Source of the DNA: Rhodobacter sp.
GTDB taxonomy: Bacteria > Pseudomonadota > Alphaproteobacteria > Rhodobacterales > Rhodobacteraceae
DNA length: 64,000 bases
Assembly (NCBI GenBank): GCA_027489175.1
Contig: JAIYAE010000024.1
Span: 1 to 64,000, forward strand
Direction of reading: 5' to 3'
Positions within the stretch are counted from its first letter, which is position 1. Each line of letters begins with the position of its first letter. The notes beneath the pieces were generated by a model that had not been told where the DNA came from, did no database searches, and worked only from the letters and a program-made list of their open reading frames with translations. Below are positions 1 through 64,000 of the stretch, one piece after another. The translations under genes were made by a program, and so were the position numbers.

Positions 1-43
1 CAAGGCGCTGTTGAAGCATTTCAACATGCCCTTCACGTCGTAA
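1..43 (+). CDS. rplE: 50S ribosomal protein L5 (C-terminal end, partial)
   Basis: The window opens inside a plus-strand gene whose last residues read [13 protein letters not shown] before TAA. This matches the usual C-terminus of ribosomal protein L5, which binds 5S rRNA in the large subunit. L5 is the expected gene immediately before rpsN in the spc operon. Only 13 codons are visible, so identity rests on this tail and on synteny. Confidence 0.8.
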
Positions 44-60
44 GCGCGAGGAACAAAGAT

Positions 61-366
61 ATGGCAAAGAAATCCATGGTGAACCGCGAAGTGAAGCGCG
101 CCAAGCTGGTGAAGCAGCATGCTTCCAAGCGGGCCGCACTCAAGGCGGTGATCAACGATCAGACGAAACCGGTTGAAGATCGCTTCAAGGCGACGCTGAA
201 ACTGGCCGAGCTGCCCCGCAATTCGTCCGCCGTCCGGCTGCACAACCGCTGCCAGCTGACCGGCCGTCCGCATGCGTTCTATCGCAAGCTTAAACTCAGC
301 CGCATCATGCTGCGGGACCTCGCCTCGTTTGGCCAGATCCCCGGCATGGTCAAGTCCAGCTGGTAA
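61..366 (+). CDS. rpsN: 30S ribosomal protein S14
   Basis: Encodes 101 residues, the long form of S14 that lacks the zinc-binding CxxC pairs of the short form. S14 sits in the head of the small subunit near the decoding region. The signature [19 protein letters not shown] is seen in the C-terminal half and the protein ends in KSSW. The start follows a GAGGA ribosome site at about 48-52. It lies between rplE and rpsH, as in the spc operon. Its stop codon overlaps the strong AAGGAGG site of rpsH. Confidence 0.97.
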
Positions 367-378
367 GGAGGACCGGAT

Positions 379-777
379 ATGATGATGAACGATCCTCTTG
401 GCGACATGCTGACCCGGATTCGCAACGCTCAGATGCGCGGCAAATCCACGGTCAAGACGCCCGCCTCCACGCTGCGCGCCCGCGTTCTGGAAGTGCTAAC
501 CTCGGAAGGCTACATCCGTGGCTGGGAAAAGGCTGACACCGACAACGGCCAGGGCGAATTCACGATCAGCCTGAAGTACTACGAAGGTGAGCCTGTGATC
601 CGCGAACTCAAGCGCGTGTCCAAGCCTGGCCGTCGGGTGTACATGGGCGTAAGCGAGCTTCCCTCGGTCCGCAACGGCCTGGGTGTCTCGATCGTCTCCA
701 CGCCGAAAGGCGTCATGTCGGATGCAAATGCACGCGCTGCCAATGTTGGCGGCGAAGTGCTTTGCACCGTATTCTAA
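379..777 (+). CDS. rpsH: 30S ribosomal protein S8
   Basis: Encodes 132 residues beginning [18 protein letters not shown], the typical S8 N-terminus. S8 binds 16S rRNA helix 21 and in many bacteria represses the spc operon post-transcriptionally. The C-terminal SxPKGVMSD segment is the conserved RNA-binding core. Three ATG codons stand in a row at the start; the first is taken because AAGGAGG at 365-371 lies 7 nt before it, though the third cannot be excluded. It is followed after 12 nt by rplF. Confidence 0.97.
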
Positions 778-789
778 GGGAGGGGTAGA

Positions 790-1323
790 ATGTCTCGTAT
801 TGGCAAGAAACCCGTCACTTTGGTCAAGGGCACCTCGGCTTCGGTGTCGGGTCAGACCATTGAAGTGAAGGGGCCGAAAGGCACCCGCAGCTTCACCGCT
901 GGGGACGACGTCACGCTGACGGTCGAAGGGGATACCATCAAGGTTACCCCGCGCGGCATGTCCAAGCGTGCCCGTCAGCAGTGGGGCATGACCCGCTCGA
1001 TGGTTGACAACCTGGTTGTCGGCGTCAGCGAGGGCTTCAAGAAGGAAATGGAAATCCAGGGCGTGGGTTACCGCGCCGCGATGGCGGGCAACGTGCTCAA
1101 GCTGTCGCTCGGCTACAGCCACGAAGTGAACTTCGAGGTGCCGAAGGGTGTGACCGTGACTTCGCCCAAGAACACCGAAATCATTGTGGAAGGCATTGAC
1201 CAGCAGCTTGTTGGTCAGGTCGCTGCGAACATCCGCGAATGGCGCGCGCCCGAGCCCTACAAGGGCAAAGGCATCCGCTACAAGGGTGAGTTCGTGTTCC
1301 GCAAGGAAGGCAAGAAGAAGTAA
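790..1323 (+). CDS. rplF: 50S ribosomal protein L6
   Basis: Encodes 177 residues, the normal length for L6. L6 has two homologous domains and binds 23S rRNA near the sarcin-ricin loop and the factor-binding site. The N-terminus MSRIGKKPV and the C-terminal [13 protein letters not shown] motif identify the family. It is preceded by a GGGAGGGG ribosome site and lies in the standard rpsH-rplF-rplR order, with 11 nt to the next gene. Confidence 0.97.
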
Positions 1324-1334
1324 GGACGAGAGAA

Positions 1335-1694
1335 ATGGCAAACAACAAAAGAGAGCTGTTCCTCAAGCGCCGCCTGCGCGTCCGGAACAAGATCAAGGCA
1401 ACGTCGCATGGGCGGCTTCGGCTGTCCGTGCACCGGTCCTCGAAGAACATCAGCGTCCAGCTGATCGACGATGTGAAGGGCGTGACTGTCGCCTCGGCAT
1501 CGACGCTCGAAAAGGATCTGGGTGTCGTCGGCAAGAACAACGTCGAGGCTTCGGCCAAGATCGGCGCTGCGATTGCCGAGCGGGCCAAGAAGGCCGGGGT
1601 CGAGGAGTGCTACTTCGACCGTGGCGGCTTCCTGTTCCACGGCAAGATCAAGGCCTTGGCCGATGCCGCCCGTGAAGGTGGCCTGAAGTTCTAA
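1335..1694 (+). CDS. rplR: 50S ribosomal protein L18
   Basis: Encodes 119 residues. L18 binds 5S rRNA and helps attach it, with L5, to the 23S rRNA of the central protuberance. The basic N-terminus ([11 protein letters not shown]), the [11 protein letters not shown] strand and the terminal [27 protein letters not shown] region are characteristic, although only short stretches are quoted here. A roughly 110-nt gap separates it from rpsE; no clear terminator is seen there. Confidence 0.97.
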
Positions 1695-1802
1695 ATCCAG
1701 CGGGCGGCAGGGATGCCGCCCCGATGATCCGGGGTCACGTCGCGTGCCCACCAGGATTGGCCAACAACGGCGCGATCAGCGCCACCAGTGAAGGAATGCC
1801 TT

Positions 1803-2381
1803 ATGGCAGAACGTGAAAACCGCCGGGAAGGCCGTGGGGGCAATGACCGCCGCGACAACCGTCCGGAAGAAAACCCGGAATTCGCCGACCGTCTGGTCGC
1901 GATCAACCGCGTCTCGAAAACCGTCAAGGGTGGCAAGCGCTTCGGCTTTGCGGCTTTGGTTGTGGTCGGTGACCAGCGTGGTCGCGTCGGCTTCGGCAAG
2001 GGCAAGGCCAAAGAGGTGCCGGAGGCGATCCGCAAGGCCACCGAACAGGCCAAGCGCAGCCTGATCCGCGTGCCGCTGAAAGACAGCCGCACGCTTCACC
2101 ACGACATGGAAGGCCGCCACGGCGCCGGTAAAGTCGTGATGCGGACCGCTGTTGCCGGTACCGGCATCATCGCCGGCGGCCCGATGCGCGCCGTGTTCGA
2201 GATGCTTGGCATTCAGGACATTGTGGCCAAGTCGATCGGCTCGACCAACCCCTACAACATGATCCGCGCCACCATCGACGGGCTGAAGCACGAAGCCTCG
2301 CCCCGCAACGTGGCGTCGCGGCGTGGCAAGAAGGTTGCGGAAATCCTCCGCAAGCCTGAAGCCGAAACCGTGGAGGCCTGA
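1803..2381 (+). CDS. rpsE: 30S ribosomal protein S5
   Basis: Encodes 192 residues from ATG 1803 ([13 protein letters not shown]). The reading frame is open further upstream to a GTG at 1788, but AAGGA at 1791-1795 sits at correct spacing for 1803, so the later start is preferred. S5 helps form the mRNA entry channel and influences decoding accuracy. The double-stranded RNA-binding fold is seen as [16 protein letters not shown] and [17 protein letters not shown]. The C-terminal domain continues to EAETVEA. The rpmD start follows 2 nt after the stop. Confidence 0.96.
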
Positions 2382-2383
2382 TC

Positions 2384-2575
2384 ATGGCGAAGAAAACCAT
2401 CGTCGTGAAGCAGGTGGCCTCCGCCGCCCGCCGCCCGGCCAAGCAGACCGCGACCCTCAAGGGTCTTGGCCTGAACAAGATGAACCGCACCCGTGAACTG
2501 GAAGATACCCCTTCCGTGCGCGGCATGGTCAACAAGATCAGCCACCTCGTTCAGATCATCGAAGAGCGTGGCTAA
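2384..2575 (+). CDS. rpmD: 50S ribosomal protein L30
   Basis: Encodes 63 residues, typical of bacterial L30. It binds 23S rRNA in the large subunit. The family core [18 protein letters not shown] and the following VRGMVNKI segment are present. It is two nucleotides from rpsE and is therefore probably translationally coupled to it. A GGGTGGGC-type hairpin follows within the gap to rplO. Confidence 0.96.
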
Positions 2576-2580
2576 TCCGT

Positions 2581-2604
2581 AGGGTGGGCAATGCGGCCCG
2601 CCTT
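2581..2604 (+). repeat. GGGTGGGC-type intergenic hairpin (copy 1)
   Basis: GGGTGGGC at 2582-2589 pairs with GCCCGCCT at 2596-2603 through two G-T wobbles, flanked by an A-T pair. The hairpin sits between rpmD and rplO. Closely similar hairpins follow rpoA (7340-7359) and the EamA transporter gene (25012-25029). No T-tract follows, so it is not a classic terminator here. Confidence 0.5.
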
Positions 2605-2669
2605 CCATTGAAACCGTGTTTGCCAAGGGTGTCGCACCCCTTGGCACTTCCGGCAGAAGGAGATGCGAC

Positions 2670-3167
2670 ATGAAACTTCACGAACTCGCCGACAATCCCG
2701 GCGCAGCCAAGAAACAAAAGCGTGTTGCCCGTGGCCCCGGTTCGGGCAAGGGCAAGACCGCAGGGCGCGGTATCAAGGGTCAGAAATCCCGTTCGGGCGT
2801 CGCCATCGGCGGCTACGAAGGCGGCCAGATGCCGCTCTATCGTCGTCTTCCGAAGCGCGGCTTCAACAAGCCGAACCGCATGGAATACGCCGTCGTGAAC
2901 CTCGGCCTGATCGAGAAGTTTATCGCCGCCGGCAAGCTGGACGCCAAGGGTGAAATCACCGAAGACGCGCTGGTCGCGGCCGGTCTGACCTCGGGCAAGC
3001 ATGACGGCATCCGCGTGCTGAACAAGGGTGCGATCACCACCAAGATCACGCTGGTCGTGACCGGTGCGTCCGCCGCAGCGGTTGAGGCTGTTGCAGCGGC
3101 TGGGGGCACCCTGACGCTCCTTCCGCAGCCCGCGCCCTACGGCAAGCCGCAGCGCAAAGCCAAATAA
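2670..3167 (+). CDS. rplO: 50S ribosomal protein L15
   Basis: Encodes 165 residues from ATG 2670 ([18 protein letters not shown]). The frame is open upstream to 2616, but AGAAGGAG at 2656-2662 lies 7-8 nt before 2670 and the family begins MKLHEL. L15 is an early assembly protein of the large subunit. The glycine-rich RNA-binding segment ([19 protein letters not shown]) is clear. It lies between rpmD and secY as in the classic spc operon. Confidence 0.96.
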
Positions 3168-3238
3168 GCGCCGGGTATGACCCCGATAAGGGATTGTGAG
3201 CGGCCCGAAGGTCGCTTACATCCAACGGAAGTTTTCCC

Positions 3239-3270
3239 GCGCCGCCAACCGGAGAACGGTCTGGCGGCGC
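3239..3270 (+). promoter_or_regulatory. Leader hairpin upstream of secY
   Basis: GCGCCGCCA at 3239-3247 pairs perfectly with TGGCGGCGC at 3262-3270. A nested ACCG/CGGT pair lies in the loop. The hairpin ends 21 nt before the secY start and is not followed by a T-run. It could be an RNA stability or translational control element in the rplO-secY gap. Function is not known from the sequence. Confidence 0.45.
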
Positions 3271-3291
3271 TTGGCTTGAAAGAGACCTGAC

Positions 3292-4653
3292 ATGGCATCT
3301 GCTGCAGAGCAAATGGCGGCGAACCTCAGCTGGAGTGCGCTTGGCAAGGCAACCGACCTGCGCCAGCGCATCTTCTTCACGATCGGCTTGCTGATCGTCT
3401 ACCGGCTTGGCACCTACATTCCGGTTCCCGGGATCGACGGGAACGCGCTGCGCGACGTGATGGCCCAGGTGACGCAGGGCATCGGCGGCATGCTGAACCT
3501 GTTCACCGGCGGCGCGATCAGCCGGATGGGGATCTTTGCCCTTGGCATCATGCCCTACATCAGCGCCTCGATCATCGTGCAGCTTTTGGCCACGATGTAC
3601 GGCCCCTGGCAGCAACTTCGCAAAGAGGGTGAGCAGGGCCGCAAGAAGCTGAACCAATACACCCGCTATGGCACGGTCGCGCTGGCGATCCTGCAGGGCT
3701 ACGGCATCGCCGTGTCAATCCAGGGCGGTGGACTGGCGCACAACCCGGGCCTCTTCTTCATCGCGTCCTGCGTGATCACGCTGGTCGGGGGCACGATGTT
3801 CCTGATGTGGCTGGGCGAACAGATCACCAGCCGCGGCATCGGCAACGGCATCTCGCTCATCATCTTCGTCGGTATCGTGGCCGAAATCCCGGCCGCCATC
3901 GCGCAATTCCTGGCGCAGGGCCGGTCTGGTGCCTTGTCCACCCCGGTGATCCTGGGCGTGATCGTGATGGTCGTTGCGGTCATCATGTTCGTCGTCTTCA
4001 TGGAACGCGCCTTGCGCAAGATTTCCATCCTTTATCCGCGCCGTCAGGTCGGGATGAAGGTCTATGAGGGCGGGTCGTCGCACCTGCCGATCAAGGTCAA
4101 CCCGGCAGGCGTGATCCCGGCGATCTTCGCGTCGTCAATCCTGCTTCTGCCGACCACGATCAGCACCTTCTCGGGCAGCACCACGAACCCGGTCCTGTCC
4201 TGGCTGGCCGCCAGCCTTGGTTACGGCCAACCGCTGCACCTTCTGTTCCTGGCGATCATGATCGTGTTCTTCAGCTACTTCTACACGCTGAACGTGACCT
4301 TCAAGATCGACGACGTGGCCGAGAACCTGAAAAGCCAAAGCGCATCAATCCCCGGTATCCGGCCCGGCAAGAAGACCGAGGAATATCTGGAATACGTCGT
4401 CAACCGTATCCTCGTCCTGGGCTCGGCCTATCTTGCGGCGGTCTGTCTGTTGCCTGAGGTTCTGATCGCGGAACTTGGCGTTCCCTTCTACTTCGGCGGC
4501 ACTTCGGTGCTGATCGTCGTGTCGGTCACCATGGACACGATCCAGCAGGTCCAGTCGCATCTTCTGGCGCATCAGTATGAATCGCTGATCGAGAAGTCGC
4601 AGCTGCGTGGGCGCAAGCGGACCGGGCCCCCCAAGGCCCCCGCCCGGCGCTGA
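3292..4653 (+). CDS. secY: Protein translocase channel subunit SecY
   Basis: Encodes 453 residues, within the normal range for SecY. It forms the inner-membrane protein-conducting channel with SecE and SecG. About ten hydrophobic segments are visible. The second half carries the cytoplasmic loop QSASIPGIRPGKKTEEYLE between membrane segments 8 and 9, and the early YIPVPGIDG segment is also typical. Its place between rplO and adk is standard. The adk start follows only 3 nt after the stop, suggesting coupled translation. Confidence 0.97.
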   Translation: MASAAEQMAANLSWSALGKATDLRQRIFFTIGLLIVYRLGTYIPVPGIDGNALRDVMAQVTQGIGGMLNLFTGGAISRMGIFALGIMPYISASIIVQLLATMYGPWQQLRKEGEQGRKKLNQYTRYGTVALAILQGYGIAVSIQGGGLAHNPGLFFIASCVITLVGGTMFLMWLGEQITSRGIGNGISLIIFVGIVAEIPAAIAQFLAQGRSGALSTPVILGVIVMVVAVIMFVVFMERALRKISILYPRRQVGMKVYEGGSSHLPIKVNPAGVIPAIFASSILLLPTTISTFSGSTTNPVLSWLAASLGYGQPLHLLFLAIMIVFFSYFYTLNVTFKIDDVAENLKSQSASIPGIRPGKKTEEYLEYVVNRILVLGSAYLAAVCLLPEVLIAELGVPFYFGGTSVLIVVSVTMDTIQQVQSHLLAHQYESLIEKSQLRGRKRTGPPKAPARR

Positions 4654-4656
4654 TCC

Positions 4657-5241
4657 ATGGCGAACATCATCCTTCTTGGCCCGCCGGGCGCCGGCAAGGG
4701 CACTCAGGCCAAGCGCCTGCAGGACGCCCGCAACATGGTGCAGCTGTCGACAGGTGACATGCTGCGCGAGGCCCGCACCAGCGGCACCGACATGGGCCGC
4801 AAGGTCGCTCGCGTGCTGGACGAGGGCGGTCTGGTCACTGATGACATCGTCATCGGCCTGATCGCCGAGAAGCTTGAGACGACCGGCCACGGCGGCTTCA
4901 TCTTCGACGGCTTCCCGCGCACGCTGAAGCAGGCCGATGCCCTGGGTGCCTTGTTGGCGCAGAAGGGCCTGACCCTTGATGCCGTGATCGAGCTGGTGGT
5001 GGACGACACCGCCCTTGTCGGCCGGATCGTGAAACGGGCGGATGAGGCGCGCGCCGCCGGCCAGCCCGTCCGCCGCGACGACACACCCGAGGTGTTTGAG
5101 GTGCGGCTGCGCGAATACTACAAGAACACCGCCCCGCTGATTGGCTACTACTGGGCCAAGGGTGACCTGGTGCAGATTGATGGCATGGGCGAAATGCAGG
5201 CCGTTGCCGATGCGATCGCAGCGGTGCTTGACAAAGCCTAG
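4657..5241 (+). CDS. adk: Adenylate kinase, short form
   Basis: Encodes 194 residues. It interconverts ATP + AMP and 2 ADP in the cytoplasm. The P-loop [10 protein letters not shown] is at residues 7-16; DGFPRT and RRDDTPE mark the AMP site and the lid. The lid is short, without the Zn-finger insertion, as in many alphaproteobacterial enzymes. It is three nucleotides downstream of secY and is therefore probably made from the spc transcript. A 180-nt gap with a good promoter follows. Confidence 0.97.
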
Positions 5242-5259
5242 GAAACTTCTCTCGCGGCC

Positions 5260-5288
5260 TTGACGGCCCTGGGAAAACCCCCTAATGC
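5260..5288 (+). promoter_or_regulatory. Probable sigma-70 promoter of the alpha (rpsM-rplQ) operon
   Basis: A -35 element TTGACG at 5260-5265 is separated by exactly 17 nt from a -10 element TAATGC at 5283-5288. The expected start site is near 5295, leaving a leader of about 125 nt before rpsM. The leader is long enough for autoregulatory RNA structure. The prediction is from sequence match only. Confidence 0.55.
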
Positions 5289-5421
5289 ACGGCGTCCCGC
5301 GGTGGAATCGCCTTGCGGGCCTTCCTTATTGGAAGTTCGGACCATCGGGGGCCAGTCCCCTGGCGGAGTTGTGAAAAAAGGTTCTGGCACTACGGAACCG
5401 CAACCTAGAAGGACGACACGT

Positions 5422-5790
5422 TTGGCACGTATTGCTGGCGTCAACATTCCGACCGCGAAACGGGTTCCGATCGCGCTCACCTACATCACCGGTATTGGTC
5501 CGCACATCGCAGAAACCATCTGCGCCGCGCTGAACATCGATCGTGCCCGTCGCGTGAATCAGCTGAACGACAGCGAAGTGCTGGCGATCCGCGAATACAT
5601 CGACGCGAACGTGACGGTTGAAGGCGACCTGCGCCGCGAAACCACGATGAACATCAAGCGTCTGATGGACCTTGGCTGCTACCGCGGCCTGCGTCACCGC
5701 AAGGGCCTGCCGGTCCGCGGTCAGCGCACCCACACCAACGCACGCACCCGCAAAGGCCCCGCAAAGGCCATTGCCGGCAAGAAGAAATAA
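5422..5790 (+). CDS. rpsM: 30S ribosomal protein S13 (TTG start)
   Basis: Encodes 122 residues reading (M)[19 protein letters not shown] from a TTG start at 5422. AGAAGGA at 5407-5413 is correctly spaced for it and no ATG exists near the conserved N-terminus. S13 lies in the head of the small subunit and contacts P-site tRNA and the bridge to the large subunit. The helix-two-turns-helix region and the basic C-terminus ([18 protein letters not shown]) are clear. The non-ATG start may limit expression or allow autoregulation. Confidence 0.94.
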
Positions 5791-5802
5791 GGGGGCCCTG
5801 AT

Positions 5803-6198
5803 ATGGCACGCGATACCAAGGCCGCCCGTACGAAGAAAAAAGAACGCAAGAACATCGCCGCTGGCGTGGTTCATGTGAACTCTTCGTTCAACAACACCAA
5901 GATCCTGATCTCCGACGTTCAGGGCAACGCGATTTCCTGGTCGTCCTCGGGCACCATGGGCTTCAAAGGCTCGCGCAAGTCGACGCCTTACGCGGCCCAG
6001 ATGGCCGCTGAAGACGCTGCCCGCAAGGCACAGGAACACGGCATGAAGACCGTTGAGGTCGAAGTGCAGGGTCCGGGTTCGGGCCGCGAATCGGCGCTGC
6101 GCGCGCTGGCTGCGGTGGGTCTGAACATCACCTCGATCCGCGACGTGACGCCTCTGGCACACAACGGCTGCCGTCCGCCGAAGCGCCGCCGCGTCTGA
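5803..6198 (+). CDS. rpsK: 30S ribosomal protein S11
   Basis: Encodes 131 residues. S11 lies in the platform of the small subunit near the E site. The family motifs [16 protein letters not shown] and the C-terminal [19 protein letters not shown] are present, ending KRRRV. It follows rpsM by 12 nt. A strong stem-loop separates it from rpoA. Confidence 0.97.
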
Positions 6199-6212
6199 CG
6201 CAATCTTTTCTG

Positions 6213-6247
6213 CCGGGCCGTGGGGTATTCCCTCACGGCCCGGTTTT
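6213..6247 (+). terminator. Stem-loop with T-run between rpsK and rpoA
   Basis: CCGGGCCGTGGGG at 6213-6225 pairs over 13 positions with 6231-6243, with one G-T wobble and a five-base loop TATTC. TTTT follows at 6244-6247. This is a good intrinsic terminator shape lying inside the alpha operon, 70 nt before rpoA. It could attenuate rpoA/rplQ transcription or stabilise the rpsM-rpsK message. Confidence 0.65.
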
Positions 6248-6316
6248 CGTCGTTTACGATCCTCGGGCGTCCTGCGGCTTTGGACATCGGCAGCGGACAA
6301 GTATAGGGGCTTCAGC

Positions 6317-7333
6317 ATGATCCACAAAAACTGGCAGGAACTCATCAAGCCGACGCAGCTTGTCGTGAAGGCGGGGGCTGATGCCGCCCGCACCGCGACG
6401 GTGATCGCCGAACCCTTGGAGCGGGGCTTTGGCCTCACCCTCGGCAACGCGCTGCGTCGTGTGCTGATGAGCAGCCTGCAAGGCGCTGCCATCACCTCGG
6501 TGCAGATCGACAACGTCCTGCATGAATTCTCATCCGTGGCCGGCGTGCGTGAAGACGTCACCGACATCGTGCTGAACCTCAAGGGCGTCAGCATCAAGAT
6601 GGAAGTCGAAGGGCCGAAGCGCCTGTCGATATCGGCCAAGGGTCCGGGCGTCGTCACCGCTGGCGACATCTCGGAATCCAACGGGATCGAGATCCTGAAC
6701 AAGGATCACGTGATCTGCCACCTCGACGACGGCGCCGACGTGTTCATGGAACTGACGGTTTCGACCGGCAAGGGCTATGTCGCGGCCGACAAGAACCGCC
6801 CGGAAGATGCGCCGATCGGCCTGATCCCGATCGACGCGATCTACTCGCCGGTCAAGAAGGTCAGCTACGAAGTGCAGCCCACCCGTGAGGGCCAGGTGCT
6901 GGACTATGACAAGCTGACGATGAAAATCGAAACCGACGGCTCGCTGACGCCGGATGACGCCGTGGCCTATGCCGCGCGCATTCTGCAAGACCAGCTGTCG
7001 ATCTTCGTGAACTTCGACGAACCGGAATCGGCCAAGCTGGGCGAAGTGGATTCGGGTCTCGAATTCAACCCGCTGCTGCTGAAGAAAGTCGACGAGCTGG
7101 AACTGTCGGTCCGTTCGGCCAACTGCCTGAAGAACGACAATATCGTCTACATCGGCGATCTGATCCAGAAGACCGAAGCAGAAATGCTCCGCACCCCGAA
7201 CTTTGGCCGCAAGTCCTTGAACGAGATCAAGGAAGTGCTGTCGGGCATGGGCCTGCACCTGGGCATGGACGTGGAAGACTGGCCGCCGGAAAACATCGAA
7301 GACCTGGCCAAGCGTTTCGAAGACCAGTTCTAA
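6317..7333 (+). CDS. rpoA: RNA polymerase alpha subunit
   Basis: Encodes 338 residues, the usual length. The N-terminal domain (about 1-235) dimerises and nucleates core polymerase assembly; it contains [19 protein letters not shown]. The C-terminal domain (about 250-320), which contacts UP elements and activators, contains [14 protein letters not shown] and [15 protein letters not shown]. It lies between rpsK and rplQ, as expected. A 130-nt gap follows, with a small hairpin. Confidence 0.98.
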
Positions 7334-7339
7334 GAACAG

Positions 7340-7359
7340 GGGTGGGCTGCGGCCCACCC
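7340..7359 (+). repeat. GGGTGGGC-type intergenic hairpin (copy 2)
   Basis: GGGTGGGC at 7340-7347 pairs perfectly with GCCCACCC at 7352-7359 around a TGCG loop. It lies 6 nt after the rpoA stop and is followed by TTCC rather than a T-run. It resembles the hairpins at 2581-2604 and 25012-25029. Confidence 0.55.
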
Positions 7360-7465
7360 TTCCAAAATGCCCGCCCGTGCGGGGAACGACTGGCGAAAGC
7401 CCAAGGTGAGCGGGACCAAACGTAGGACCTGCCGGACAAAGCAAAACACGCGTTAGGAGAGAAAA

Positions 7466-7876
7466 ATGCGTCACTCAAGCGGCTACCGCAAGCTGAACCG
7501 GACCCACGAACACCGCAAGGCGATGTTCGCCAACATGGCCGGCTCGCTGATCGAACACGAACAGATCAAGACCACCCTGCCCAAGGCCAAGGAACTGCGC
7601 CCGATCATCGAAAAGCTGATCACGCTGGCCAAGCGCGGCGACCTGCATGCGCGCCGCCAGGCCCATGCACAGCTGAAGCAGGACATCCACACCGAGCGGC
7701 TCTTCGCCATCCTCGGGCCGCGCTACAAGGACCGTCAGGGCGGTTATGTCCGTGTGCTGAAGGCCGGCTTCCGTTTTGGCGACATGGCTCCGATGGCGAT
7801 CATCGAATTCGTCGATCGTGACACGACCGCGAAGGGTGCTGCCGACCACGCCCGGAATGAAGCCGCTGAAGGCTGA
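7466..7876 (+). CDS. rplQ: 50S ribosomal protein L17
   Basis: Encodes 136 residues starting [20 protein letters not shown], the typical L17 N-terminus. It binds 23S rRNA near the peptide exit tunnel. The family body ([20 protein letters not shown]) is present, and the C-terminal tail after [19 protein letters not shown] is alanine-rich. The start follows AGGAGAG. It is the last gene of the operon and is followed by a clear intrinsic terminator. Confidence 0.97.
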
Positions 7877-7894
7877 AGTGACACAATAGGTTGG

Positions 7895-7930
7895 AAAAGG
7901 CCCGCCAGTATGGTGGGCCTTTTTCTTTTC
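7895..7930 (+). terminator. Intrinsic terminator after rplQ
   Basis: AAAAGGCCCGCC at 7895-7906 pairs with GGTGGGCCTTTT after an AGTAT loop, with one G-T wobble. It runs into TTTTTCTTTTC. It lies 18 nt after the rplQ stop and closes the ribosomal operon. Confidence 0.85.
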
Positions 7931-7960
7931 TGCTTCGGTCCTGATGGGCAAGTCCATCTT

Positions 7961-7989
7961 TGCACTGGCAATTGTGCTTGCACTTGTGC
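7961..7989 (+). promoter_or_regulatory. Tandem GCAC/GTGC dyads upstream of luxR
   Basis: Two dyads lie side by side: GCAC 7962-7965 with GTGC 7974-7977, and GCAC 7980-7983 with GTGC 7986-7989. A possible -35 TTGCAC at 7978-7983 with CAATAT at 8000-8005 (16-nt spacer) overlaps the second dyad. This layout fits an operator controlling luxR, perhaps by LuxR itself. It does not match the classical lux box, so assignment is tentative. Confidence 0.35.
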
Positions 7990-8046
7990 CTAGGCCACTC
8001 AATATCAATCCGAAGTAGAATCTTGCGAGTTGGACCGTGGTTGCAC

Positions 8047-8658
8047 ATGCCCGAAAAGAAGTCACTCACCGTGTTGCTTGAAAGGCTAGGTCAGCTTGCG
8101 CCGATGGGCTACACGGTCGGCCTTCACATTCGTTTTGCCACGCCCCTGATCTACAAAAGCTCTTATCCGCCGGCTTGGGTGGATCACTATAATGCCCACT
8201 CCTATTACCTGCGGGATCCGCTGGTGTTCTGGGGTGTAGGGGTTGAAGGCACCACGCGCTGGAGCTCGATCCCGCTGCCGGATCCATTCGGCGTGATGAA
8301 GAAAGCCGCAGGTCATGGGCTGAAATATGGTGCGGTGTCGTCTTACGGCCCGATCACTTCGCGCTCGATTGTCGGAATCAGCCGGTCAGATCGTGAGTTC
8401 GATGATGCCGAACTTGCGACGCTGAAAGAGCTGACAATCGAGCTGCATATTCAGGCTAAACCGCCATCCGAACTGACAAGGGCGCAGATCGAGGCGTTGG
8501 AATGTGTTGCAAACGGGGATCGTCACGCTGCTGCCGCTGCGAAGCTCGGGATTTCGGAAAGTGCCTTCAAGGCGCGGCTTCAGTCCGCGCGTGTCCGACT
8601 TGAGGCACGCACGACGTCCGAAGCGCTGAGAAAGGCGCGAGAGTATCGCTTGCTTTAG
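8047..8658 (+). CDS. LuxR-family autoinducer-binding regulator
   Basis: Encodes 203 residues from ATG 8047 (MPEKKSLTVLLERLG). The N-terminal half has the autoinducer-binding pattern: YPPAWVDHYNAHSYYLRDPL around residues 44-63 carries the Trp, Tyr and Asp that contact acyl-homoserine lactones in this family. The C-terminal helix-turn-helix begins at LTRAQIEALECVANG and continues through KLGISESAFKARLQSARVRL. It is followed 52 nt later by a luxI-type synthase gene in the same direction, so the two form a quorum-sensing pair. The HTH is slightly divergent (QIEALE in place of the usual REREVL), but a functional regulator is likely. Confidence 0.92.
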   Translation: MPEKKSLTVLLERLGQLAPMGYTVGLHIRFATPLIYKSSYPPAWVDHYNAHSYYLRDPLVFWGVGVEGTTRWSSIPLPDPFGVMKKAAGHGLKYGAVSSYGPITSRSIVGISRSDREFDDAELATLKELTIELHIQAKPPSELTRAQIEALECVANGDRHAAAAAKLGISESAFKARLQSARVRLEARTTSEALRKAREYRLL

Positions 8659-8710
8659 GCGTGACGCTATCCCTCTGACCGGTTTTTGAACCCCAGAAGG
8701 AGGCGTAGCC

Positions 8711-9298
8711 ATGGAAGTCACGACGCTATCATACGAGAACCTGCACAATCACGGCGAGCTGTTCGCGAACATGTTCCGCGCCCGGCACCGGACGTTCATC
8801 CAGAACAACCGTTGGGACCTGCCCGAAGCGAACGGGATGGAATTCGACCAGTATGACACGCCCGCCAGTCGCTGGGTGGCTGTGCATCAGAATGGCGAAG
8901 TGCTGGCCGGCGTCCGCCTGACCCCCACCACGCACCGCTGCGGCATTTACACCTACATGATCCGGGATGCGCAACGCGGCCTTCTGGAATCGATCCCGCG
9001 CGACCTTCTGGATTTCGAAGCACCGGTCGATCCGAACATCTGGGAATCCAGCCGGGTCTTCGTCTCAAACGATGTCCCCGCCTCTGACCGGCTGCGCGTC
9101 CAGATGCAGCTGATCCATGAAATGGTGATCTCGGCACGCACGCTTGGGGCCACAACGCTCTTGGGCATCATTCCCGAACACTCGCCGCGCCTGGCCCGTC
9201 GGGTGGGTCTTGACTGCGTGCCCTCGGGACCGGTGATGGATGCAGGCGGCATGCGGTCGGTCTGCGTGACGATCAGCATGGCGACTAGGCTGCATTGA
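8711..9298 (+). CDS. Acyl-homoserine-lactone synthase (LuxI family)
   Basis: Encodes 195 residues. LuxI enzymes join S-adenosylmethionine and an acyl carrier to make the diffusible signal. Conserved residues are visible: Arg and Phe in RARHRTFI near residue 25, Trp in NRWDLP, Asp residues in EFDQYD, Arg in GVRLTPTT, and the Glu-Arg pair in WESSRVF. The start has AGAAGGAGG just upstream. It lies directly downstream of a luxR-type gene. The acyl chain length cannot be read from the sequence. The next gene, rarA, begins 108 nt later and is probably separate. Confidence 0.94.
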   Translation: MEVTTLSYENLHNHGELFANMFRARHRTFIQNNRWDLPEANGMEFDQYDTPASRWVAVHQNGEVLAGVRLTPTTHRCGIYTYMIRDAQRGLLESIPRDLLDFEAPVDPNIWESSRVFVSNDVPASDRLRVQMQLIHEMVISARTLGATTLLGIIPEHSPRLARRVGLDCVPSGPVMDAGGMRSVCVTISMATRLH

Positions 9299-9406
9299 TG
9301 GCCCTGCCACCCACAGCTTCTGTCCGCACGGGCAGGAGGAATTCCACCCCCGTCCCTTGGCAGCTTCAGGCTTTTGCTTGGCGGCAAGCGGCCTTAGACT
9401 GTGCCC

Positions 9407-10717
9407 ATGGCAGACCTTTTCGATACCGTCGCTGCGACCCCCGCCCCTGGCCCGCGCCCCCTTGCGGACCGGCTGCGGCCACGCAGGCTTGCAGATGTCG
9501 TGGGTCAGGAAAAAGTGCTGTCGGAAGGTGGCCCTCTGGGGGCGATGCTGGCTGCAGGGTCCTTGTCCTCGCTCATCCTCTGGGGTCCGCCCGGCGTGGG
9601 CAAGACAACCATCGCCCGGCTGCTGGCAGATGAGACCGACCTTGCCTTCATCCAAATCTCGGCGATCTTCACCGGCGTGCCCGACCTTCGCAAGGTGTTC
9701 GAAACGGCCCGGATCCGGCGGCAGAACGGGCAAGGGACACTTCTCTTCGTTGATGAAATTCACCGGTTCAACAAGGCGCAGCAAGACGGCTTCCTGCCGC
9801 ATATGGAAGATGGAACCATCCTCCTTGTCGGCGCCACCACCGAAAACCCAAGTTTTGAGCTGAACGCCGCCCTCCTGTCGCGCGCGCAGGTGATCGTGCT
9901 GGAGCGGCTGGACCTTTCCGACCTTGAACGCCTCGCCCAGCGGGCCGAACAAGAGATCGGCCGCGCCCTCCCCCTGAAGGGCGAAGCGCGCGAGGCGCTG
10001 CTGGAGATGGCCGATGGCGACGGCCGCGCACTTCTGAACCTGATCGAACAGGTCGCCGCCTGGAAGACCGACACCCCCCTTGATCGCGACGCGCTCTCCA
10101 CCCGCCTGATGCGCCGTGCCGCCAAGTATGACAAGTCGGGGGAAGAGCATTACAACCTGATCTCCGCCCTGCACAAATCGGTGCGCGGGTCCGACCCCGA
10201 CGCCGCCCTCTACTGGTTCGCCCGGATGCTGGAAGGGGGCGAAGATCCCCGCTTCCTTGCCCGCCGCATCACCCGCATGGCGGTTGAGGACATCGGTCTG
10301 GCCGATCCTCAGGCCCAGGACGTCTGCCTGCAAAGCTGGCAGACCTACGAACGCCTCGGCAGCCCTGAGGGCGAACTCGCGCTGGCACAGGCGGTAGTTT
10401 ATCTTGCCCTCGCGCCAAAATCGAATGCGGTCTATGTGGCCTACAAGGCCGCAAGGGCGTCCGCGCGTGAAACCGGCAGCCACCCGCCGCCGAAACACAT
10501 CCTGAACGCGCCGACAAAGCTGATGAAGGACATCGGTTATGGCACGGGGTATGCCTATGACCACGATGCCGAGGATGGTTTTTCAGGCCAGAACTATTTC
10601 CCCGAAGGCATGAAGCGCCCGGTCTGGTATCTGCCCCCCGAACGCGGGTTTGAGCGTGAGTTGAAAAAACGCATCGACTACTTCGCCAAGCTGCGGGCGA
10701 AACGGCAGGACGGTTGA
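9407..10717 (+). CDS. rarA: Replication-associated recombination protein A (RarA/MgsA AAA+ ATPase)
   Basis: Encodes 436 residues from ATG 9407 (MADLFD); a GTG two codons upstream is less likely. RarA is a clamp-loader-related AAA+ ATPase acting at stalled replication forks. Walker A GPPGVGKT is at residues 60-67, Walker B LLFVDEIHRF at about 112-121, and sensor 1 is near GATTENPSFE. The C-terminal tetramerisation region has YDKSGEEHYNLISALHKSVRGSD and PEGMKRPVWY. It is followed by paired perfect palindromes and then crcB. Confidence 0.96.
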   Translation: MADLFDTVAATPAPGPRPLADRLRPRRLADVVGQEKVLSEGGPLGAMLAAGSLSSLILWGPPGVGKTTIARLLADETDLAFIQISAIFTGVPDLRKVFETARIRRQNGQGTLLFVDEIHRFNKAQQDGFLPHMEDGTILLVGATTENPSFELNAALLSRAQVIVLERLDLSDLERLAQRAEQEIGRALPLKGEAREALLEMADGDGRALLNLIEQVAAWKTDTPLDRDALSTRLMRRAAKYDKSGEEHYNLISALHKSVRGSDPDAALYWFARMLEGGEDPRFLARRITRMAVEDIGLADPQAQDVCLQSWQTYERLGSPEGELALAQAVVYLALAPKSNAVYVAYKAARASARETGSHPPPKHILNAPTKLMKDIGYGTGYAYDHDAEDGFSGQNYFPEGMKRPVWYLPPERGFERELKKRIDYFAKLRAKRQDG

Positions 10718-10720
10718 AGC

Positions 10721-10765
10721 GCAAATCTTTTCGAAAAGATTTGCAAATTCCTTCGAAGGAATTTG
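10721..10765. repeat. Paired perfect palindromes (locus 1)
   Basis: Two abutting perfect palindromes lie just after rarA. The first, 10721-10744, has half-sites GCAAATCTTTTC and GAAAAGATTTGC. The second, 10744-10765, has half-sites CAAATTCCTTC and GAAGGAATTTG and shares one base with the first. Each can form a long hairpin with almost no loop. There is no T-run, so neither is a standard terminator, although both could stabilise or punctuate mRNA. A similar tandem pair lies at 21972-22016. Confidence 0.75.
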
Positions 10766-10794
10766 GTCACGCCAGGTCAAAAAGCGCCCGCGCA

Positions 10795-10823
10795 TTGACA
10801 ATCGCCCCTGTCCGCCGCAAAGA
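10795..10823 (+). promoter_or_regulatory. Candidate promoter of crcB (possibly leaderless)
   Basis: TTGACA at 10795-10800 is followed by a 17-nt spacer and CAAAGA at 10818-10823. The predicted start site, about 7 nt downstream, coincides with the crcB ATG at 10830. If used, it would give a leaderless message, which agrees with the lack of a clear Shine-Dalgarno sequence before crcB. Confidence 0.4.
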
Positions 10824-10829
10824 CCGGGC

Positions 10830-11180
10830 ATGTCCCAGACCCTTCCTCTCATCGCGCTTGGCGGCGCCATAGGTTCCGTTCTTCGCTACCTGATGGTCAC
10901 TGCCATCGGTGCGCCCATCGGCACGCTGGCGGTGAATGTCCTTGGCAGCTTTGCCATCGGCGTGCTGTTCGTCTGGCTCGGTGCGCGGGAGGGCTGGCAG
11001 CTGTTCCTAATGACCGGCGTCCTTGGCGGGTTCACCACCTTTTCCGCCTTCTCGCTGGACACGCTGAAACTGCTGCAGGCCGGCCAGACCCTGCAGGCCG
11101 CCGCCTATGTCGGGGCCTCTGTCGCCCTTTCCCTTGCCGCTGTCGCGCTTGGCGTGGCCCTGATGAAAGCCACCCTATGA
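10830..11180 (+). CDS. crcB: Fluoride channel/exporter CrcB (Fluc)
   Basis: Encodes 116 residues with four hydrophobic segments, the normal architecture of the small dual-topology Fluc channels that expel fluoride. Signatures are GGAIGSVLRY near the N-terminus, GTLAVNVLGSFAIG in the second segment, and GGFTTFSAFS in the third, which contributes the phenylalanine-lined pore. No fluoride riboswitch core (such as GGUGAUGG) is seen in the 60 nt upstream. The stop overlaps the start of rluC by 4 nt. Confidence 0.93.
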   Translation: MSQTLPLIALGGAIGSVLRYLMVTAIGAPIGTLAVNVLGSFAIGVLFVWLGAREGWQLFLMTGVLGGFTTFSAFSLDTLKLLQAGQTLQAAAYVGASVALSLAAVALGVALMKATL

Positions 11181-12220
11181 CCGTCCAGCAACTGACCGTG
11201 ACCGAGGATGAGGGCGAACAGCGCCTAGACAAATGGCTGCGTCGCCGCTTCCCGCATGTCACCCAAGGCGCCGTGGAAAAGCTGTGCCGCACTGGCCAGA
11301 TCCGCGTCGACAGTGCCCGCGTCAAGGCGTCGGACCGCGTGGCGCCGGGGATGATGGTCCGCGTGCCGCCCTTGCCGGATACCGAAGCCCCCAGCCGCCC
11401 GCGCACCGCAGGTGTCAGCGCCGCGGATGAACGGATGATCCAGTCGGCTGTGCTGTGGAAAGATGAACATATCATCATCCTGAACAAACCGCCGGGCCTG
11501 CCGTCGCAGGGTGGCAGCGGTCAGGGTGACCGGCATGTCGATGGCCTGACCGAGGCGTTGAAGTTCGGCTACAAGGACAAGCCTAAACTCGTCCACCGGC
11601 TGGACAAGGATACCTCCGGTGTCCTGATGCTGGCCCGCACCGACCGGATCGCCCGCGCCCTCAGCGAAGCCTTGCGCCACCGCGCCGCCCGCAAGATTTA
11701 CTGGGCCGTCGTCGCGGGTGTGCCGCATCCGCGTCAGGGCTCCATCAAGTTCGGGCTGGAGAAAGCTCCGGGCCGGGGCCGGGGCGGCGAGGGCGAAAAG
11801 ATGATCTGCGTCCATCCCGCCAAAATGGCCGAGCATCCTGACGCCAAGCGCGCCCAGACCGACTATTTCACCCTGTGGTTCCTGGGCGCCCGCCTCTCCT
11901 GGATGGCGCTTGAGCCTGTTACGGGGCGCACCCACCAGCTGCGCGCGCATATGGCCGAAATCGGCCACCCGATCATCGGCGACGGCAAGTATGGCGGTGG
12001 CGAAGCGGAAAACATGGGCGATGGCTGGGGGGCTGGCGCCGGTGGCGATCTGTCGAAGAAGCTGCATCTGCATGCGCGCTCTCTGTCAATCGAACATCCG
12101 ATCACCAAGAAGATGCTGACCTTCGTGGCCCCTTTGCCGGAGCACATGGCCCGCACCTGGAAGTTGCTGGACTGGAAGGAAACCGACGTTCCCGCCGACC
12201 CGTTCGAGCAGATCAGATGA
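11177..12220 (+). CDS. rluC: RluC/RluD-type 23S rRNA pseudouridine synthase
   Basis: Encodes 347 residues. An N-terminal S4-like RNA-binding domain (EQRLDKWLRRRFPH, residues about 14-27) precedes the pseudouridine synthase domain. The catalytic Asp lies in HRLDKDTSGVLMLAR and the GRTHQLRAHM motif is near the C-terminal end. The enzyme isomerises uridines in 23S rRNA; RluC is the favoured subtype from the S4-like domain and length, but the exact target is uncertain. A glycine-rich stretch after IIGDGKYGGG looks like an insertion. It overlaps crcB upstream and the next gene downstream by 4 nt each. Confidence 0.88.
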   Translation: MTVQQLTVTEDEGEQRLDKWLRRRFPHVTQGAVEKLCRTGQIRVDSARVKASDRVAPGMMVRVPPLPDTEAPSRPRTAGVSAADERMIQSAVLWKDEHIIILNKPPGLPSQGGSGQGDRHVDGLTEALKFGYKDKPKLVHRLDKDTSGVLMLARTDRIARALSEALRHRAARKIYWAVVAGVPHPRQGSIKFGLEKAPGRGRGGEGEKMICVHPAKMAEHPDAKRAQTDYFTLWFLGARLSWMALEPVTGRTHQLRAHMAEIGHPIIGDGKYGGGEAENMGDGWGAGAGGDLSKKLHLHARSLSIEHPITKKMLTFVAPLPEHMARTWKLLDWKETDVPADPFEQIR

Positions 12221-12924
12221 GCGGCTGGTCCGCCCGCGTCTTCTGGAAAGAAGTGACCGTCAGACCCGAAGGGTCCGGCTACGGTATCCAGCTTGACGCC
12301 CGCCCGGTCCGCACGCCCCTGAAGGCGCCGCTGGTCCTGCCGACCGAGGGGCTGGCCCGCGCCGTGGCCGCAGAATGGCAGGCGCAGGAGGGCAAGGTGA
12401 ACCCCGCCACCATGCCCTTCACCCGCACCGCCAATTCGGCCATCGACACCGTCACCCTGCAGTATGAGGCTGTGGCCGCCATGTTGGCCGCCTATGGCGA
12501 GACTGACCTTCTGTGCTACCGCGCCACCGGGCCTGCCGCGCTGATCGACCGGCAGGCCGCCGCCTGGGATCCGCTTCTTGACTGGGCCGCGCAGGCGCTG
12601 CACGCCCCGCTCCGTGTGACCCAAGGTGTCATGCATGTGGACCAGCCCGCCACCAGTCTTGCGACCCTCGGCGCGGCGGTCCGGGCCCTGTCGCCGTTCC
12701 AGCTTGCGGCCTTCCATGACCTCGTGGCGATCTCCGGGTCGCTGGTTCTGGCGCTGGCCGTCACGCGGGGGCATCTGACCGCCGAACAGGCCTGGACGCT
12801 CAGCCGGCTGGACGAAACCTGGCAGATCGAACTCTGGGGCACCGATGAGGAAGCCGCCGAAATCACCGCGATGAAACAGGCGGCCTTTCTGCAGGCGGAC
12901 CGATTCTTTGCATTGTGTGGGTAA
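12217..12924 (+). CDS. ATP12-family F1-ATPase assembly chaperone
   Basis: Encodes 235 residues. Members of this family bind the F1 alpha subunit during assembly of ATP synthase in mitochondria, and homologues are common in alphaproteobacteria. Family features include FWKEVTV near the start, LDARPVRTPLKAPL, EWQAQEGKVNPATMPFTR and the late SRLDETWQIELWG segment. The start overlaps the rluC stop, so it is probably co-transcribed with crcB and rluC. The role in F1 assembly is inferred from the family. Confidence 0.88.
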   Translation: MSGWSARVFWKEVTVRPEGSGYGIQLDARPVRTPLKAPLVLPTEGLARAVAAEWQAQEGKVNPATMPFTRTANSAIDTVTLQYEAVAAMLAAYGETDLLCYRATGPAALIDRQAAAWDPLLDWAAQALHAPLRVTQGVMHVDQPATSLATLGAAVRALSPFQLAAFHDLVAISGSLVLALAVTRGHLTAEQAWTLSRLDETWQIELWGTDEEAAEITAMKQAAFLQADRFFALCG

Positions 12925-13123
12925 CAAGTTTGCCCAAGGACTGTGCAGCCGGGTGCCTAAAGGTCGATCACACTGTGCAAGCCGCCGAAAACATACGTTT
13001 TTCCTCTTTGTGACCAAGGCCGCTTGACCTTTCAAACCGCTTTAGCCGAAACTGCCAAACACTGGGAGAGGCTCACCTCCAACAGTTGCGCCGCCGCGAG
13101 GGGATCGCGGGGCACCAAAAAAC

Positions 13124-13142
13124 GCGGTCCGCGAAAGACCGC
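13124..13142 (+). promoter_or_regulatory. Small leader hairpin before bztA
   Basis: GCGGTC at 13124-13129 pairs with GACCGC at 13137-13142, with a seven-base loop. It ends 20 nt before the bztA start. The rest of the 238-nt gap holds no gene; TTGACC at 13024 is a possible -35 without a convincing -10. Confidence 0.3.
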
Positions 13143-13162
13143 TTACTCAGGAAGAGGTAAGA

Positions 13163-14179
13163 ATGAAAAAATCCGTATTCTTCGGCGCGCTCGCGGCCAC
13201 CACGCTTGTGGCGGGCATGGCGTCGGCTGCCACCATCGACGACGTCAAGGCGCGGGGCGAACTGCTGTGCGGGTCGTCCACCGGCCTGACCGGCTTTGGG
13301 GCTCCGGATGCCAGCGGCAACTGGACCGGCTTTGACGTCGATCTGTGCCGCGCCGTTGCAGCGGCCGTGCTGGGCGATGCCACCAAGGTCAAGTTCGTGC
13401 CGCTGACCGGCGAAACCCGCTTCACCGCGCTGCAGTCGGGCGAAGTCGACCTGCTCGCACGCAACTCGACCTGGACGATGTCGCGCGACAGCGAACTTGC
13501 GCTCGATTTCGTGGCCGTGAACTACTATGACGGCCAGGGCTTCATGGTGAAGAAAGACCTCGGCGTGTCGTCCGCCAAGGAACTGGACGGCGCGACCGTC
13601 TGCATCCAGACCGGCACCACGACCGAACTGAACCTTGCCGACTTCTTCAAGCAGAACAACATCACCTATCAGCCCGTCAACGTGGCCGATGACAACGAAG
13701 CCCAAAGCCAGTACGTCGCCGGCGCCTGCGATGCCTACACGACTGACGCTTCGGGCCTGGCCGCCAGCCGTGCGACCCTGCCGGATGCTGAAAACCACAT
13801 CATCCTGCCGGAAATCATCTCGAAAGAGCCGCTTGGCCCGGTCGTCCGTCACGGCGACAACAACTGGGGTGATATCGTCCGCTGGACCTACTACGCACTG
13901 CTGATCGCCGAAGAAAAAGGCATCACCCAGGCCAACGTGGAAGAAGTTCTCGCCTCGACCACCGATGAGGAAGTCAAGCGTCTCCTCGGCGCTTCGGGCG
14001 ACATGGGCGTGAAGATCGGCCTCGACAACGCGGCCTTCAAGAACGCCATCCTGGCCGTTGGCAACTATGGGGAAATCTTCGCCCGCAACATCGGCGAAGG
14101 CACCTCGATCAACCTGGCCCGCGGCTTGAACGCGCTGTGGACCCAAGGTGGGCTGCAGTACGCCCCGCCCTTCCGTTGA
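13163..14179 (+). CDS. bztA: Amino-acid ABC transporter periplasmic binding protein (BztA/AapJ type)
   Basis: Encodes 338 residues. A signal peptide (MKKSVFFGALAATTLVAGMASA) is followed by a mature family 3 solute-binding protein. It contains GFDVDLCRAVAAAVLGD and the LLARNSTWTMSRD segment typical of the general amino-acid or Glu/Gln/Asp/Asn (Bzt) subfamily. It captures substrate in the periplasm for the permeases encoded next. The RBS is AGGAAGAGG. A strong hairpin separates it from bztB, a common way to keep binding-protein mRNA abundant. Confidence 0.93.
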   Translation: MKKSVFFGALAATTLVAGMASAATIDDVKARGELLCGSSTGLTGFGAPDASGNWTGFDVDLCRAVAAAVLGDATKVKFVPLTGETRFTALQSGEVDLLARNSTWTMSRDSELALDFVAVNYYDGQGFMVKKDLGVSSAKELDGATVCIQTGTTTELNLADFFKQNNITYQPVNVADDNEAQSQYVAGACDAYTTDASGLAASRATLPDAENHIILPEIISKEPLGPVVRHGDNNWGDIVRWTYYALLIAEEKGITQANVEEVLASTTDEEVKRLLGASGDMGVKIGLDNAAFKNAILAVGNYGEIFARNIGEGTSINLARGLNALWTQGGLQYAPPFR

Positions 14180-14186
14180 TCACTGA

Positions 14187-14212
14187 CCGGGGGCGCCAGA
14201 TCGGCGCCCCCG
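14187..14212 (+). terminator. GC-rich hairpin between bztA and bztB
   Basis: GGGGGCGCC at 14189-14197 pairs perfectly with GGCGCCCCC at 14203-14211 around AGATC. There is no T-run. It probably stabilises the 3' end of the binding-protein message or causes partial termination, giving more BztA than permease. Confidence 0.6.
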
Positions 14213-14308
14213 ACCACGTTCAAACGATATCCTGACAGGCCCGGGGCACCAACAGACCCCGCTCTTGCCGGCCATGCCGAGCAGTCCGCAGGAAACAGGG
14301 GGAATTTA

Positions 14309-15568
14309 ATGACCATGATCAATGCCGCGCCGAGAGACGACTTCCGGCTCTCGATGCTGATCTACGACACGCGGTACCGCGCGATCACGATCCAGCTTTT
14401 CGTGCTGGCGCTGGTTCTGGCCGCGATCTGGTGGCTGGGCAGCAACCTGCAGGCCAACCTGGAAGCCAAGGGCCGCCCACTCAGCTTTGAGTTTCTGTGG
14501 AGCCGCGCCGGCTATGACATCGGGCAGACCTTCATCCCCTACACCAGCGACAGCACGCATTTCCGTGCCATGCTGGTCGGCTTGCTCAACACGCTGGTCC
14601 TTGCCCTGCTCGGCTGCTTCTTCGCCACGATCATCGGCGTGATTGTCGGCGTCTTGCGGCTGTCGAAGAACTGGCTCGTGGCCCTGCTGACCTCGATCTA
14701 TGTGGAAATCTTCCGCAACATCCCGCTTTTGCTGTGGATCCTCGTCATCTTCGTTCCGCTTTACGAAATGACGCCCGCCCCAAACGCCTTCAAGGTCACC
14801 GATGAGATGATCGCCAGCGGGACCGAGCCTGCCGCCTCGATGATCCTGGGTGGGACAGTGGCTGTCACCAACCGGGGCACCTACATCCCGGGCTTCCTTT
14901 TTGACCGCGGGTTTGAGGCGGGTTGGATGACCGCGCTTGCCATCTTCCTCGTGATCGGCGGCAGCCTTGCGGCGCATCTGACGCTGACCGCCCGCGCCCG
15001 CCGCGTGCAAGAGGCGACCGGGGTCCGACCGACAACCTGGTGGAAAAGCCTTATCGTGCTTTTCGCACCTCTTGCCCTTCTGCTTTGGTCGCTGGGCTTT
15101 CACCTTGATATCCCGCAGCCGCCGACGCGCTTCAACTTTGAAGGCGGGGTCGTGGTGCAGAACCCCTTCGTCGCGATGCTGATCGCGTTGTCGCTTTACA
15201 CCGGGGCCTTCATCGCCGAGATCGTGCGCGCGGGCATCCAGTCTGTCAGCCGTGGCCAGACCGAGGCTGCCTTCGCCCTTGGCTTGCGTCCGAACCGGAC
15301 GATGAACCTGGTGATCCTGCCGCAGGCGCTGCGGGTCATCATCCCGCCACTGATCAGTCAGTTCCTGAACCTGACCAAGAACACCTCGCTTGGCATTGCC
15401 GCCAGCTATGCTGACCTGCGCGGCACGCTTGGGGGCGTCACGCTGAACCAGACCGGGCGCGAGGTTGAGGCGATGCTTCTGATGATGCTGATCTATCTGT
15501 CGATCAGCCTGATCATCTCGTCGCTGATGAACGTCTACAACCGCTCTGTCCAGTTGAAGGAGCGCTGA
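14309..15568 (+). CDS. bztB: Amino-acid ABC transporter permease BztB
   Basis: Encodes 419 residues, longer than standard His/Glu permeases, as is usual for BztB/AapQ. It spans the inner membrane with about eight hydrophobic segments. The N-terminal part of the permease domain (GLLNTLVLALLGCFFATIIG) is separated by a long periplasmic loop from the C-terminal EAA-type loop. The C-terminal loop (EAAFALGLRPNRTMNLVILP) contacts the ATPase. The start has GGGGGAA upstream. It is followed 1 nt later by bztC. Confidence 0.92.
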   Translation: MTMINAAPRDDFRLSMLIYDTRYRAITIQLFVLALVLAAIWWLGSNLQANLEAKGRPLSFEFLWSRAGYDIGQTFIPYTSDSTHFRAMLVGLLNTLVLALLGCFFATIIGVIVGVLRLSKNWLVALLTSIYVEIFRNIPLLLWILVIFVPLYEMTPAPNAFKVTDEMIASGTEPAASMILGGTVAVTNRGTYIPGFLFDRGFEAGWMTALAIFLVIGGSLAAHLTLTARARRVQEATGVRPTTWWKSLIVLFAPLALLLWSLGFHLDIPQPPTRFNFEGGVVVQNPFVAMLIALSLYTGAFIAEIVRAGIQSVSRGQTEAAFALGLRPNRTMNLVILPQALRVIIPPLISQFLNLTKNTSLGIAASYADLRGTLGGVTLNQTGREVEAMLLMMLIYLSISLIISSLMNVYNRSVQLKER

Positions 15569-15569
15569 G

Positions 15570-16871
15570 ATGTCTGACGCATTCTTCCGTACCGAGATGA
15601 CCCCGCCGAAAGCGCCCCCGATCACCGAACGGGGCGTGGTGAAATGGCTGCGCGAGAACCTCTTCGCGGGCCCCTACAACACCATCCTGACGCTGGTGGC
15701 GCTTTACGTCCTTTATCTCTTCCTCAGCAGTGTCATTCCCTGGCTTCTGAACGGGGTCTGGAACGCAAACTCCCTTCAGGAATGCCGCGAGATCGTCACC
15801 GCTTCGGCGGGCGAAGGGGCGACCGGCGCCTGCTGGGCCATGATCCGCGAACGCTGGAACCAGTTCCTCTTCGGGCTTTACCCGCAAGACCTGTACTGGC
15901 GCCCCGCAGTGGCGTTGGGGCTCTTGCTGGTGGCCATCGCGCCAGTCCTGTTCCCAAAGGTGCCGCGCCAGCTGTTCTGGCTGACGCTGTTCTACCCTGC
16001 CATCGCGTTCTTCCTGCTGTGGGGTGGTTCGATCTGGACGCCAATCGTGGCCATGATGGGCTTTGGCGTGATGGCCTTGGCCTACCGGCTGCTGGTGCCC
16101 CTGTCAGGCGTAACCGTTGCGGCGATGCTGGGTGTATTGGCGGCGGTGCTTTGGTGGCTTTTCATCGACGCGCCGCTTGCCGAAGCGCTCAGCGCGGCGC
16201 TGCCGGTCGGCCTGCAGAGTGTAGGGTCAGATCAGTTCGGCGGCTTCCTCCTCGCGCTGGTCATCGGGGTGACGGCGATCTCGTTCTCGTTGCCGCTGGG
16301 CATCCTTCTGGCGCTTGGGCGGCAATCCGACCTGCCGGTCGTCAAGATGCTCTGCGTCGGCTTCATCGAGTTCATCCGCGGCGTGCCGCTGATCACGCTG
16401 ATCTTCACGGCCGCGCTGCTTCTGGGCTACTTCCTGCCCAGGGGCACGAATTTCGATACGATCCTGCGGGTCATCATCCTGGTGACCTTCTTCGCCGCCG
16501 CCTATCTGGCCGAGGTGATCCGGGGCGGTCTCGCCGCCCTGCCACGCGGCCAGTATGAGGCCGCGGATGCCTTGGGTCTGGACTACTGGCGCGCCCAGCG
16601 CCTGATCATCCTGCCGCAGGCGCTGAAGATCTCGATCCCCGGCATCGTCTCCACCTTCATCGGGCTCTTCAAGGACACGACGCTGGTCAGCTTCGTCGCC
16701 CTTCTTGACCCCCTGCGCGGCGTGACCAGCGTCGTCCGCGCCGACCTCAACTGGAAGGGCATCTACTGGGAGCCCTACATCTTCGTCGGCGCCATCTTCT
16801 TCGTCATCTGCTTCGGGATGTCCCGGTACTCCATGTACCTGGAAAAGAAGCTCAAGACCGATCACCGGTAA
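15570..16871 (+). CDS. bztC: Amino-acid ABC transporter permease BztC
   Basis: Encodes 433 residues. It is the partner permease of BztB, with an extended N-terminal membrane region and a C-terminal permease domain. The domain has GFIEFIRGVPLITLIF and the EAA loop YEAADALGLDYWRAQRLIILP. Its RBS (AAGGAG) overlaps the end of bztB. It forms the substrate path with BztB. Confidence 0.92.
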   Translation: MSDAFFRTEMTPPKAPPITERGVVKWLRENLFAGPYNTILTLVALYVLYLFLSSVIPWLLNGVWNANSLQECREIVTASAGEGATGACWAMIRERWNQFLFGLYPQDLYWRPAVALGLLLVAIAPVLFPKVPRQLFWLTLFYPAIAFFLLWGGSIWTPIVAMMGFGVMALAYRLLVPLSGVTVAAMLGVLAAVLWWLFIDAPLAEALSAALPVGLQSVGSDQFGGFLLALVIGVTAISFSLPLGILLALGRQSDLPVVKMLCVGFIEFIRGVPLITLIFTAALLLGYFLPRGTNFDTILRVIILVTFFAAAYLAEVIRGGLAALPRGQYEAADALGLDYWRAQRLIILPQALKISIPGIVSTFIGLFKDTTLVSFVALLDPLRGVTSVVRADLNWKGIYWEPYIFVGAIFFVICFGMSRYSMYLEKKLKTDHR

Positions 16872-16880
16872 GGACATATC

Positions 16881-17648
16881 ATGGCAGAAGCATCAAAAAT
16901 GCAGGTCTCGGACGAAATTGCGATCCAGATCACCGGCATGAACAAGTGGTACGGTCAGTTCCACGTGCTGCGCGACATCAACATGACGGTGCAGCGGGGC
17001 GAGCGGATCGTGATCTGCGGCCCGTCCGGCTCTGGCAAATCGACGCTGATCCGTTGCGTGAACCGGCTTGAGGAACACCAGCAGGGCCAGATCGTCGTGG
17101 ACGGGACAGAACTGACCAATGACCTCAAGAACATCGACAAGGTGCGGTCCGAGGTTGGCATGGTGTTCCAGCACTTCAACCTCTTTCCCCACCTCACGAT
17201 CCTCGAGAACCTGACCCTCGCGCCGATCTGGGTCCGCAAGGTCCCGAAGCGCGAGGCGGAAGAGACCGCGATGTATTTCCTGCAAAAGGTGAAGATCCCG
17301 GAACAGGCCAACAAATACCCCGGCCAGCTCTCTGGCGGCCAGCAGCAGCGCGTGGCGATCGCGCGCAGCCTGTGCATGCGGCCGCGGATCATGCTGTTTG
17401 ATGAACCGACCTCTGCCCTTGACCCCGAGATGATCAAGGAAGTGCTGGACACCATGATCCAGCTTGCCGAGGAAGGCATGACGATGATCTGCGTCACGCA
17501 TGAAATGGGCTTTGCTCAGGCCGTGGCAAACCGGGTGATCTTCATGGACCAGGGCCAGATCGTCGAACAGAACGAACCGAAAGAGTTCTTCAACAACCCG
17601 AAGAGCGACCGGACGAAGCTGTTCCTCAGCCAGATCCTCGGGCACTGA
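16881..17648 (+). CDS. bztD: Amino-acid ABC transporter ATPase BztD
   Basis: Encodes 255 residues. A complete ABC ATPase: Walker [10 protein letters not shown] at 47-55, Q-loop [13 protein letters not shown], signature [15 protein letters not shown], Walker [14 protein letters not shown] and the H-loop VTHEMGFA. It energises BztB/BztC for uptake of acidic amino acids and their amides. It completes the bztABCD order known from Rhodobacter capsulatus. The next gene, for a small membrane protein, starts 2 nt after its stop. Confidence 0.95.
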
Positions 17649-17650
17649 CC

Positions 17651-18037
17651 ATGCCGGCGATCAGGGTTCTGGCCGGGTTGGCCATGATCCTGTTCGCCGT
17701 CCCGGTCTATGCCATCGGGTTCATGTTCGTCTTCGGGGATCGTTCAAACCAGCCCTTCGCCCAGGACTTCGCCGTTCACGGGATGCAGGGGATCTACGCG
17801 CCGATCCTGCTGTGCGGCGTGCATCTTCTGACGTCCAGCCACCAGCGATCCCGTCCGTTCCGGATCATCATGGCTGCGCTCCTTGCCCTCTCTGTGGCCT
17901 TCTGCCTCGGCGGGCTGCTGCCTTGGCTTCTGGCCGACCCGCCGCATCAACAGGCGGGGCAAATCATCCTCAGCGCCCTGATTTCGGCCGGGGTCTTCGG
18001 CTGGCCGATCATCGCCGCCTGTTTCCGTGGCAACTGA
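17651..18037 (+). CDS. Small four-helix membrane protein of unknown function
   Basis: Encodes 128 residues with four hydrophobic segments: residues about 5-28, 50-62, 70-92 and 100-122. No catalytic motif is recognised. It starts 2 nt after bztD and may be read through from the bzt operon, although it is not a known part of that transporter. It converges on the esterase gene with an 11-nt gap. Function unknown. Confidence 0.7.
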   Translation: MPAIRVLAGLAMILFAVPVYAIGFMFVFGDRSNQPFAQDFAVHGMQGIYAPILLCGVHLLTSSHQRSRPFRIIMAALLALSVAFCLGGLLPWLLADPPHQQAGQIILSALISAGVFGWPIIAACFRGN

Positions 18038-18048
18038 CGCCGGCTGCG

Positions 18049-18693
18049 CTACCCGCCGACCCGCGCCAGCAATTCCTGAACCTTCGGCCCCAACCCCTCG
18101 ACGATCAGCCGCACGCCCTCGGGGTTGGGGTGGATGCCGTCCGCCTGCATGAAGGTCGCCATCGACGCAGGATTGGCCGGGTCCGCCCCTGCCGCGCGCA
18201 GCCCATCGAAGAAATCGCCCGCCAGCACCGCGCCATACTGCGCGGCAAGGTCCACATACATCCCGTCGAAGGCCGCCTTGTACTCCGGCCCGAAATTGCC
18301 CGGGGCGGCGAGCGGCACCAGCATCACCGGCAGCCCCCGCGCCTGAACCTCCTTGAGGATCCCGTCAAGGTTCGCGCGCGACCCTGCAGGGTCCAATCCT
18401 CGCAGCAGGTCATTCCCGCCCAGCGTCACGATCACCGCATCCGCGTCCGGACCCAGCGCCCAGCCCACCCGGGCCAGCCCCCCCGCCGTCGTATCGCCCG
18501 AGACACCGGCGTTCTGCACCACCACATCCGCGCCGCGCGCTTTCAGCCATGCCTGCAATTGCGGCACCAGACCGTCATTCTGATCCGCCAGCCCATAGCC
18601 CGCCGTCAGACTGTCGCCCAGTGCCACGATCGTGACGGGTTCCGCGAAAACGGAACTTGACAGTGCCAAGACTGCAACCGCAGCATTGCGCAT
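18049..18693 (-). CDS. tesA: GDSL-family lysophospholipase/arylesterase (TesA-like)
   Basis: Encodes 214 residues from ATG at 18693, with a signal peptide ending near SSSVFA. It is an SGNH/GDSL hydrolase: block I GDSLTAGYGL (catalytic Ser), block II oxyanion Gly in AGVSGDTTAGG, block III GGNDLLRG (Asn), and block V DGIHPNPEG with the Asp and His. It probably acts in the periplasm on lysophospholipids or thioesters. No strong ribosome site is seen. It is divergent from an ybbA/ybbP-type ABC exporter, the same arrangement as tesA-ybbA in E. coli. Confidence 0.9.
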   Translation of the reverse strand: MRNAAVAVLALSSSVFAEPVTIVALGDSLTAGYGLADQNDGLVPQLQAWLKARGADVVVQNAGVSGDTTAGGLARVGWALGPDADAVIVTLGGNDLLRGLDPAGSRANLDGILKEVQARGLPVMLVPLAAPGNFGPEYKAAFDGMYVDLAAQYGAVLAGDFFDGLRAAGADPANPASMATFMQADGIHPNPEGVRLIVEGLGPKVQELLARVGG

Positions 18694-18745
18694 TCTGCGA
18701 ACCGCGCCATATCCCCCTAAGGCCACCACCCGAAGGACCTTGTGA

Positions 18746-19456
18746 ATGACCGATCCCGTTCCCGCGCTGCCCGTCCTTGCCTTGACGGATGCGCGCCTGA
18801 CCCTTGCCGGCAATGCCGGCCCGGTCGAGATCCTGAAAGGCATCTCGCTGGACATCGCCAAGGGCGAAACGGTGGGGCTTATCGGTCCGTCGGGGTCTGG
18901 CAAATCATCTCTCCTGATGCTCATGGGCGGGTTGGAGCGTGCCACCGGCGGCAAGGTTCTGGCCTTGGGTCAGGACCTTACCACGATGGACGAAGACGCG
19001 CTTGCCCGCTTCCGTAGGGGGAATATGGGGGTTGTCTTCCAATCCTTCCACCTCATTCCCACAATGACCGCGCTTGAGAACGTAGCGTTGCCGATGGAAC
19101 TGGCCGGAAAGGCCGACGCTTTCGCGCGGGCCGAGGCGGAACTGGCCTCGGTCGGCCTGGGCCACCGCATCGATCACTACCCGGCCCAGCTTTCCGGCGG
19201 CGAACAGCAGCGTGTGGCCCTTGCCCGCGCCGCCGCCCCCCGACCGGCCATTCTTCTGGCGGATGAACCCACCGGCAACCTTGATGGCGTCAACGGTCAG
19301 GCGATCATGGACATGCTCTTTGGCTTGCGTGACAAGCACGGCGCAACGCTGGTCCTTGTGACCCACTCGCCTGAGCTTGCCACCCGCTGCGACCGTGTCA
19401 TCCGCCTTGCCGATGGTCTTCTTGCCCCCGAAGCCCTTGCGAAAGCCGCCGAATGA
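18746..19456 (+). CDS. ABC transporter ATPase (YbbA/LolD-like)
   Basis: Encodes 236 residues with Walker [10 protein letters not shown] near residues 49-57, the signature [14 protein letters not shown], Walker [13 protein letters not shown] and the H-loop VTHSPELA. The NLDGVNG sequence after Walker B places it with the LolD/MacB/YbbA group that partners FtsX-type permeases. The RBS GAAGGA is at 18732-18737. It overlaps the following permease gene by 4 nt, so the pair forms one complex. Substrate is not evident; the adjacent esterase suggests a lipid-related role. Confidence 0.92.
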
Positions 19457-21966
19457 GCCTCGCCCTGACGATCGCAAGACGTGAGCTTCGCGGCGGTCTG
19501 CGCGGCTTTCGCGTCTTCCTGGCCTGCTTGGCGCTTGGCGTGGCCGCCATTGCTGCAGTGGGCACTCTGCGCACGGGCATCCAGCAGGGCCTGACAGATC
19601 AGGGCGCGGTGATCCTGGGTGGTGACGCCGAAATGCGCTTCACCTACCGCGCTGCCGACGCTGATGAACGCGCCTATATGGACCGCATCGCCACCCGTGT
19701 GTCTGAGGTTTACGATTTCCGCTCCATGGCGCTGATCGAGGGTGACCAGGCGCTGACGCAGGTGAAAGCGGTCGATGATGGCTGGCCTCTGACGGGCGCG
19801 GCCACCCTTGACCCTGCGATTCCGGTGGCTGAAGCGCTGGCCGATCAGAACGGCCTCCCGGGCGCCCTGATGGACCCGGTCTTGATCGACCGCCTTTCCC
19901 TGCAGATCGGCGACACGTTCCGCTTGGGCACGCAAGACTTCCGTCTGACGGCAGCCCTGGTGCGTGAACCGGACTCCGCCTCCACCGGTTTTGCCCTTGG
20001 CCCCCGCACCGTGGTGCGGACCGAAGCACTGGCCAATTCCGGCCTTCTGTCGGCTGGGTCGCTCTATGAAACCCGCTACCGTCTCACGCTGCCCCGCGAA
20101 GCCGACCTGCAAGCGCTGGAGGACCAGTCCGAAACCCAGTTCCGCGACAAGGGCATGCGCTGGACCGATAGCCGCAATGCCGCCCCGGGGATCGAAGGTT
20201 TCGTGGACCGGATCGGCAGCTTTCTGGTCCTTGTCGGCCTGGCCGGGCTGGCGGTAGGCGGTGTCGGCATCTCGGCCGCGATCCGCAGCTATCTGGACGG
20301 CAAGACCGAAACCATCGCCACTTTAAAAACCCTCGGAGCCGAAGGCGGCCTGATCTTCCGTGTCTACCTTTGGCAGACAGCACTTCTGTCCGGGCTTGGC
20401 ATCCTGATCGGCGTGGCCCTTGGCGCGCTGGTCCCGATGCTGGCCGCGCCCATGATTGAGGCGTCGCTGCCCTTCCCCGCCACCATCCGACTGTCCCCCA
20501 TGGCGCTGGTTGAGGCCGGGTTTTACGGTTCTCTCTCCGCCCTGATCTTCACACTCCTGCCACTTGCCCGCACCGAACGCATCCGCCCTGCGGCCCTTTA
20601 TCGCGGCGGTGCAGGCACGCGCGGCTGGCCCCGCACGCCCTACCTCGTGGCGCTTGTGGTTCTGTCGGTGACGCTGATCGGCAGCGCCACCTGGCTGTCC
20701 GGCATCCCCGAACTGGCGCTTGGGGCGGCGGGTGGTATCCTCGGCGCGCTTCTGATCCTGTCGCTGGCCGCCCTTGGCTTGCGCCGCGCGGCCAAGCGGA
20801 TTGCGCGAACCCGGGCCACCCGTGGCCGCCCGGCGCTGCGCGCTGCGCTGGCGGCAATCGGTGCGCCAAGGTCGGATGCGACATCGGTGATCCTGTCGCT
20901 TGGCCTTGGCCTTTCTGTGCTGGCCGCCGTGGGCCAGATCGACTGGAACCTCCGCGCCGCCATCGCGACCGACCTGCCGACGCGTGCCCCCGCCTTCTTC
21001 TTCGTCGACATCCAGCCCGACCAGCTGGAAGGCTTCCTGGACCGCGTCACCAACGACCCCGCCGTGACCGAGGTGGAAAGCGCCCCCATGCTGCGCGGCG
21101 TCGTGAATCAGATCAATGGCCGCCCAGCGCGCGAAGTCGCAGGCGACCACTGGGTCGTGCGCGGCGACCGTGGCATCACCTACGCCGCGACGCCGGGTGC
21201 CAAGACCCGCATCACCGCAGGCACCTTCTGGGCCGAAGATTACGCGGGCGATCCTCAGATCAGCTTCGCCGCCGAAGAGGCCGAGGAGATGGGTCTGAAG
21301 CTTGGCGATACGCTGACGGTGAATATCCTCGGCCGTGACATCACCGGCACGATCACCTCGTTTCGTGAGGTGGACTTTTCCAACGCCGGCATGGGTTTCA
21401 TCATGACGATGAACCCCGCCGCCCTCTCCGGCGCCCCCCACACCCACATCGCCACCGTCTACGCCCCCCCTGAGGCCGAGGCGGCGATCCTACGGGACGT
21501 GACCAAGACTTGGCCCAACATCACCGCCATCCGCATCCGCGAAGCCGTGGACCGCGTGGCCGAGGCCCTAAGCGCCATCGCCACCGCCACCGCCTGGGCC
21601 GCCGGGGGCACGCTTCTGACCGGGTTCATGGTGCTGATCGGGGCGGCCGCGGCAGGCGAACGCGCCCGGATCTACGAATCCGCCATCCTGAAAACCCTCG
21701 GTGCCACGCGTGGCAAGATCCTGGCCAGCTTTGCGCTGCGGTCCGCCCTCATGGGCGCTGCCGCGGGCATGGTGGCCGTCGCCGCAGGCGGCATCGCCGG
21801 CTGGGCGGTGATGACCTTCGTGATGGATTCAACCTACCGGTTCGAACCCGTCTCGGCGCTGGGCATCGTCTTTGGCGGCGTCATCGCCACGCTGCTGGCC
21901 GGTCTGGCCTTCGCGTTGCGCCCACTTGGCGCGCGCCCTGCAAGAACCCTGCGCGCTCAGGACTGA
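19453..21966 (+). CDS. FtsX-like ABC permease (YbbP-like, 837 aa)
   Basis: Encodes 837 residues. The layout is an N-terminal membrane helix, a large periplasmic domain, three helices at about 255-380, a second set of helices at about 390-500, another periplasmic domain, and C-terminal helices at about 710-820. Two FtsX-type core segments are visible: ETIATLKTLGAEGGLIFRVY and ESAILKTLGATRGKIL. It forms a transporter with the upstream ATPase. The gene ends 60 nt before hemC, which is convergent; two tandem hairpins occupy the gap. Confidence 0.9.
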   Translation: MSLALTIARRELRGGLRGFRVFLACLALGVAAIAAVGTLRTGIQQGLTDQGAVILGGDAEMRFTYRAADADERAYMDRIATRVSEVYDFRSMALIEGDQALTQVKAVDDGWPLTGAATLDPAIPVAEALADQNGLPGALMDPVLIDRLSLQIGDTFRLGTQDFRLTAALVREPDSASTGFALGPRTVVRTEALANSGLLSAGSLYETRYRLTLPREADLQALEDQSETQFRDKGMRWTDSRNAAPGIEGFVDRIGSFLVLVGLAGLAVGGVGISAAIRSYLDGKTETIATLKTLGAEGGLIFRVYLWQTALLSGLGILIGVALGALVPMLAAPMIEASLPFPATIRLSPMALVEAGFYGSLSALIFTLLPLARTERIRPAALYRGGAGTRGWPRTPYLVALVVLSVTLIGSATWLSGIPELALGAAGGILGALLILSLAALGLRRAAKRIARTRATRGRPALRAALAAIGAPRSDATSVILSLGLGLSVLAAVGQIDWNLRAAIATDLPTRAPAFFFVDIQPDQLEGFLDRVTNDPAVTEVESAPMLRGVVNQINGRPAREVAGDHWVVRGDRGITYAATPGAKTRITAGTFWAEDYAGDPQISFAAEEAEEMGLKLGDTLTVNILGRDITGTITSFREVDFSNAGMGFIMTMNPAALSGAPHTHIATVYAPPEAEAAILRDVTKTWPNITAIRIREAVDRVAEALSAIATATAWAAGGTLLTGFMVLIGAAAAGERARIYESAILKTLGATRGKILASFALRSALMGAAAGMVAVAAGGIAGWAVMTFVMDSTYRFEPVSALGIVFGGVIATLLAGLAFALRPLGARPARTLRAQD

Positions 21967-21971
21967 GCGCG

Positions 21972-22016
21972 CCGGAATTTTCAAAAATTCCGGTGCGATT
22001 TCTTCAAAGAAATCGC
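21972..22016. repeat. Paired palindromic hairpins (locus 2)
   Basis: Two tandem dyads lie between convergent genes. CCGGAATTTT (21972-21981) pairs with AAAATTCCGG (21984-21993). GCGATTTCTT (21995-22004) pairs with AAGAAATCGC (22007-22016). Each has a CA spacer and they are one base apart. They could act as bidirectional terminators or mRNA 3' ends. The architecture matches 10721-10765. Confidence 0.75.
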
Positions 22017-22026
22017 CCTCCGACCG

Positions 22027-22965
22027 TCAGTGAAAGAACCCCGGCCCCGCGCGGCCCAAGAGTTCATCCGCAAGCGCCCGGCCCAACCTGGGCCCCTCCG
22101 CCACCGGCCCGCGCAATTCACCGCTGACCGAGGCCGACCCGTCCGGCCGCAGCAATTCCCCCCGCAGCCACAGCGTGTCGCCCTCCAGCACCGCCAGCCC
22201 GGCAATCGGCGTCTCGCAAGACCCGTCCAGCCGTGCGAGGAAACTGCGCTCCGCCGCCAGCCGCTGCCCCGTCGGCCCGTCATGGATCGCGGCCAGCAGC
22301 GCCGCCACCCGGTCATCGGCACTCCGCCGCTCGATCCCGATCGCCCCTTGCGCCACCGCTGGAAGCATCTCTTCCACGTCAATCGGCCCGCGCGCGACTG
22401 CCGTCATGCCCAGCCGGTTCAGCCCCGCCATCGCGAGGAACGTCGCATGCGCCACGCCCTCCTCCAGCTTGCGCATCCGGGTCTGCACGTTGCCCCGGAA
22501 CTCCACCAGCTGCAGGTCCGGCCGCCGCAGCGCCAGTTGTGCCCGCCGCCGCAAGGACGAAGACCCCACCACCGCGCCCTGCGGCAAAGCCGCCAGCGAC
22601 GGTACGGTGGGCGACACAAACGCATCCCGCACGTCTTCGCGCGGCAGATAGCAGTCCAGCACCAACCCCTCGGGCTGCACCGTCGGCATGTCCTTCATCG
22701 AATGGACCGCGATGTCGATCCCGCCCTCCAACAGCGCCTCTTCGATCTCTCGGGTGAACAGCCCCTTCCCGCCAATCTCGCGCAGGGCCTTGTCCTGGAT
22801 CTGGTCGCCCGTCACCTTGATGACCACGATCTGAAACGCCTCCTCCGGCAGCCCGAACGCCACCCCCAGACAGCGCCGCACCTCATGCGCCTGCCACAAG
22901 GCCAGCGGAGAGCCACGGGTTCCAATCTTCAACGGGCGGGCGGGGGAGGGGAGATCATCGCTCAT
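22027..22965 (-). CDS. hemC: Hydroxymethylbilane synthase (porphobilinogen deaminase)
   Basis: Encodes 312 residues. It joins four porphobilinogens into hydroxymethylbilane in tetrapyrrole synthesis. IGTRGSPLALWQ is near the start; HSMKDMPT and SSLRRRAQL surround the active site; DGSCETPIAG carries the dipyrromethane-cofactor Cys at about residue 250. It is transcribed away from hemE. A good promoter lies just upstream and is overlapped by a TGT-N12-ACA site. Confidence 0.97.
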   Translation of the reverse strand: MSDDLPSPARPLKIGTRGSPLALWQAHEVRRCLGVAFGLPEEAFQIVVIKVTGDQIQDKALREIGGKGLFTREIEEALLEGGIDIAVHSMKDMPTVQPEGLVLDCYLPREDVRDAFVSPTVPSLAALPQGAVVGSSSLRRRAQLALRRPDLQLVEFRGNVQTRMRKLEEGVAHATFLAMAGLNRLGMTAVARGPIDVEEMLPAVAQGAIGIERRSADDRVAALLAAIHDGPTGQRLAAERSFLARLDGSCETPIAGLAVLEGDTLWLRGELLRPDGSASVSGELRGPVAEGPRLGRALADELLGRAGPGFFH

Positions 22966-22974
22966 GGGTCACAG

Positions 22975-23002
22975 GCATAACGCTGTCAATCAAGCCTGAC
23001 AA
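22975..23002 (-). promoter_or_regulatory. Candidate hemC promoter overlapped by a PpsR/CrtJ-type site
   Basis: On the minus strand, -35 TTGTCA (23002-22997) and -10 TTATGC (22980-22975) are separated by 16 nt. TGT at 22984-22986 and ACA at 22999-23001 are separated by exactly 12 nt, the PpsR/CrtJ recognition pattern. The site covers the spacer and most of the -35 element, consistent with repression. One such short motif can arise by chance, so this remains tentative. Confidence 0.45.
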
Positions 23003-23058
23003 CTCTTGACAACCAGCCGCCCCCGTCAGACCCATGGGGAAATGATGATGAGGCTTAC

Positions 23059-24087
23059 ATGACCAAGACAATCCTGCGGGCGCTTCAGGGCGAAGTGCTG
23101 CCCACCCCGCCGATCTGGATGATGCGTCAGGCGGGTCGCTACCTGCCCGAATACCGCGCCACCCGTGCCCAAGCCGGAGATTTCCTCAAGCTTTGCTACA
23201 ACCCCGACCTCGCCGCCGAGGTGACGCTGCAGCCGATTCGCCGCTACGGCTTTGACGCGGCCATCCTCTTTGCCGACATCCTTCTGTTGCCGCAGGCGCT
23301 GGGCCCGAAGCTCTGGTTTGAAACCGGCGAAGGCCCGCGCATGGAAACCACCACCACCATGGGCCAGGTCCAGAACCTGAAACCGGTTGAGGCGATCCAC
23401 GATACCCTGTCGCCGATCTATGAAACCGTCCGCATCCTTGCCCGCGAACTGCCGAAGGAAACCACCCTGATTGGTTTCGCTGGCGCGCCATGGACCGTGG
23501 CGACCTACATGGTTGCAGGCAAAGGCTCCAAGGACCAGGCTGCCGCCCACAGCCTGAAAGACCACGACCGCGCCACCTTCCAGGCGCTGATCGACCGGAT
23601 CACTGAGGCCACGGTCGAATACCTCTCCGCCCAGATCGAGGCCGGGGCCGAAGTGGTCAAGCTCTTCGACAGCTGGGCCGGGTCCCTCAAGGGCCAGGAT
23701 TTCAAGGATTTCGCCGAAGCCCCTGCCGCCCGGATTATCTCTGCCCTTAAGGCCCGCCACCCGGGCGTGCCGATCATCGCCTTCCCGCGCGAAGGCGGGC
23801 AGGGCTACATCGGCTTTGCCCACCGCACCGGGGCCGATTGCGTGGCCATCGACAATTCGGTCAGCCCGGAATGGGCGGCGGCGAATGTGCAGATTGACGG
23901 CTGCGTACAGGGCAACCTGGCACCCGAGCACATGGTCACCGGGGGGCAGGCGCTGGTCGCAGCGACCCAGCATGTCGTCCGTGCCTTTGCCAAAGGCCCG
24001 CATATCTTCAACCTCGGCCATGGCATCACGCCGGACGCCAGCCCCGACAATGTGCAACTGATGATTGATACGGTCCGGGCCGGTTAA
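23059..24087 (+). CDS. hemE: Uroporphyrinogen decarboxylase
   Basis: Encodes 342 residues. It converts uroporphyrinogen III to coproporphyrinogen III. The active-site motifs [16 protein letters not shown] near the start, [13 protein letters not shown] in the middle and FNLGHGITP near the end are all present. It is divergent from hemC across a 93-nt regulatory gap, so the two haem genes may be co-regulated. It is followed 15 nt later by an EamA-family transporter gene. Confidence 0.97.
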
Positions 24088-24102
24088 AGGGGGGCCGGGT
24101 AA

Positions 24103-25011
24103 ATGGCAGGGTCGCTCTGGGTTCTGGCGACCCTGATCGCTGCCGCAGCCCAGACCGCCCGCAACACTGCACAGTCAGGCCTGACCGCGAAAATCGGCAC
24201 TCTGGGGGCGACGCAGGTCCGCTTTGTCTTCGGTCTGCCCTTCGCGCTGGTCTTCCTGGGCCTCGTCACCCTCGCCACGGGTGAAGGCGTGCCGGGGCTG
24301 ACCGCCGCCAGCCTCGCCTACACCACCCTTGGCGGTGTGGCGCAAATCGGCGCGACCGCGCTGATGCTGCTCACGATGAAATCCCGCTCTTTCGCGGTGA
24401 CCACCGCCTGGATCAAGACCGAGCCGGTGATGGTCGCCCTGATCGCTGCCGTCACCATTGGCGATGCGCTGACCCCGGCAAAGCTCTTGGCCATCGTCGT
24501 GGCCACGTCTGGGGTGGTGATCCTGTCGACCAAGCCGGAAACCACGCGCGGCATGCTGCGCGACTGGGGGCCTGCGGCGACGGGTCTGCTGGCAGGGCTG
24601 TTGTTCGGGGTGGCGGCCATCGGCTTTCGCGGCGGCATCCTGAACCTGCCCGAGGGCGGCTTCCTGATCCGCGCCTCCACCATCCTTGTGATCAGCCTGG
24701 CGCTGCAAAGTGCGATTCTGCTGGCTTGGCTGGCAGTCTTTGACCGGCGCGCGGTGACCGCATCCTTCGGTGTCTGGCGTACCTCGCTGCTGGCCGGGTT
24801 TCTGGGGGCCTTTGCCTCGCAATTCTGGTTCATCGGCTTTTCACTGACCTCCGCCGCCAATGTGCGGACCCTGGCACTGGTCGAGGTCATCATGGCGCTG
24901 GGCGTCTCGGCCTATGTCCTGCGCCAGCCCGTGACGCGGCGGCAGAAGATCGGCATGGCCGTGATCATTCTTGGGGTGGGGCTTTTGCTGACGTCCCAAA
25001 GACCCGCGTAG
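24103..25011 (+). CDS. EamA/DMT-family transporter
   Basis: Encodes 302 residues with about ten hydrophobic segments in two repeats, the drug/metabolite transporter architecture. The first repeat ends with ALTPAKLLAIVVATSGVVIL and the second with TRRQKIGMAVIILGVGLLL, the usual place of EamA repeat ends. Substrate is unknown. It is 15 nt downstream of hemE and may share its transcript. A GGTGGGT hairpin follows the stop. Confidence 0.85.
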   Translation: MAGSLWVLATLIAAAAQTARNTAQSGLTAKIGTLGATQVRFVFGLPFALVFLGLVTLATGEGVPGLTAASLAYTTLGGVAQIGATALMLLTMKSRSFAVTTAWIKTEPVMVALIAAVTIGDALTPAKLLAIVVATSGVVILSTKPETTRGMLRDWGPAATGLLAGLLFGVAAIGFRGGILNLPEGGFLIRASTILVISLALQSAILLAWLAVFDRRAVTASFGVWRTSLLAGFLGAFASQFWFIGFSLTSAANVRTLALVEVIMALGVSAYVLRQPVTRRQKIGMAVIILGVGLLLTSQRPA

Positions 25012-25029
25012 GGTGGGTGCCAACCCACC
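25012..25029. repeat. GGTGGGT intergenic hairpin (copy 3)
   Basis: GGTGGGT at 25012-25018 pairs with ACCCACC at 25023-25029 around GCCA. It sits immediately after the transporter stop, between convergent genes. It resembles the hairpins at 2581-2604 and 7340-7359. The rest of the 112-nt gap shows nothing recognisable. Confidence 0.5.
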
Positions 25030-25123
25030 GGCCCTTGGCCGTCAAGTGTTAAGCAATCCCTAAGCCGCGCGACTAAGCCCTTGATATGTGGTGCAGTGAC
25101 CCCCTGTCCCTGCGCGGGACACC

Positions 25124-25627
25124 TCAGGCCACGATCTCACGCGGCACAACAAAATCCACGGTGACCCCAGCCCCGAAGGTGACCTGCGTCCAGTCCTCCA
25201 CATCAAACTCCACAACCAGCGTGGCCCCGGTCGGATAGCGGGCAAACTCGGCGTTTGAGGGGGGATGGGCCACCAGCCGCGCCGCAAACTCTGCGATGCC
25301 GGGGTTGTGGCCGATCATCATCACGGTGTCGGCCTTTGCATGGCGGAGGACCGCCATCATCACGTCAGGGCCAGCGTGATAGAGGGCCGGCTTGAGTTCA
25401 AGCACCGGGGTGCCGGGCAGGGCGGGGGCGATGCCGGAAAAGGTCTTCCGGGTCCTGACCGCGTCTGAGCACAGCACCTCGTCAGGGACATACCCCCGGC
25501 TGGCCAGCCATTGCCCCAGGTCCGCCGCCGCCGCCTTGCCGCGTTCGTTGAGGGGGCGGTCATGGTCCGGGGTCAGCGGATCGTCCCATGAGGATTTCGC
25601 ATGCCGCGTCAGGATCAACCGCTTCAT
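25124..25627 (-). CDS. SixA-type histidine phosphatase
   Basis: Encodes 167 residues of the histidine phosphatase (phosphoglycerate mutase-like) superfamily. The catalytic RHAKSSW is at residues 8-14 and the second His lies in MMIGHNPGIAEFA. SixA in E. coli dephosphorylates a phosphohistidine in signalling proteins, but the substrate here is not known. The start overlaps the stop of the Fe-S protein gene upstream by 4 nt. Confidence 0.85.
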   Translation of the reverse strand: MKRLILTRHAKSSWDDPLTPDHDRPLNERGKAAAADLGQWLASRGYVPDEVLCSDAVRTRKTFSGIAPALPGTPVLELKPALYHAGPDVMMAVLRHAKADTVMMIGHNPGIAEFAARLVAHPPSNAEFARYPTGATLVVEFDVEDWTQVTFGAGVTVDFVVPREIVA

Positions 25628-26286
25628 TTATGGAACTGCCTCATGTGATAGCCCGACTGTTCCGGCAGTCTTGCATAGGACTGCGACAGCGGGCAAGCGC
25701 GGCGAACCTGACAACCAGCGGTCATGCAATCCTGGCCTGCTGGCTGGTCCAGAAAGCCGTGGCAAGCGGGCAGGTCATAGCCCGCGCCGGTCAGCGCGCC
25801 CACTGGGCACGCCGTCAGGCAGGGGGCGGGGCAGGTGTCACAAGGGCGGACTGCGGCGGACGGGACGTCGACCACCTCTTTCAGTGCAATCGCGCCGCGA
25901 AAGCTTACCATAAGGCCCTGCCGGGAATGGACCAGCAGGCGGACGGGGCTGTCCCAGACCTGCCCGCTTCTCATGGCCCAGCGGTAGAACGGGTGATAGG
26001 GCGGCCCGCCAAACGGGAACAACGCCTTTGCCCCCAGGTCACAGGCCAACCGCCCGATCACCCGACGCGACCATCGGTCAACGGGATCCGGCGCGCCGTC
26101 CCATTCGGGCTGCGACTTGAGATGCGGCCAGAAGCCGGGCTCGGCCGGGCCAAGGAGAAGAAGCGTGCGGGTGCCTTTGGGCAGCCCCTCTTCCTCCTCA
26201 GCCACAGCAAAGCCGCCCAGCACCTCAAGCCGGTGGGCAGCGAGGGCGGTGGAAAGGTCCGGCAAGGACACGGTGGGGTCAGTCAT
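25624..26286 (-). CDS. 4Fe-4S ferredoxin-type protein of unknown role
   Basis: Encodes 220 residues. A Cys motif in the C-terminal half, C-x2-C-x3-C-x3-CP (DTCPAPCLTACPVGAL), is the classic [4Fe-4S] ligand set. Further cysteines follow in CMTAGCQVRRACP and may bind a second cluster. The N-terminal part has no motif I recognise. It lies between argB and sixA on the same strand and overlaps sixA by 4 nt. An electron-transfer or redox-enzyme role is likely but unproven. Confidence 0.8.
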   Translation of the reverse strand: MTDPTVSLPDLSTALAAHRLEVLGGFAVAEEEEGLPKGTRTLLLLGPAEPGFWPHLKSQPEWDGAPDPVDRWSRRVIGRLACDLGAKALFPFGGPPYHPFYRWAMRSGQVWDSPVRLLVHSRQGLMVSFRGAIALKEVVDVPSAAVRPCDTCPAPCLTACPVGALTGAGYDLPACHGFLDQPAGQDCMTAGCQVRRACPLSQSYARLPEQSGYHMRQFHK

Positions 26287-26346
26287 GAAACCGACGATGC
26301 GGCGCTGCGTTGGAAATGCAAAGGCGCATTCGCAAGGTTTGACCGC

Positions 26347-27246
26347 TTACCGCCCGGCGCGTGGCTTGATGCGTGGGGCGGTAGCGCGGATCTGGCTGCC
26401 GGCGCCGTGGTCGGTGAACAGCTCCAAGAGGCAGGCGTTCGGGATGCGACCATCCAGAATGGTCACCGCGCGGGTGCCCTTTTCGATGGCCAAAAGCGCG
26501 GTTTCCGTCTTGGGGATCATCCCGCCGGAAATCACCCCATCGGCCGTCATCTGACGGATTTCCTCGGGGGTGATCTGGGTCATCACCTGGCCCTCGGCAT
26601 TCTTCACGCCAGGGACGTCGGTCAGCAGAAGCAAGCGGTCGGCCTGCAAGGCCCCGGCGATGGCCCCGGCGGCAGTGTCTCCGTTGACGTTGAAGGTTTC
26701 ATTGTCCGCCATCCCGGTGCCTACCGGGGCGATGACGGGGATGATGCCAGCACCGTAGAGGTCGCGCAGAACCTGGACGTTCATCTCGATGGGCCGGCCG
26801 ACGAAGCCAAGTTCGGGGTCGTCCGCCTCACAGACCATAAGGTCATCATCCTTGCCCGAAATGCCCACCGCGCGGCCCCCGGCATCCATGATCGCCTGGA
26901 CGATGCGCTTGTTCACGAGGCCGGACAGGATCATCTCGACCACCTGCACGGTGGCCTTGTCGGTGACCCGCTTGCCGCGGACGAATTCGGACTTGATGCC
27001 CAGCTTGCCCAGCATGTCGTTGATCATCGGCCCGCCACCGTGCACGACGACCGGATTCACGCCGACCTGCCGCATCAGCACGATATCACGGGCGAATTCA
27101 GCCATGGCGGCATCGTCGCCCATGGCATTGCCACCGAATTTGACCACCACCACCGCGCCGGTAAAGCGCTGAAGGTAGGGCAGGGCCTCGGACAGCATCT
27201 TTGCGGTGTTGAGGGCGTCTTGCATGGTCAGGGTCTGCTGTTTCAT
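26347..27246 (-). CDS. argB: Acetylglutamate kinase
   Basis: Encodes 299 residues from ATG 27246 ([15 protein letters not shown]), preceded by GGGGAGG. The frame is open further upstream but the family begins near this Met. It phosphorylates N-acetylglutamate in arginine synthesis. [12 protein letters not shown] is the ATP-binding lysine motif, VHGGGPMIN binds the acetylglutamate, and [14 protein letters not shown] is the central segment. It is followed by the Fe-S protein gene 60 nt later. Confidence 0.96.
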
Positions 27247-27295
27247 TGCGGGGCCTCCCCGGTGTGTTGCGCGTTCGTTTAGCGCAGTCGCGCGG

Positions 27296-28354
27296 CTAGG
27301 GGTAGCCTTCGTAGACCTTGGCAAGCGTTTTGCCAAAGGCACGCTCAAACGCGTCGTCTACGGTCAGGCCTGTCCCCAACAGGCGATAGAACGCGCCAAT
27401 CGGCTGCAGGCCGGTCTCGCGTGTCAGGTCATCGGTCACCAGAAAGCCGGTGCGGCCGATGCCTGCGGGATCTTCAAGGCTGGAAAGGTAGTATTCCATC
27501 TGACGTGGGTGGGTAACGCCTTCCTTCCGCAGCTTTTCGATAGAAGTTTTCCGTCCAAGCGGCGTGACCACACCGTCCACCTCGCGCTGGAGGAGTTGCA
27601 TCGTGCCCACAATCAGCCACATCGGACCATTGCGGCGAAAGTATTCGTCGTCCGAGCCGGTCGCGGGGTCGCCCGTCAATTGGGTGATCATCTCCATCGC
27701 CAGCATTCGGCCAAGCTGGTTCCGAAGATCACGCGCGGTGAACCCGCTGTTGTAGGTCGCGTTGCGCTGGTGGCAGAAAAGGATCACGCCCGGCAGATGG
27801 GTCGAAGCGATCCCATAATCGGGTGCGTCCTGGCACAGGCGTTTGGCAAAGCGGCGGACCGATGCGGCAGGGCTATCGGTCAAGGGCGCGGCGCGATCGG
27901 CAATTTCACCAGCGTCTGAGCCGATGACGATGTCGATCGGTGCTGCAAGCTCTACTTCGAACAGGGTCTCGACCTTCGTCAGGGCATCGCTTGCTTCCAA
28001 AAGAAGGTCGGTGCGCAGATCGTTGTCGGGGGCGCCTGCCACCTCGATCCGCAGGCGCCGCCCGAAAGAGGGCCAGTGGCGCGACAGGCTTGCGGTGGCA
28101 AGGCCAAGCTCACGGCAGAAGACGAGGGAAGTGAAGGCATCAAGCTGCCGATCTGCAAGGCTGCCATTCGCGGCCTCAAGCGCGGCAAGGGCGCTGCGGG
28201 TGGCAGGGCCGATCTTGCCATCAGCGGCGCCGGCGTTGAAGCCAAGCGCGGTGAGCTGCTCTTGCAGGCAGGTCGTGCCCTCATTGGCCGCGGAGGGCTG
28301 TCCGGCGGCGAGGGCCAAGAACAGGGCTGTCAGAAGGCGGAGGGACTGGGTCAT
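27296..28354 (-). CDS. Exported protein with peptidoglycan-binding domain
   Basis: Encodes 352 residues from ATG 28354; GTG at 28366 is an alternative, but GAAG 6 nt upstream favours the ATG. A signal peptide ([22 protein letters not shown]) precedes a PG-binding-1-like segment ([20 protein letters not shown], about residues 37-56). The long remainder has no motif I recognise. It is probably periplasmic. A 49-nt gap separates it from argB, and the 140-nt divergent gap to the SDR gene may hold promoters. Confidence 0.75.
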
Positions 28355-28507
28355 CGGGAACTTCACACTCGGGACGTTTGCGACACATGTTCGCCTGCAA
28401 AGGAAAGTGTGCGGCGCTGCTCCGCGGTTGCAATGTTGTCCGTGCCGTTGGGCCTGGCTTGTCTTTCCCGACCAGAAGCGTAGGATTTAGGCCACAGGAG
28501 AGACCGC

Positions 28508-29239
28508 ATGTCCGAACAGAAGACTATCGTCCTGACAGGTGCCAGCCGCGGGATCGGCCATGCCACGGTCAAGCGTTTTTCGGCGGAAGGGTGGCGGGTC
28601 CTGACCTGCTCGCGCCAGCCGTTCGATCCACGCTGCCCCTGGCCGGGGGGCGAGGACAACCATATCCAGCTGGATCTGGCCGACCCCAACAAGACCATCG
28701 CTGCGATCGAGACGATCAAGGCTAAGGTCGGCGGGCGCATCCATGCGTTGGTGAACAACGCGGGGATCAGCCCGAAAGGCACCGGCGGCGCGCGGCTGAG
28801 CACGCTGGACACCGACCTGCGGACCTGGGGGCATGTGTTTCATGTCAATTTCTTCGCGCCGGTGATCCTTGCACGCGGCCTGCGGGACGAATTGGCCGCA
28901 ACCAAAGGGGCAATCGTCAACGTCACCTCGATTGCCGGGGTAAAGGTGCATCCCTTTGCCGGCGCGGCTTATGCCACGTCGAAGGCGGCGTTGGCGGCCC
29001 TCACGCGCGAAATGGCGCATGATTTCGGCCCGCTTGGCGTGCGCGTCAACGCAATCGCCCCGGGCGAGGTGGAGACAGCGATCCTGAGCCCCGGCACCGA
29101 CAAGATCGTGGAAAAACTGCCGTTGCAGCGCCTGGGCCAGCCCCGCGAGGTGGCAGATGTGATCTGGTTCCTGTGTTCGGAGCAGTCCAGCTACATCTCG
29201 GGCGCCGAGATCGAGGTCAACGGCGCCCAGCACGTCTAG
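28508..29239 (+). CDS. Short-chain dehydrogenase/reductase
   Basis: Encodes 243 residues, the length of a classical SDR. The NAD(P)-binding TGASRGIG is at residues 11-18, NNAG at about 86-89, the catalytic Ser lies in VTSIAGVKV, and the Tyr and Lys in YATSKAALA. The C-terminal SGAEIEVNGAQHV segment is also typical. The substrate is not deducible. It converges on the DUF3833 gene with a 3-nt gap. Confidence 0.9.
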   Translation: MSEQKTIVLTGASRGIGHATVKRFSAEGWRVLTCSRQPFDPRCPWPGGEDNHIQLDLADPNKTIAAIETIKAKVGGRIHALVNNAGISPKGTGGARLSTLDTDLRTWGHVFHVNFFAPVILARGLRDELAATKGAIVNVTSIAGVKVHPFAGAAYATSKAALAALTREMAHDFGPLGVRVNAIAPGEVETAILSPGTDKIVEKLPLQRLGQPREVADVIWFLCSEQSSYISGAEIEVNGAQHV

Positions 29240-29242
29240 GGG

Positions 29243-29797
29243 TCAGTCCAGCTTTTCAAAGCTGATCGTGACATCGCCCACATCCACGCCGAAACGCTGC
29301 ATGTAGGCGCGGTTCAGAAGCCGGTCGTCGGACAAAAGCCACATCCAGTCATCGAAGGTCACGCGGACGGTGTCAGCACTGCCATCCGCGGCAGGGACCG
29401 GAAGGTCAATTGTGTAGCGCCAGTTGAAACGGTCGCCGTTCTCTTGGCCAACCGCCTCACCAATTACGCCTGGTGCCGTTCCACGCCAGCTGTCCGGGCC
29501 GGTCTTGACTAGCGTCCAGACGCGCTGTTCGGTGGAGCCGTCCTCATACACGAAATCCTCGACCAGCTTCAGGCGTTCGCCGTTCCAGTCGCCCTTGATG
29601 GTCACGTCAAAGCGGCGGCGGACGGTGCCAAAGATGTCCTGGAATTGGCCCTTGGCGACAAGGGTGCCGTCGAAGAACTCTTCCAGGTTCAGTTGCCGGT
29701 CGCTGAGCGCGGGGTCGTTGAACGAAGGTTTGCCGGTGCAGGCGGCCAGGAAAACGATGGCTGCGAGGGCGAGGGTAGAGGCGAATGGCAGGCGCAT
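29243..29797 (-). CDS. DUF3833 family lipoprotein
   Basis: Encodes 184 residues. A type II signal peptide (MRLPFASTLALAAIVFLAAC) ends in a lipobox with Cys 20. The mature part has the DUF3833 pattern: NLEEFFDGTLVAKGQFQDIF near the start and WMWLLSDDRLLNRAYM near the end, with beta-rich sequence between. The function of this family is not established. It is divergent from ttcA across 134 nt. Confidence 0.82.
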   Translation of the reverse strand: MRLPFASTLALAAIVFLAACTGKPSFNDPALSDRQLNLEEFFDGTLVAKGQFQDIFGTVRRRFDVTIKGDWNGERLKLVEDFVYEDGSTEQRVWTLVKTGPDSWRGTAPGVIGEAVGQENGDRFNWRYTIDLPVPAADGSADTVRVTFDDWMWLLSDDRLLNRAYMQRFGVDVGDVTISFEKLD

Positions 29798-29931
29798 GAC
29801 GATATCCTTTGTCAGTCATACGTAGACCGCGTTCATCTGGATGCATGATGGGCAAGGCGGGTAGGTGCCGGGCTTTGCCTTGGCTGCCGGGCTTTGGCAT
29901 AAGGGGCTGACCCTTGCCGAAAGGTGCCCCG

Positions 29932-30801
29932 ATGCTTGACGAAGCCGAGATCCACCCGCTGTTTGAAGGCGCGCCCAAGGACCTTGCGTTTCGCAAGCTG
30001 CGCAAGCGTCTGGTCGCGCAGGTGCGGGAGGCGATCGAAACCTACGGCATGGCCAATGCCGGTGAGCGGTGGCTGGTCTGTCTTTCGGGGGGCAAGGACA
30101 GCTACACGCTTCTGGCAATCCTGCAGGAGCTAAAATGGCGCGGCCTGCTGCCGGTGGACCTGCTGGCCTGCAATCTGGATCAGGGCCAACCCGGCTTTCC
30201 GGCGACGGTCCTGCCGGAGTTCCTGACCCGCATGGGCGTGCCGCACCGGATTGAGTATCAGGACACCTATTCCATCGTGATGGACAAGGTTCCGCAGGGC
30301 AAAACCTACTGCAGTCTCTGTTCGCGGCTTCGGCGTGGCAACCTGTACCGCATCGCGCGCGAGGAGGGGTGTTCAACGGTGATCCTTGGGCATCACCGCG
30401 ATGATATTCTTGAGACCTTCTTCATGAACCTGTTCCACGGTGGGCGGTTGGCCAGCATGCCGCCGCGCCTGTTGAACGAAGAGGGCGACCTTTACCTTGC
30501 GCGACCGCTTGCCTTCGTGGCCGAAGCGGACTGTGACAGCTTTGCCCGTGCCATGGCCTATCCGATCATCCCATGTGACCTCTGTGGCAGTCAGGAGGGG
30601 CTGCAGCGGATGCAGGTGAAGCGGTTGCTGGACGGCTGGGAAGCACAGATGCCTGGACGCCGCCAAATCATGTTTCGGGCATTGATGAATGCGAAGCCAT
30701 CGCATCTGGCCGACCCGACCCTCTTTGACTTTGCCGGGCTAAGGGTTGCGAACGCTCCGGCAGATCAAGACAATTGTCTGCAACTTTTGGCAGAGCGTTA
30801 A
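29932..30801 (+). CDS. ttcA: tRNA 2-thiocytidine synthetase TtcA
   Basis: Encodes 289 residues from ATG 29932 ([11 protein letters not shown]), with GAAAGG at 29919-29924; a TTG six codons upstream is less likely. It thiolates C32 of certain tRNAs using ATP and an Fe-S cluster. The P-loop SGGKDS is present, and the two CxxC motifs (CSLCSRLRR and CDLCGSQEG) that ligate the cluster with conserved spacing are intact. Substrates include tRNA-Arg. Confidence 0.94.
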
Positions 30802-30859
30802 GGAACTGATCAGGAACATTCTCCTAGTTTGATCGCATCCGGGCCAAGGGGCCTTTCAG

Positions 30860-32383
30860 ATGCGGGGTGCGGGAATGCGACCTGGTGTTCAACGGCTGGC
30901 AGGGCTTCGGGCGCTTGGGGTGCAACGCCGACCCGAACTTCTGGTTTTCCTGCCTGCCTTGGCCCTTGCCGTCCTTTGGACCGGTGGGGAACGGGCGCTC
31001 CTCGCCGTGGCCATTGCCTTTCCGCTGACCCTGGTGCTGTTGCGGTGGCTTTTGCCCGCGCCGGTGTCCTTGCCGGTTTCGGATCAGGTGATTGACCGCC
31101 TTGACGCAGCCCTGCGGGATACGTCGCAAGGTGAACGACAGACCGGCTGCTTCGTACTGCAGTTCGATGATACCTCCTGGCTATGTGACCGGCACGGGCG
31201 CACCCGACAGTCTGAGATTTTGGCGGCATGCGTGGCGCGGATCCGCGGAGCAATGCGGCCGGGCGACATGCTGTTCCCGCTGGAAGACGGCAGCTTGGTC
31301 GTGGCGCTGGCCCCGACGCAGCGCCTTGATCTGGAAGTGATGGTGCGCATTGCCGGACGGCTGCAGCTTGTGGTGCAACAGCCGATGCTACTGGGCGAGG
31401 GTTCGGCCCAGGTGACCTGCTGCATCGGCTTTTGCCACGCCCGGCAAGTGACTGAAGCGGGCGGCCGGTCCCTGCTTGAGGCGGCACAGGTCGCGGTGGA
31501 CGAAGCGATGCGGCACGGACCGGGGGCGATCCGGGCCTATACCGCCGATCTGGCAAAGGCGCGGGCGCAGCGTAATGCCCTGCGCGACGGTTTTGCTGCA
31601 GCCGTGGCCGAGGGTCAGGTGCGGGCGCATTTTCAGCCACAGCTTTCTACCGACAGTGGTGAGGTGTCCGGAGTCGAGGTTCTGGCCCGCTGGCATCACC
31701 CGGAACAGGGCTGCTTGCCGCCGGGACAGTTCCTGCCGGCGCTACAGGGCACCGATCTTATGGCGCTTCTGGCGCGCGAAATGCTTGGTCAGGCGCTTCA
31801 GGCGCTGGCTGCCTGGGACCGCGCCGGTTTGCGCGTGCCGCAAGTGGCCGTGAACTTCGCTGCGGAAGAGCTGCGGGATCCGCAATTGCCAGAGCGGCTG
31901 ACCTGGGCACTGGACCGCCATGACCTTGCCCCGTCGCGGCTGACAGTCGAAGTGCTGGAATCCGTCGTCGCTGGAGAAGAGGATGACATCATTGCCCGCA
32001 ACATCGCCCGAATCGCCCAGCTTGGCTGCGGTGTCGATCTCGACGACTTCGGCACGGGCAATGCCTCGATCACCTCGATCCGGCGCTTTGCCCTGCAGCG
32101 CCTGAAGATCGATCGCAGCTTCGTCCGTGATATCGACACGGATCGTGGGCAGCAAAAGCTGGTGACGGCCATTCTGTCGCTGGCAGAAAAACTCGGGCTT
32201 GAGACATTGGCAGAAGGCGTTGAAACGCGCGGTGAACATGCAATGTTGGCCCAACTGGGTTGCGGTCATGTCCAGGGCTACGTGATCGCCCGACCGATGC
32301 CCTTTGAGGACATGGCACCCTGGCTTGTCCGTCACCGAGAAGACTTGGCCACTGCGCTTTGCATCGATATGCGGGCGCGTTAG
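30860..32383 (+). CDS. EAL-domain phosphodiesterase with degenerate GGDEF domain
   Basis: Encodes 507 residues. Two hydrophobic segments (about 28-45 and 50-68) precede a GGDEF-like domain at about 75-230 whose active site reads EDGSL, so it cannot make cyclic di-GMP. The EAL domain (about 250-490) keeps the metal- and substrate-binding pattern: EVLARW, VNFAAEEL, TVEVLES, DDFGTGNAS, KIDRSFV, EGVETRGE and QGYVIARP. It probably hydrolyses cyclic di-GMP, perhaps controlled by the inactive GGDEF part. It is 58 nt downstream of ttcA. The first catalytic motif is EVL rather than EAL, which is tolerated. Confidence 0.88.
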   Translation: MRGAGMRPGVQRLAGLRALGVQRRPELLVFLPALALAVLWTGGERALLAVAIAFPLTLVLLRWLLPAPVSLPVSDQVIDRLDAALRDTSQGERQTGCFVLQFDDTSWLCDRHGRTRQSEILAACVARIRGAMRPGDMLFPLEDGSLVVALAPTQRLDLEVMVRIAGRLQLVVQQPMLLGEGSAQVTCCIGFCHARQVTEAGGRSLLEAAQVAVDEAMRHGPGAIRAYTADLAKARAQRNALRDGFAAAVAEGQVRAHFQPQLSTDSGEVSGVEVLARWHHPEQGCLPPGQFLPALQGTDLMALLAREMLGQALQALAAWDRAGLRVPQVAVNFAAEELRDPQLPERLTWALDRHDLAPSRLTVEVLESVVAGEEDDIIARNIARIAQLGCGVDLDDFGTGNASITSIRRFALQRLKIDRSFVRDIDTDRGQQKLVTAILSLAEKLGLETLAEGVETRGEHAMLAQLGCGHVQGYVIARPMPFEDMAPWLVRHREDLATALCIDMRAR

Positions 32384-32604
32384 ACGGGCATAGGTTGTTC
32401 GGTAGCTTGGACCGGGGCGGCACGGGCGCGGTCGTCAAGAGCAAGGGATGCCCGGTACAAGGTTCCGCCGACAGCGGCAGACTGGTCAGGACGCAATGAT
32501 TTGACAGCCTATGCCACCTGTGACCGGGTGAAAGCGCTTGACCTTTGCCCGGCCCTGTCGTTGAAGCACCGCTGATCACGGGTGATCGGCATGGTGGTTG
32601 ATCG

Positions 32605-34440
32605 ATGGAAGAACAGAACAACAAGAACCTGATCCTGGCGATGGTGCTCAGCGCGGCGGTGATGATCGTCTGGTTCGTCCTGTTCCCACCGCCCGAACCG
32701 GTTGCCGATCTGACCACCCCCGCCGGAACCGAAGCCGTGGCGCCCTTGGCGCCTACCGCCGACCCCGCCGTGGACGCGCAGGCCGGTGCTGCGCAATCTG
32801 GCGCCGCCCCCGCCGTGCCAGAAGCCCCGCGCCTGACAATCGACACGCCGAAACTCTCTGGCTCGCTGTCGCTTTTGGGCGGTCGGATCGATGATCTGTC
32901 GCTGAAAGGCTACCGCGAGACGCTGGAGCCCGGGGCGGACACGGTCCATGTCTTGTCACCCGTGGGTGAGGATCTTGCTTACTATTCGGTATTCGGCTGG
33001 CTGCCGGGTTCGGGTCTTGCGGCCGGCGATGTGCCCGACGCGATGACGGAGTGGCAGCTTGCGGCGGGCGACACATTGGCACCGGGCGCGCCGGTCAGCC
33101 TGCGGTGGGACAACGGCAAGGGACTGACGTTCCTACGCGAAATCGCGGTCGATGAAGACTTCATGTTCACGGTGACCGATCGGGTGGAGAATGTCTCGGC
33201 CGGGACGGTGACACTTCAGCCCTATGGGATCATCGCGCGCCACGGACTGCCCAAGTTGCAGAACATCTTCGTGGTTCACGAAGGCGCCATCCAACGCAAT
33301 GATGGCGAGCTTCTGGAAACCGACTATGCCGACATCACCGAACTAGAAGTTGATCCGGCCGAAGGACTTCCGGCACAAGTGACGCAGTCCGAGACGGACG
33401 GTTGGATCGGCTTTACCGACCATTACTGGATGACGACCCTGATCCCCGAGCAGGGCAAGCCCTACAAGTCTGTGCTGAAGTATGTGCCGAACGCGGGGAT
33501 CTACCAGGCCGAGGTTCGCCCGCCCGCCGTCAGCCTTGACGCTGGGGCAAGCAGCACGTCGACCGTGCGGTTTTTTGCCGGGGCGAAGGAATGGGCCACG
33601 ATCCGCGCCTATGAGACCGAAGCTGGTATCCCGGGGTTCCTTGATTCCATCGACTGGGGCTGGTTCTACTTCTTGACCAAGCCGATTTTCGCCGTGCTGC
33701 ACTGGCTGAACGCCCTGATCGGCAACATGGGCCTGGCTATCATCGCGCTGACCTTCGTCTTGAAGATCATTGTGCTGCCGTTGGCCTACAAATCCTACGT
33801 CTCTATGGCGCGGATGAAAGAACTGCAGCCTGAAATGGAAGCGCTGAAAGAGCGCGCGGGCGACGACAAACAGAAGCTCCAGCGCGAGATGATGCAGCTT
33901 TACAAGGACAAGAAGGTGAACCCGGCAGCGGGTTGCCTGCCGATCCTGATCCAGATCCCGATCTTTTTCGCGCTGTACAAGGTGATCTTCGTCACCATCG
34001 AATTGCGGCACGCGCCGTTCTTTGGCTGGTTGAACGACCTCTCTGCACCGGACAGCTCATCGTTGTTCAACGCGTTCGGGCTGTTGCCCTGGGATGCGCC
34101 ACCGACCGGGTCGCTTTTGCACCTGATCTTCATCGGGGTGCTGCCGATCCTTTTGGGGATCACCATGTGGCTGCAGCAAAAGCTGAACCCGGCACCCGCT
34201 GACCCGGTTCAACAACAGATCTTTGCCTGGATGCCTTGGGTGTTCATGTTCATGCTGGGCGGCTTTGCCAGCGGGCTGGTGGTGTACTGGATCACCAACA
34301 ACACCATCACCTTTGCCCAGCAGTATGTCATCATGCGCAGCCATGGGCACAAACCGGACCTGTTTGGAAACATCAAGTCGGGCTTCAAGAAAAAGCCACC
34401 AGAGCCGGTGTCGGACAAGTCCAAGGCGAAGAAGAAGTGA
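32605..34440 (+). CDS. yidC: Membrane protein insertase YidC
   Basis: Encodes 611 residues. An N-terminal membrane anchor (about 9-26) is followed by a large periplasmic domain (about 60-355). The C-terminal insertase domain begins at WFYFLTKPIFAVLHWLNALIG and contains the conserved ALTFVLKIIVLPLAYKSYVS segment with the hydrophilic-groove Arg in VSMARMK. It ends with a basic tail. It inserts proteins such as F0 subunits. The MOSC gene overlaps its stop. The 220-nt gap upstream has TTGACA and TTGACC hexamers but no convincing full promoter. Confidence 0.95.
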   Translation: MEEQNNKNLILAMVLSAAVMIVWFVLFPPPEPVADLTTPAGTEAVAPLAPTADPAVDAQAGAAQSGAAPAVPEAPRLTIDTPKLSGSLSLLGGRIDDLSLKGYRETLEPGADTVHVLSPVGEDLAYYSVFGWLPGSGLAAGDVPDAMTEWQLAAGDTLAPGAPVSLRWDNGKGLTFLREIAVDEDFMFTVTDRVENVSAGTVTLQPYGIIARHGLPKLQNIFVVHEGAIQRNDGELLETDYADITELEVDPAEGLPAQVTQSETDGWIGFTDHYWMTTLIPEQGKPYKSVLKYVPNAGIYQAEVRPPAVSLDAGASSTSTVRFFAGAKEWATIRAYETEAGIPGFLDSIDWGWFYFLTKPIFAVLHWLNALIGNMGLAIIALTFVLKIIVLPLAYKSYVSMARMKELQPEMEALKERAGDDKQKLQREMMQLYKDKKVNPAAGCLPILIQIPIFFALYKVIFVTIELRHAPFFGWLNDLSAPDSSSLFNAFGLLPWDAPPTGSLLHLIFIGVLPILLGITMWLQQKLNPAPADPVQQQIFAWMPWVFMFMLGGFASGLVVYWITNNTITFAQQYVIMRSHGHKPDLFGNIKSGFKKKPPEPVSDKSKAKKK

Positions 34441-35201
34441 CCGCGACGAAGATCGGGAGGGTGGCTCATCTTGTCCGCCACCCGATCAAGTCTGCCGGGT
34501 ATGAGGCGGTAGACGCGGTCACGCTCAACGCTGGTGAAGCCTTTCCGTTCGACCGGGTCTGGGCCGTGGCACATGCGGCCGCGCGCCTGCCAGACCCGCT
34601 GGCCTGGGCGCCGAAGCTGCAATTCCTGCGCGGCTGGGGGTCGGCTGATCTGATGGCGGTGTCCTGCGCGTCTGACCCGACGATAGGCAAGGTCACGCTG
34701 TCGCACCCGCGCCGCCCGACGGAAAGCTTTCACCCCGATGATGCGACGGATGCGGCCCGACTGATCGATTGGTTGCGCCCCCTCTGGCCCGAAAACCGGC
34801 CCGAGCCTGCGCGCGTGGTCCGGGTTCCGGGTCAGGCGCTGACCGACCAGGATCAGCCCTTGGTGTCGATCAATAGCCTGACCTCGCTGGAGGAGCTGTC
34901 GGCGCGGATCGGGCAGGATCTGTCGATTCACCGCTGGCGCGGGAACATCTGGGTGGATGGCTGGGCTCCATGGGCAGAGCTGGGCCTGATCGGGCAGGAC
35001 ATCACGATCGGCGCTGCCCGGCTGCGGGTGGAAGAGCCGATCGGCCGCTGCCGCGCGACAGGGGCAAATCCGCGGACCGGGGTGCTGGATGCCGATACCA
35101 TGGCGGCATTGGAAGCGGGCTATGGCCACACCGATTTTGGCATCTTCGCCCGGGTGGTTGCTGGCGGAGATGTGGCTTTGGGCGATGAGGTGCGGGCATG
35201 A
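34437..35201 (+). CDS. MOSC-domain protein
   Basis: Encodes 254 residues from a GTG at 34437 that overlaps the yidC stop; an AAGAAG stretch just upstream could serve as the ribosome site. The N-terminal MOSC beta-barrel (VRHPIKSAGYEAVDAV) precedes the MOSC domain. The active Cys lies in GRCRATGANPRTG near the C-terminus. MOSC proteins handle sulfur or molybdenum-cofactor sulfur; the substrate is unknown. It overlaps engB by 4 nt and is therefore likely co-translated. Confidence 0.85.
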   Translation: MTATKIGRVAHLVRHPIKSAGYEAVDAVTLNAGEAFPFDRVWAVAHAAARLPDPLAWAPKLQFLRGWGSADLMAVSCASDPTIGKVTLSHPRRPTESFHPDDATDAARLIDWLRPLWPENRPEPARVVRVPGQALTDQDQPLVSINSLTSLEELSARIGQDLSIHRWRGNIWVDGWAPWAELGLIGQDITIGAARLRVEEPIGRCRATGANPRTGVLDADTMAALEAGYGHTDFGIFARVVAGGDVALGDEVRA

Positions 35202-35848
35202 GCATGGTTTTCACCCTGGCCCCAGAGCCGGAACTTGAGGCGCGGGAAACCGGGCGGCTGCTGTTTGCCGGGCCGGTGACCTTTGTCAAAGGCGTGGTGG
35301 CCATGTCTGGCCTGCCCCCTGCCGACCGGATTGAGGTTTGCTTTGCCGGTCGGTCGAATGTCGGGAAGTCTAGCCTGATCAACGCACTGACAGGCCGCAA
35401 GACGCTTGCACGGGCGTCAAACACTCCGGGCCGGACGCAAGAGATCAACTTTTTCGCGCTGGGTGAGACGCGCTATCTGGTCGACCTTCCCGGCTATGGC
35501 TATGCCGAGGCGCCAGTGGCGATTGTTGCAAAGTGGCAGGCGCTGCTGAAGCAATACCTTGCCGGTCGCCAGACCCTGCGCCGGGCTTTCGTGCTGATCG
35601 ACGCGCGGCATGGGGTCAAGGACGTGGACGAAGAGATTCTGAAGCTCTTGGACCGGTCCGCCGTCACCTTTCAGGCCGTGCTGACCAAGGTGGACAAGAT
35701 CAACCGGGCCGACCGCGACGCGGTGATCGAACAGGTCAAGGGGGCGCTGGCAAAGCACCCCGCCGCCTATCCGGAGGTGGTGGTGACCAGCTCTGAAAAG
35801 GGCGAGGGCATCGAAACCTTGCGCGCAATCATCGCCACACTGGTTTAG
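35198..35848 (+). CDS. engB: Ribosome-biogenesis GTPase EngB (YihA/YsxC)
   Basis: Encodes 216 residues. A GTPase essential for 50S assembly in many bacteria. G1 GRSNVGKSS is at 51-59, the G2 Thr lies in TPGRTQEINFF, G3 DLPGYG is at about 96-101, and G4 TKVDK is near 167-171. It is the third gene of the yidC-MOSC-engB unit. It converges on yidD with a 3-nt gap. Confidence 0.95.
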   Translation: MSMVFTLAPEPELEARETGRLLFAGPVTFVKGVVAMSGLPPADRIEVCFAGRSNVGKSSLINALTGRKTLARASNTPGRTQEINFFALGETRYLVDLPGYGYAEAPVAIVAKWQALLKQYLAGRQTLRRAFVLIDARHGVKDVDEEILKLLDRSAVTFQAVLTKVDKINRADRDAVIEQVKGALAKHPAAYPEVVVTSSEKGEGIETLRAIIATLV

Positions 35849-35851
35849 GCG

Positions 35852-36100
35852 CTAAAGCTGGGCGTCATGCTCCGGGTCCGCCCCCGGGACCGGGTCATAG
35901 CCGTGCCCGCCCCAAGGGTGGCAGCGGCACAGCCGGTGTGCGGTCAGATAGCCCCCTTTCAGCGCGCCATGACGTTCCAGCGCCTCAAGCGCATAGGCGG
36001 AGCAAGTGGGCTGAAAGCGGCAGCCATGGCCCACCCATGGCGACAGGATCAGGCGGTATGCCCTGACCGGCAAGGCAAGGACATGGGCCAACGGGGTCAT
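35852..36100 (-). CDS. yidD: YidD membrane protein insertion factor
   Basis: Encodes 82 residues. The family signature is visible: a hydrophobic N-terminus, YRLILSPWVGHGCRFQPTCS with conserved Cys residues, YALEALERHG, and a C-terminal RCHPWGGHGYDPV. YidD assists YidC in membrane protein insertion. The start overlaps the rnpA stop by 4 nt. Confidence 0.93.
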   Translation of the reverse strand: MTPLAHVLALPVRAYRLILSPWVGHGCRFQPTCSAYALEALERHGALKGGYLTAHRLCRCHPWGGHGYDPVPGADPEHDAQL

Positions 36101-36504
36101 GGCTTTGGTCGGTGAATGCTGCGCAAGGCTTGGGCCAGATCGGTGGCAAGGTCACTGTAGGGGCGGGTGACGGTCGCCTCGGGCCGGGCGACAAGGACGT
36201 AGTCCCAGCCAGGCAGCGCCAACGCCGGCAGCCCCTCACGCGCCAAAGCCCGCAGTCGGCGCTTGGCGCGGTTGCGCAGGACGGCGTTGCCGATCTTCTT
36301 GGACGCAGTAAAGCCGATGCGGATGATGTCTGTGCCGTCGCCCCGCTCGCGCGCCTGCAACAGGAAACCGCCCGTGCCTTGCCGCCGGGCCGAGGCAGCT
36401 TTCAGGAAATCGGCGCGCTTGCGCATCACGCAAAGGGAAACCGCCGGAGAGGCGGCGGGCGCTGTGGCATTGTTGCCTTGGCCCTGGCTCTCCGGCGGTG
36501 TCAT
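36097..36504 (-). CDS. rnpA: Ribonuclease P protein component
   Basis: Encodes 135 residues from ATG 36504 (MTPPESQGQG). It is the protein subunit that helps the RNase P RNA mature tRNA 5' ends. The N-terminal extension before LRKRADFLKA-like sequence (here MRKRADFLKAASARRQ) is typical of Rhodobacterales. The RNR motif lies in NAVLRNRAKRRLRALAR. It sits between rpmH and yidD. Confidence 0.94.
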   Translation of the reverse strand: MTPPESQGQGNNATAPAASPAVSLCVMRKRADFLKAASARRQGTGGFLLQARERGDGTDIIRIGFTASKKIGNAVLRNRAKRRLRALAREGLPALALPGWDYVLVARPEATVTRPYSDLATDLAQALRSIHRPKP

Positions 36505-36537
36505 GTCACGACCCCAGACCCCCCAAAGGGGGCACAA

Positions 36538-36672
36538 TCAGGCAGTAAGCTTGTGACGGCCCTTGGCGCGGCGCGCAGCCAGCACAAGGCGGCCATTCTT
36601 GGTGGCCATACGCGAACGAAACCCGTGGCGGCGCTTGCGAACCAGGTTCGACGGTTGAAAGGTGCGCTTCAT
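36538..36672 (-). CDS. rpmH: 50S ribosomal protein L34
   Basis: Encodes 44 residues reading [17 protein letters not shown] at the start and [10 protein letters not shown] at the end, the full L34 sequence. It is among the smallest ribosomal proteins. It heads the rpmH-rnpA-yidD unit, with rnpA starting 33 nt after its stop. It has a good upstream promoter. Confidence 0.95.
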
Positions 36673-36738
36673 CGCGGCTCTCCATCAGACGGTGCCCGAT
36701 CCTAAGACGGATTCGAGACCTGTAAACTTGAAGCCCGG

Positions 36739-36767
36739 TCTTTACGGGCGGTCGGGACCCAAGTCAA
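36739..36767 (-). promoter_or_regulatory. Probable rpmH promoter
   Basis: On the minus strand, -35 TTGACT (36767-36762) is followed by a 17-nt spacer and -10 TAAAGA (36744-36739). The expected start is near 36732, giving a leader of about 60 nt before rpmH. The upstream region is moderately AT-rich. Confidence 0.55.
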
Positions 36768-36928
36768 CGCAGCCGTCGCGTTTTCCTGCAACATTTCGCC
36801 CGAACCAGCTCGGATATGTTTCAAACCACGACGGATCGTCGGCAAATGGATCAATGCAACGTGAGGGCTCTGTCAATCAGCCCCTGCCTGCGCCATCTTC
36901 GACCACCATGCAAGGAAAGAGCAACCTC

Positions 36929-37663
36929 ATGCCGGTCCCAGACGCCCCGAATGCTGGCACGAGGCCCGGCTGGATGCGCAAGCTGCCGATTCTGTTGATT
37001 CTGGCCACGGCGGTGCTGGGTGCAGTCCTGCTGCGTGACCAGTTGAGCTTCGAAGCGCTGGCCCGCCATCGTGAAGCGCTGATCGCGTATCGGGACGCGC
37101 ATTATGGGCTGGCGGTTCTGGGTTTCATTGCGGTCTACATCGGGATCGTGGCGCTTAGCCTGCCCGGTGGCACCGTGTCGACCCTGACAGGCGGGTTCCT
37201 GTTCGGTCTCTTTCCGGGGGTGATCTTCAATATCATCGGGGCAGGGACCGGGGCGATGCTGGTGTTCCTTGCCGCGCGGTCAGGCTTTGGGGCGAGCGTC
37301 TCGGCGCGGATCGCGGCGGCGGGGGGCATTGCGGCGCGGCTGCAGGCAGGCTTGCGCGAAAACGAATGGTCGGTTCTCTTCCTCATGCGGATCATCCCGG
37401 CGGTGCCATTTGTGCTGGCGAACCTTATCCCAGCCTTTGTCGGCACCAGCCTGTTCCGTTTTTCCGTTTCGACCTTCCTTGGCATCATCCCGGGGGCCTT
37501 GGTCTTCACTTCGGTCGGGTCGGGACTGGGCGAAGTTTTCGCCCGGGGCGAGACACCAGACCTGGGCATTCTCTTCACCCCCGCCGTGCTGGGCCCGATT
37601 CTGGGGCTTGCAGCCCTGGCGGCGTTGCCCATGGTGCTGCGGGCCTTCAAAAGGGCGCGCTGA
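36929..37663 (+). CDS. TVP38/TMEM64 (VTT domain) membrane protein
   Basis: Encodes 244 residues from ATG 36929, with AAGGAAAGAG at 36912-36921. Six or so hydrophobic segments surround a VTT/SNARE-associated domain: LSLPGGTVSTLTGGFLFG, FLAARSGFG, RIIPAVPFVLANLIPAF and FLGIIPGALVFTSVGSG. Family members act in membrane or lipid homeostasis, or undecaprenyl-phosphate recycling for the related DedA group. The start of the next gene lies 1 nt after its stop. Upstream ATGs at 36845 and 36908 are less well supported. Confidence 0.85.
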   Translation: MPVPDAPNAGTRPGWMRKLPILLILATAVLGAVLLRDQLSFEALARHREALIAYRDAHYGLAVLGFIAVYIGIVALSLPGGTVSTLTGGFLFGLFPGVIFNIIGAGTGAMLVFLAARSGFGASVSARIAAAGGIAARLQAGLRENEWSVLFLMRIIPAVPFVLANLIPAFVGTSLFRFSVSTFLGIIPGALVFTSVGSGLGEVFARGETPDLGILFTPAVLGPILGLAALAALPMVLRAFKRAR

Positions 37664-37664
37664 C

Positions 37665-39080
37665 ATGGCGTTGATCGAAACGGATATCTGCGTGATCGGC
37701 GCAGGGTCGGGTGGTTTGTCCGTTGCGGCAGGAGCGGTGCAGATGGGTGCCCGCGTTGTCCTGATCGAGGCGGGAGAGATGGGCGGCGATTGCCTGAACG
37801 CAGGCTGCGTGCCGTCCAAGGCGCTGATTGCCGCCGCGAGGGCAGCCGAAGCGCAGCGGCGGGGCTTTCGCGGGATCACGCCGGTTGTGCCGCAGGTGGA
37901 CTTTGGCGCCGTGAAGGATCACGTCGCCGCCGTGATCGCCCAGATTGCCCCGGTCGACAGTCAAGAGCGGTTCGAGGGTCTGGGCTGTACCGTGATCCGC
38001 GCCTTCGCCAGGTTTACCGGACCAGCCGAAGTTGAAGCAGGCGAGACCCGCGTTCGCGCGCGCCGGTTCGTGATCGCCACAGGCTCGCGTCCTTTCGTGC
38101 CCCCGATCCCGGGGGTAGAGACCACGCCTTACTTGACGAATGAGACGGTCTTTGCCCTGCGTGAAAAGCCAGGGCATCTGATTGTCATCGGGGGGGGACC
38201 GATCGGCGTGGAGATGGCGCAGGCGCATCGACGGCTTGGCTGTGAAGTGACAGTGATCGAGGGCGCAAAGGTTCTGGGTCGTGAGGACCCCGAGCTTGCC
38301 TTGGTGGTCGTCGAAGCCTTGCGTGCAGAAGGCATACGGCTGGTCGAAGGGCAGCCGGTTGTGCGGCTTGGCGGCAAGGAAGGTTTGGTTGAGGTGACCT
38401 TGGGTGATGGCGCCCAAGTCACCGGAACCCACCTGCTGATGGCTGTGGGGCGCAAGGTTGCGCTGGCAGACATGGGCCTTGACGCGGCTGGTGTGGCCCA
38501 TACCGCAAAAGGCGTGACGGTGGACGCCCGCTTGCGCAGCACCAACCGCCGCGTCTTTGCGGTGGGGGATGCGGCGGGTGGCTTGCAGTTCACCCATGTG
38601 GCAGGCTGGCACGCAGGGATCGTGATCCGGCAGGCCGTGCTGGGTCTGCCCGCCAAGGCCGACCCCCACGCCGTGCCCCGCGCAACGTTCACTGAGCCAG
38701 AGCTTGCCCATGTCGGCCTGACCGAAGATGAAGCCCGCAAGATTCATGGCGACAGGCTGACCGTGATCCGCGCTGATCTGCATCACAACGACCGCGCGAT
38801 TGCCGAAGGCAAGGCCAAGGGCTTTGCCAAGGTCATGATTGTGAAGGGCCGCCCGGTTGGCGCTTCCATCGTCGGGCCACAGGCGGGTGAGCTGATCGGG
38901 CTTTGGGCGTTGGCACTGTCGGCGCGGCTGAAGATGTCAGCAGTGGCCGGGATGATCGCCCCTTATCCAACATTGGGCGAGGTGTCGAAACGTGCCGCAG
39001 GTGCCTATTTTTCCCCGCAACTCTTTGCTAATCCTTGGCTGAAGCGGTTCGTGCGGCTGGTGCAACGCATCATCCCCTGA
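37665..39080 (+). CDS. FAD-dependent pyridine nucleotide-disulfide oxidoreductase
   Basis: Encodes 471 residues. An FAD-binding GAGSGGLSVAAGA is near the N-terminus. The redox-active pair lies in GGDCLNAGCVPSKAL, and the NAD(P) site is GGGPIGVEMAQ. The second FAD contact is in FAVGDAAGG. The C-terminal His-Glu region expected for dihydrolipoamide dehydrogenases is not obvious, so mercuric reductase-like or another member of the family is possible. It directly follows the TVP38 protein, a recurring pairing, which suggests coupled function. Confidence 0.85.
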   Translation: MALIETDICVIGAGSGGLSVAAGAVQMGARVVLIEAGEMGGDCLNAGCVPSKALIAAARAAEAQRRGFRGITPVVPQVDFGAVKDHVAAVIAQIAPVDSQERFEGLGCTVIRAFARFTGPAEVEAGETRVRARRFVIATGSRPFVPPIPGVETTPYLTNETVFALREKPGHLIVIGGGPIGVEMAQAHRRLGCEVTVIEGAKVLGREDPELALVVVEALRAEGIRLVEGQPVVRLGGKEGLVEVTLGDGAQVTGTHLLMAVGRKVALADMGLDAAGVAHTAKGVTVDARLRSTNRRVFAVGDAAGGLQFTHVAGWHAGIVIRQAVLGLPAKADPHAVPRATFTEPELAHVGLTEDEARKIHGDRLTVIRADLHHNDRAIAEGKAKGFAKVMIVKGRPVGASIVGPQAGELIGLWALALSARLKMSAVAGMIAPYPTLGEVSKRAAGAYFSPQLFANPWLKRFVRLVQRIIP

Positions 39081-39105
39081 GCATTGGCAAGGAAGGTCGC
39101 GACAG

Positions 39106-40512
39106 GTGAGACGGCAAGGCTTCCTGAACACCCTCTCTGGGCGCTTCCTGATCCTGACCGTGATCTTCGTCATGCTTGCCGAGATCCTGATCTTTGTGCC
39201 CTCCATCGCGCGCTATCGGGCTGATTACCTGCTGACCCGGCTGAAGCAAGCGCAGATCGCCGCCCTGACCCAGCTTGCCACCGAAGACATCATCATGCCC
39301 GAGCTTGAAGCTGAGCTTTTGGCCAACGCCGAGGTCTACAACGTTGTTCTGCGCCGGGATGAGGTGCGCCAGCTTGTCCTGTCCTCCCCGGTCCCGGACG
39401 AGATCCATGACAGTTTCGATCTGCGGATGGCCGGCCCTTGGGAGCTGATCCGAGATGCCTTCGCCGTGCTGGCCGACCCCGAGAACCGGATCATCCGGGT
39501 AATCGGGGCGCCGGTGCAGGATGCGGGCACACTGATCGAAGTGACAATGCAGACCAAACCCTTGCGCGATGCGATGATCGACTATGGCCTGCGCATTCTG
39601 GTGCTGTCGGCGCTGATTTCTGTAGTCACAGCGCTTTTGCTGTTTCTGGCGGTGCAGCGCCTCTTGGTCCTGCCGATCCGTCGGGTGGTTCAGCACATGC
39701 AGGCCTATGCCGAAGCGCCCGAGGATGCGCGCCGGGTGATCGAGCCGAATGCCGACGTCACAGAACTGCGCGCGGCGGAAGAGGCGCTCCAGTCGATGCA
39801 GATGCAACTGACGGGGGCCCTGCGGCAGAAGGAACGGCTGGCGCAGCTGGGCGGGGCCGTCGCCAAGATCAGCCATGATCTGCGCAACATCCTGACCACG
39901 GCGCAACTTTTTGCCGACCGGATCGAAGGCAGCGCCGACCCTGCAGTGGCAAGGTCGGTGCCAAAGCTGGTGGCGTCCATCAGCCGTGCTGTATCCTTGT
40001 GCGAGGCGACGCTGACCTTCGGCAAGGCCGAAGAGCCGCCGCCGCAACTGCGCCGCCTGAACCTGGCCCAGCTGACGGCCGAGGTCGCCGAGGCAGAGGG
40101 GTTGGGGCCGGACACTGGCATCACCTTCCTGATCGACGTTCCCCCCGGCCTGACGATCCGCGCTGACGGCGAACAGCTGCACCGGGTTCTGTCGAACCTG
40201 ATCCGCAATGCCCGTCAGGCTATTGAAGCCACCGGACAGCCCGGCACGATCGAGATTTCTGCAGGAGAGGACGAGGCCGAATGGTGGATCCGCATCGGCG
40301 ACACCGGCCCTGGTCTGCCACCCAAGGCGCGGGAGCACCTCTTTTCGGCCTTCCAAGGCGGGGCGCGCAAGGGGGGCACTGGCCTGGGCCTTGCCATCGC
40401 CGCCGAACTGGTTCGCGGCCATGGCGGGCGGCTTGACCTTGTGCGGAGCGACAGCGACGGGACCGAATTCACCATTCATCTACCGAAAGAGACCACAAGC
40501 ACCGACGCTTGA
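39106..40512 (+). CDS. Orphan membrane sensor histidine kinase
   Basis: Encodes 468 residues from GTG 39106, preceded by AAGGAAGG. Two membrane helices (about 13-33 and 165-187) enclose a periplasmic sensor region. A HAMP-like linker follows at about 188-240. The H-box is SHDLRNI with phospho-acceptor His, the N-box RNARQAIE, the G1 box DTGPGLP and the G2 box GTGLGLAIA. No response regulator gene is adjacent, so the partner is elsewhere. The signal sensed is unknown. Confidence 0.88.
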   Translation: MRRQGFLNTLSGRFLILTVIFVMLAEILIFVPSIARYRADYLLTRLKQAQIAALTQLATEDIIMPELEAELLANAEVYNVVLRRDEVRQLVLSSPVPDEIHDSFDLRMAGPWELIRDAFAVLADPENRIIRVIGAPVQDAGTLIEVTMQTKPLRDAMIDYGLRILVLSALISVVTALLLFLAVQRLLVLPIRRVVQHMQAYAEAPEDARRVIEPNADVTELRAAEEALQSMQMQLTGALRQKERLAQLGGAVAKISHDLRNILTTAQLFADRIEGSADPAVARSVPKLVASISRAVSLCEATLTFGKAEEPPPQLRRLNLAQLTAEVAEAEGLGPDTGITFLIDVPPGLTIRADGEQLHRVLSNLIRNARQAIEATGQPGTIEISAGEDEAEWWIRIGDTGPGLPPKAREHLFSAFQGGARKGGTGLGLAIAAELVRGHGGRLDLVRSDSDGTEFTIHLPKETTSTDA

Positions 40513-40520
40513 TTTGCCCC

Positions 40521-40549
40521 TTGCATTGCCCCGGCGTCGGGGCTACATC
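40521..40549 (+). promoter_or_regulatory. Probable promoter of tRNA-Arg
   Basis: TTGCAT at 40521-40526 is 17 nt upstream of TACATC at 40544-40549. The tRNA begins 13 nt later. Spacing and position fit a sigma-70 promoter. Confidence 0.45.
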
Positions 40550-40561
40550 GCCCGACATTGC

Positions 40562-40638
40562 GGACCCGTAGCTCAGCTGGATAGAGCATCAGACTACGAA
40601 TCTGAGGGTCGGGCGTTCGAATCGCTCCGGGTCCGCCA
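40562..40638 (+). tRNA. tRNA-Arg (anticodon ACG)
   Basis: A 77-nt cloverleaf: acceptor GGACCCG pairs with CGGGTCC, followed by discriminator G and encoded CCA. The D-arm is GCTC/GAGC. The anticodon stem TCAGA/TCTGA holds loop CTACGAA with anticodon ACG, which after inosine modification reads CGU, CGC and CGA. The T-arm contains TTCGAAT with one wobble pair. No integrated element is seen at its 3' end. Confidence 0.95.
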
Positions 40639-40755
40639 CTGCTCCCTCCTGAAAGATGCATATTTGCGCTGTCTTGGCGCTTGGGGTCAGGACAGTTCAA
40701 TCTGGCGGTTGCAGTCAGCATTGGGTGCCGTATCGGCCTATTGGCGGTCGGAGGA

Positions 40756-43533
40756 TCAGGCGCGGGAACTGGTGAGCGCCGCGAGGATTGCGGACGCCAG
40801 TGAGCCGTTGAAGGCCGCGTCCGCAATCGAAGCGGCTGGCAATCGGTGCTGTGGCGTCGCCACGCCCGCGCGACCGCCAAGGGTGGATCTTGCCAATGAT
40901 GTCCAGCTTCCGCGATAGCCTTGAAGCGCCGCAATACTAGCTTTGTCCTGCGTACTGTGGGTGATGGCTCCCGATCTGGATGGGACGCTACCGACGGGAT
41001 CGACAAGCATAAGGCTTGCCACTGGTATCTGGTTCGGCTGGTCGGGCCGCGCAAGCGCGTCTGCAATCACCGAACCAAGACCAAGGCCGATCAAATGCAC
41101 CCGCCGTTCTTGTTCGGCGGCAAGGCTCTCCGACATCAGGCAACATAGAACCTCATGAACCGCGCCGCCGGACTGAGCGGCAGCAACGCCCGAGGCACGG
41201 ATCAATGACAGGATCGACGCGCCGGCAGCCGGTGCCCGCGCGTTCAGCCAGCGGGTCAGTTCGTCGCCCGTAAGCTGGTAACGGTCCGTGGCTGAGCGCG
41301 CCTCATGCTCCATCCGCGCCATGAAGCTTCGCGCCGCGTCCAGCCCGTGAAAAATGTGGAAGGGATAGATCTTCTGCTTCTTGAAAGGCTCAACCAAGGC
41401 CTTGACGAGTTGCGCAGGTTCGTCTGGGTCAAGCAAAGGATCGTGAAGAAAGATCGCGATGTCAGTGTATTTGGTTCCGTCGCGGGTTTTCTTGCCGGGC
41501 ATTTCGACCTTGTTCGCCAGAAAGACCGCCGTTTCTCGCAAGGATGCAAGGCCGGGCGACAAACCTCCGCTGCGGACGATGCCGTGCTCTTCGGTCTGCA
41601 CCACGTGACCAAGGATCGACGACCTGCGCGGGCGGCTGGGTGCCGGTGCGTTCGTGCCCCGCGCCCGCAGATCAAGCGTGCCTGGCGCGCGGGGGGCAAG
41701 TCGCAGAACCCAGGTGTCGAGGATGTTCTCCGCCCAGTCCTCATACGACCAATGCGCGAGGCCGGGTTGCTTGTTCCACAAACCCCAATTCGGCCCCCAA
41801 GAGTTCTGCAGGATGAAGCCTTTGTCATCATAGCCCAGCAGCACGAAGGCATGGGTGCCAATCGTACCCTTGCGAAAGCGGATGTGTCCTTTCGGCAGCT
41901 TGCCTAGCCAGTTCTGATGCACGCGCGCCGAAACCACGACGGCGCCGGCCTCGCAAATTGCGAGCTGCGTGTCAGAGAGGCGCGGCTCGACCTTGTAATA
42001 GGCGCCAAGCGAGACCTCGCGGGCTTCGATGGCGGCTTCAATGCCAAGAGACCAGTTCAACTCGCCAGGATGGTAGGGGGCGGTTTCAGCGCGGCATGCG
42101 CCATTATGGTAAAATCCCTTGATGGCCCCACGCAGGCTGGTGCCGCCCGTGCCATCATCCAGGAATTCGTCATGCTCTCGCGCGGCTTCGTAGAGCATAC
42201 GGGCGCTGACGACCGTTTCTTTCCGGCCAATGGCGGCAAGCTGGCCGCCGATCACGGTGGCAAGGGCAAACCCCACGCAGGACGCTTCGCCGCCTTGGTC
42301 CCAGACAGGTCCGGAAGGCGCAAGCGGCAGTTTGCTATCAAGGGGCTGCAGCAGGGATGGCCGGTAAGGAAAGTCGCGAAAGTCGCTTCGATCCGGACGC
42401 ACGGCAGAAAGGACCGGGCTTCGTTCCGTGGCGGGAATTGATTCACCGCGCGGCCCCCATGACGGTACCGGAGGTTTCCACCTGCGAGGCGGGGGGAGCG
42501 TTGTGCCATCAGGCCCCGCAATCAGGACGCGCATTGCGTCCTCTTCCGCACACACCAAGGCAAGCGGCACACCACCGTTGAATTCAAGGACTTCGGACCG
42601 ATCAAACGGATTTGGTCGCCCCCCTCGGCCGTGAACCGCGACGACCCGGCCGGTCGAGAGCGAAAACACCGGCGAGCCCGAGTTCCCCGGCAATGTAGTC
42701 GCATCATGGCCAAGCCAGAAGCTCTGCCCCGAGAAGGTCTCGGGCACCGGTCGCGCCAGCGGCGGAAGGGGTGCGGCCCTGCCAGGGGCCAGGCACTGGC
42801 GTCCAAGCTTGCCCCCAAACAACAGTTCAAGCTCGTCCGGCTGCGTGGTGTCGCTGGACGAAAGGGGATAGCCGACGACAGCGACAAGATCCCCCGTCGC
42901 GCCCGGAGCGTCGAGGTCGGTTTCGATCGCCAAAGCGGGAATGGCAGCGGCCGCAGGCTCCAGGTCCGCGACCATGAGGTCCCAGGCGGGATGGGCGCAG
43001 AGGACCTTTGCAAGCTCGAAAGTGCCGCCGGGAAACTGGACGCGGGTCGCCCGATGGTGTCCGACCGTGGGGCGCGCAAGGTATTCGTAGCCGCGCCGGA
43101 TCTGCGCGCCTGCAGCCAGAATGTCCCGCATGAGATGACCAGAGGTCACAATGCGGGTTGGACCCCCTTCAACGCGAAAACAGGTGCCAATCGGCTGAAA
43201 AGCCCCATCGCGTTCAACCTTCATCAGTCCGACGCTGGCTTTGGCCAGGTTCGCGACCTCAATCAGGTCGTCTCGGACGGCGGCCAGTTCTGCCAAGTCC
43301 TGGTCGGTCGGATCAAAAGGTGGAGCATCCAGAAGTAGCACGGGGCGATGGGCAAAAAGGATCTCGCCAGCGCGCAGGCCCGCACGCGTGGGTTGATTCG
43401 CCTGCAACTCGTCGCGCCGAGCGCGAAGAAACCTGCTGCGCTGCGCCACCTCCGCCGATCCCTTTGCGGTGGCTGCAAACAGCCTGGAAATGCGCTCAAA
43501 CCTCTCGGAAAGGCCGTTTGTTGACCCATTCAT
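40756..43533 (-). CDS. Fused trypsin-like serine protease and papain-like cysteine protease
   Basis: Encodes 925 residues with no signal peptide. Residues about 95-335 are a trypsin/HtrA-like domain: His 133 in RIVTSGHLM, Asp 185 in HPAWDLMV and Ser 285 in TTLPGNSGSPVF form a full catalytic triad. Residues about 385-615 are a papain (C1)-like domain with Gln 413 and Cys 419 in WDQGGEASCVGFA, His 561 in IGTHAFVLLGYD and Asn 577 in QNSWGPNWG. The C-terminal 300 residues include VHLIGLGLGS and LMLVDPVGS, resembling an alpha/beta-hydrolase core but with Leu where the Ser nucleophile would be. The gene is divergent from a giant multicopper oxidase across 78 AT-rich bases. Substrate and role are unknown; a regulated cytoplasmic processing protease is a guess. 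Confidence 0.8.
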   Translation of the reverse strand: MNGSTNGLSERFERISRLFAATAKGSAEVAQRSRFLRARRDELQANQPTRAGLRAGEILFAHRPVLLLDAPPFDPTDQDLAELAAVRDDLIEVANLAKASVGLMKVERDGAFQPIGTCFRVEGGPTRIVTSGHLMRDILAAGAQIRRGYEYLARPTVGHHRATRVQFPGGTFELAKVLCAHPAWDLMVADLEPAAAAIPALAIETDLDAPGATGDLVAVVGYPLSSSDTTQPDELELLFGGKLGRQCLAPGRAAPLPPLARPVPETFSGQSFWLGHDATTLPGNSGSPVFSLSTGRVVAVHGRGGRPNPFDRSEVLEFNGGVPLALVCAEEDAMRVLIAGPDGTTLPPPRRWKPPVPSWGPRGESIPATERSPVLSAVRPDRSDFRDFPYRPSLLQPLDSKLPLAPSGPVWDQGGEASCVGFALATVIGGQLAAIGRKETVVSARMLYEAAREHDEFLDDGTGGTSLRGAIKGFYHNGACRAETAPYHPGELNWSLGIEAAIEAREVSLGAYYKVEPRLSDTQLAICEAGAVVVSARVHQNWLGKLPKGHIRFRKGTIGTHAFVLLGYDDKGFILQNSWGPNWGLWNKQPGLAHWSYEDWAENILDTWVLRLAPRAPGTLDLRARGTNAPAPSRPRRSSILGHVVQTEEHGIVRSGGLSPGLASLRETAVFLANKVEMPGKKTRDGTKYTDIAIFLHDPLLDPDEPAQLVKALVEPFKKQKIYPFHIFHGLDAARSFMARMEHEARSATDRYQLTGDELTRWLNARAPAAGASILSLIRASGVAAAQSGGAVHEVLCCLMSESLAAEQERRVHLIGLGLGSVIADALARPDQPNQIPVASLMLVDPVGSVPSRSGAITHSTQDKASIAALQGYRGSWTSLARSTLGGRAGVATPQHRLPAASIADAAFNGSLASAILAALTSSRA

Positions 43534-43611
43534 CGCAAAATCCTTCGATAAATTCGTAAAACTATGCTACCTTGGAAACAATTATTGATAGAGAAATTTG
43601 AGGGACAGTCG
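43534..43611. promoter_or_regulatory. AT-rich divergent control region
   Basis: The 78-nt gap between the peptidase and oxidase genes is clearly richer in A and T than its surroundings (for example AAATTCGTAAAACTATGC and AATTATTGATAGAGAAATTT). It must carry at least one promoter if these genes are expressed. No exact -35/-10 pair with standard spacing stands out. GAGGGA at its 3' end is the oxidase ribosome site. Confidence 0.4.
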
Positions 43612-46600
43612 ATGTTGTACCGGCGTTTCTTGATTCATTTGCTTTTGGGTTTCTTCGCTTCCGTTCTGCCTCTGACCGGGATCGCCCGGGCAGAAGTCCC
43701 GGACGCTTCACCCCCGTTTCCAGAATGTAGCCTTGCCGCGGTGCAGCCCGGCGGCAGTGGGCGGGTGATCTGCGCCGACGTAGCCGCCCTTGACCAAACG
43801 CTTGTCTACAACCGGTTCGGGTCCTTCAACCCATTCGGAATGATCTTTGCACTGCGCCGCGATCTGGTGCCGCTGGACCTGGTCACCGACGCTGTCGCCC
43901 CTTTGACGGCCGAAGATTGCGACCGTGCGACCTTTACCGATGAGCCGATTGCCGGCGCGTTGGAGGCAGGATCGGTCCGGCTGCGCGACTGCAAGCGCCC
44001 GCGCCCCCTGACACTGCGGGTAAATGTTGGCGACACCTTTGTCGTGCGGGTGACGAACCTGCTGACGCCGCCGGCCGATGGCGAAATCTCGCCAGCCGTT
44101 GCCAACGGTCAGAACGTCATCGATTTCTCCAGCGATGTCTGCAAGGCGGGGCCGACCCAAGACTTCAACCGCGAAAGCGCAAGGGAGGGCCTGTCACGCG
44201 GTGATTTTATCGAAGGCCATCACAATGAGGTTTCCTGTCCGTCTGACCCGCCCTTAGCGGAAGCTGAGGGCGAGGCCGGAAATCCAGCGCCGGACGGGTC
44301 GGATTGGCCGAATACCCGGGGCGTGAACTTCGTGCTGCAGGGCCTGACACCAATGCCTCTTGCGGGTGGCGTGGACGTGCATCCCGCCTGCATGGGCACG
44401 GGATCGGTGCAGCCGGGAGAGAGCTTCCTTTGCCTCTACAAGGTAGCCGAAGAGGGCAGCTATTTCTTCGCCTCACCCGCCGCACCCGCAGGTGGAGAGG
44501 GGGATGGCGGGTCGATCGTGCACGGCCTCTTTGGCGCGGTCATGGCCGAACGGTCAGGCAGCCGCACCTATCGCAGCCAGACCAGCCGGGCGGTCTTTGA
44601 CGCCGTGTGGCCACCCAGCGCAATTGCCCGGCATGCGCGGTCCGGTCTGCCCGATTATGAGAAAACCGATCCCCTCACCGGTATCCCCTATCTAAACATG
44701 GCAAGGGCGATTGACGCCCCTCAAGCCGACTTCGGCACCGCGAAACTGGCTGAAATAGTCCATGCCGATCTCAATGCGATTGTTTGGTGCGACCGGTCGC
44801 AAGAACCTTATGGCTGCGTGCCCAAAGATGCCGCCGCAGGCGCGTCACCTGATCCCTATGCCACGGGTGATACTGCTGCCGAGTTCGATGCCTTCCGTGA
44901 ATTCTCGATCTTCTTTCATGATGAGCTGAAAACCTTTTACACTAGAAATTTCGAAGAACTTCAGCGTTTTGGCCAACTTGCGGGCGTCAAGGACGGCTTT
45001 GCCATCAACTATGGTGCCTCGGGCATGGGGTCGATCCTTTTGGCCAACCGCAAAGGCATTGGCCCGGCAGCTGACTGTATGGAATGCCTTTATGAAGAGT
45101 TCTTCCTGACGTCTTGGGCGAATGGCGATCCGGCCCTTCTGGAGTGGTTTTCCGACGATCCGTCAAACGTGCACCATTCCTACATGAATGACCCGATCGT
45201 GTTCCGGAACTTCCACGCGGGGCCGAAGGAAACCCATGTCTTCCATCTGCATGCGCATCAGTGGTTTGCAGGCAATGACCCGAACCGGGGCGCCTATCTG
45301 GACAGCCAGACGGTCGGCCCGCAGCAAAGCTTCAGCTACAACATCTATCACGGCGGGACTCGCGGTCTGAACGGTGATGGCGATGGCTGGTGGGACACGC
45401 AAGGCTCAGGCAACCGCAACAGGACGGTTGGGGATTCGATCTTTCATTGCCATCTCTACCCGCATTTCGCGCAAGGCATGTGGGCGCTTTGGCGGGTCCA
45501 TGACGTGCTGGAGGATGGCACGCGAAAGCTGCCCGACGGGCAGGAGGACCCCGGTCTGTCGCTGACCTTCAAGCCGTCCGAAGCACACAAGCGGCTGGGC
45601 AGTGTTGATCGGGTGACAGGGGCCTGGTTGGAGCAGGGGACAGCGCCCGGCGCAGGAGAGGGCACACCGATCCCCGCGCTGATCCCCCTGCCGGGAGAGC
45701 CCTTGCCCCTTCTGCCGACCTATTCACAAGGGTCGGCGGTGGGTATGCCAGGCTACCCGTTCTTCATTCCGGCCGAGCCTGGACATCGCCCGCCGCAAGC
45801 CCCATTGGACATCGCGCGCGACCTTGGGCCGCAGCCCGCAGATGAAGAAGCCGACACGCGACTTGCAACCGGGGGCTGGCTGGACGGCGGCCTGTCGCGA
45901 CACATCGTGAAAGATGGGACGGGGCGCGAACTCGGGTTTCCCTTGCCGCCGGCCATTGCTGCGATGCTTGAAGACCCAGGCACCATTCCGGCCACAAACG
46001 ACGAAGAGCGGCAGGAACGGCGCGTGGCTTTGGCGCAGCAGCTGGTGGCAAAGGCACTGGCCTTGGGTGACATGAGCGCGCATCTCGTTTCGGCGCGGAT
46101 CGAGCGGCTGGCAAACGAAGGCACCGCCCTTGAACGCGCGGCCATGGGTTTTCACTTCAACGGCCGGGTCTTCACCCCCGACGATCCCGCTGCAGGGGGT
46201 GCGAACCTTGCCCTCCTTGATGCGCAGGGCACGCCTGTCACCGGAATGGAGCCGGTTACGGCAGGTGGCACGGATTCCGGCAGCGGTCAGTATCCGACGC
46301 TGATTGCTACCTCTCCGGACAATTCGCTGCCAACCCGGAAACCGGTGTTTTCGGTCAACGGATCGGCTCCGAAGCCAGGCGCGCCCTTCGCCGATCCCTG
46401 CGGATCACCCGGAGACCTGGCGGCGGCCTATGGCGCGACAGGCCTCTCGCTTGCCTTTGATCCGCTCTACCGGTTGACCGGCGGCGTCGAAGAAGCCTAT
46501 GGCCGTGATCCCTTTGTCACTGGCTTTCGGAGGTACGAAGTCTCGGCCGTGCAGCTTGACCTGATCGTGAACCAGGCCGGATGGCACGATCCGCAGGCCC

Positions 46601-49600
46601 GCATCAATGTTCTGACCCAGGTTTCGGACAGCTATAAAGCGGGCGACGGCGCGATTTCTCCCTTCATCAGCGACAAGGAAGAGCCGTTCTTCTTCCGCGC
46701 GCTTTCGGGTGAATGCATCGAATTCCGCCACACCAACGAATTGCCGAAAGACATGGAACTGGATGATTTCCAGGTCAGGACGCCAACGGACACGATCGGT
46801 CAGCACATCCACTTGGTGAAGTTTGATGTCACTGCGTCCGACGGTTCCGGCAATGGCTGGAACTACGAGGATGGGACATTTGCGGCCGATGAACTGATGG
46901 CACGGAAATGTGCCGCGGTCCTTGTGCTGGACGAAGCGGGCAATCCGGCAGAGTTGAGCGAGAACGGTCCTTTCGACGCCGCGAAATACTGCGAGAACGG
47001 CAAGGTCAGAGAGGAATGGCACGACATCTGGCGACGGGAGCTGTCGGTTGAACGTGATCTGTTCCAGACGACAGCCCAGCGCTGGTTCGCCGACCCGATC
47101 CTGTCGGTGGACGAGGACGGGACCCCGCGCGACCGGACCCTGAGGACCGTCTTCACGCATGACCACTTTGGGCCGTCCTCAATCCAGCAACACGGCTTTT
47201 ACTCGGCCCTGCTGATCGAGCCGGGGGCGATCGTTGCGGCCGATGCCGATCCGGACAGCCTTCAACGGGTGAACCTGCGGATCTGTGCCGTGAAGGGCAC
47301 GGTGGCGGATCCCGATGCAGGCTGCACCGATGCGCTTGCGGTCGGGCCGGATGACAATGCAACGCTTGCGCTTGATCAGGTTGCCTTCGGAACGCCGGAA
47401 TGGGTCGGCGCGCAAAAGCGCATCCTGAACCTGAATGGCGGTGCGACCGATCCCTTCCATCCTGACACCCGTGAATTCGCGCTGGCGATTGCCGATTTTG
47501 CGTTGCTTTACGACCCGCGCGACCGCCGGTCTGTAGCCGATCTTCGGGCAAGCCTGGGCCTTGGGTCTGACGGCATACCCGGGGTTGAAGACGGCGAGAT
47601 CACCTCAAAGGGCATGGAGCAGCTGCTGTGTGATCTGAGGTACTACCGCTCACCCTATGCGCTGAACGTGAAGTGCGGCGCTGATTTCATCAGCGACCGC
47701 GACTTCACGGCAGACGCGTCGAGCTGGTTTCAGAACGGGGCAGAGGGCTGGACACCGGCGTGGATTGCCGGCGGCAAAAGCCGCGACGACATCCACGCGG
47801 GAGACTATTTTGGCAGCCTTTTCGTGCCCGGTGAACTGACGGCATTTCAGGCGCATCTTATCAGCTACCGGCAAAAGGCAGCCGGAATGTATGGCAAGGC
47901 GGTTGGTGCAACTGTTGCTACGATGGCGGGTGCGGTCGCAGGGCCGGAACGGCCCGAAGCGATCTCGGTCGACCACCACGATCCCTATCTGGTCAACTAC
48001 CGCATGGCAGCAATTCCGGTTCGTATCGGCGACAAGGCCGCTGGCCGGACAACGCCCTCCCCTAGCTGCGCACCCATGGGAATGACCCGCCAGGGCGAGC
48101 CTGTTCCCGATAGCGCAGTGGTCGAAGCGCTAAAGGCAGGGTCGTTTGGCAGATGCAGCCTGAAGTATCAGCTTCTTGGCGAAAAGGGCGATCTGGCCTC
48201 GGTGTTCAGTTCCAAAGTTCACGGCGACCCCGAAACGCCCGTCTTCGAAGCCTATCAGGGCGAGCGGCTGATGTTTCGCATGATCCAGGGCGCGCAAGAG
48301 GTTCAGCACATGTTCCAGATTGCCGGTCAGCCGTTCCGGCGGAACGTCGATCAGGCTTTCTCGGCGGCGATGCTGCCGCTCGACACGGCCTTTGGTCCAA
48401 ACCATCTGTTGCGGACAGGATGTTTCAACGCAGCCAATCGCGGCAGGCCGGGGGAGTATCTGACCTGGACCGACCAAGGCCTGAACGCCTTCCCGGCCGG
48501 CAGTCCCGAAGCTGATTACTGGACGGCGAGAGAGAAAACTCTGGCCGAATGCGACAACATCGAAGGCTTCACCTTCGCGCAGGAAATCGGGATTTCCGAA
48601 CATTTCGAAATGCGCGGATCGCTTCGGTCTGACGTCGGTGGGTCGCTTGAGGGGGTATCCGCAGCGCCTGGTGTTAAGCTTCGCTTCAGAACCTTCGATG
48701 GCGCGAACGGCCTGCCTGTAGACCGCGTGACTGAAACGTCGTCGGACTACCTTTACTCCTTCGGCACCACCGATGCGATCTGGAACGGCGCCTGGGGGCT
48801 GCTGCGAATCTTCGAGGGAACTGCGGCCGCTGATCCATCCACATTCAACCTGTCAGACCTGACCGACGCAACCAATGTGACGGCAATTGGCAACCGGTTG
48901 GCCGGCCCGCCGATGGTGCCACCGGACGAGGTGATCGTTGAGGGGGCCACTGGTGGGGACATCGTCACTCAGTCCAATCCCACCGGCGCATTGACTTGCC
49001 CGATTCCGACGGCCAGCGAAGTGGCGACCATCCGCCGCGCGGTGATTGCCGCGGTCGAAGCGCGCAAGGTCTGGGGCGAAGGCTCGGTCCGCTATGGCGA
49101 CACGCGGTATGACCCCGATGCGCTGGTGCTGGCGCTGGTGGATCCCGGCGATTTGGGTGTCGATGCGGATGCGGGCTGGTCTGGAACCTGGCCTGAAATA
49201 TCCACAGCGGCGGTCCATGCAGCTGTTCTGGCGGGCTATCCCGACGGGCCGCAGCCGTTCGTGCTGCGCGCCAATGCTGGCGACTGCCTTGAGGTAAGGC
49301 TGGTGAATGCGCTGGAGCCGTCGCAACGTGGCGCGCTTCGTGACCTTCTTGGGGATGCCTGGCTGCCGCCAATCACCGGGCTGAACGCCGACCCCCAGCC
49401 TGTCGTGCCCGAACGCGATGCGGCGGGTGTTCTGCGCGCGGACCTTGCATCGCTTGCCGATGTGGGAGCGGACAAGGGCGGGCTTCGGCCGTCTGCGAGC
49501 CTGGCACTGATGTTCGGCATCCCCAGCACCGAGCTGGTAAGCTCAATCCCCCTTGGCACCGGCTTCAACCGGCGGGCCCTTTCCCCGGCGACGGGGGGAC

Positions 49601-51018
49601 TTGCCGTAGTGTCGGATGTGATCGGCCTTTATGCCGGGCGTTACCGGCTTGACCTCAAGACGGACGGAGACAGTCTTGGGCTCTTGCGCCAGGGGCTTGT
49701 CGATGACGCCATCGGCCGCGCGAATGATGCTGTGGCGCTGGCCGGTGCGGCGGATGATCCGCTGGCCTTGGCCTATGCCGAGGCGGCGCGGAATCCAGCG
49801 CTGGGGCCGTTCTTCCTGGATCCGGCTGTGCCCGGGATCACGATCGACGCAAGTGGAGTTGCGGCCCTGGAGCCTTCGGCAGAAGACACTGTCGCAGGTG
49901 GGCTTGTGCGCATCGCTGGCCATCCGGTCGTGGTCGATTTCCTTCCCGGAACCATCAGTCCCGAGGTTGATGCCGCCGTGCCGGAGGGGTTCAAGTTCAA
50001 CGGTTCTACCGCCGATCTTGTCCCGCTTCGCCCCGTCTGTGATGGGGCCCCCGCCTGCGAAGCCGCGCTTGAGACGTGGTATGCGGCCTTCCGCGCCCTG
50101 GTGGAGGACGAGCGTGATCTTGCTCTGGACGAAAGAACCCATTGGATTGCCTATGCCTTCGGCGCCACCCCGATCCGCGCTTTGTCCGATCCCATCGGGC
50201 AAGAGGCACATGGTCTGATCGGTGTCGTCGACATCGTCCCGCGCCAATGGGCCCTGACCGAGGCGCATGGGTTCGTTGCGCTGTCGGCAGATCATCGCGG
50301 GCGGCCGGTCGTCCTTGCCCGACCGATGCCTGAAATGTCGGACGGCCTCTGGGCTGACTTTACCGACACGGATTCCGATGGCAACGAACGCAGCATCCGT
50401 GAATTCGTGCTGTTCTACCGGGACGGCATGAACCTTTGGGACAGCGCCTCGCGCATCCGCTGGAAGGTGGATGGCCGGCCGGTCTTTGCGCCATTCAATG
50501 TCAACGGCATTCCCGGGCGCGATCTTGCCCAACCCGTGCCCGATTGCCCGGTCTGCGATGACAGCTATGACCGGGGTGACAAGGGGGTGAACTACCGCTC
50601 GCCCGCCTTGGCCTCGCTCTTGTCGGACATGCTTGGCATCCAGATCGAAGCCAGCGACGACTTCAACGTCCGGGTTTTTCCAGAGGACTATGTGACCTGG
50701 GACAAGGGGATCAATCTGATGGCCTGCGAAGGCCAGCATGTCGTCATCCGCCTCGTCCATCCTGGGGGTCGCGCCCGGCAGCGGGCCTTTGTGATGAACG
50801 GCTATAACTACGCAGACCTTTTCCCCGGCTTTGGCTTCCCGCGCGCGGCCCTACTGGCCCCTGGGAAGTCGCTGACCGCCTGGCTTGATCCGGCGGCCAT
50901 CAAGGGCAACACCGGTTTTTGGCATGACGGCCCGACCTCGATCATGTCAGGCGGTGTCTGGGGCAGGGTCACCGTGGCACCGCCAGGAGAGTTCGGATGC
51001 CCAGCCGCAGCGCCCTGA
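43612..51018 (+). CDS. Giant exported multicopper oxidase (MnxG/MofA-like)
   Basis: Encodes 2,468 residues from ATG 43612, chosen for GAGGGA upstream and the signal peptide that follows it (cleavage near GIARA-EVPD); an ATG at 43564 is in frame but less likely. The four copper-ligand motifs are present, in unusual order. The site C-type motif HLHAHQW is at 545-551 and the site D-type HCHLYPHFAQGM at 612-623. Only later come HIH at 1065-1067 and HDHFGP at 1183-1188 (site A/B type), followed by QQHGFYSALLIEP. Further cupredoxin-like segments occur at about 130-320 (ligands degenerate), 1560-1600 and 2380-2460. This size and motif order resemble giant Mn(II)-oxidising oxidases, but the substrate is inferred. 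Three accessory genes follow with overlapping starts. Confidence 0.85.
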   Translation: MLYRRFLIHLLLGFFASVLPLTGIARAEVPDASPPFPECSLAAVQPGGSGRVICADVAALDQTLVYNRFGSFNPFGMIFALRRDLVPLDLVTDAVAPLTAEDCDRATFTDEPIAGALEAGSVRLRDCKRPRPLTLRVNVGDTFVVRVTNLLTPPADGEISPAVANGQNVIDFSSDVCKAGPTQDFNRESAREGLSRGDFIEGHHNEVSCPSDPPLAEAEGEAGNPAPDGSDWPNTRGVNFVLQGLTPMPLAGGVDVHPACMGTGSVQPGESFLCLYKVAEEGSYFFASPAAPAGGEGDGGSIVHGLFGAVMAERSGSRTYRSQTSRAVFDAVWPPSAIARHARSGLPDYEKTDPLTGIPYLNMARAIDAPQADFGTAKLAEIVHADLNAIVWCDRSQEPYGCVPKDAAAGASPDPYATGDTAAEFDAFREFSIFFHDELKTFYTRNFEELQRFGQLAGVKDGFAINYGASGMGSILLANRKGIGPAADCMECLYEEFFLTSWANGDPALLEWFSDDPSNVHHSYMNDPIVFRNFHAGPKETHVFHLHAHQWFAGNDPNRGAYLDSQTVGPQQSFSYNIYHGGTRGLNGDGDGWWDTQGSGNRNRTVGDSIFHCHLYPHFAQGMWALWRVHDVLEDGTRKLPDGQEDPGLSLTFKPSEAHKRLGSVDRVTGAWLEQGTAPGAGEGTPIPALIPLPGEPLPLLPTYSQGSAVGMPGYPFFIPAEPGHRPPQAPLDIARDLGPQPADEEADTRLATGGWLDGGLSRHIVKDGTGRELGFPLPPAIAAMLEDPGTIPATNDEERQERRVALAQQLVAKALALGDMSAHLVSARIERLANEGTALERAAMGFHFNGRVFTPDDPAAGGANLALLDAQGTPVTGMEPVTAGGTDSGSGQYPTLIATSPDNSLPTRKPVFSVNGSAPKPGAPFADPCGSPGDLAAAYGATGLSLAFDPLYRLTGGVEEAYGRDPFVTGFRRYEVSAVQLDLIVNQAGWHDPQARINVLTQVSDSYKAGDGAISPFISDKEEPFFFRALSGECIEFRHTNELPKDMELDDFQVRTPTDTIGQHIHLVKFDVTASDGSGNGWNYEDGTFAADELMARKCAAVLVLDEAGNPAELSENGPFDAAKYCENGKVREEWHDIWRRELSVERDLFQTTAQRWFADPILSVDEDGTPRDRTLRTVFTHDHFGPSSIQQHGFYSALLIEPGAIVAADADPDSLQRVNLRICAVKGTVADPDAGCTDALAVGPDDNATLALDQVAFGTPEWVGAQKRILNLNGGATDPFHPDTREFALAIADFALLYDPRDRRSVADLRASLGLGSDGIPGVEDGEITSKGMEQLLCDLRYYRSPYALNVKCGADFISDRDFTADASSWFQNGAEGWTPAWIAGGKSRDDIHAGDYFGSLFVPGELTAFQAHLISYRQKAAGMYGKAVGATVATMAGAVAGPERPEAISVDHHDPYLVNYRMAAIPVRIGDKAAGRTTPSPSCAPMGMTRQGEPVPDSAVVEALKAGSFGRCSLKYQLLGEKGDLASVFSSKVHGDPETPVFEAYQGERLMFRMIQGAQEVQHMFQIAGQPFRRNVDQAFSAAMLPLDTAFGPNHLLRTGCFNAANRGRPGEYLTWTDQGLNAFPAGSPEADYWTAREKTLAECDNIEGFTFAQEIGISEHFEMRGSLRSDVGGSLEGVSAAPGVKLRFRTFDGANGLPVDRVTETSSDYLYSFGTTDAIWNGAWGLLRIFEGTAAADPSTFNLSDLTDATNVTAIGNRLAGPPMVPPDEVIVEGATGGDIVTQSNPTGALTCPIPTASEVATIRRAVIAAVEARKVWGEGSVRYGDTRYDPDALVLALVDPGDLGVDADAGWSGTWPEISTAAVHAAVLAGYPDGPQPFVLRANAGDCLEVRLVNALEPSQRGALRDLLGDAWLPPITGLNADPQPVVPERDAAGVLRADLASLADVGADKGGLRPSASLALMFGIPSTELVSSIPLGTGFNRRALSPATGGLAVVSDVIGLYAGRYRLDLKTDGDSLGLLRQGLVDDAIGRANDAVALAGAADDPLALAYAEAARNPALGPFFLDPAVPGITIDASGVAALEPSAEDTVAGGLVRIAGHPVVVDFLPGTISPEVDAAVPEGFKFNGSTADLVPLRPVCDGAPACEAALETWYAAFRALVEDERDLALDERTHWIAYAFGATPIRALSDPIGQEAHGLIGVVDIVPRQWALTEAHGFVALSADHRGRPVVLARPMPEMSDGLWADFTDTDSDGNERSIREFVLFYRDGMNLWDSASRIRWKVDGRPVFAPFNVNGIPGRDLAQPVPDCPVCDDSYDRGDKGVNYRSPALASLLSDMLGIQIEASDDFNVRVFPEDYVTWDKGINLMACEGQHVVIRLVHPGGRARQRAFVMNGYNYADLFPGFGFPRAALLAPGKSLTAWLDPAAIKGNTGFWHDGPTSIMSGGVWGRVTVAPPGEFGCPAAAP

Positions 51019-52781
51019 TCGCCGGGTGGCTGGTGCTGATCGCCTGGGCCGCGCCAGCCCAAGTGACCGATGAGCGGGGCGATCTTCAGGCGGCGCTTCT
51101 GGCGGATGTGCGCTTTACGCCGGAAGCCGACATCGCGCCGGGGCAGCCTTTCGGGATAACCCTGCAGTTTTCAAGCGCTGCTGGTGCAGAGCCACCGGCA
51201 GGCCTTGACGTCTCGGCCTGGCTGCGCCCGGTCAGCGCCACCAACTTGCCATGCGTCGATGCGGCCCGGGCCTATCGCAGCACGCTCAGCCTGCCCACAG
51301 GCGCGGTCAGTCTGAACGGGCCCGTCCTTGCCGTTGCCATGGCAGACGGTGCGGTGACCTTCGCCGATCCCGATCTTGACCTGGCAAGCGCAAACATCAT
51401 CGCAGCGGCGAAACTGGCCCAGGCACCGGATGCGCTGGTGCCCGACACCGCGCAGCAACGGGTGCTGGCTGTGCTGAAGGGTCAGGGTGAAATCGTTGCC
51501 ATCGAGGCCTTGACCGGCCGGGTTGAGGTTCTGGCGAGCGGATTTGACCGCCCAGAAACCGTCATCCCCGCGCCTGATGGCGGCGTCTGGCTTCTGGACG
51601 CCGGCACGTCAGAACTGTTCCGGATCATGGCGGACGGGACGGTGACGAAAACTGCCAGCGGCGTTTCAACGCTCGCGGCGGCCCCCGGCGGCACGGTGGG
51701 GGCTTACTCTGGTGCTGGCAAGAGCGCACTCTTCGATCTGGCCACCGGACATGAGCTGGCAAGTTTTCCTGGGAAGGCGACGGTGGATGCGGTGATCCCG
51801 CTCAATGATCCATCAGGCGTATCTGGTATTGCCCTGCTTTCGGACGATCAGCTTGATCTTTTCTACCGTGATGCGCCGGACACGAAGTTTTCAGTCAAGC
51901 TTGCAGCACCGGCAACCCGGGCTTTGGTGCCAGCGGATGGGCGGTTCCTCTTCGCTTTCGATCCAGCAGGCGGACCTGTTTCGATTGTCGATACGGTGCG
52001 GGGGCGGCTGGTTCAGGCGGTGGGGGCCGATGTGCCGATCATCGAGATCACCTTCTCTGCGCGGGGCGCCTTTCTTTTGCGGGCAGACCAGCAAAGTGTT
52101 GGCGCGATCTTCTTTGACACCATCCAATCCGACGAACCCGCTGTCGTGCGCGAAATCGTGTTGGGCTCGCCAGCGGCAAATGCGTTGCCGGCAGGGGCAT
52201 GGATGGCCCCCTTGTCCGACGGGCGAGAGGTCGTGGCCATTCATGCGGGCAGCTATTCGGGCTTTGTGTTGCACGACAACCCGGCGATGAGCGACACGTC
52301 TTGGCCAATGACGCGCGTGCAGTTGCGAGGAGGTGAGCCAAGGCGGATTGCCGTGATTGACCGGTCCTTGCGTGAAACGGCGCCCGGCGTCTTTGCTGGC
52401 TCTGCGCTCCTTCCTGCAACCGGTGCAGGGTGGGAGCTTGTGCTGACCACGGGCCTTGGCGGGCAGACGATGTGCTTTGACGTACCGACACTGGCAGACG
52501 TACCGGCTGCGGCCAGAGGCCCCGGCATGATCGTGCCAGAGCGTGGCGGAGAGACACTCGGTCTGGCTTTGGTCGGGCCGGATGGCGGCCCCGCGGGTTT
52601 GGTTACGGTGCGCCTGACCTTCAGTGCGCCGCAAGCCAATTGGCGCCGTTCGGCTGAAGTCACGACCGACAAGGACGGACGGGTCACAACGCGTTTTCGT
52701 CTGCCGGACACGCGACCACTGATCATCACGGCCGAGGCTGACGGTGGCCGGGCCTTTCTGCCCATCGCGATTGAGGAATGA
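50997..52781 (+). CDS. Exported propeller-like protein of the oxidase operon
   Basis: Encodes 594 residues with a signal peptide ending near APAQ (about residue 22). The middle part (about 140-460) has repeated beta-strand units such as GEIVAIEALTGRVEVLASG and DGGVWLLDAGTSELFRI, consistent with a six- or seven-bladed propeller of the NHL/YncE kind. The last 90 residues look like an Ig-type beta domain (GLVTVRLTFSAP). No catalytic motif is seen. The start overlaps the oxidase stop by 22 nt, so it is translationally coupled to it. It may be a scaffold or docking partner for the oxidase. Confidence 0.7.
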   Translation: MPSRSALIAGWLVLIAWAAPAQVTDERGDLQAALLADVRFTPEADIAPGQPFGITLQFSSAAGAEPPAGLDVSAWLRPVSATNLPCVDAARAYRSTLSLPTGAVSLNGPVLAVAMADGAVTFADPDLDLASANIIAAAKLAQAPDALVPDTAQQRVLAVLKGQGEIVAIEALTGRVEVLASGFDRPETVIPAPDGGVWLLDAGTSELFRIMADGTVTKTASGVSTLAAAPGGTVGAYSGAGKSALFDLATGHELASFPGKATVDAVIPLNDPSGVSGIALLSDDQLDLFYRDAPDTKFSVKLAAPATRALVPADGRFLFAFDPAGGPVSIVDTVRGRLVQAVGADVPIIEITFSARGAFLLRADQQSVGAIFFDTIQSDEPAVVREIVLGSPAANALPAGAWMAPLSDGREVVAIHAGSYSGFVLHDNPAMSDTSWPMTRVQLRGGEPRRIAVIDRSLRETAPGVFAGSALLPATGAGWELVLTTGLGGQTMCFDVPTLADVPAAARGPGMIVPERGGETLGLALVGPDGGPAGLVTVRLTFSAPQANWRRSAEVTTDKDGRVTTRFRLPDTRPLIITAEADGGRAFLPIAIEE

Positions 52782-53314
52782 CCATGCCGACGCGACTTGG
52801 GGTCCTTGCGACCGTGTCTTTCGCCGCTTTGGCCAATTGGGCGGCGGCCGAACAGCTGTCACTGCCCGATGCACCTGTAACGGATGCTTATTACCAGACC
52901 GAAGGCTTCGTTTCGCGTCTGCATGCAGCCGGAACGGTGATCGTCAGTTTCAGTTTCATCGAATGCACGACGCTGTGCCCGATCACAAACGTCATTCTTG
53001 CCGAAGTGGACGACCGGATCGTCGCCGAGGGGCTGCCCTTGACCATCGTGACACTCACCATCGACCCAGTGAATGACACGCCGGAAAAACTTGCCGAGGC
53101 GGCGCGCGCGGTCGGCGCGAGCGATCGATGGCTATGGCTGACCGCAGCGCCCATGGACACCCTTCTACTCCTGGACAGCCTTGGTCTTCCGCCAGGGCCG
53201 ATCGAAGAACACAACCCGATGCTGTTGATTGGAAATGTGGGCACTGGTGAATTTCAAAGGCTTGTTGGTCTGCCCGAACCCGATGGGCTTATCGACCTTG
53301 CCATGGGTTTCTGA
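52778..53314 (+). CDS. SCO1/SenC-family copper chaperone
   Basis: Encodes 178 residues with an N-terminal signal or anchor segment. The thioredoxin-like SCO fold keeps the copper-binding CTTLCP motif (CxxxC) in SFSFIECTTLCPIT. The third ligand His is probably in IEEHNPMLLIG. It also has TLTIDPVNDTPEKL, a typical SCO segment. SCO proteins deliver copper to cuproenzymes, so this one probably metallates the giant oxidase. It overlaps the neighbouring genes at both ends. Confidence 0.88.
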   Translation: MTMPTRLGVLATVSFAALANWAAAEQLSLPDAPVTDAYYQTEGFVSRLHAAGTVIVSFSFIECTTLCPITNVILAEVDDRIVAEGLPLTIVTLTIDPVNDTPEKLAEAARAVGASDRWLWLTAAPMDTLLLLDSLGLPPGPIEEHNPMLLIGNVGTGEFQRLVGLPEPDGLIDLAMGF

Positions 53315-54375
53315 TGGCCTGGCGCCATGTCCTTGCCGCCGCCCTGCTCGCCAGCCCGTCAGGGGCGTGGGAGGTGCCGGACAGTCTGTATTTCACCGGA
53401 CAGGGCACAACTGCGGTGATTGCGGCGGGTACGGTGCCGGCGGATGGGTCCAGATTCGCCTGCGCCGGTTGTCACGGCGCTGACGGGCAGGGCAAGGCTG
53501 AAGGGGCGACGACGATCCCCCCCGTGACATGGGACGCCCTGACGGCACCAACCGGGTTGCGACCAGCCTATGACGCGACAAGCTTTGCCCGGGCGGTTCA
53601 GTCCGGGGTCGGGCCGGATGGGCGGGCGCTCTCGGCGGGAATGCCGCGATACATGTTGGATGACGCCCAGTTGACCGGACTGATCGAAAGCCTGAAGCAG
53701 CTTCAAGCCATCGACCGAAAGGCCTTTGGCCCACGCGACCTGAGGGTCACGGCGGACGTCAATGACCCGCGTTTGCGCGGGTTTGCAGATGCGGCGCGGG
53801 CCTTCAATGACCAGGGTGGCGCCTACGGGCGCAGCGTCGCAATCGTGAAGGAAGGTGATGCCCTGGCCTTGGACGATGTCACGGGGGCGGCGCTCGGCGT
53901 TCTGGCTGCGACTTCCGAAGCCCTGCTTTTCGACCATATCGTTGCCGATGGCCACCGCCGCATCCGGTGGCAAACGGCGCTTTCATCTGCAGAACGCGAC
54001 TTTCACTTGCGGCAGCGCGGGCTTCTTCATGGCGACGGCGCGCGCGTCGTGCTTTGGACCCGTGGCAGTGCAGCCCCACCGCCCCCCGAGACGGTTGACA
54101 TCCTTTATGCCGATCTGGCGGTCGCGGCACCGTCGCTTGGGGCAATGCTCGAACGGTCGGTGACGGTTTACCTCGCATCTCCGGATGCAGCGGTACTGGA
54201 CGCGGCGCTGCGCGATCCGCAGCCGATTTCCTATGTCGAAGGCTACCTTTCGGGGTTGGCTCTTGGCGCGGCGCTGACCGCTGCTGGCCGCAGTGCAGGA
54301 CAAGAGGCGCTGCGACGCCGACTTCAAGACAAAACCGTCGCATTCCCGATTTCGGTCCTCCGGATCGGCGACTGA
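53314..54375 (+). CDS. Exported mono-haem cytochrome c
   Basis: Encodes 353 residues, starting on the last base of the SCO gene stop. A signal-like N-terminus (WRHVLAAALLASPSGA) is followed by one haem-binding CAGCHG at about residues 50-55. A candidate axial Met lies in MPRYM near residue 110. The C-terminal 230 residues do not match a cytochrome domain; DILYADLAVAAPSLGAM and LALGAALTAAG resemble a periplasmic binding domain of the ABC-type branched family. It may pass electrons from the oxidase to the respiratory chain and sense a ligand. Confidence 0.8.
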   Translation: MAWRHVLAAALLASPSGAWEVPDSLYFTGQGTTAVIAAGTVPADGSRFACAGCHGADGQGKAEGATTIPPVTWDALTAPTGLRPAYDATSFARAVQSGVGPDGRALSAGMPRYMLDDAQLTGLIESLKQLQAIDRKAFGPRDLRVTADVNDPRLRGFADAARAFNDQGGAYGRSVAIVKEGDALALDDVTGAALGVLAATSEALLFDHIVADGHRRIRWQTALSSAERDFHLRQRGLLHGDGARVVLWTRGSAAPPPPETVDILYADLAVAAPSLGAMLERSVTVYLASPDAAVLDAALRDPQPISYVEGYLSGLALGAALTAAGRSAGQEALRRRLQDKTVAFPISVLRIGD

Positions 54376-54736
54376 CGCAGACCCTCTGCCGTCAGTTTGC
54401 GAGGGACCGAACGGCCCTTTGATGTCGCGCTGGATTTTCGGATGGGCGATCGCGATATGAAGACGTGGCTGATGACGACAAAGTGCAGCGACCTTGCTGA
54501 TTCACAAACATTTGGCACCCCGCTTTTGGCAGCCGCATCCCTGCGTTCTGGACCCTGGTGTGCTTCTTATCGATCAGATCGGTGACTTTCACTGCCCGCC
54601 AATCTTGCCAAAAGCCAAGACTAAACCCCGGCAGCACAAATCCTTTGACAGTCCACAGGGTTTGATCGCAGCTTTGGGACAATCGCACTTCCGGCAAACG
54701 GAAGGCGCTCAGACCCCAACAGTGAAGGAAGAATCG
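54376..54736. other. 361-nt intergenic region
   Basis: No gene is supported in this stretch between the cytochrome and binding-protein genes. TTGACA at 54645-54650 could be a -35 element, but no good -10 lies 16-18 nt downstream. GTGAAGGAAG at 54722-54731 holds the ribosome site of the next gene. No strong hairpin is obvious. Confidence 0.6.
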
Positions 54737-55675
54737 ATGAAGACGGGTTACCCGATGGCCCTTGCGGCCCTGATCTTCAGTGCCGGCACAGCGCTGGCCG
54801 AAGTCGAAAGCACCGATCCTATCAAGCTGACCTTGCACGACTGGACCGGCCAGCTGATCACCACCAACATCATGGCCGCCATTCTGGAAGAGGCCGGCTA
54901 CAATGTTGAGCTGGTGCAGGCCGACTACCTTGCCCAGTTTCCAGGTATCGAATCCGGCGACCTTCACGTCGCGATGGAGCTTTGGGCGACCACGGCGGCA
55001 GATGTGATGAATGCCTCGATCGCCACCGGCAACACCGTCAGCTTTGGCGAAACCGGGATGCAGGCAAAAGAGGAATGGTGGTACCCGATTTACATGAAGG
55101 AGCTCTGCCCCGGGCTTCCGGACTGGAAAGCGCTGAACGATTGCGCCGAACTTTTCGCCACGCCGGAAACCGCGCCGAAGGGCCGCTACCTGGGCGGTCC
55201 AGTCACCTGGGGCGGCTTTGATGAAGAACGCATCGCAGCACTCGGCCTCAACTATGAGGTGATCCACGCCGGGACCGATGCCGCGATGTTCGCCGAACTT
55301 GAATCCGCCTATCAGCGCAAGGACCCGATCCTTCTGTGGATCTACGCCCCGCACTGGGCCCCCATCAAGTATGAGGGTGAGTGGATCGAATTCCCCGCCT
55401 ACACCCCCGAATGCTACACCGACCCGGCCGCAGGCGAAAACCCTGCCGCAGCCTATGACTGTGGCAAGCCAACGGGCGGTATCTTCAAGGCAGGCTGGGC
55501 CGGGCTTGAGGGCAAGTGGCCGGGTGCCGCCAAGGCGATCAAGGCCTTCCAACTCACCAACGAGGAAATGGGCGCAATGGTCGGCAAGGTCGACGTCGAC
55601 GGCATGTCGATCGACGAGGTCGTCGACGAATGGATGACCGCGAATGAGGCCAAATGGACGACGTGGATCGAATGA
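54737..55675 (+). CDS. Glycine-betaine/choline-type ABC transporter binding protein
   Basis: Encodes 312 residues with a signal peptide (MKTGYPMALAALIFSAGTALA). The mature chain is an OpuAC-type solute-binding protein: ITTNIMAAILEEAGYNVEL, GDLHVAMELW and ILLWIYAPHWAPI, with the aromatic residues that usually form a quaternary-ammonium box. GAAGGAAG lies upstream of the start. It is followed by a hairpin and then the ATPase and permease genes. The exact substrate (betaine, choline, proline or a relative) cannot be read. Confidence 0.9.
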   Translation: MKTGYPMALAALIFSAGTALAEVESTDPIKLTLHDWTGQLITTNIMAAILEEAGYNVELVQADYLAQFPGIESGDLHVAMELWATTAADVMNASIATGNTVSFGETGMQAKEEWWYPIYMKELCPGLPDWKALNDCAELFATPETAPKGRYLGGPVTWGGFDEERIAALGLNYEVIHAGTDAAMFAELESAYQRKDPILLWIYAPHWAPIKYEGEWIEFPAYTPECYTDPAAGENPAAAYDCGKPTGGIFKAGWAGLEGKWPGAAKAIKAFQLTNEEMGAMVGKVDVDGMSIDEVVDEWMTANEAKWTTWIE

Positions 55676-55685
55676 TCCCGCTCGG

Positions 55686-55713
55686 GCAGGGCGGCGTTTG
55701 CTGCCCTGCTTTT
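55686..55713 (+). terminator. Stem-loop with T-run after the betaine binding-protein gene
   Basis: GCAGGGCGGC at 55686-55695 pairs with GCTGCCCTGC at 55700-55709 (one G-T wobble) around GTTT, and TTTT follows at 55710-55713. It lies 10 nt after the binding-protein stop and 34 nt before the ATPase gene. It probably limits transcription into the ATPase/permease genes and protects the binding-protein message. Confidence 0.7.
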
Positions 55714-55747
55714 CCAAAGGCCCAGACCCTTTCCGCCGGACCCATCC

Positions 55748-56767
55748 ATGAATGAACGCCCCGTCAAGCTTGCCTGTCGGCATGTCTGGAAAATCTACGG
55801 ACCGCATCCCGAACGGCTTTTGGCAGGCGGCAAATCCCCAACCTCAGACCAGATTCGCGCTGCCGACCATGTCGGCGCAGTGCGTGACGTCAGCCTTGAG
55901 GTCGGCGAGGGTGAGATTTTCGTCATCATGGGCCTCTCGGGTTCAGGCAAAAGCACATTGGTGCGCTGCCTGTCCCGTCTGATCGAGCCGACCGGTGGCG
56001 AACTTCTTTACGACGGTGAAGACCTCCTTAAGGCTTCGCCCGCCCGCATGATCGAGATTCGGCGCCATCGCATGGGTATGGTCTTCCAGCATTTCGCCCT
56101 TCTGCCGCATCTGACCGTGTTGGAGAACGTCGCCTTCCCCCTGGAAGTGCAGGGGATGGACCGTGAAAAGCGCGAAGCCCGCGCGCGTGAAGTGACTCAA
56201 CTGGTCGGCCTGCAGGCGCGCGAAGGGATGTATCCCCGCCAATTGTCAGGCGGTCAGCAGCAGCGCGTGGGCATTGCGCGCAGTCTGGCGGTTGAGCCTG
56301 ACCTGTGGTTCCTTGACGAACCCTTCAGCGCGCTTGACCCCCTGATCCGGCGCGAGATGCAGGAAGAATTCCTGCGCATCCAGCGCCAGTTGAAAAAGAC
56401 CATCGTCTTCATCACGCATGACTTTGATGAGGCGATCCGTCTGGCCGACCGCATCGCCATCATGAAGGACGGCGCGGTCGTTCAGGTGGCCACGCCCGAG
56501 GAACTGGTCCTGAACCCGGCAGACGACTATGTCACCGCCTTCACCGCACATGTGCCCCGGGCCAAGGTGGTGACGCTTGGCCGTGTCGCCGCACCCGGCG
56601 TGCCGGACGTCGTGGCGGGAATGCTGCCCGCCACAGCCCGGATCGAAGCCGTGGCCGAACAGATCGTCACCGCCAACGCCCCTTTCGCGGTCGAGCGTGA
56701 CGGGGCGGTGATCGGCCATGTCACCCCGGCGGCAGTGATCGCTATCCTGATCGGCAAGCGCGAATGA
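55748..56767 (+). CDS. Glycine-betaine-type ABC transporter ATPase (ProV-like)
   Basis: Encodes 339 residues. Walker A GLSGSGKST at about 61-69, signature [15 protein letters not shown], Walker B LWFLDEPFSALDP and H-loop ITHDFDEA. The family-typical KACRHVWKIYG-like N-terminus (here LACRHVWKIYG) and NPADDYVTAFTAHVPRAKV near the end identify ProV/OpuAA. A short CBS-like tail (AVERDGAVIGHVTPAAV) remains at the C-terminus, where osmoregulated homologues carry full CBS domains. It overlaps the permease gene by 4 nt. Confidence 0.92.
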   Translation: MNERPVKLACRHVWKIYGPHPERLLAGGKSPTSDQIRAADHVGAVRDVSLEVGEGEIFVIMGLSGSGKSTLVRCLSRLIEPTGGELLYDGEDLLKASPARMIEIRRHRMGMVFQHFALLPHLTVLENVAFPLEVQGMDREKREARAREVTQLVGLQAREGMYPRQLSGGQQQRVGIARSLAVEPDLWFLDEPFSALDPLIRREMQEEFLRIQRQLKKTIVFITHDFDEAIRLADRIAIMKDGAVVQVATPEELVLNPADDYVTAFTAHVPRAKVVTLGRVAAPGVPDVVAGMLPATARIEAVAEQIVTANAPFAVERDGAVIGHVTPAAVIAILIGKRE

Positions 56768-58725
56768 CGCTGTGGCGGGGCATTTGGGCCGCACTGGCAC
56801 TGCTGTCGCTTGGGCTGGCGATCTTTGCCACGGTGCCCGCAGGCTGGCTTTGGCCGCCCGAAGCGGTTCAGGTGCCGTTTGCCGCTTGGCTGACGGCGGG
56901 CATGAAATGGCTGACCGAAAGTGCCGCAATCGGGCCTGTCAGCGTCAAGGACCTGACGCGCGGCTTTGCGACGCTGATCGAGGCGCCCTATGATCTAGCC
57001 CGGGTTTTGCTGGTCGACGGGATCACCGAAGGCAAGGGCAGGCGGGCGACAACGATCATCCCACCCCTGTCTTGGGTGGCGGTCACGGTCGCCGCTGTGG
57101 CGCTGGGCCACTTTGCCCGAGATATCAAACTTGGTCTCCTGGCTGGGGCCTTGATGATCTACCTTGCCGTTTTCGGCCAATGGGACAGCGCGATGATCAC
57201 GCTGGCCTCCATCGTCATCGCGGTGCCTTTGGGCGTGGCGGGTGGCATGGCCATGGGCATCGCCGCCTGGCGCTGGAAGGCGGTGGAACGCGCCCTGTCG
57301 CCGATCCTTGACCTTATGCAGACAATCCCGACCTTTGCCTTCCTAGTGCCGATCCTGGTCCTTTTTGGCTTCGGCCCGGTGGCGGCTCTGCTGGCGACCA
57401 TCATCTACGCCATGCCGCCCATGGTGCGGGTGACCGTGGTCGCTCTGCGTGCCGTCCCGTCCGAGATCGTGGATTTCGCCAATATGGCGGGCTGCACGCC
57501 CTGGCAGCGGATGCGCAAGGTGATGCTGCCGGTGGCGCTGCCTGACCTTATGGTCGGGGTCAATCAGGTCATCATGCTCAGCCTGAACATGGTCATCATC
57601 GCGTCGATGATCGGGGCAGGCGGTCTCGGGGCCGATGTGCTGGAAAGCCTGCGCCGCCTGAACATTGGCGGCGGGATCGAGGCGGGGTTGGCAATTACGG
57701 CCCTTGCCGTCGTGCTGGACCGGCTGGGTCAGGCGATGTCAGAGCGGGTGGCTCGGGCCGAAGTACGCACCGGCAACTGGTGGAAGCGGCACCCTCGCAC
57801 CACGCTGGTCCTGATCGTGGCACTGGTCACCGGCGCGCTCGGGTTCCTGGTCCCAGCCCTGCAGGACTGGCCCAAAGCGTGGGAGATCACGACCAAACCC
57901 TTCTGGTCCAACCTGATCGAACACATCAACATCAACTACTTCGACCAGCTTGAAGCGATGCGCGTCTGGTTCCTGGAAAACCTGCTTCTGCCGGTGAAGC
58001 GCTTCTTTCTTGCCTTGCCTTGGCCCTTGATGCTGGCACTTCTGGCTCTCGCCGGGTGGCGCTTGGGCGGCTGGCGTCTGGCCGCGCTGACGCTGGTCCT
58101 TTCGGGATTTGTCGCGGCAACAGGCCTTTGGGAACAGGCGATGATCACCGTCTACCTTTGCGGCGTGTCGGTCGTGATCGCCATGGTGCTTGGCGTGCCC
58201 CTTGGCATCTGGGCCGCCTCAAGCGACGGTGCGGGCAAGGTGATCGGCACGGTGGTCGACACGCTGCAGACGCTACCCTCTTTCGTCTACCTCATCCCCG
58301 TGGTCATGCTGTTCCGCGTCGGGGACTTCAGCGCCCTGATCGCGGTTGTCCTGTTCGCCATCGTGCCTGCGGTGAAATACACCGCGCACGGCTTGCGGTC
58401 CGTTCCTGCCGAACTGATCGAGGCCGGGGTGGTCAGCGGCTGCACGCGCTGGCAGATGTTGTGGAAAGTGCGCTTGCCGATGGCGGTGCCGATGATCCTT
58501 CTGGGCTTGAACCAGACGATCCTGCTGGCACTTTCGATGCTTGTGATCACCGCGCTCGTCGGCACGCGTGACCTTGGGCAAGAGGTCTACGCCGCCCTTG
58601 CCACTGCCGATGTCGGACGCGGGCTCGTGGCGGGGCTTGCCGTCGCTGCCATCGCCATCATCGCAGACCGTCTGATCGGGGCCGCCGCCGCCGGCGCAAG
58701 GGCGCGGCTGGAGGGTGCCACCTGA
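56764..58725 (+). CDS. ABC transporter permease with two fused ProW-type domains
   Basis: Encodes 653 residues, about double the length of ordinary ProW. Two complete permease domains are visible. The first, at about 135-330, has VERALSPILDLMQTIPTFAFL and an EAA-like loop ending RKVMLPVALPDLM. The second, at about 455-650, has VVDTLQTLPSFVYLIP and VSGCTRWQMLWKVRLPMAVP. The two halves align with each other, pointing to duplication and fusion. One chain could supply both halves of the membrane channel. Confidence 0.92.
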   Translation: MTLWRGIWAALALLSLGLAIFATVPAGWLWPPEAVQVPFAAWLTAGMKWLTESAAIGPVSVKDLTRGFATLIEAPYDLARVLLVDGITEGKGRRATTIIPPLSWVAVTVAAVALGHFARDIKLGLLAGALMIYLAVFGQWDSAMITLASIVIAVPLGVAGGMAMGIAAWRWKAVERALSPILDLMQTIPTFAFLVPILVLFGFGPVAALLATIIYAMPPMVRVTVVALRAVPSEIVDFANMAGCTPWQRMRKVMLPVALPDLMVGVNQVIMLSLNMVIIASMIGAGGLGADVLESLRRLNIGGGIEAGLAITALAVVLDRLGQAMSERVARAEVRTGNWWKRHPRTTLVLIVALVTGALGFLVPALQDWPKAWEITTKPFWSNLIEHININYFDQLEAMRVWFLENLLLPVKRFFLALPWPLMLALLALAGWRLGGWRLAALTLVLSGFVAATGLWEQAMITVYLCGVSVVIAMVLGVPLGIWAASSDGAGKVIGTVVDTLQTLPSFVYLIPVVMLFRVGDFSALIAVVLFAIVPAVKYTAHGLRSVPAELIEAGVVSGCTRWQMLWKVRLPMAVPMILLGLNQTILLALSMLVITALVGTRDLGQEVYAALATADVGRGLVAGLAVAAIAIIADRLIGAAAAGARARLEGAT

Positions 58726-58794
58726 CCTGCCGCCTGATTTACAACACCGGCCCGCGGCGATAGCCTGTTGCCCGCAGTCTGAAAGGCCCGTCCG

Positions 58795-59916
58795 GTGACC
58801 CAGCCCCGCATCATCGAAGCCGACGCCGCCGGGGTTTCCAACGCCGATATTTGCGCCTTCTATGCCACGCATTGGGCCCGTCCGATTGCGCTGTCACGCC
58901 CCGACTTCCTGCACTGGCAAATGAATGCCGCACCGGGTGCTAAGGGGCGCAACCATTCGGTCGTGGCACTTGAAGGTGACCGGATCATCGCGGTTATGGG
59001 CGTCACCCCCGCCACGTTCCAGTATCTGCGCCAAGACTGCACCGGGGCGGAGTTGACAACCTGGGTCGTCGCCCCTGAGGCGCGCGGCAAGGGCGTGGGC
59101 AAGGCGATCCTCCAGCATCTGCAGGGGCGCTATGCGGTCCTGACCGGTGCTGGCATCACCGGGGCTGCCCTGCCGCTTTATCTGGGCGCGGGGTTCACCC
59201 ATCTCGCCCATATGCCACGCTTCTTCTATGTCGCCGATTTCGCCAAGGCGCAGGCCTTCGCCAGCATTCCCGACCCGGCCCAAGCCGTCACTGCCCGCCG
59301 TCAGGCCCAAGCCGCCCCCCAGCTTTGGCGCGCCGAAGCCGTTCCTGCCGCCGCCCTGGCCCCCGCCGCCGCCAGCCTGTCGCCCTACGGCCATTTCCGC
59401 CGCGATGCCGCGCGGCTGGCTTGGCGGCACGACCGGCACGCCGCCTTCCGGTATGCGGCATTCACCGTGCAGGACCCTGGCCAATCCGGCACCAGCGCGG
59501 GTGTCATCCTGCGCGAAGATACCGTTCTGCAAACCCCGATCCTTCATGTGGTCGATCTTTTCGGCCCCCCCCACCACATGCCCGCGGCCCTTGCCTTCAT
59601 CGAGGATGAGGCCCGCCGCCGGGGTGCCGCGTTTGTTGACATCAGTCTGACCGCCGGCCCCCTGATCGCCCGCCTAAGGGCACGCGGCTGGTCTTCTGCC
59701 GTTGACGACCCGCTGATCGAGCTGCCGTCGCTCTTCTACCCCGTGGAACTGCGTCGCCCGCCGACCACGTCCTTGATCCTCTGGGGCAGGGACGCGCCGC
59801 AGCGGCTTTATGACTTCAGCCGCCTGCATATCACCCGGGCGGACATGGACCTCGACCGACCCACCCTTGCTTGGTATGACCAGCATCCGACCGGACCCTC
59901 CGACCTGCCCAGATGA
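58795..59916 (+). CDS. GNAT-family N-acetyltransferase
   Basis: Encodes 373 residues from a GTG start. The acetyl-CoA motif VVAPEARGKGVGKAIL is at about residues 91-106, and LPLYLGAGFTHL follows. The C-terminal 200 residues contain a second mixed alpha/beta region without a clear second acetyl-CoA motif. It lies 14 nt upstream of a polysaccharide deacetylase gene and in line with two Kdo-transferase genes, so a role in envelope glycan modification is likely. The acceptor is unknown. Confidence 0.78.
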   Translation: MTQPRIIEADAAGVSNADICAFYATHWARPIALSRPDFLHWQMNAAPGAKGRNHSVVALEGDRIIAVMGVTPATFQYLRQDCTGAELTTWVVAPEARGKGVGKAILQHLQGRYAVLTGAGITGAALPLYLGAGFTHLAHMPRFFYVADFAKAQAFASIPDPAQAVTARRQAQAAPQLWRAEAVPAAALAPAAASLSPYGHFRRDAARLAWRHDRHAAFRYAAFTVQDPGQSGTSAGVILREDTVLQTPILHVVDLFGPPHHMPAALAFIEDEARRRGAAFVDISLTAGPLIARLRARGWSSAVDDPLIELPSLFYPVELRRPPTTSLILWGRDAPQRLYDFSRLHITRADMDLDRPTLAWYDQHPTGPSDLPR

Positions 59917-59929
59917 AAAGGCGCGCGAC

Positions 59930-60940
59930 GTGGCCATGACCCCCGTCTCCTCTCCTGCGGCGCTGACAACGGTGATGTATCACTATGTCCGCCCGGTCGC
60001 CGCCCGCGCCTTCCCGCGGCTGCCAGCGCTGGAGCTTGCGGATTTTCTGGGCCAGCTTGACCACCTTCAGGCGCACTACACCCTCATGACGCCCCAAGCC
60101 TTCCTGCAGACGCTGGAAGCGGGTGACCCCCTGCCGCCTCGCGCTTGCCTTCTGACCTTTGACGACGGCTATGCCGACCATTACCGCCACGTTTTCCCCC
60201 ATCTCGTGGATCGTGGACTGGCGGGGTTCTTCTTCGCGCCGAAATCCTCGCTGATCGACCGGCACCTGCTTGAGGTGAACCAGATCCAGTTCACTCTTGC
60301 CAGCCATCCACAGCCAAAGGCCCTGGCGGATGAGGTTGATACCCTACTGCGCAGCGATTGGGCGATTGATCCTGCCCCCCTCCGCGCAGCCCACTTCGCG
60401 CCAAACCGGTTCGATGGGCCCGAGATCGCCTATGTCAAACGCCTGCTGCAGCACGCCTTGCCAGCGCATGTGCGCAGCCAACTGGCGGCACAGCTTTTCG
60501 CCCGCCATGTCTCAAACGACCCGCTGGCCTTCGCCGAAGACCTTTACCTGACACCCGCGCAGGCGCGGGAAATGCTGGGGGCAGGCATGGGCTTTGGCGG
60601 GCATGGTGACCGCCATCTGTGGCACGGTCTGGCCAGCCCAACGGACCTTGCGGCCGAGGTTGCCGGTTCCATCGCCGCCCTCGCGGCCATCGGGGTTTCG
60701 CCGCAGGATTCCTGCTATTGCTATCCCTTCGGCAGCCAGACCGAAGCGGTGCGCCAAAGCGTGGCCGCCGCCGGGTTCCGGGCGGCCTTCACCGTCGTGC
60801 CAGAGCTTTGGAGACCAGGATCAGACCTTCTCCAGATCGCGCGCCTTGATACCAACGACCTGCCGCATCGTCCCACGGCCCAGGACCCCTGGCTGATGCG
60901 GGCGATGTATGGTCGGGCCCTTTCTGGCGCGGGTGGCTAG
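59930..60940 (+). CDS. Polysaccharide deacetylase-family protein
   Basis: Encodes 336 residues from GTG 59930, with AAAAGG at 59916-59921; ATG 59936 is an alternative. The NodB-type domain begins at VMYHYVRPV. The metal and catalytic motif TFDDGYADHY is at about residues 77-86, and the second metal motif is GHGDRHLWHGL. It probably removes acetyl groups from an envelope polysaccharide or glycolipid. No signal peptide is evident, which suggests cytoplasmic action. The next gene starts directly after the stop. Confidence 0.86.
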   Translation: MAMTPVSSPAALTTVMYHYVRPVAARAFPRLPALELADFLGQLDHLQAHYTLMTPQAFLQTLEAGDPLPPRACLLTFDDGYADHYRHVFPHLVDRGLAGFFFAPKSSLIDRHLLEVNQIQFTLASHPQPKALADEVDTLLRSDWAIDPAPLRAAHFAPNRFDGPEIAYVKRLLQHALPAHVRSQLAAQLFARHVSNDPLAFAEDLYLTPAQAREMLGAGMGFGGHGDRHLWHGLASPTDLAAEVAGSIAALAAIGVSPQDSCYCYPFGSQTEAVRQSVAAAGFRAAFTVVPELWRPGSDLLQIARLDTNDLPHRPTAQDPWLMRAMYGRALSGAGG

Positions 60941-62197
60941 ATGTGGGCCTACCTTCTGGCCCGGCGCGCATTGCAGCCGGTCATGCGCGCCGTCCTTCGC
61001 CGCCGAGTGCGTCAGGGCAAAGAGGACCCGGCCCGTATGGGCGAAAAGCTGGGCCAGCCAACGCGGCCCCGTCCAAAGGGACCACTGGTCTGGATTCATG
61101 CCGTAGGTCTGGGTGAGGTGCTGGCCCTGCGCCCCTTGATCGACGCGCTGCAGGTTCAGCACCCGGGCCTTGGCGTCCTGGTGACCTCAACCGCGCGATC
61201 CTCGGCGCAGGTGATTGGCACCAACCTGCCAGCGGGGGCGCTGCACCAGATGCTGCCCCTTGATGGGCCAGACTTCATGCGGGCGTTCCTTGACCACTGG
61301 CGCCCCGACCTGTCGATCTGGTCAGAACAAGACCTCTGGCCGGGGGCGGTTCATGACGCCGCCGCGCGGGGCATTCCCCTGGCTTACGTCAACGCGCGGA
61401 TGAACGCGGCTTCCTATGCCAAGCGCGCCCGGATCGCCGGGATCTACCGCGCCACCCTGTCCCGGTTCGCGCGCGTCCTCGCTCAGGATGCCGAAAGTGC
61501 CGACAACCTGCGCAAGCTTGGGGCGGCAGAGGTCCGCCAGATGCGGTCGCTGAAACCGGCCGCGCAGCCGTTGCACGCGGACCCGGGCGATTTGGCGCAG
61601 CTTCAGGCGCAGCTTGCGAACCGCAAGGTTTGGGTTGCCGCCTCCACCCACGCCGCGGATGAGGCGGTGGTGATCGCCGCCCAAGCCAGGCTGCAGGCGC
61701 AGGACCCGGCCTGGCTTTTGATCCTGACCCCACGCCTTCCTGCCCGCGTGGCCGAGGTGGGCATGTCGCTGACAGCCGCTGGGCTGATCTTCGCGCAGCG
61801 CAGCCTTCGCCAACCCCCACACCCGCAAACCGCCGTCCTTCTGGCCGACACCTTTGGCGAGCTTGGCCTGTGGTACCGCCTTGCCCAGTGCGCCTTCGTC
61901 GGCGGGTCCTTCGGCGGCCTTGGGGGGCATAACCCGTGGGAGGCGGTCTGCCTTGGCCTGCCGGTCCTCACCGGCCCCGATACCGCCAATTTCCGTGCCG
62001 ACTATGCCGAGCTTGCGGCCCTTGGTCTTGCACAGACGCTGCCCGACGATGACAGCGCCACTTCGCTGGTGGATAAGGTTCTGCGCAGCACGAGCCATGG
62101 CCAGCTTGACGCGGTCCGCACACTGATCGACACCGCAAGGGATGAGGTCGCGCTTCTCGCGCGGGACCTCTTGTCCCTGATGAAAGCGCCGAAGTGA
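60941..62197 (+). CDS. 3-deoxy-D-manno-octulosonic acid (Kdo) transferase, first paralogue
   Basis: Encodes 418 residues of the WaaA/KdtA family, starting directly after the deacetylase stop. GPLVWIHAVGLGEVLA is the conserved N-terminal donor-region motif; WSEQDLWPG replaces the usual ETELWP segment. VWVAASTHAADE and FVGGSFGGLGGHNPWEA are the nucleotide-sugar-binding motifs. The enzyme adds Kdo to lipid A. It overlaps the next, related gene by 4 nt. Divergence at the acceptor motif may mean a different acceptor or a modified lipid A. Confidence 0.88.
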   Translation: MWAYLLARRALQPVMRAVLRRRVRQGKEDPARMGEKLGQPTRPRPKGPLVWIHAVGLGEVLALRPLIDALQVQHPGLGVLVTSTARSSAQVIGTNLPAGALHQMLPLDGPDFMRAFLDHWRPDLSIWSEQDLWPGAVHDAAARGIPLAYVNARMNAASYAKRARIAGIYRATLSRFARVLAQDAESADNLRKLGAAEVRQMRSLKPAAQPLHADPGDLAQLQAQLANRKVWVAASTHAADEAVVIAAQARLQAQDPAWLLILTPRLPARVAEVGMSLTAAGLIFAQRSLRQPPHPQTAVLLADTFGELGLWYRLAQCAFVGGSFGGLGGHNPWEAVCLGLPVLTGPDTANFRADYAELAALGLAQTLPDDDSATSLVDKVLRSTSHGQLDAVRTLIDTARDEVALLARDLLSLMKAPK

Positions 62198-63495
62198 TCC
62201 TGCAGCTTTTCCTTTTGGTCTATCGTCTGGCCTGGCTCTTCCTCTTGCCGGTCGTGCTGGTCTACCTCTGGCATCGGGGACGCAAGGATCCCGACTATCG
62301 CACTCACCTGGCCGAGCGTTTCGGGGTCTACGGCCGTGCCCTGCCAAAAGGGGTGATCTGGCTGCATGTGGTCAGCCTTGGCGAAACCCGGTCAGCTGCT
62401 GGGCTGATCCGGGCGTTGCTGGCACGCGGTGACCAGGTGCTTTTGACCCATTTCACCCCAGCCGGCCGCCGCGAATCCGCACGCCTCTTTGCGGCCGAGA
62501 TTGCCTCGGGCGCCGTGACCGTCGTCTGGGTGCCCTTCGACATGGCCTGGTGCCACCGCCGCTTTCTGACCGCCTGCCGCCCCCGGATCGGCCTGACGCT
62601 TGAGGTCGAGATTTGGCCCGCCATGATCTTCACGGCCCGCGCCGCCGGGGTGCCGCTTTACCTGTGCAACGGGCAATACGCGACGAGACCTCTCGCCCGC
62701 GACAGCCAGGGTCTGCGCCTGCGCCAAAGGGTGATCCGGGGGCTTGCAGGGGCGCTGGTCAAGTCGCAGCTGCAGGCGGATCGGTTTGCGCGGGTCGGCC
62801 TGACAAATGTGATCGTCACGGGTGAGCTGCGGTTTGACCAGCCGATCCCGGAAAACCAGCTGACTGCCGCCAAAACCCTTCGCGCGACGATCCCGCTGGG
62901 GCGTGAGGTCATCACCATCGCCAGCGGAGTGCAGGGCGAAGAGGCGATGTTCGCCACGGTGATCAAGGCGATCAAAGCCCGGCCAGATCCCGCCCCGCTT
63001 TTCGTCTACGTCCCCCGCGCGCCGGAACGGTTTGACGCCGTCGCCCAGTCTCTGGAGGCGGCGGGGCTGGTCGTGGCGCGGCGCAGTCAGGTGCTTGGCC
63101 CCGACCTGTCACCGCTCGCCCCGCTGGACGGGGTTGACGTGCTTCTGGGCGACAGCTTGGGTGAGATGTTCTTCTACCTTGCCCTTTGTGACCGGGCCAT
63201 CGTCGGCGGCGGCTTCACCGAGCGGGGGGCCCATAACGTCATCGAGCCGTTGATGCTGGGCAAGCCCGTGCTGACCGGCCCGCATGTCTGGACCATCGAA
63301 TACCCCTTTGTCGAGGCCGAGGCCCTTGGCATCGCCCGCAGCCTGCCGGACGCTTACGCGCTGATGGCCGCGCTCAAAGAGCCGACGCCGCAGGTCGCGG
63401 ACCAGATCGCGGCCTTTCTGGCGGAACATAGCGGCGCCAGTGCCAAGACGCTGGCGGCGATTGATCGGGTTCTTATCGACAAGGCCGGGGGGTAG
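62194..63495 (+). CDS. 3-deoxy-D-manno-octulosonic acid (Kdo) transferase, second paralogue
   Basis: Encodes 433 residues from a GTG that overlaps the previous stop. An N-terminal membrane segment (about 4-26) is followed by WLHVVSLGETRSAAGLIRAL. LTLEVEIWPAMI is the acceptor-side motif, and AIVGGGFTERGAHNVIEP is the C-terminal CMP-Kdo-binding motif. This copy is closer to canonical WaaA (TERGAHNVIEP versus the usual GGHNPLEP). Two tandem copies suggest stepwise addition of different sugars. Confidence 0.88.
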   Translation: MILQLFLLVYRLAWLFLLPVVLVYLWHRGRKDPDYRTHLAERFGVYGRALPKGVIWLHVVSLGETRSAAGLIRALLARGDQVLLTHFTPAGRRESARLFAAEIASGAVTVVWVPFDMAWCHRRFLTACRPRIGLTLEVEIWPAMIFTARAAGVPLYLCNGQYATRPLARDSQGLRLRQRVIRGLAGALVKSQLQADRFARVGLTNVIVTGELRFDQPIPENQLTAAKTLRATIPLGREVITIASGVQGEEAMFATVIKAIKARPDPAPLFVYVPRAPERFDAVAQSLEAAGLVVARRSQVLGPDLSPLAPLDGVDVLLGDSLGEMFFYLALCDRAIVGGGFTERGAHNVIEPLMLGKPVLTGPHVWTIEYPFVEAEALGIARSLPDAYALMAALKEPTPQVADQIAAFLAEHSGASAKTLAAIDRVLIDKAGG

Positions 63496-63550
63496 GCCCG
63501 CGGTGATGTCCCGGGCGGGGACATTTTTTGAGACAAGCGATTTCAATGGG

Positions 63551-63578
63551 TTGCTGAATCAGTTTAACCATTCAGCAA
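63551..63578. repeat. Inverted repeat between convergent genes
   Basis: TTGCTGAAT at 63551-63559 is perfectly repeated in reverse complement as ATTCAGCAA at 63570-63578 around a 10-nt centre. A second dyad, CGGGCGGC 63591-63598 with GCCGCCCG 63612-63619, lies nearby with an inner CCCTGCAGGG palindrome. They sit between a Kdo-transferase gene (+) and ettA (-) and could act as transcription end structures; neither has a strong T-run. Confidence 0.5.
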
Positions 63579-63630
63579 TCTTTGCTGTGTCGGGCGGCAC
63601 CCCTGCAGGGCGCCGCCCGGTAGGCCGTTC

Positions 63631-64000
63631 TTAGCGCGCGAAGCGCTTGTACTTCACCCGTTTCGGTTCCAGAGCGTCTGGTCCCAGACGGCGGACCTTG
63701 TCTTCCTCGTAGGCCTGGAAGTTACCCTCGAACCATTCGACATGGGCGTCGCCCTCGAACGCCAGGATGTGGGTGCAGAGGCGGTCAAGGAAGAAACGGT
63801 CGTGGCTGATTATGATCGCGCAGCCTGCGAAATCCTCGATCGCGGCTTCCAGCGCCTGCAGGGTTTCGACGTCAAGGTCGTTGGTCGGTTCGTCAAGGAG
63901 GAGCACGTTGCCGCCCGACTTCAGAAGCTTCGCCATGTGGACGCGGTTGCGTTCGCCGCCCGAGAGAAGCCCGACCTTCTTCTGCTGGTCGGTGCCCTTG
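63631..64000 (-). CDS. ettA: Energy-dependent translational throttle protein EttA (C-terminal part)
   Basis: The window ends inside this minus-strand ABC-F gene; the part seen is its C-terminal 122 residues. The signature [15 protein letters not shown], Walker [12 protein letters not shown] and H-loop IISHDRFF are present. It ends with [21 protein letters not shown] and [10 protein letters not shown], the EttA tail. EttA is a ribosome-binding ATPase that gates entry into elongation according to energy state. The stop TAA is at 63633-63631. Confidence 0.93.

Follow-up and report, generated by a model that had tools for sequence, protein, structure and literature searches.

The window analysed here, 64,000 nucleotides of a Rhodobacter sp. 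contig, contains a gene for a giant multicopper oxidase in which the copper motifs C and D precede A and B. The initial annotation took this order for a departure from laccase-type oxidases. The locus therefore raises two questions: what kind of oxidase is this, and what does it oxidise?

The gene, its copper motifs and its family

The gene (43612..51018, + strand) is a single open frame of 2468 residues. The mechanical ORF starts at 43564 and gives 2484 residues, but this ATG was rejected as the start because the ATG at 43612 has a ribosome-binding-like GAGGG 7 bases upstream and is followed by a hydrophobic, signal-like N-terminus (residues 1–27, MLYRR...ARA, 43612..43692, + strand; read by eye from the translation). 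The earlier description of a 2468-residue, exported-looking chain with C and D ahead of A and B agrees with this translation. Simple scans detected neither a sigma-70-type promoter nor a terminator between the oxidase and the divergent peptidase gene, and in the downstream region they gave a single terminator-like site, where 3.9 were expected, and no promoter.

Site C reads HVFHLHAH (H542, H545, H547, H549; HLHAH at 545–549), site D HCHLYPHFAQGM (residues 612–623, with the axial-type Met623), site A HIH (1065–1067) and site B HDH (1183–1185, within HDHFGP starting at 1183). All 12 ligands expected of a four-copper oxidase are present (T1 His, Cys, His and Met, and the eight trinuclear His), on the assumption that the laccase motif scheme applies to this protein. 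In a MAFFT alignment (fast setting) of 81 sequences, which comprises 67 sequences from the scan described below (11 duplicates were dropped), the window and 13 from other genomes, each of the 12 ligands is identical in 80 or 81 of the 81 homologues, the remaining cells being gaps; the scan rows were chosen via a D-motif pattern, which makes the conservation of site D partly a matter of construction, while sites A, B and C were unselected. The copper motifs are therefore not due to chance.

The NCBIfam model NF041487 (copper_ox_MnxG, 1894 positions) matches the oxidase with an E-value of 1.1e-138. The score, 463.6 bits, is below the curated equivalog cut-off of 3100 bits, which sets the protein apart from the MnxG of the Pseudomonas putida GB-1 type; three other members of the family (L138, L060 and L106) score 715.8, 806.8 and 648 bits, also below 3100, so we take the cut-off to delimit proteins of the Pseudomonas type and not the whole family. 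In Pfam, Cu-oxidase_2 gives a weak match only (E 0.18, below its cut-off). The sole PDB sequence match at E-values up to 10 is 9bxa (E 1.5e-66), the MnxG of Bacillus sp. PL-12 in the Mnx H340A complex. In this alignment sites C/D and A/B are in the same C-D-A-B order, and the columns of the T1 and trinuclear ligands are shared; 9bxa reads Ala in the column of H618, as expected from its H340A mutation. The Rhodobacter protein is thus a full-length MnxG homologue, complete and enlarged: it is about twice as long as the Bacillus MnxG chain in the PDB (1227 residues). Near its C-terminus (about residues 1120–1140) 9bxa has a HTFHLHGH sequence which is absent from the 2468-residue oxidase and may be the fifth ("F") copper motif to which the available text of PMC3618234 refers.

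The operon and the possible substrate

The oxidase gene is the first of four genes on the same strand that overlap head to tail. The second (50997..52781, + strand) overlaps the oxidase gene by 22 bases and encodes a 594-residue propeller-like protein, with homologues in 12 of 18 relative loci. Its own Pfam matches are all below cut-off and the propeller assignment rests on weak matches of its L117 homologue (e.g., Lactonase, E 0.0077, below cut-off). The third (52778..53314, + strand), which overlaps the second, encodes an SCO1/SenC-type copper chaperone of 178 residues (PF02630, E 9.5e-11, above cut-off). The fourth (53314..54375, + strand) encodes a c-type cytochrome of 353 residues, homologous to MofC (Cytochrom_C, E 1.4e-5, above cut-off, and a weak Peripla_BP_6 match below it).

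The mnxG operon of P. putida GB-1, as it appears in the available part of PMC11409713, consists of mnxG, a YVTN beta-propeller gene, two SCO1 genes, a gene for an ABC-type substrate-binding protein with a cytochrome c domain, and SurA. The order mnxG, propeller, SCO1, cytochrome c/ABC-type protein is the same in the Rhodobacter operon, where the propeller, SCO1 and cytochrome c genes of the Pseudomonas form are found, the propeller by weak homologue matches. By the published gene order, however, GB-1 has two SCO1 genes and SurA, whereas the window has one SCO1 gene, no adjacent SurA and a divergent peptidase gene. Bacillus MnxG works with MnxE and MnxF, which it requires according to the portion of PMC5622069 consulted; the other three genes of the Rhodobacter operon belong to other families, and neither MnxE nor MnxF is among the four operon genes, judging from the families found.

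Among the matches listed, all three downstream genes occur in 39 of the 54 scan loci in which the frame is closed and followed by 5 kb of sequence. By a position rule, the three-gene tail is incomplete or absent in the other 15: only the propeller gene is missing in L091 and L125, only the propeller gene is present in L122 and L124, and none of the three lies downstream in 11 loci (e.g., Nitrospira, Nitrosomonas europaea, Meiothermus and Sphaerotilus). In L137 the three accessory genes are divergent from the oxidase.

The homology, the conserved ligand set, the domain repeat (see below) and the gene order are direct observations, from which we infer the copper content, the geometry, the substrate and what the accessory genes do. 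Within domain 2, the T1 copper (H542, C613, H618, M623) would accept electrons from Mn(II), and probably from Mn(III) too; the electrons would travel via H612-C613-H614 to a trinuclear centre at the interface of domains 2 and 3 (H545, H547, H612, H614, H1065, H1067, H1183, H1185), where O2 would be reduced to water, the Mn oxide forming outside the cytoplasm. The SCO1 protein would supply copper to the oxidase, and the MofC-like cytochrome and the propeller-like protein may be accessory redox or scaffold components. We consider it rather probable (about 0.65) that the protein is an exported MnxG-type multicopper oxidase with a permuted six-cupredoxin ring, and that it oxidises Mn(II).

An enzyme of the same architecture could act on another substrate, such as Fe(II), Cu(I), iodide or an organic reductant. 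The alphaproteobacterial clade to which the protein belongs is distant from the characterised MnxG, multicopper oxidases accompanied by SCO1-type proteins can also act on other substrates, as in the iox cluster of Iodidimonas with its three SCO1/SenC genes (PMC9415286, in the part available), and the role of MofA in Leptothrix ochracea, with Mn or Fe, is described as open in the accessible text of PMC11412304. However, IoxA, at 62 kDa, falls into another size class by its published description (same partial source), and it is a demonstrated Mn oxidase that the protein most resembles among those characterised and with which it shares its gene order. Another substrate is thus unlikely, even if it deserves serious consideration. 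Several points count against the MnxG-type, Mn(II)-oxidising reading: the score far below the NF041487 cut-off, the low TM-scores to 9bxa (see below), the lack of MnxE and MnxF among the four operon genes, the 15 loci without the complete three-gene tail, and a second Mn-oxidase candidate in the same genome, a large heme peroxidase. This 2873-codon frame (contig C24, about 27735–34535) has two animal-type heme peroxidase regions and is possibly a MopA-like Mn oxidase. Another multicopper oxidase candidate, an 835-codon frame, is found on contig C31 (106783–107088) of that genome.

Relatives, neighbouring peptidase and distribution

The scan of genome_contigs with an alignment of the catalytic region gave at least 592 pattern matches, at least 570 of them confirmed, and 80 were kept. 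Among the matches listed, the D-motif pattern located the ORF in 78 of the 80 loci, and all four motifs are present in 73 of the 80 relatives, always in the order C-D-A-B (72 by pattern, and L126, which the D pattern missed through one changed residue). L070 and L109 reach the contig edge before site B, the fourth His of the C pattern is missing in L137, L138 (HVFHLHANQ) and L143, and the ORF of L142 starts late. In L141 the frame (8783–10903) ends at 706 codons and includes sites C and D only; it is shorter than its relatives and possibly interrupted. The permuted order, presented at first as unusual, is already published for Bacillus MnxG (PMC3618234, available text) and is, as far as these sequences go, the norm of the MnxG family.

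Of the scan frames, 68 are closed, with lengths of 1556 to 2906 residues among the matches listed. The suggestion that the Rhodobacter protein might be the longest of its kind has to be abandoned, since the longest relative among these matches has 2906 residues, versus 2468. In a quick tree (81 rows, 401 columns) the window falls in a 45-row alphaproteobacterial clade (SH-aLRT 99), in which closed frames have at least 2173 residues, except L086, L094 and L142. Further alphaproteobacterial members fall outside this clade, and deep placements are unsure because of several long branches. The giant MnxG homologues of Paracoccus, Roseivivax, Jiella, Methylobacterium and others resemble the window protein in having full frames of 2173–2906 residues, the C-D-A-B order and mostly the same operon, but they differ from it in loops and neighbours. 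In Methylobacterium sp. B4 (L094, 8651–13816) the oxidase frame stops at 1721 codons, which is shorter than in relatives and may reflect an interruption. Two loci of Jiella avicenniae (L073 and L074), on different scaffolds, are identical across the 22,430 bases compared, each with a 2906-residue oxidase.

The gene divergent from the oxidase (40756..43533, - strand) encodes a protein of 925 residues with a trypsin-like region (116–300, Pfam E 3.7e-14) and a papain-like region (409–584, E 1.5e-6); inspection by eye revealed no signal peptide in it. Among the matches listed, the region upstream of the oxidase contains a full-length peptidase of this type in 10 of the 80 scan loci, in addition to the window. 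L095 and L099 have a shorter homologue there, with Pfam trypsin confirmed in L095 only, and in L077, L080, L082 and L084 the place of the peptidase is taken by a divergent protein with caspase-like and hydrolase-like motifs (a Pfam caspase match was found in L084, the one tested). The remaining loci have unrelated upstream genes, such as ATP-synthase-type genes and AAA ATPases, and many end a short distance upstream. The peptidase is not exclusive to these loci: 47 of 390 genomes of the order match it somewhere, mostly over the papain-like region or a short segment. Of these 47 genomes, 39 do not belong to the 14 that carry the oxidase, and in two of the other eight (G664 and G789) the match is on another contig.

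The oxidase itself has a patchy distribution. In the sample of the order it was found in 14 of 390 genomes, including that of the window (in G789 as a 95-codon frame, E 2e-4), in the sample of the phylum in 4 of 398, again including the window's own (G188 with an E-value of 2.1e-4), and among near relatives in 4 of 101, the window's own included, two of these being broken copies. A tblastn search of a plasmid collection gives 30 matching records; in 11 of them, from Paracoccus, Roseivivax, Shinella and Methylobacterium, a single place covers 80% or more of the query. In the three plasmid regions inspected, a trypsin-like or serine peptidase gene is divergent beside the oxidase; SCO and c-type cytochrome genes are named in two of the three, and the downstream genes of Roseivivax marinus are called "hypothetical". 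The oxidase is labelled "hypothetical protein" in 13 of the 15 plasmid records listed, the other two having no annotation there. These labels, together with scores under the curated cut-off, mean that genome surveys of manganese cycling may undercount giant oxidases.

In a genome of the same genus (L062, 3693–5001; 81% complete, about 430 contigs) the flanks match the window at about 89–91%, and the peptidase gene and the first ~1023 oxidase codons (window 40639–46679) are replaced by about 1.3 kb, with one junction at the 3' end of a tRNA-Arg gene (window 40562–40638); this could be an exchange at the tRNA or an assembly error. A second genome of the genus (L063, about 7901–8441) has a small oxidase remnant, with domain 1-like and domain 3-like pieces in different frames. 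Is the window copy then inactive or decaying as well? The loss of the part before about residue 1024 in one congener, the small remnant in the other and the patchy distribution over the order would be compatible with decay, but the window frame runs through 2468 codons without interruption and keeps all its ligands, and the three overlapping downstream genes are open too, which makes a decaying copy improbable.

Domain architecture and comparison with MofA

AlphaFold2 models of the two halves of the oxidase (residues 36–1215, from 56 sequences, and 1269–2468, from 57 sequences) both have a pLDDT of 78.1, with pTM values of 0.88 and 0.87. In Foldseek searches of the PDB, the best match of both is 9bxa (N-terminal half: E 6.1e-28, 1194 columns, TM 0.38–0.39, rmsd 7.7; C-terminal half: E 9.8e-23, 1055 columns, TM 0.35, rmsd 9.9), and ceruloplasmin ranks directly after it for the C-terminal half; TM-scores are low and rmsd values large, so the fold assignment rests on the E-values and the extent of the matches.

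Profile-profile comparisons match odd domains with odd (D1-D5 7.9e-13, D3-D5 1.7e-8, D1-D3 1.4e-5) and even with even (D4-D6 3.6e-6, D2-D6 3.4e-5, D2-D4 1.5e-4), which points to a chain of three two-domain units. A D1-D6 match (E 4.6e-6, spanning just 19 residues) counts against a clean odd/even picture and is read as the final strand of domain 5 included in the D6 cut. The oxidase can thus be divided into six cupredoxin domains, with a two-domain unit present three times, all on the + strand and with approximate boundaries. Domain 1 (about residues 48–320, 43753..44571) resembles domains 3 and 5 and has no copper motif. Domain 2 (about 380–740, 44749..45831) holds sites C and D (H542, H545, H547; H612, C613, H614, H618, M623), and domain 3 (about 962–1210, 46495..47241) sites A and B (H1065, H1067; H1183, H1185), both being supported by motifs, the 9bxa alignment, conservation and the repeats. 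Domain 4 (about 1280–1740, 47449..48831) resembles domains 2 and 6, domain 5 (about 1795–2215, 48994..50256) was delimited from inserts, model and repeats, and domain 6 (about 2250–2468, 50359..51015), without a copper motif, from the repeats.

Ceruloplasmin also consists of six cupredoxin domains in three pairs, with A/B in domain 1, C/D in domain 6 and extra T1 sites, and the trinuclear centre of such a ring lies between domains 6 and 1. The Rhodobacter oxidase differs, with A/B in domain 3 and C/D in domain 2. Shifting the chain ends of a ceruloplasmin-like ring yields C-D-A-B, so the permuted order needs no novel geometry, and the most plausible reading of the protein is a circularly permuted ring of six domains, of the ceruloplasmin type, whose trinuclear centre would form between the adjacent domains 2 and 3. 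Of the proposal that this centre must form between domains in a different arrangement, the interdomain site is thus retained, as a probable feature, while the special geometry is superfluous.

The roughly 1280 residues that follow the last copper motif, also remarked upon at the outset, are indeed there, but they make up domains 4 to 6, whose insertions are enlarged and in part helical, rather than a new appendage. Compared with nine short relatives, the oxidase has 21 insert blocks of at least 12 residues (765 residues, the differing signal region counted in). The idea that one extension at the C-terminus accounts for its length was rejected, the extra residues being scattered over these blocks. 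The largest inserts, 1311–1436 and 2017–2164 (148 residues, in domain 5), consist mostly of helices in the model and might be regarded as small subdomains.

Domain 4 contains a set of residues, E1563, H1566, E1663, H1664 and E1666, kept in 77–79 of the 81 sequences, the rest being gaps except for one Asn at 1664. By eye, the T1 position of this domain lacks a Cys; in the profile-profile ranges, H1566 aligns with His542, a T1 ligand of domain 2. E1563 and H1566 have counterparts in 9bxa, and H1664 seemingly has none in Bacillus MnxG, according to a partial alignment via L138. We propose this set as a candidate metal site. The invariant set and a motif order unlike that of laccases might suggest a new copper centre devoid of the classical trinuclear cluster, but all the classical ligands are present and the motifs follow one another as in MnxG, for which a structure of the complex is available (9bxa), so that such a centre is very improbable.

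The likeness to giant Mn(II) oxidases noted initially holds for MnxG and not for MofA. The genome of L. discophora CCM 2812 encodes both an MnxG-type protein (L138, 1601 residues) and a mofA-like ORF (L155, 1645 residues). L138 was dropped as a candidate MofA, its locus having no MofC-like or SCO1 gene by profile, and L155 fits: downstream of it come genes of the FKBP type and of the cytochrome c type (the latter below the Pfam cut-off) and an SCO1 gene, a neighbourhood which corresponds to the description of mofA-mofB-mofC in the available text of PMC8218464. The motifs of L155 are in the order A-B-C-D, the ordinary order given for MofA in the available text of PMC3618234, and Phe replaces the axial Met in its D motif (HCHILGHEENDF). 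BLASTP of the C-D-A-B window oxidase against L155 detected no similarity (best E 0.82). The accessory proteins are homologous: the window cytochrome matches the MofC-like protein of L. discophora (BLASTP E 2e-15; profile 1.1e-37, four-sequence set) and the window SCO1 its SCO1 neighbour (BLASTP E 9e-17; profile 8.1e-40, four-sequence set), from which it follows that two unrelated oxidases share accessory genes. Provided that L155 is mofA, these comparisons refute membership of the MofA family, and despite the similar size class and the shared SCO1 and MofC-like neighbours, the chance that the window protein is a MofA-type giant oxidase is negligible.

Openly licensed literature on MnxG in Rhodobacteraceae, Alphaproteobacteria or Paracoccus yielded no paper describing the giant clade, which is weak evidence of absence. 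What appears to be new is modest: an alphaproteobacterial clade of "giant" MnxG, sometimes plasmid-borne, in which a divergent peptidase gene recurs and a Glu/His set of domain 4 is invariant. A bolder and rather doubtful idea is that the giants of this clade belong to a manganese-mineral cassette that moves horizontally (the oxidase with its propeller-like protein, SCO1 and MofC-like cytochrome, and a divergent multi-domain peptidase that would regulate or mature the oxidase), in which domain 4, having lost its T1 Cys, would have become a dedicated metal-substrate site made of E1563, H1566, E1663, H1664 and E1666. The analysis extends a demonstrated family of Mn(II) oxidases to a group of alphaproteobacteria, where copies are mostly called "hypothetical protein" in the plasmid records listed. 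It provides a clear example of circular permutation in a six-cupredoxin ring, and the domain 4 residues, outside the classical copper sites, are testable candidates for a site where the metal substrate may bind.
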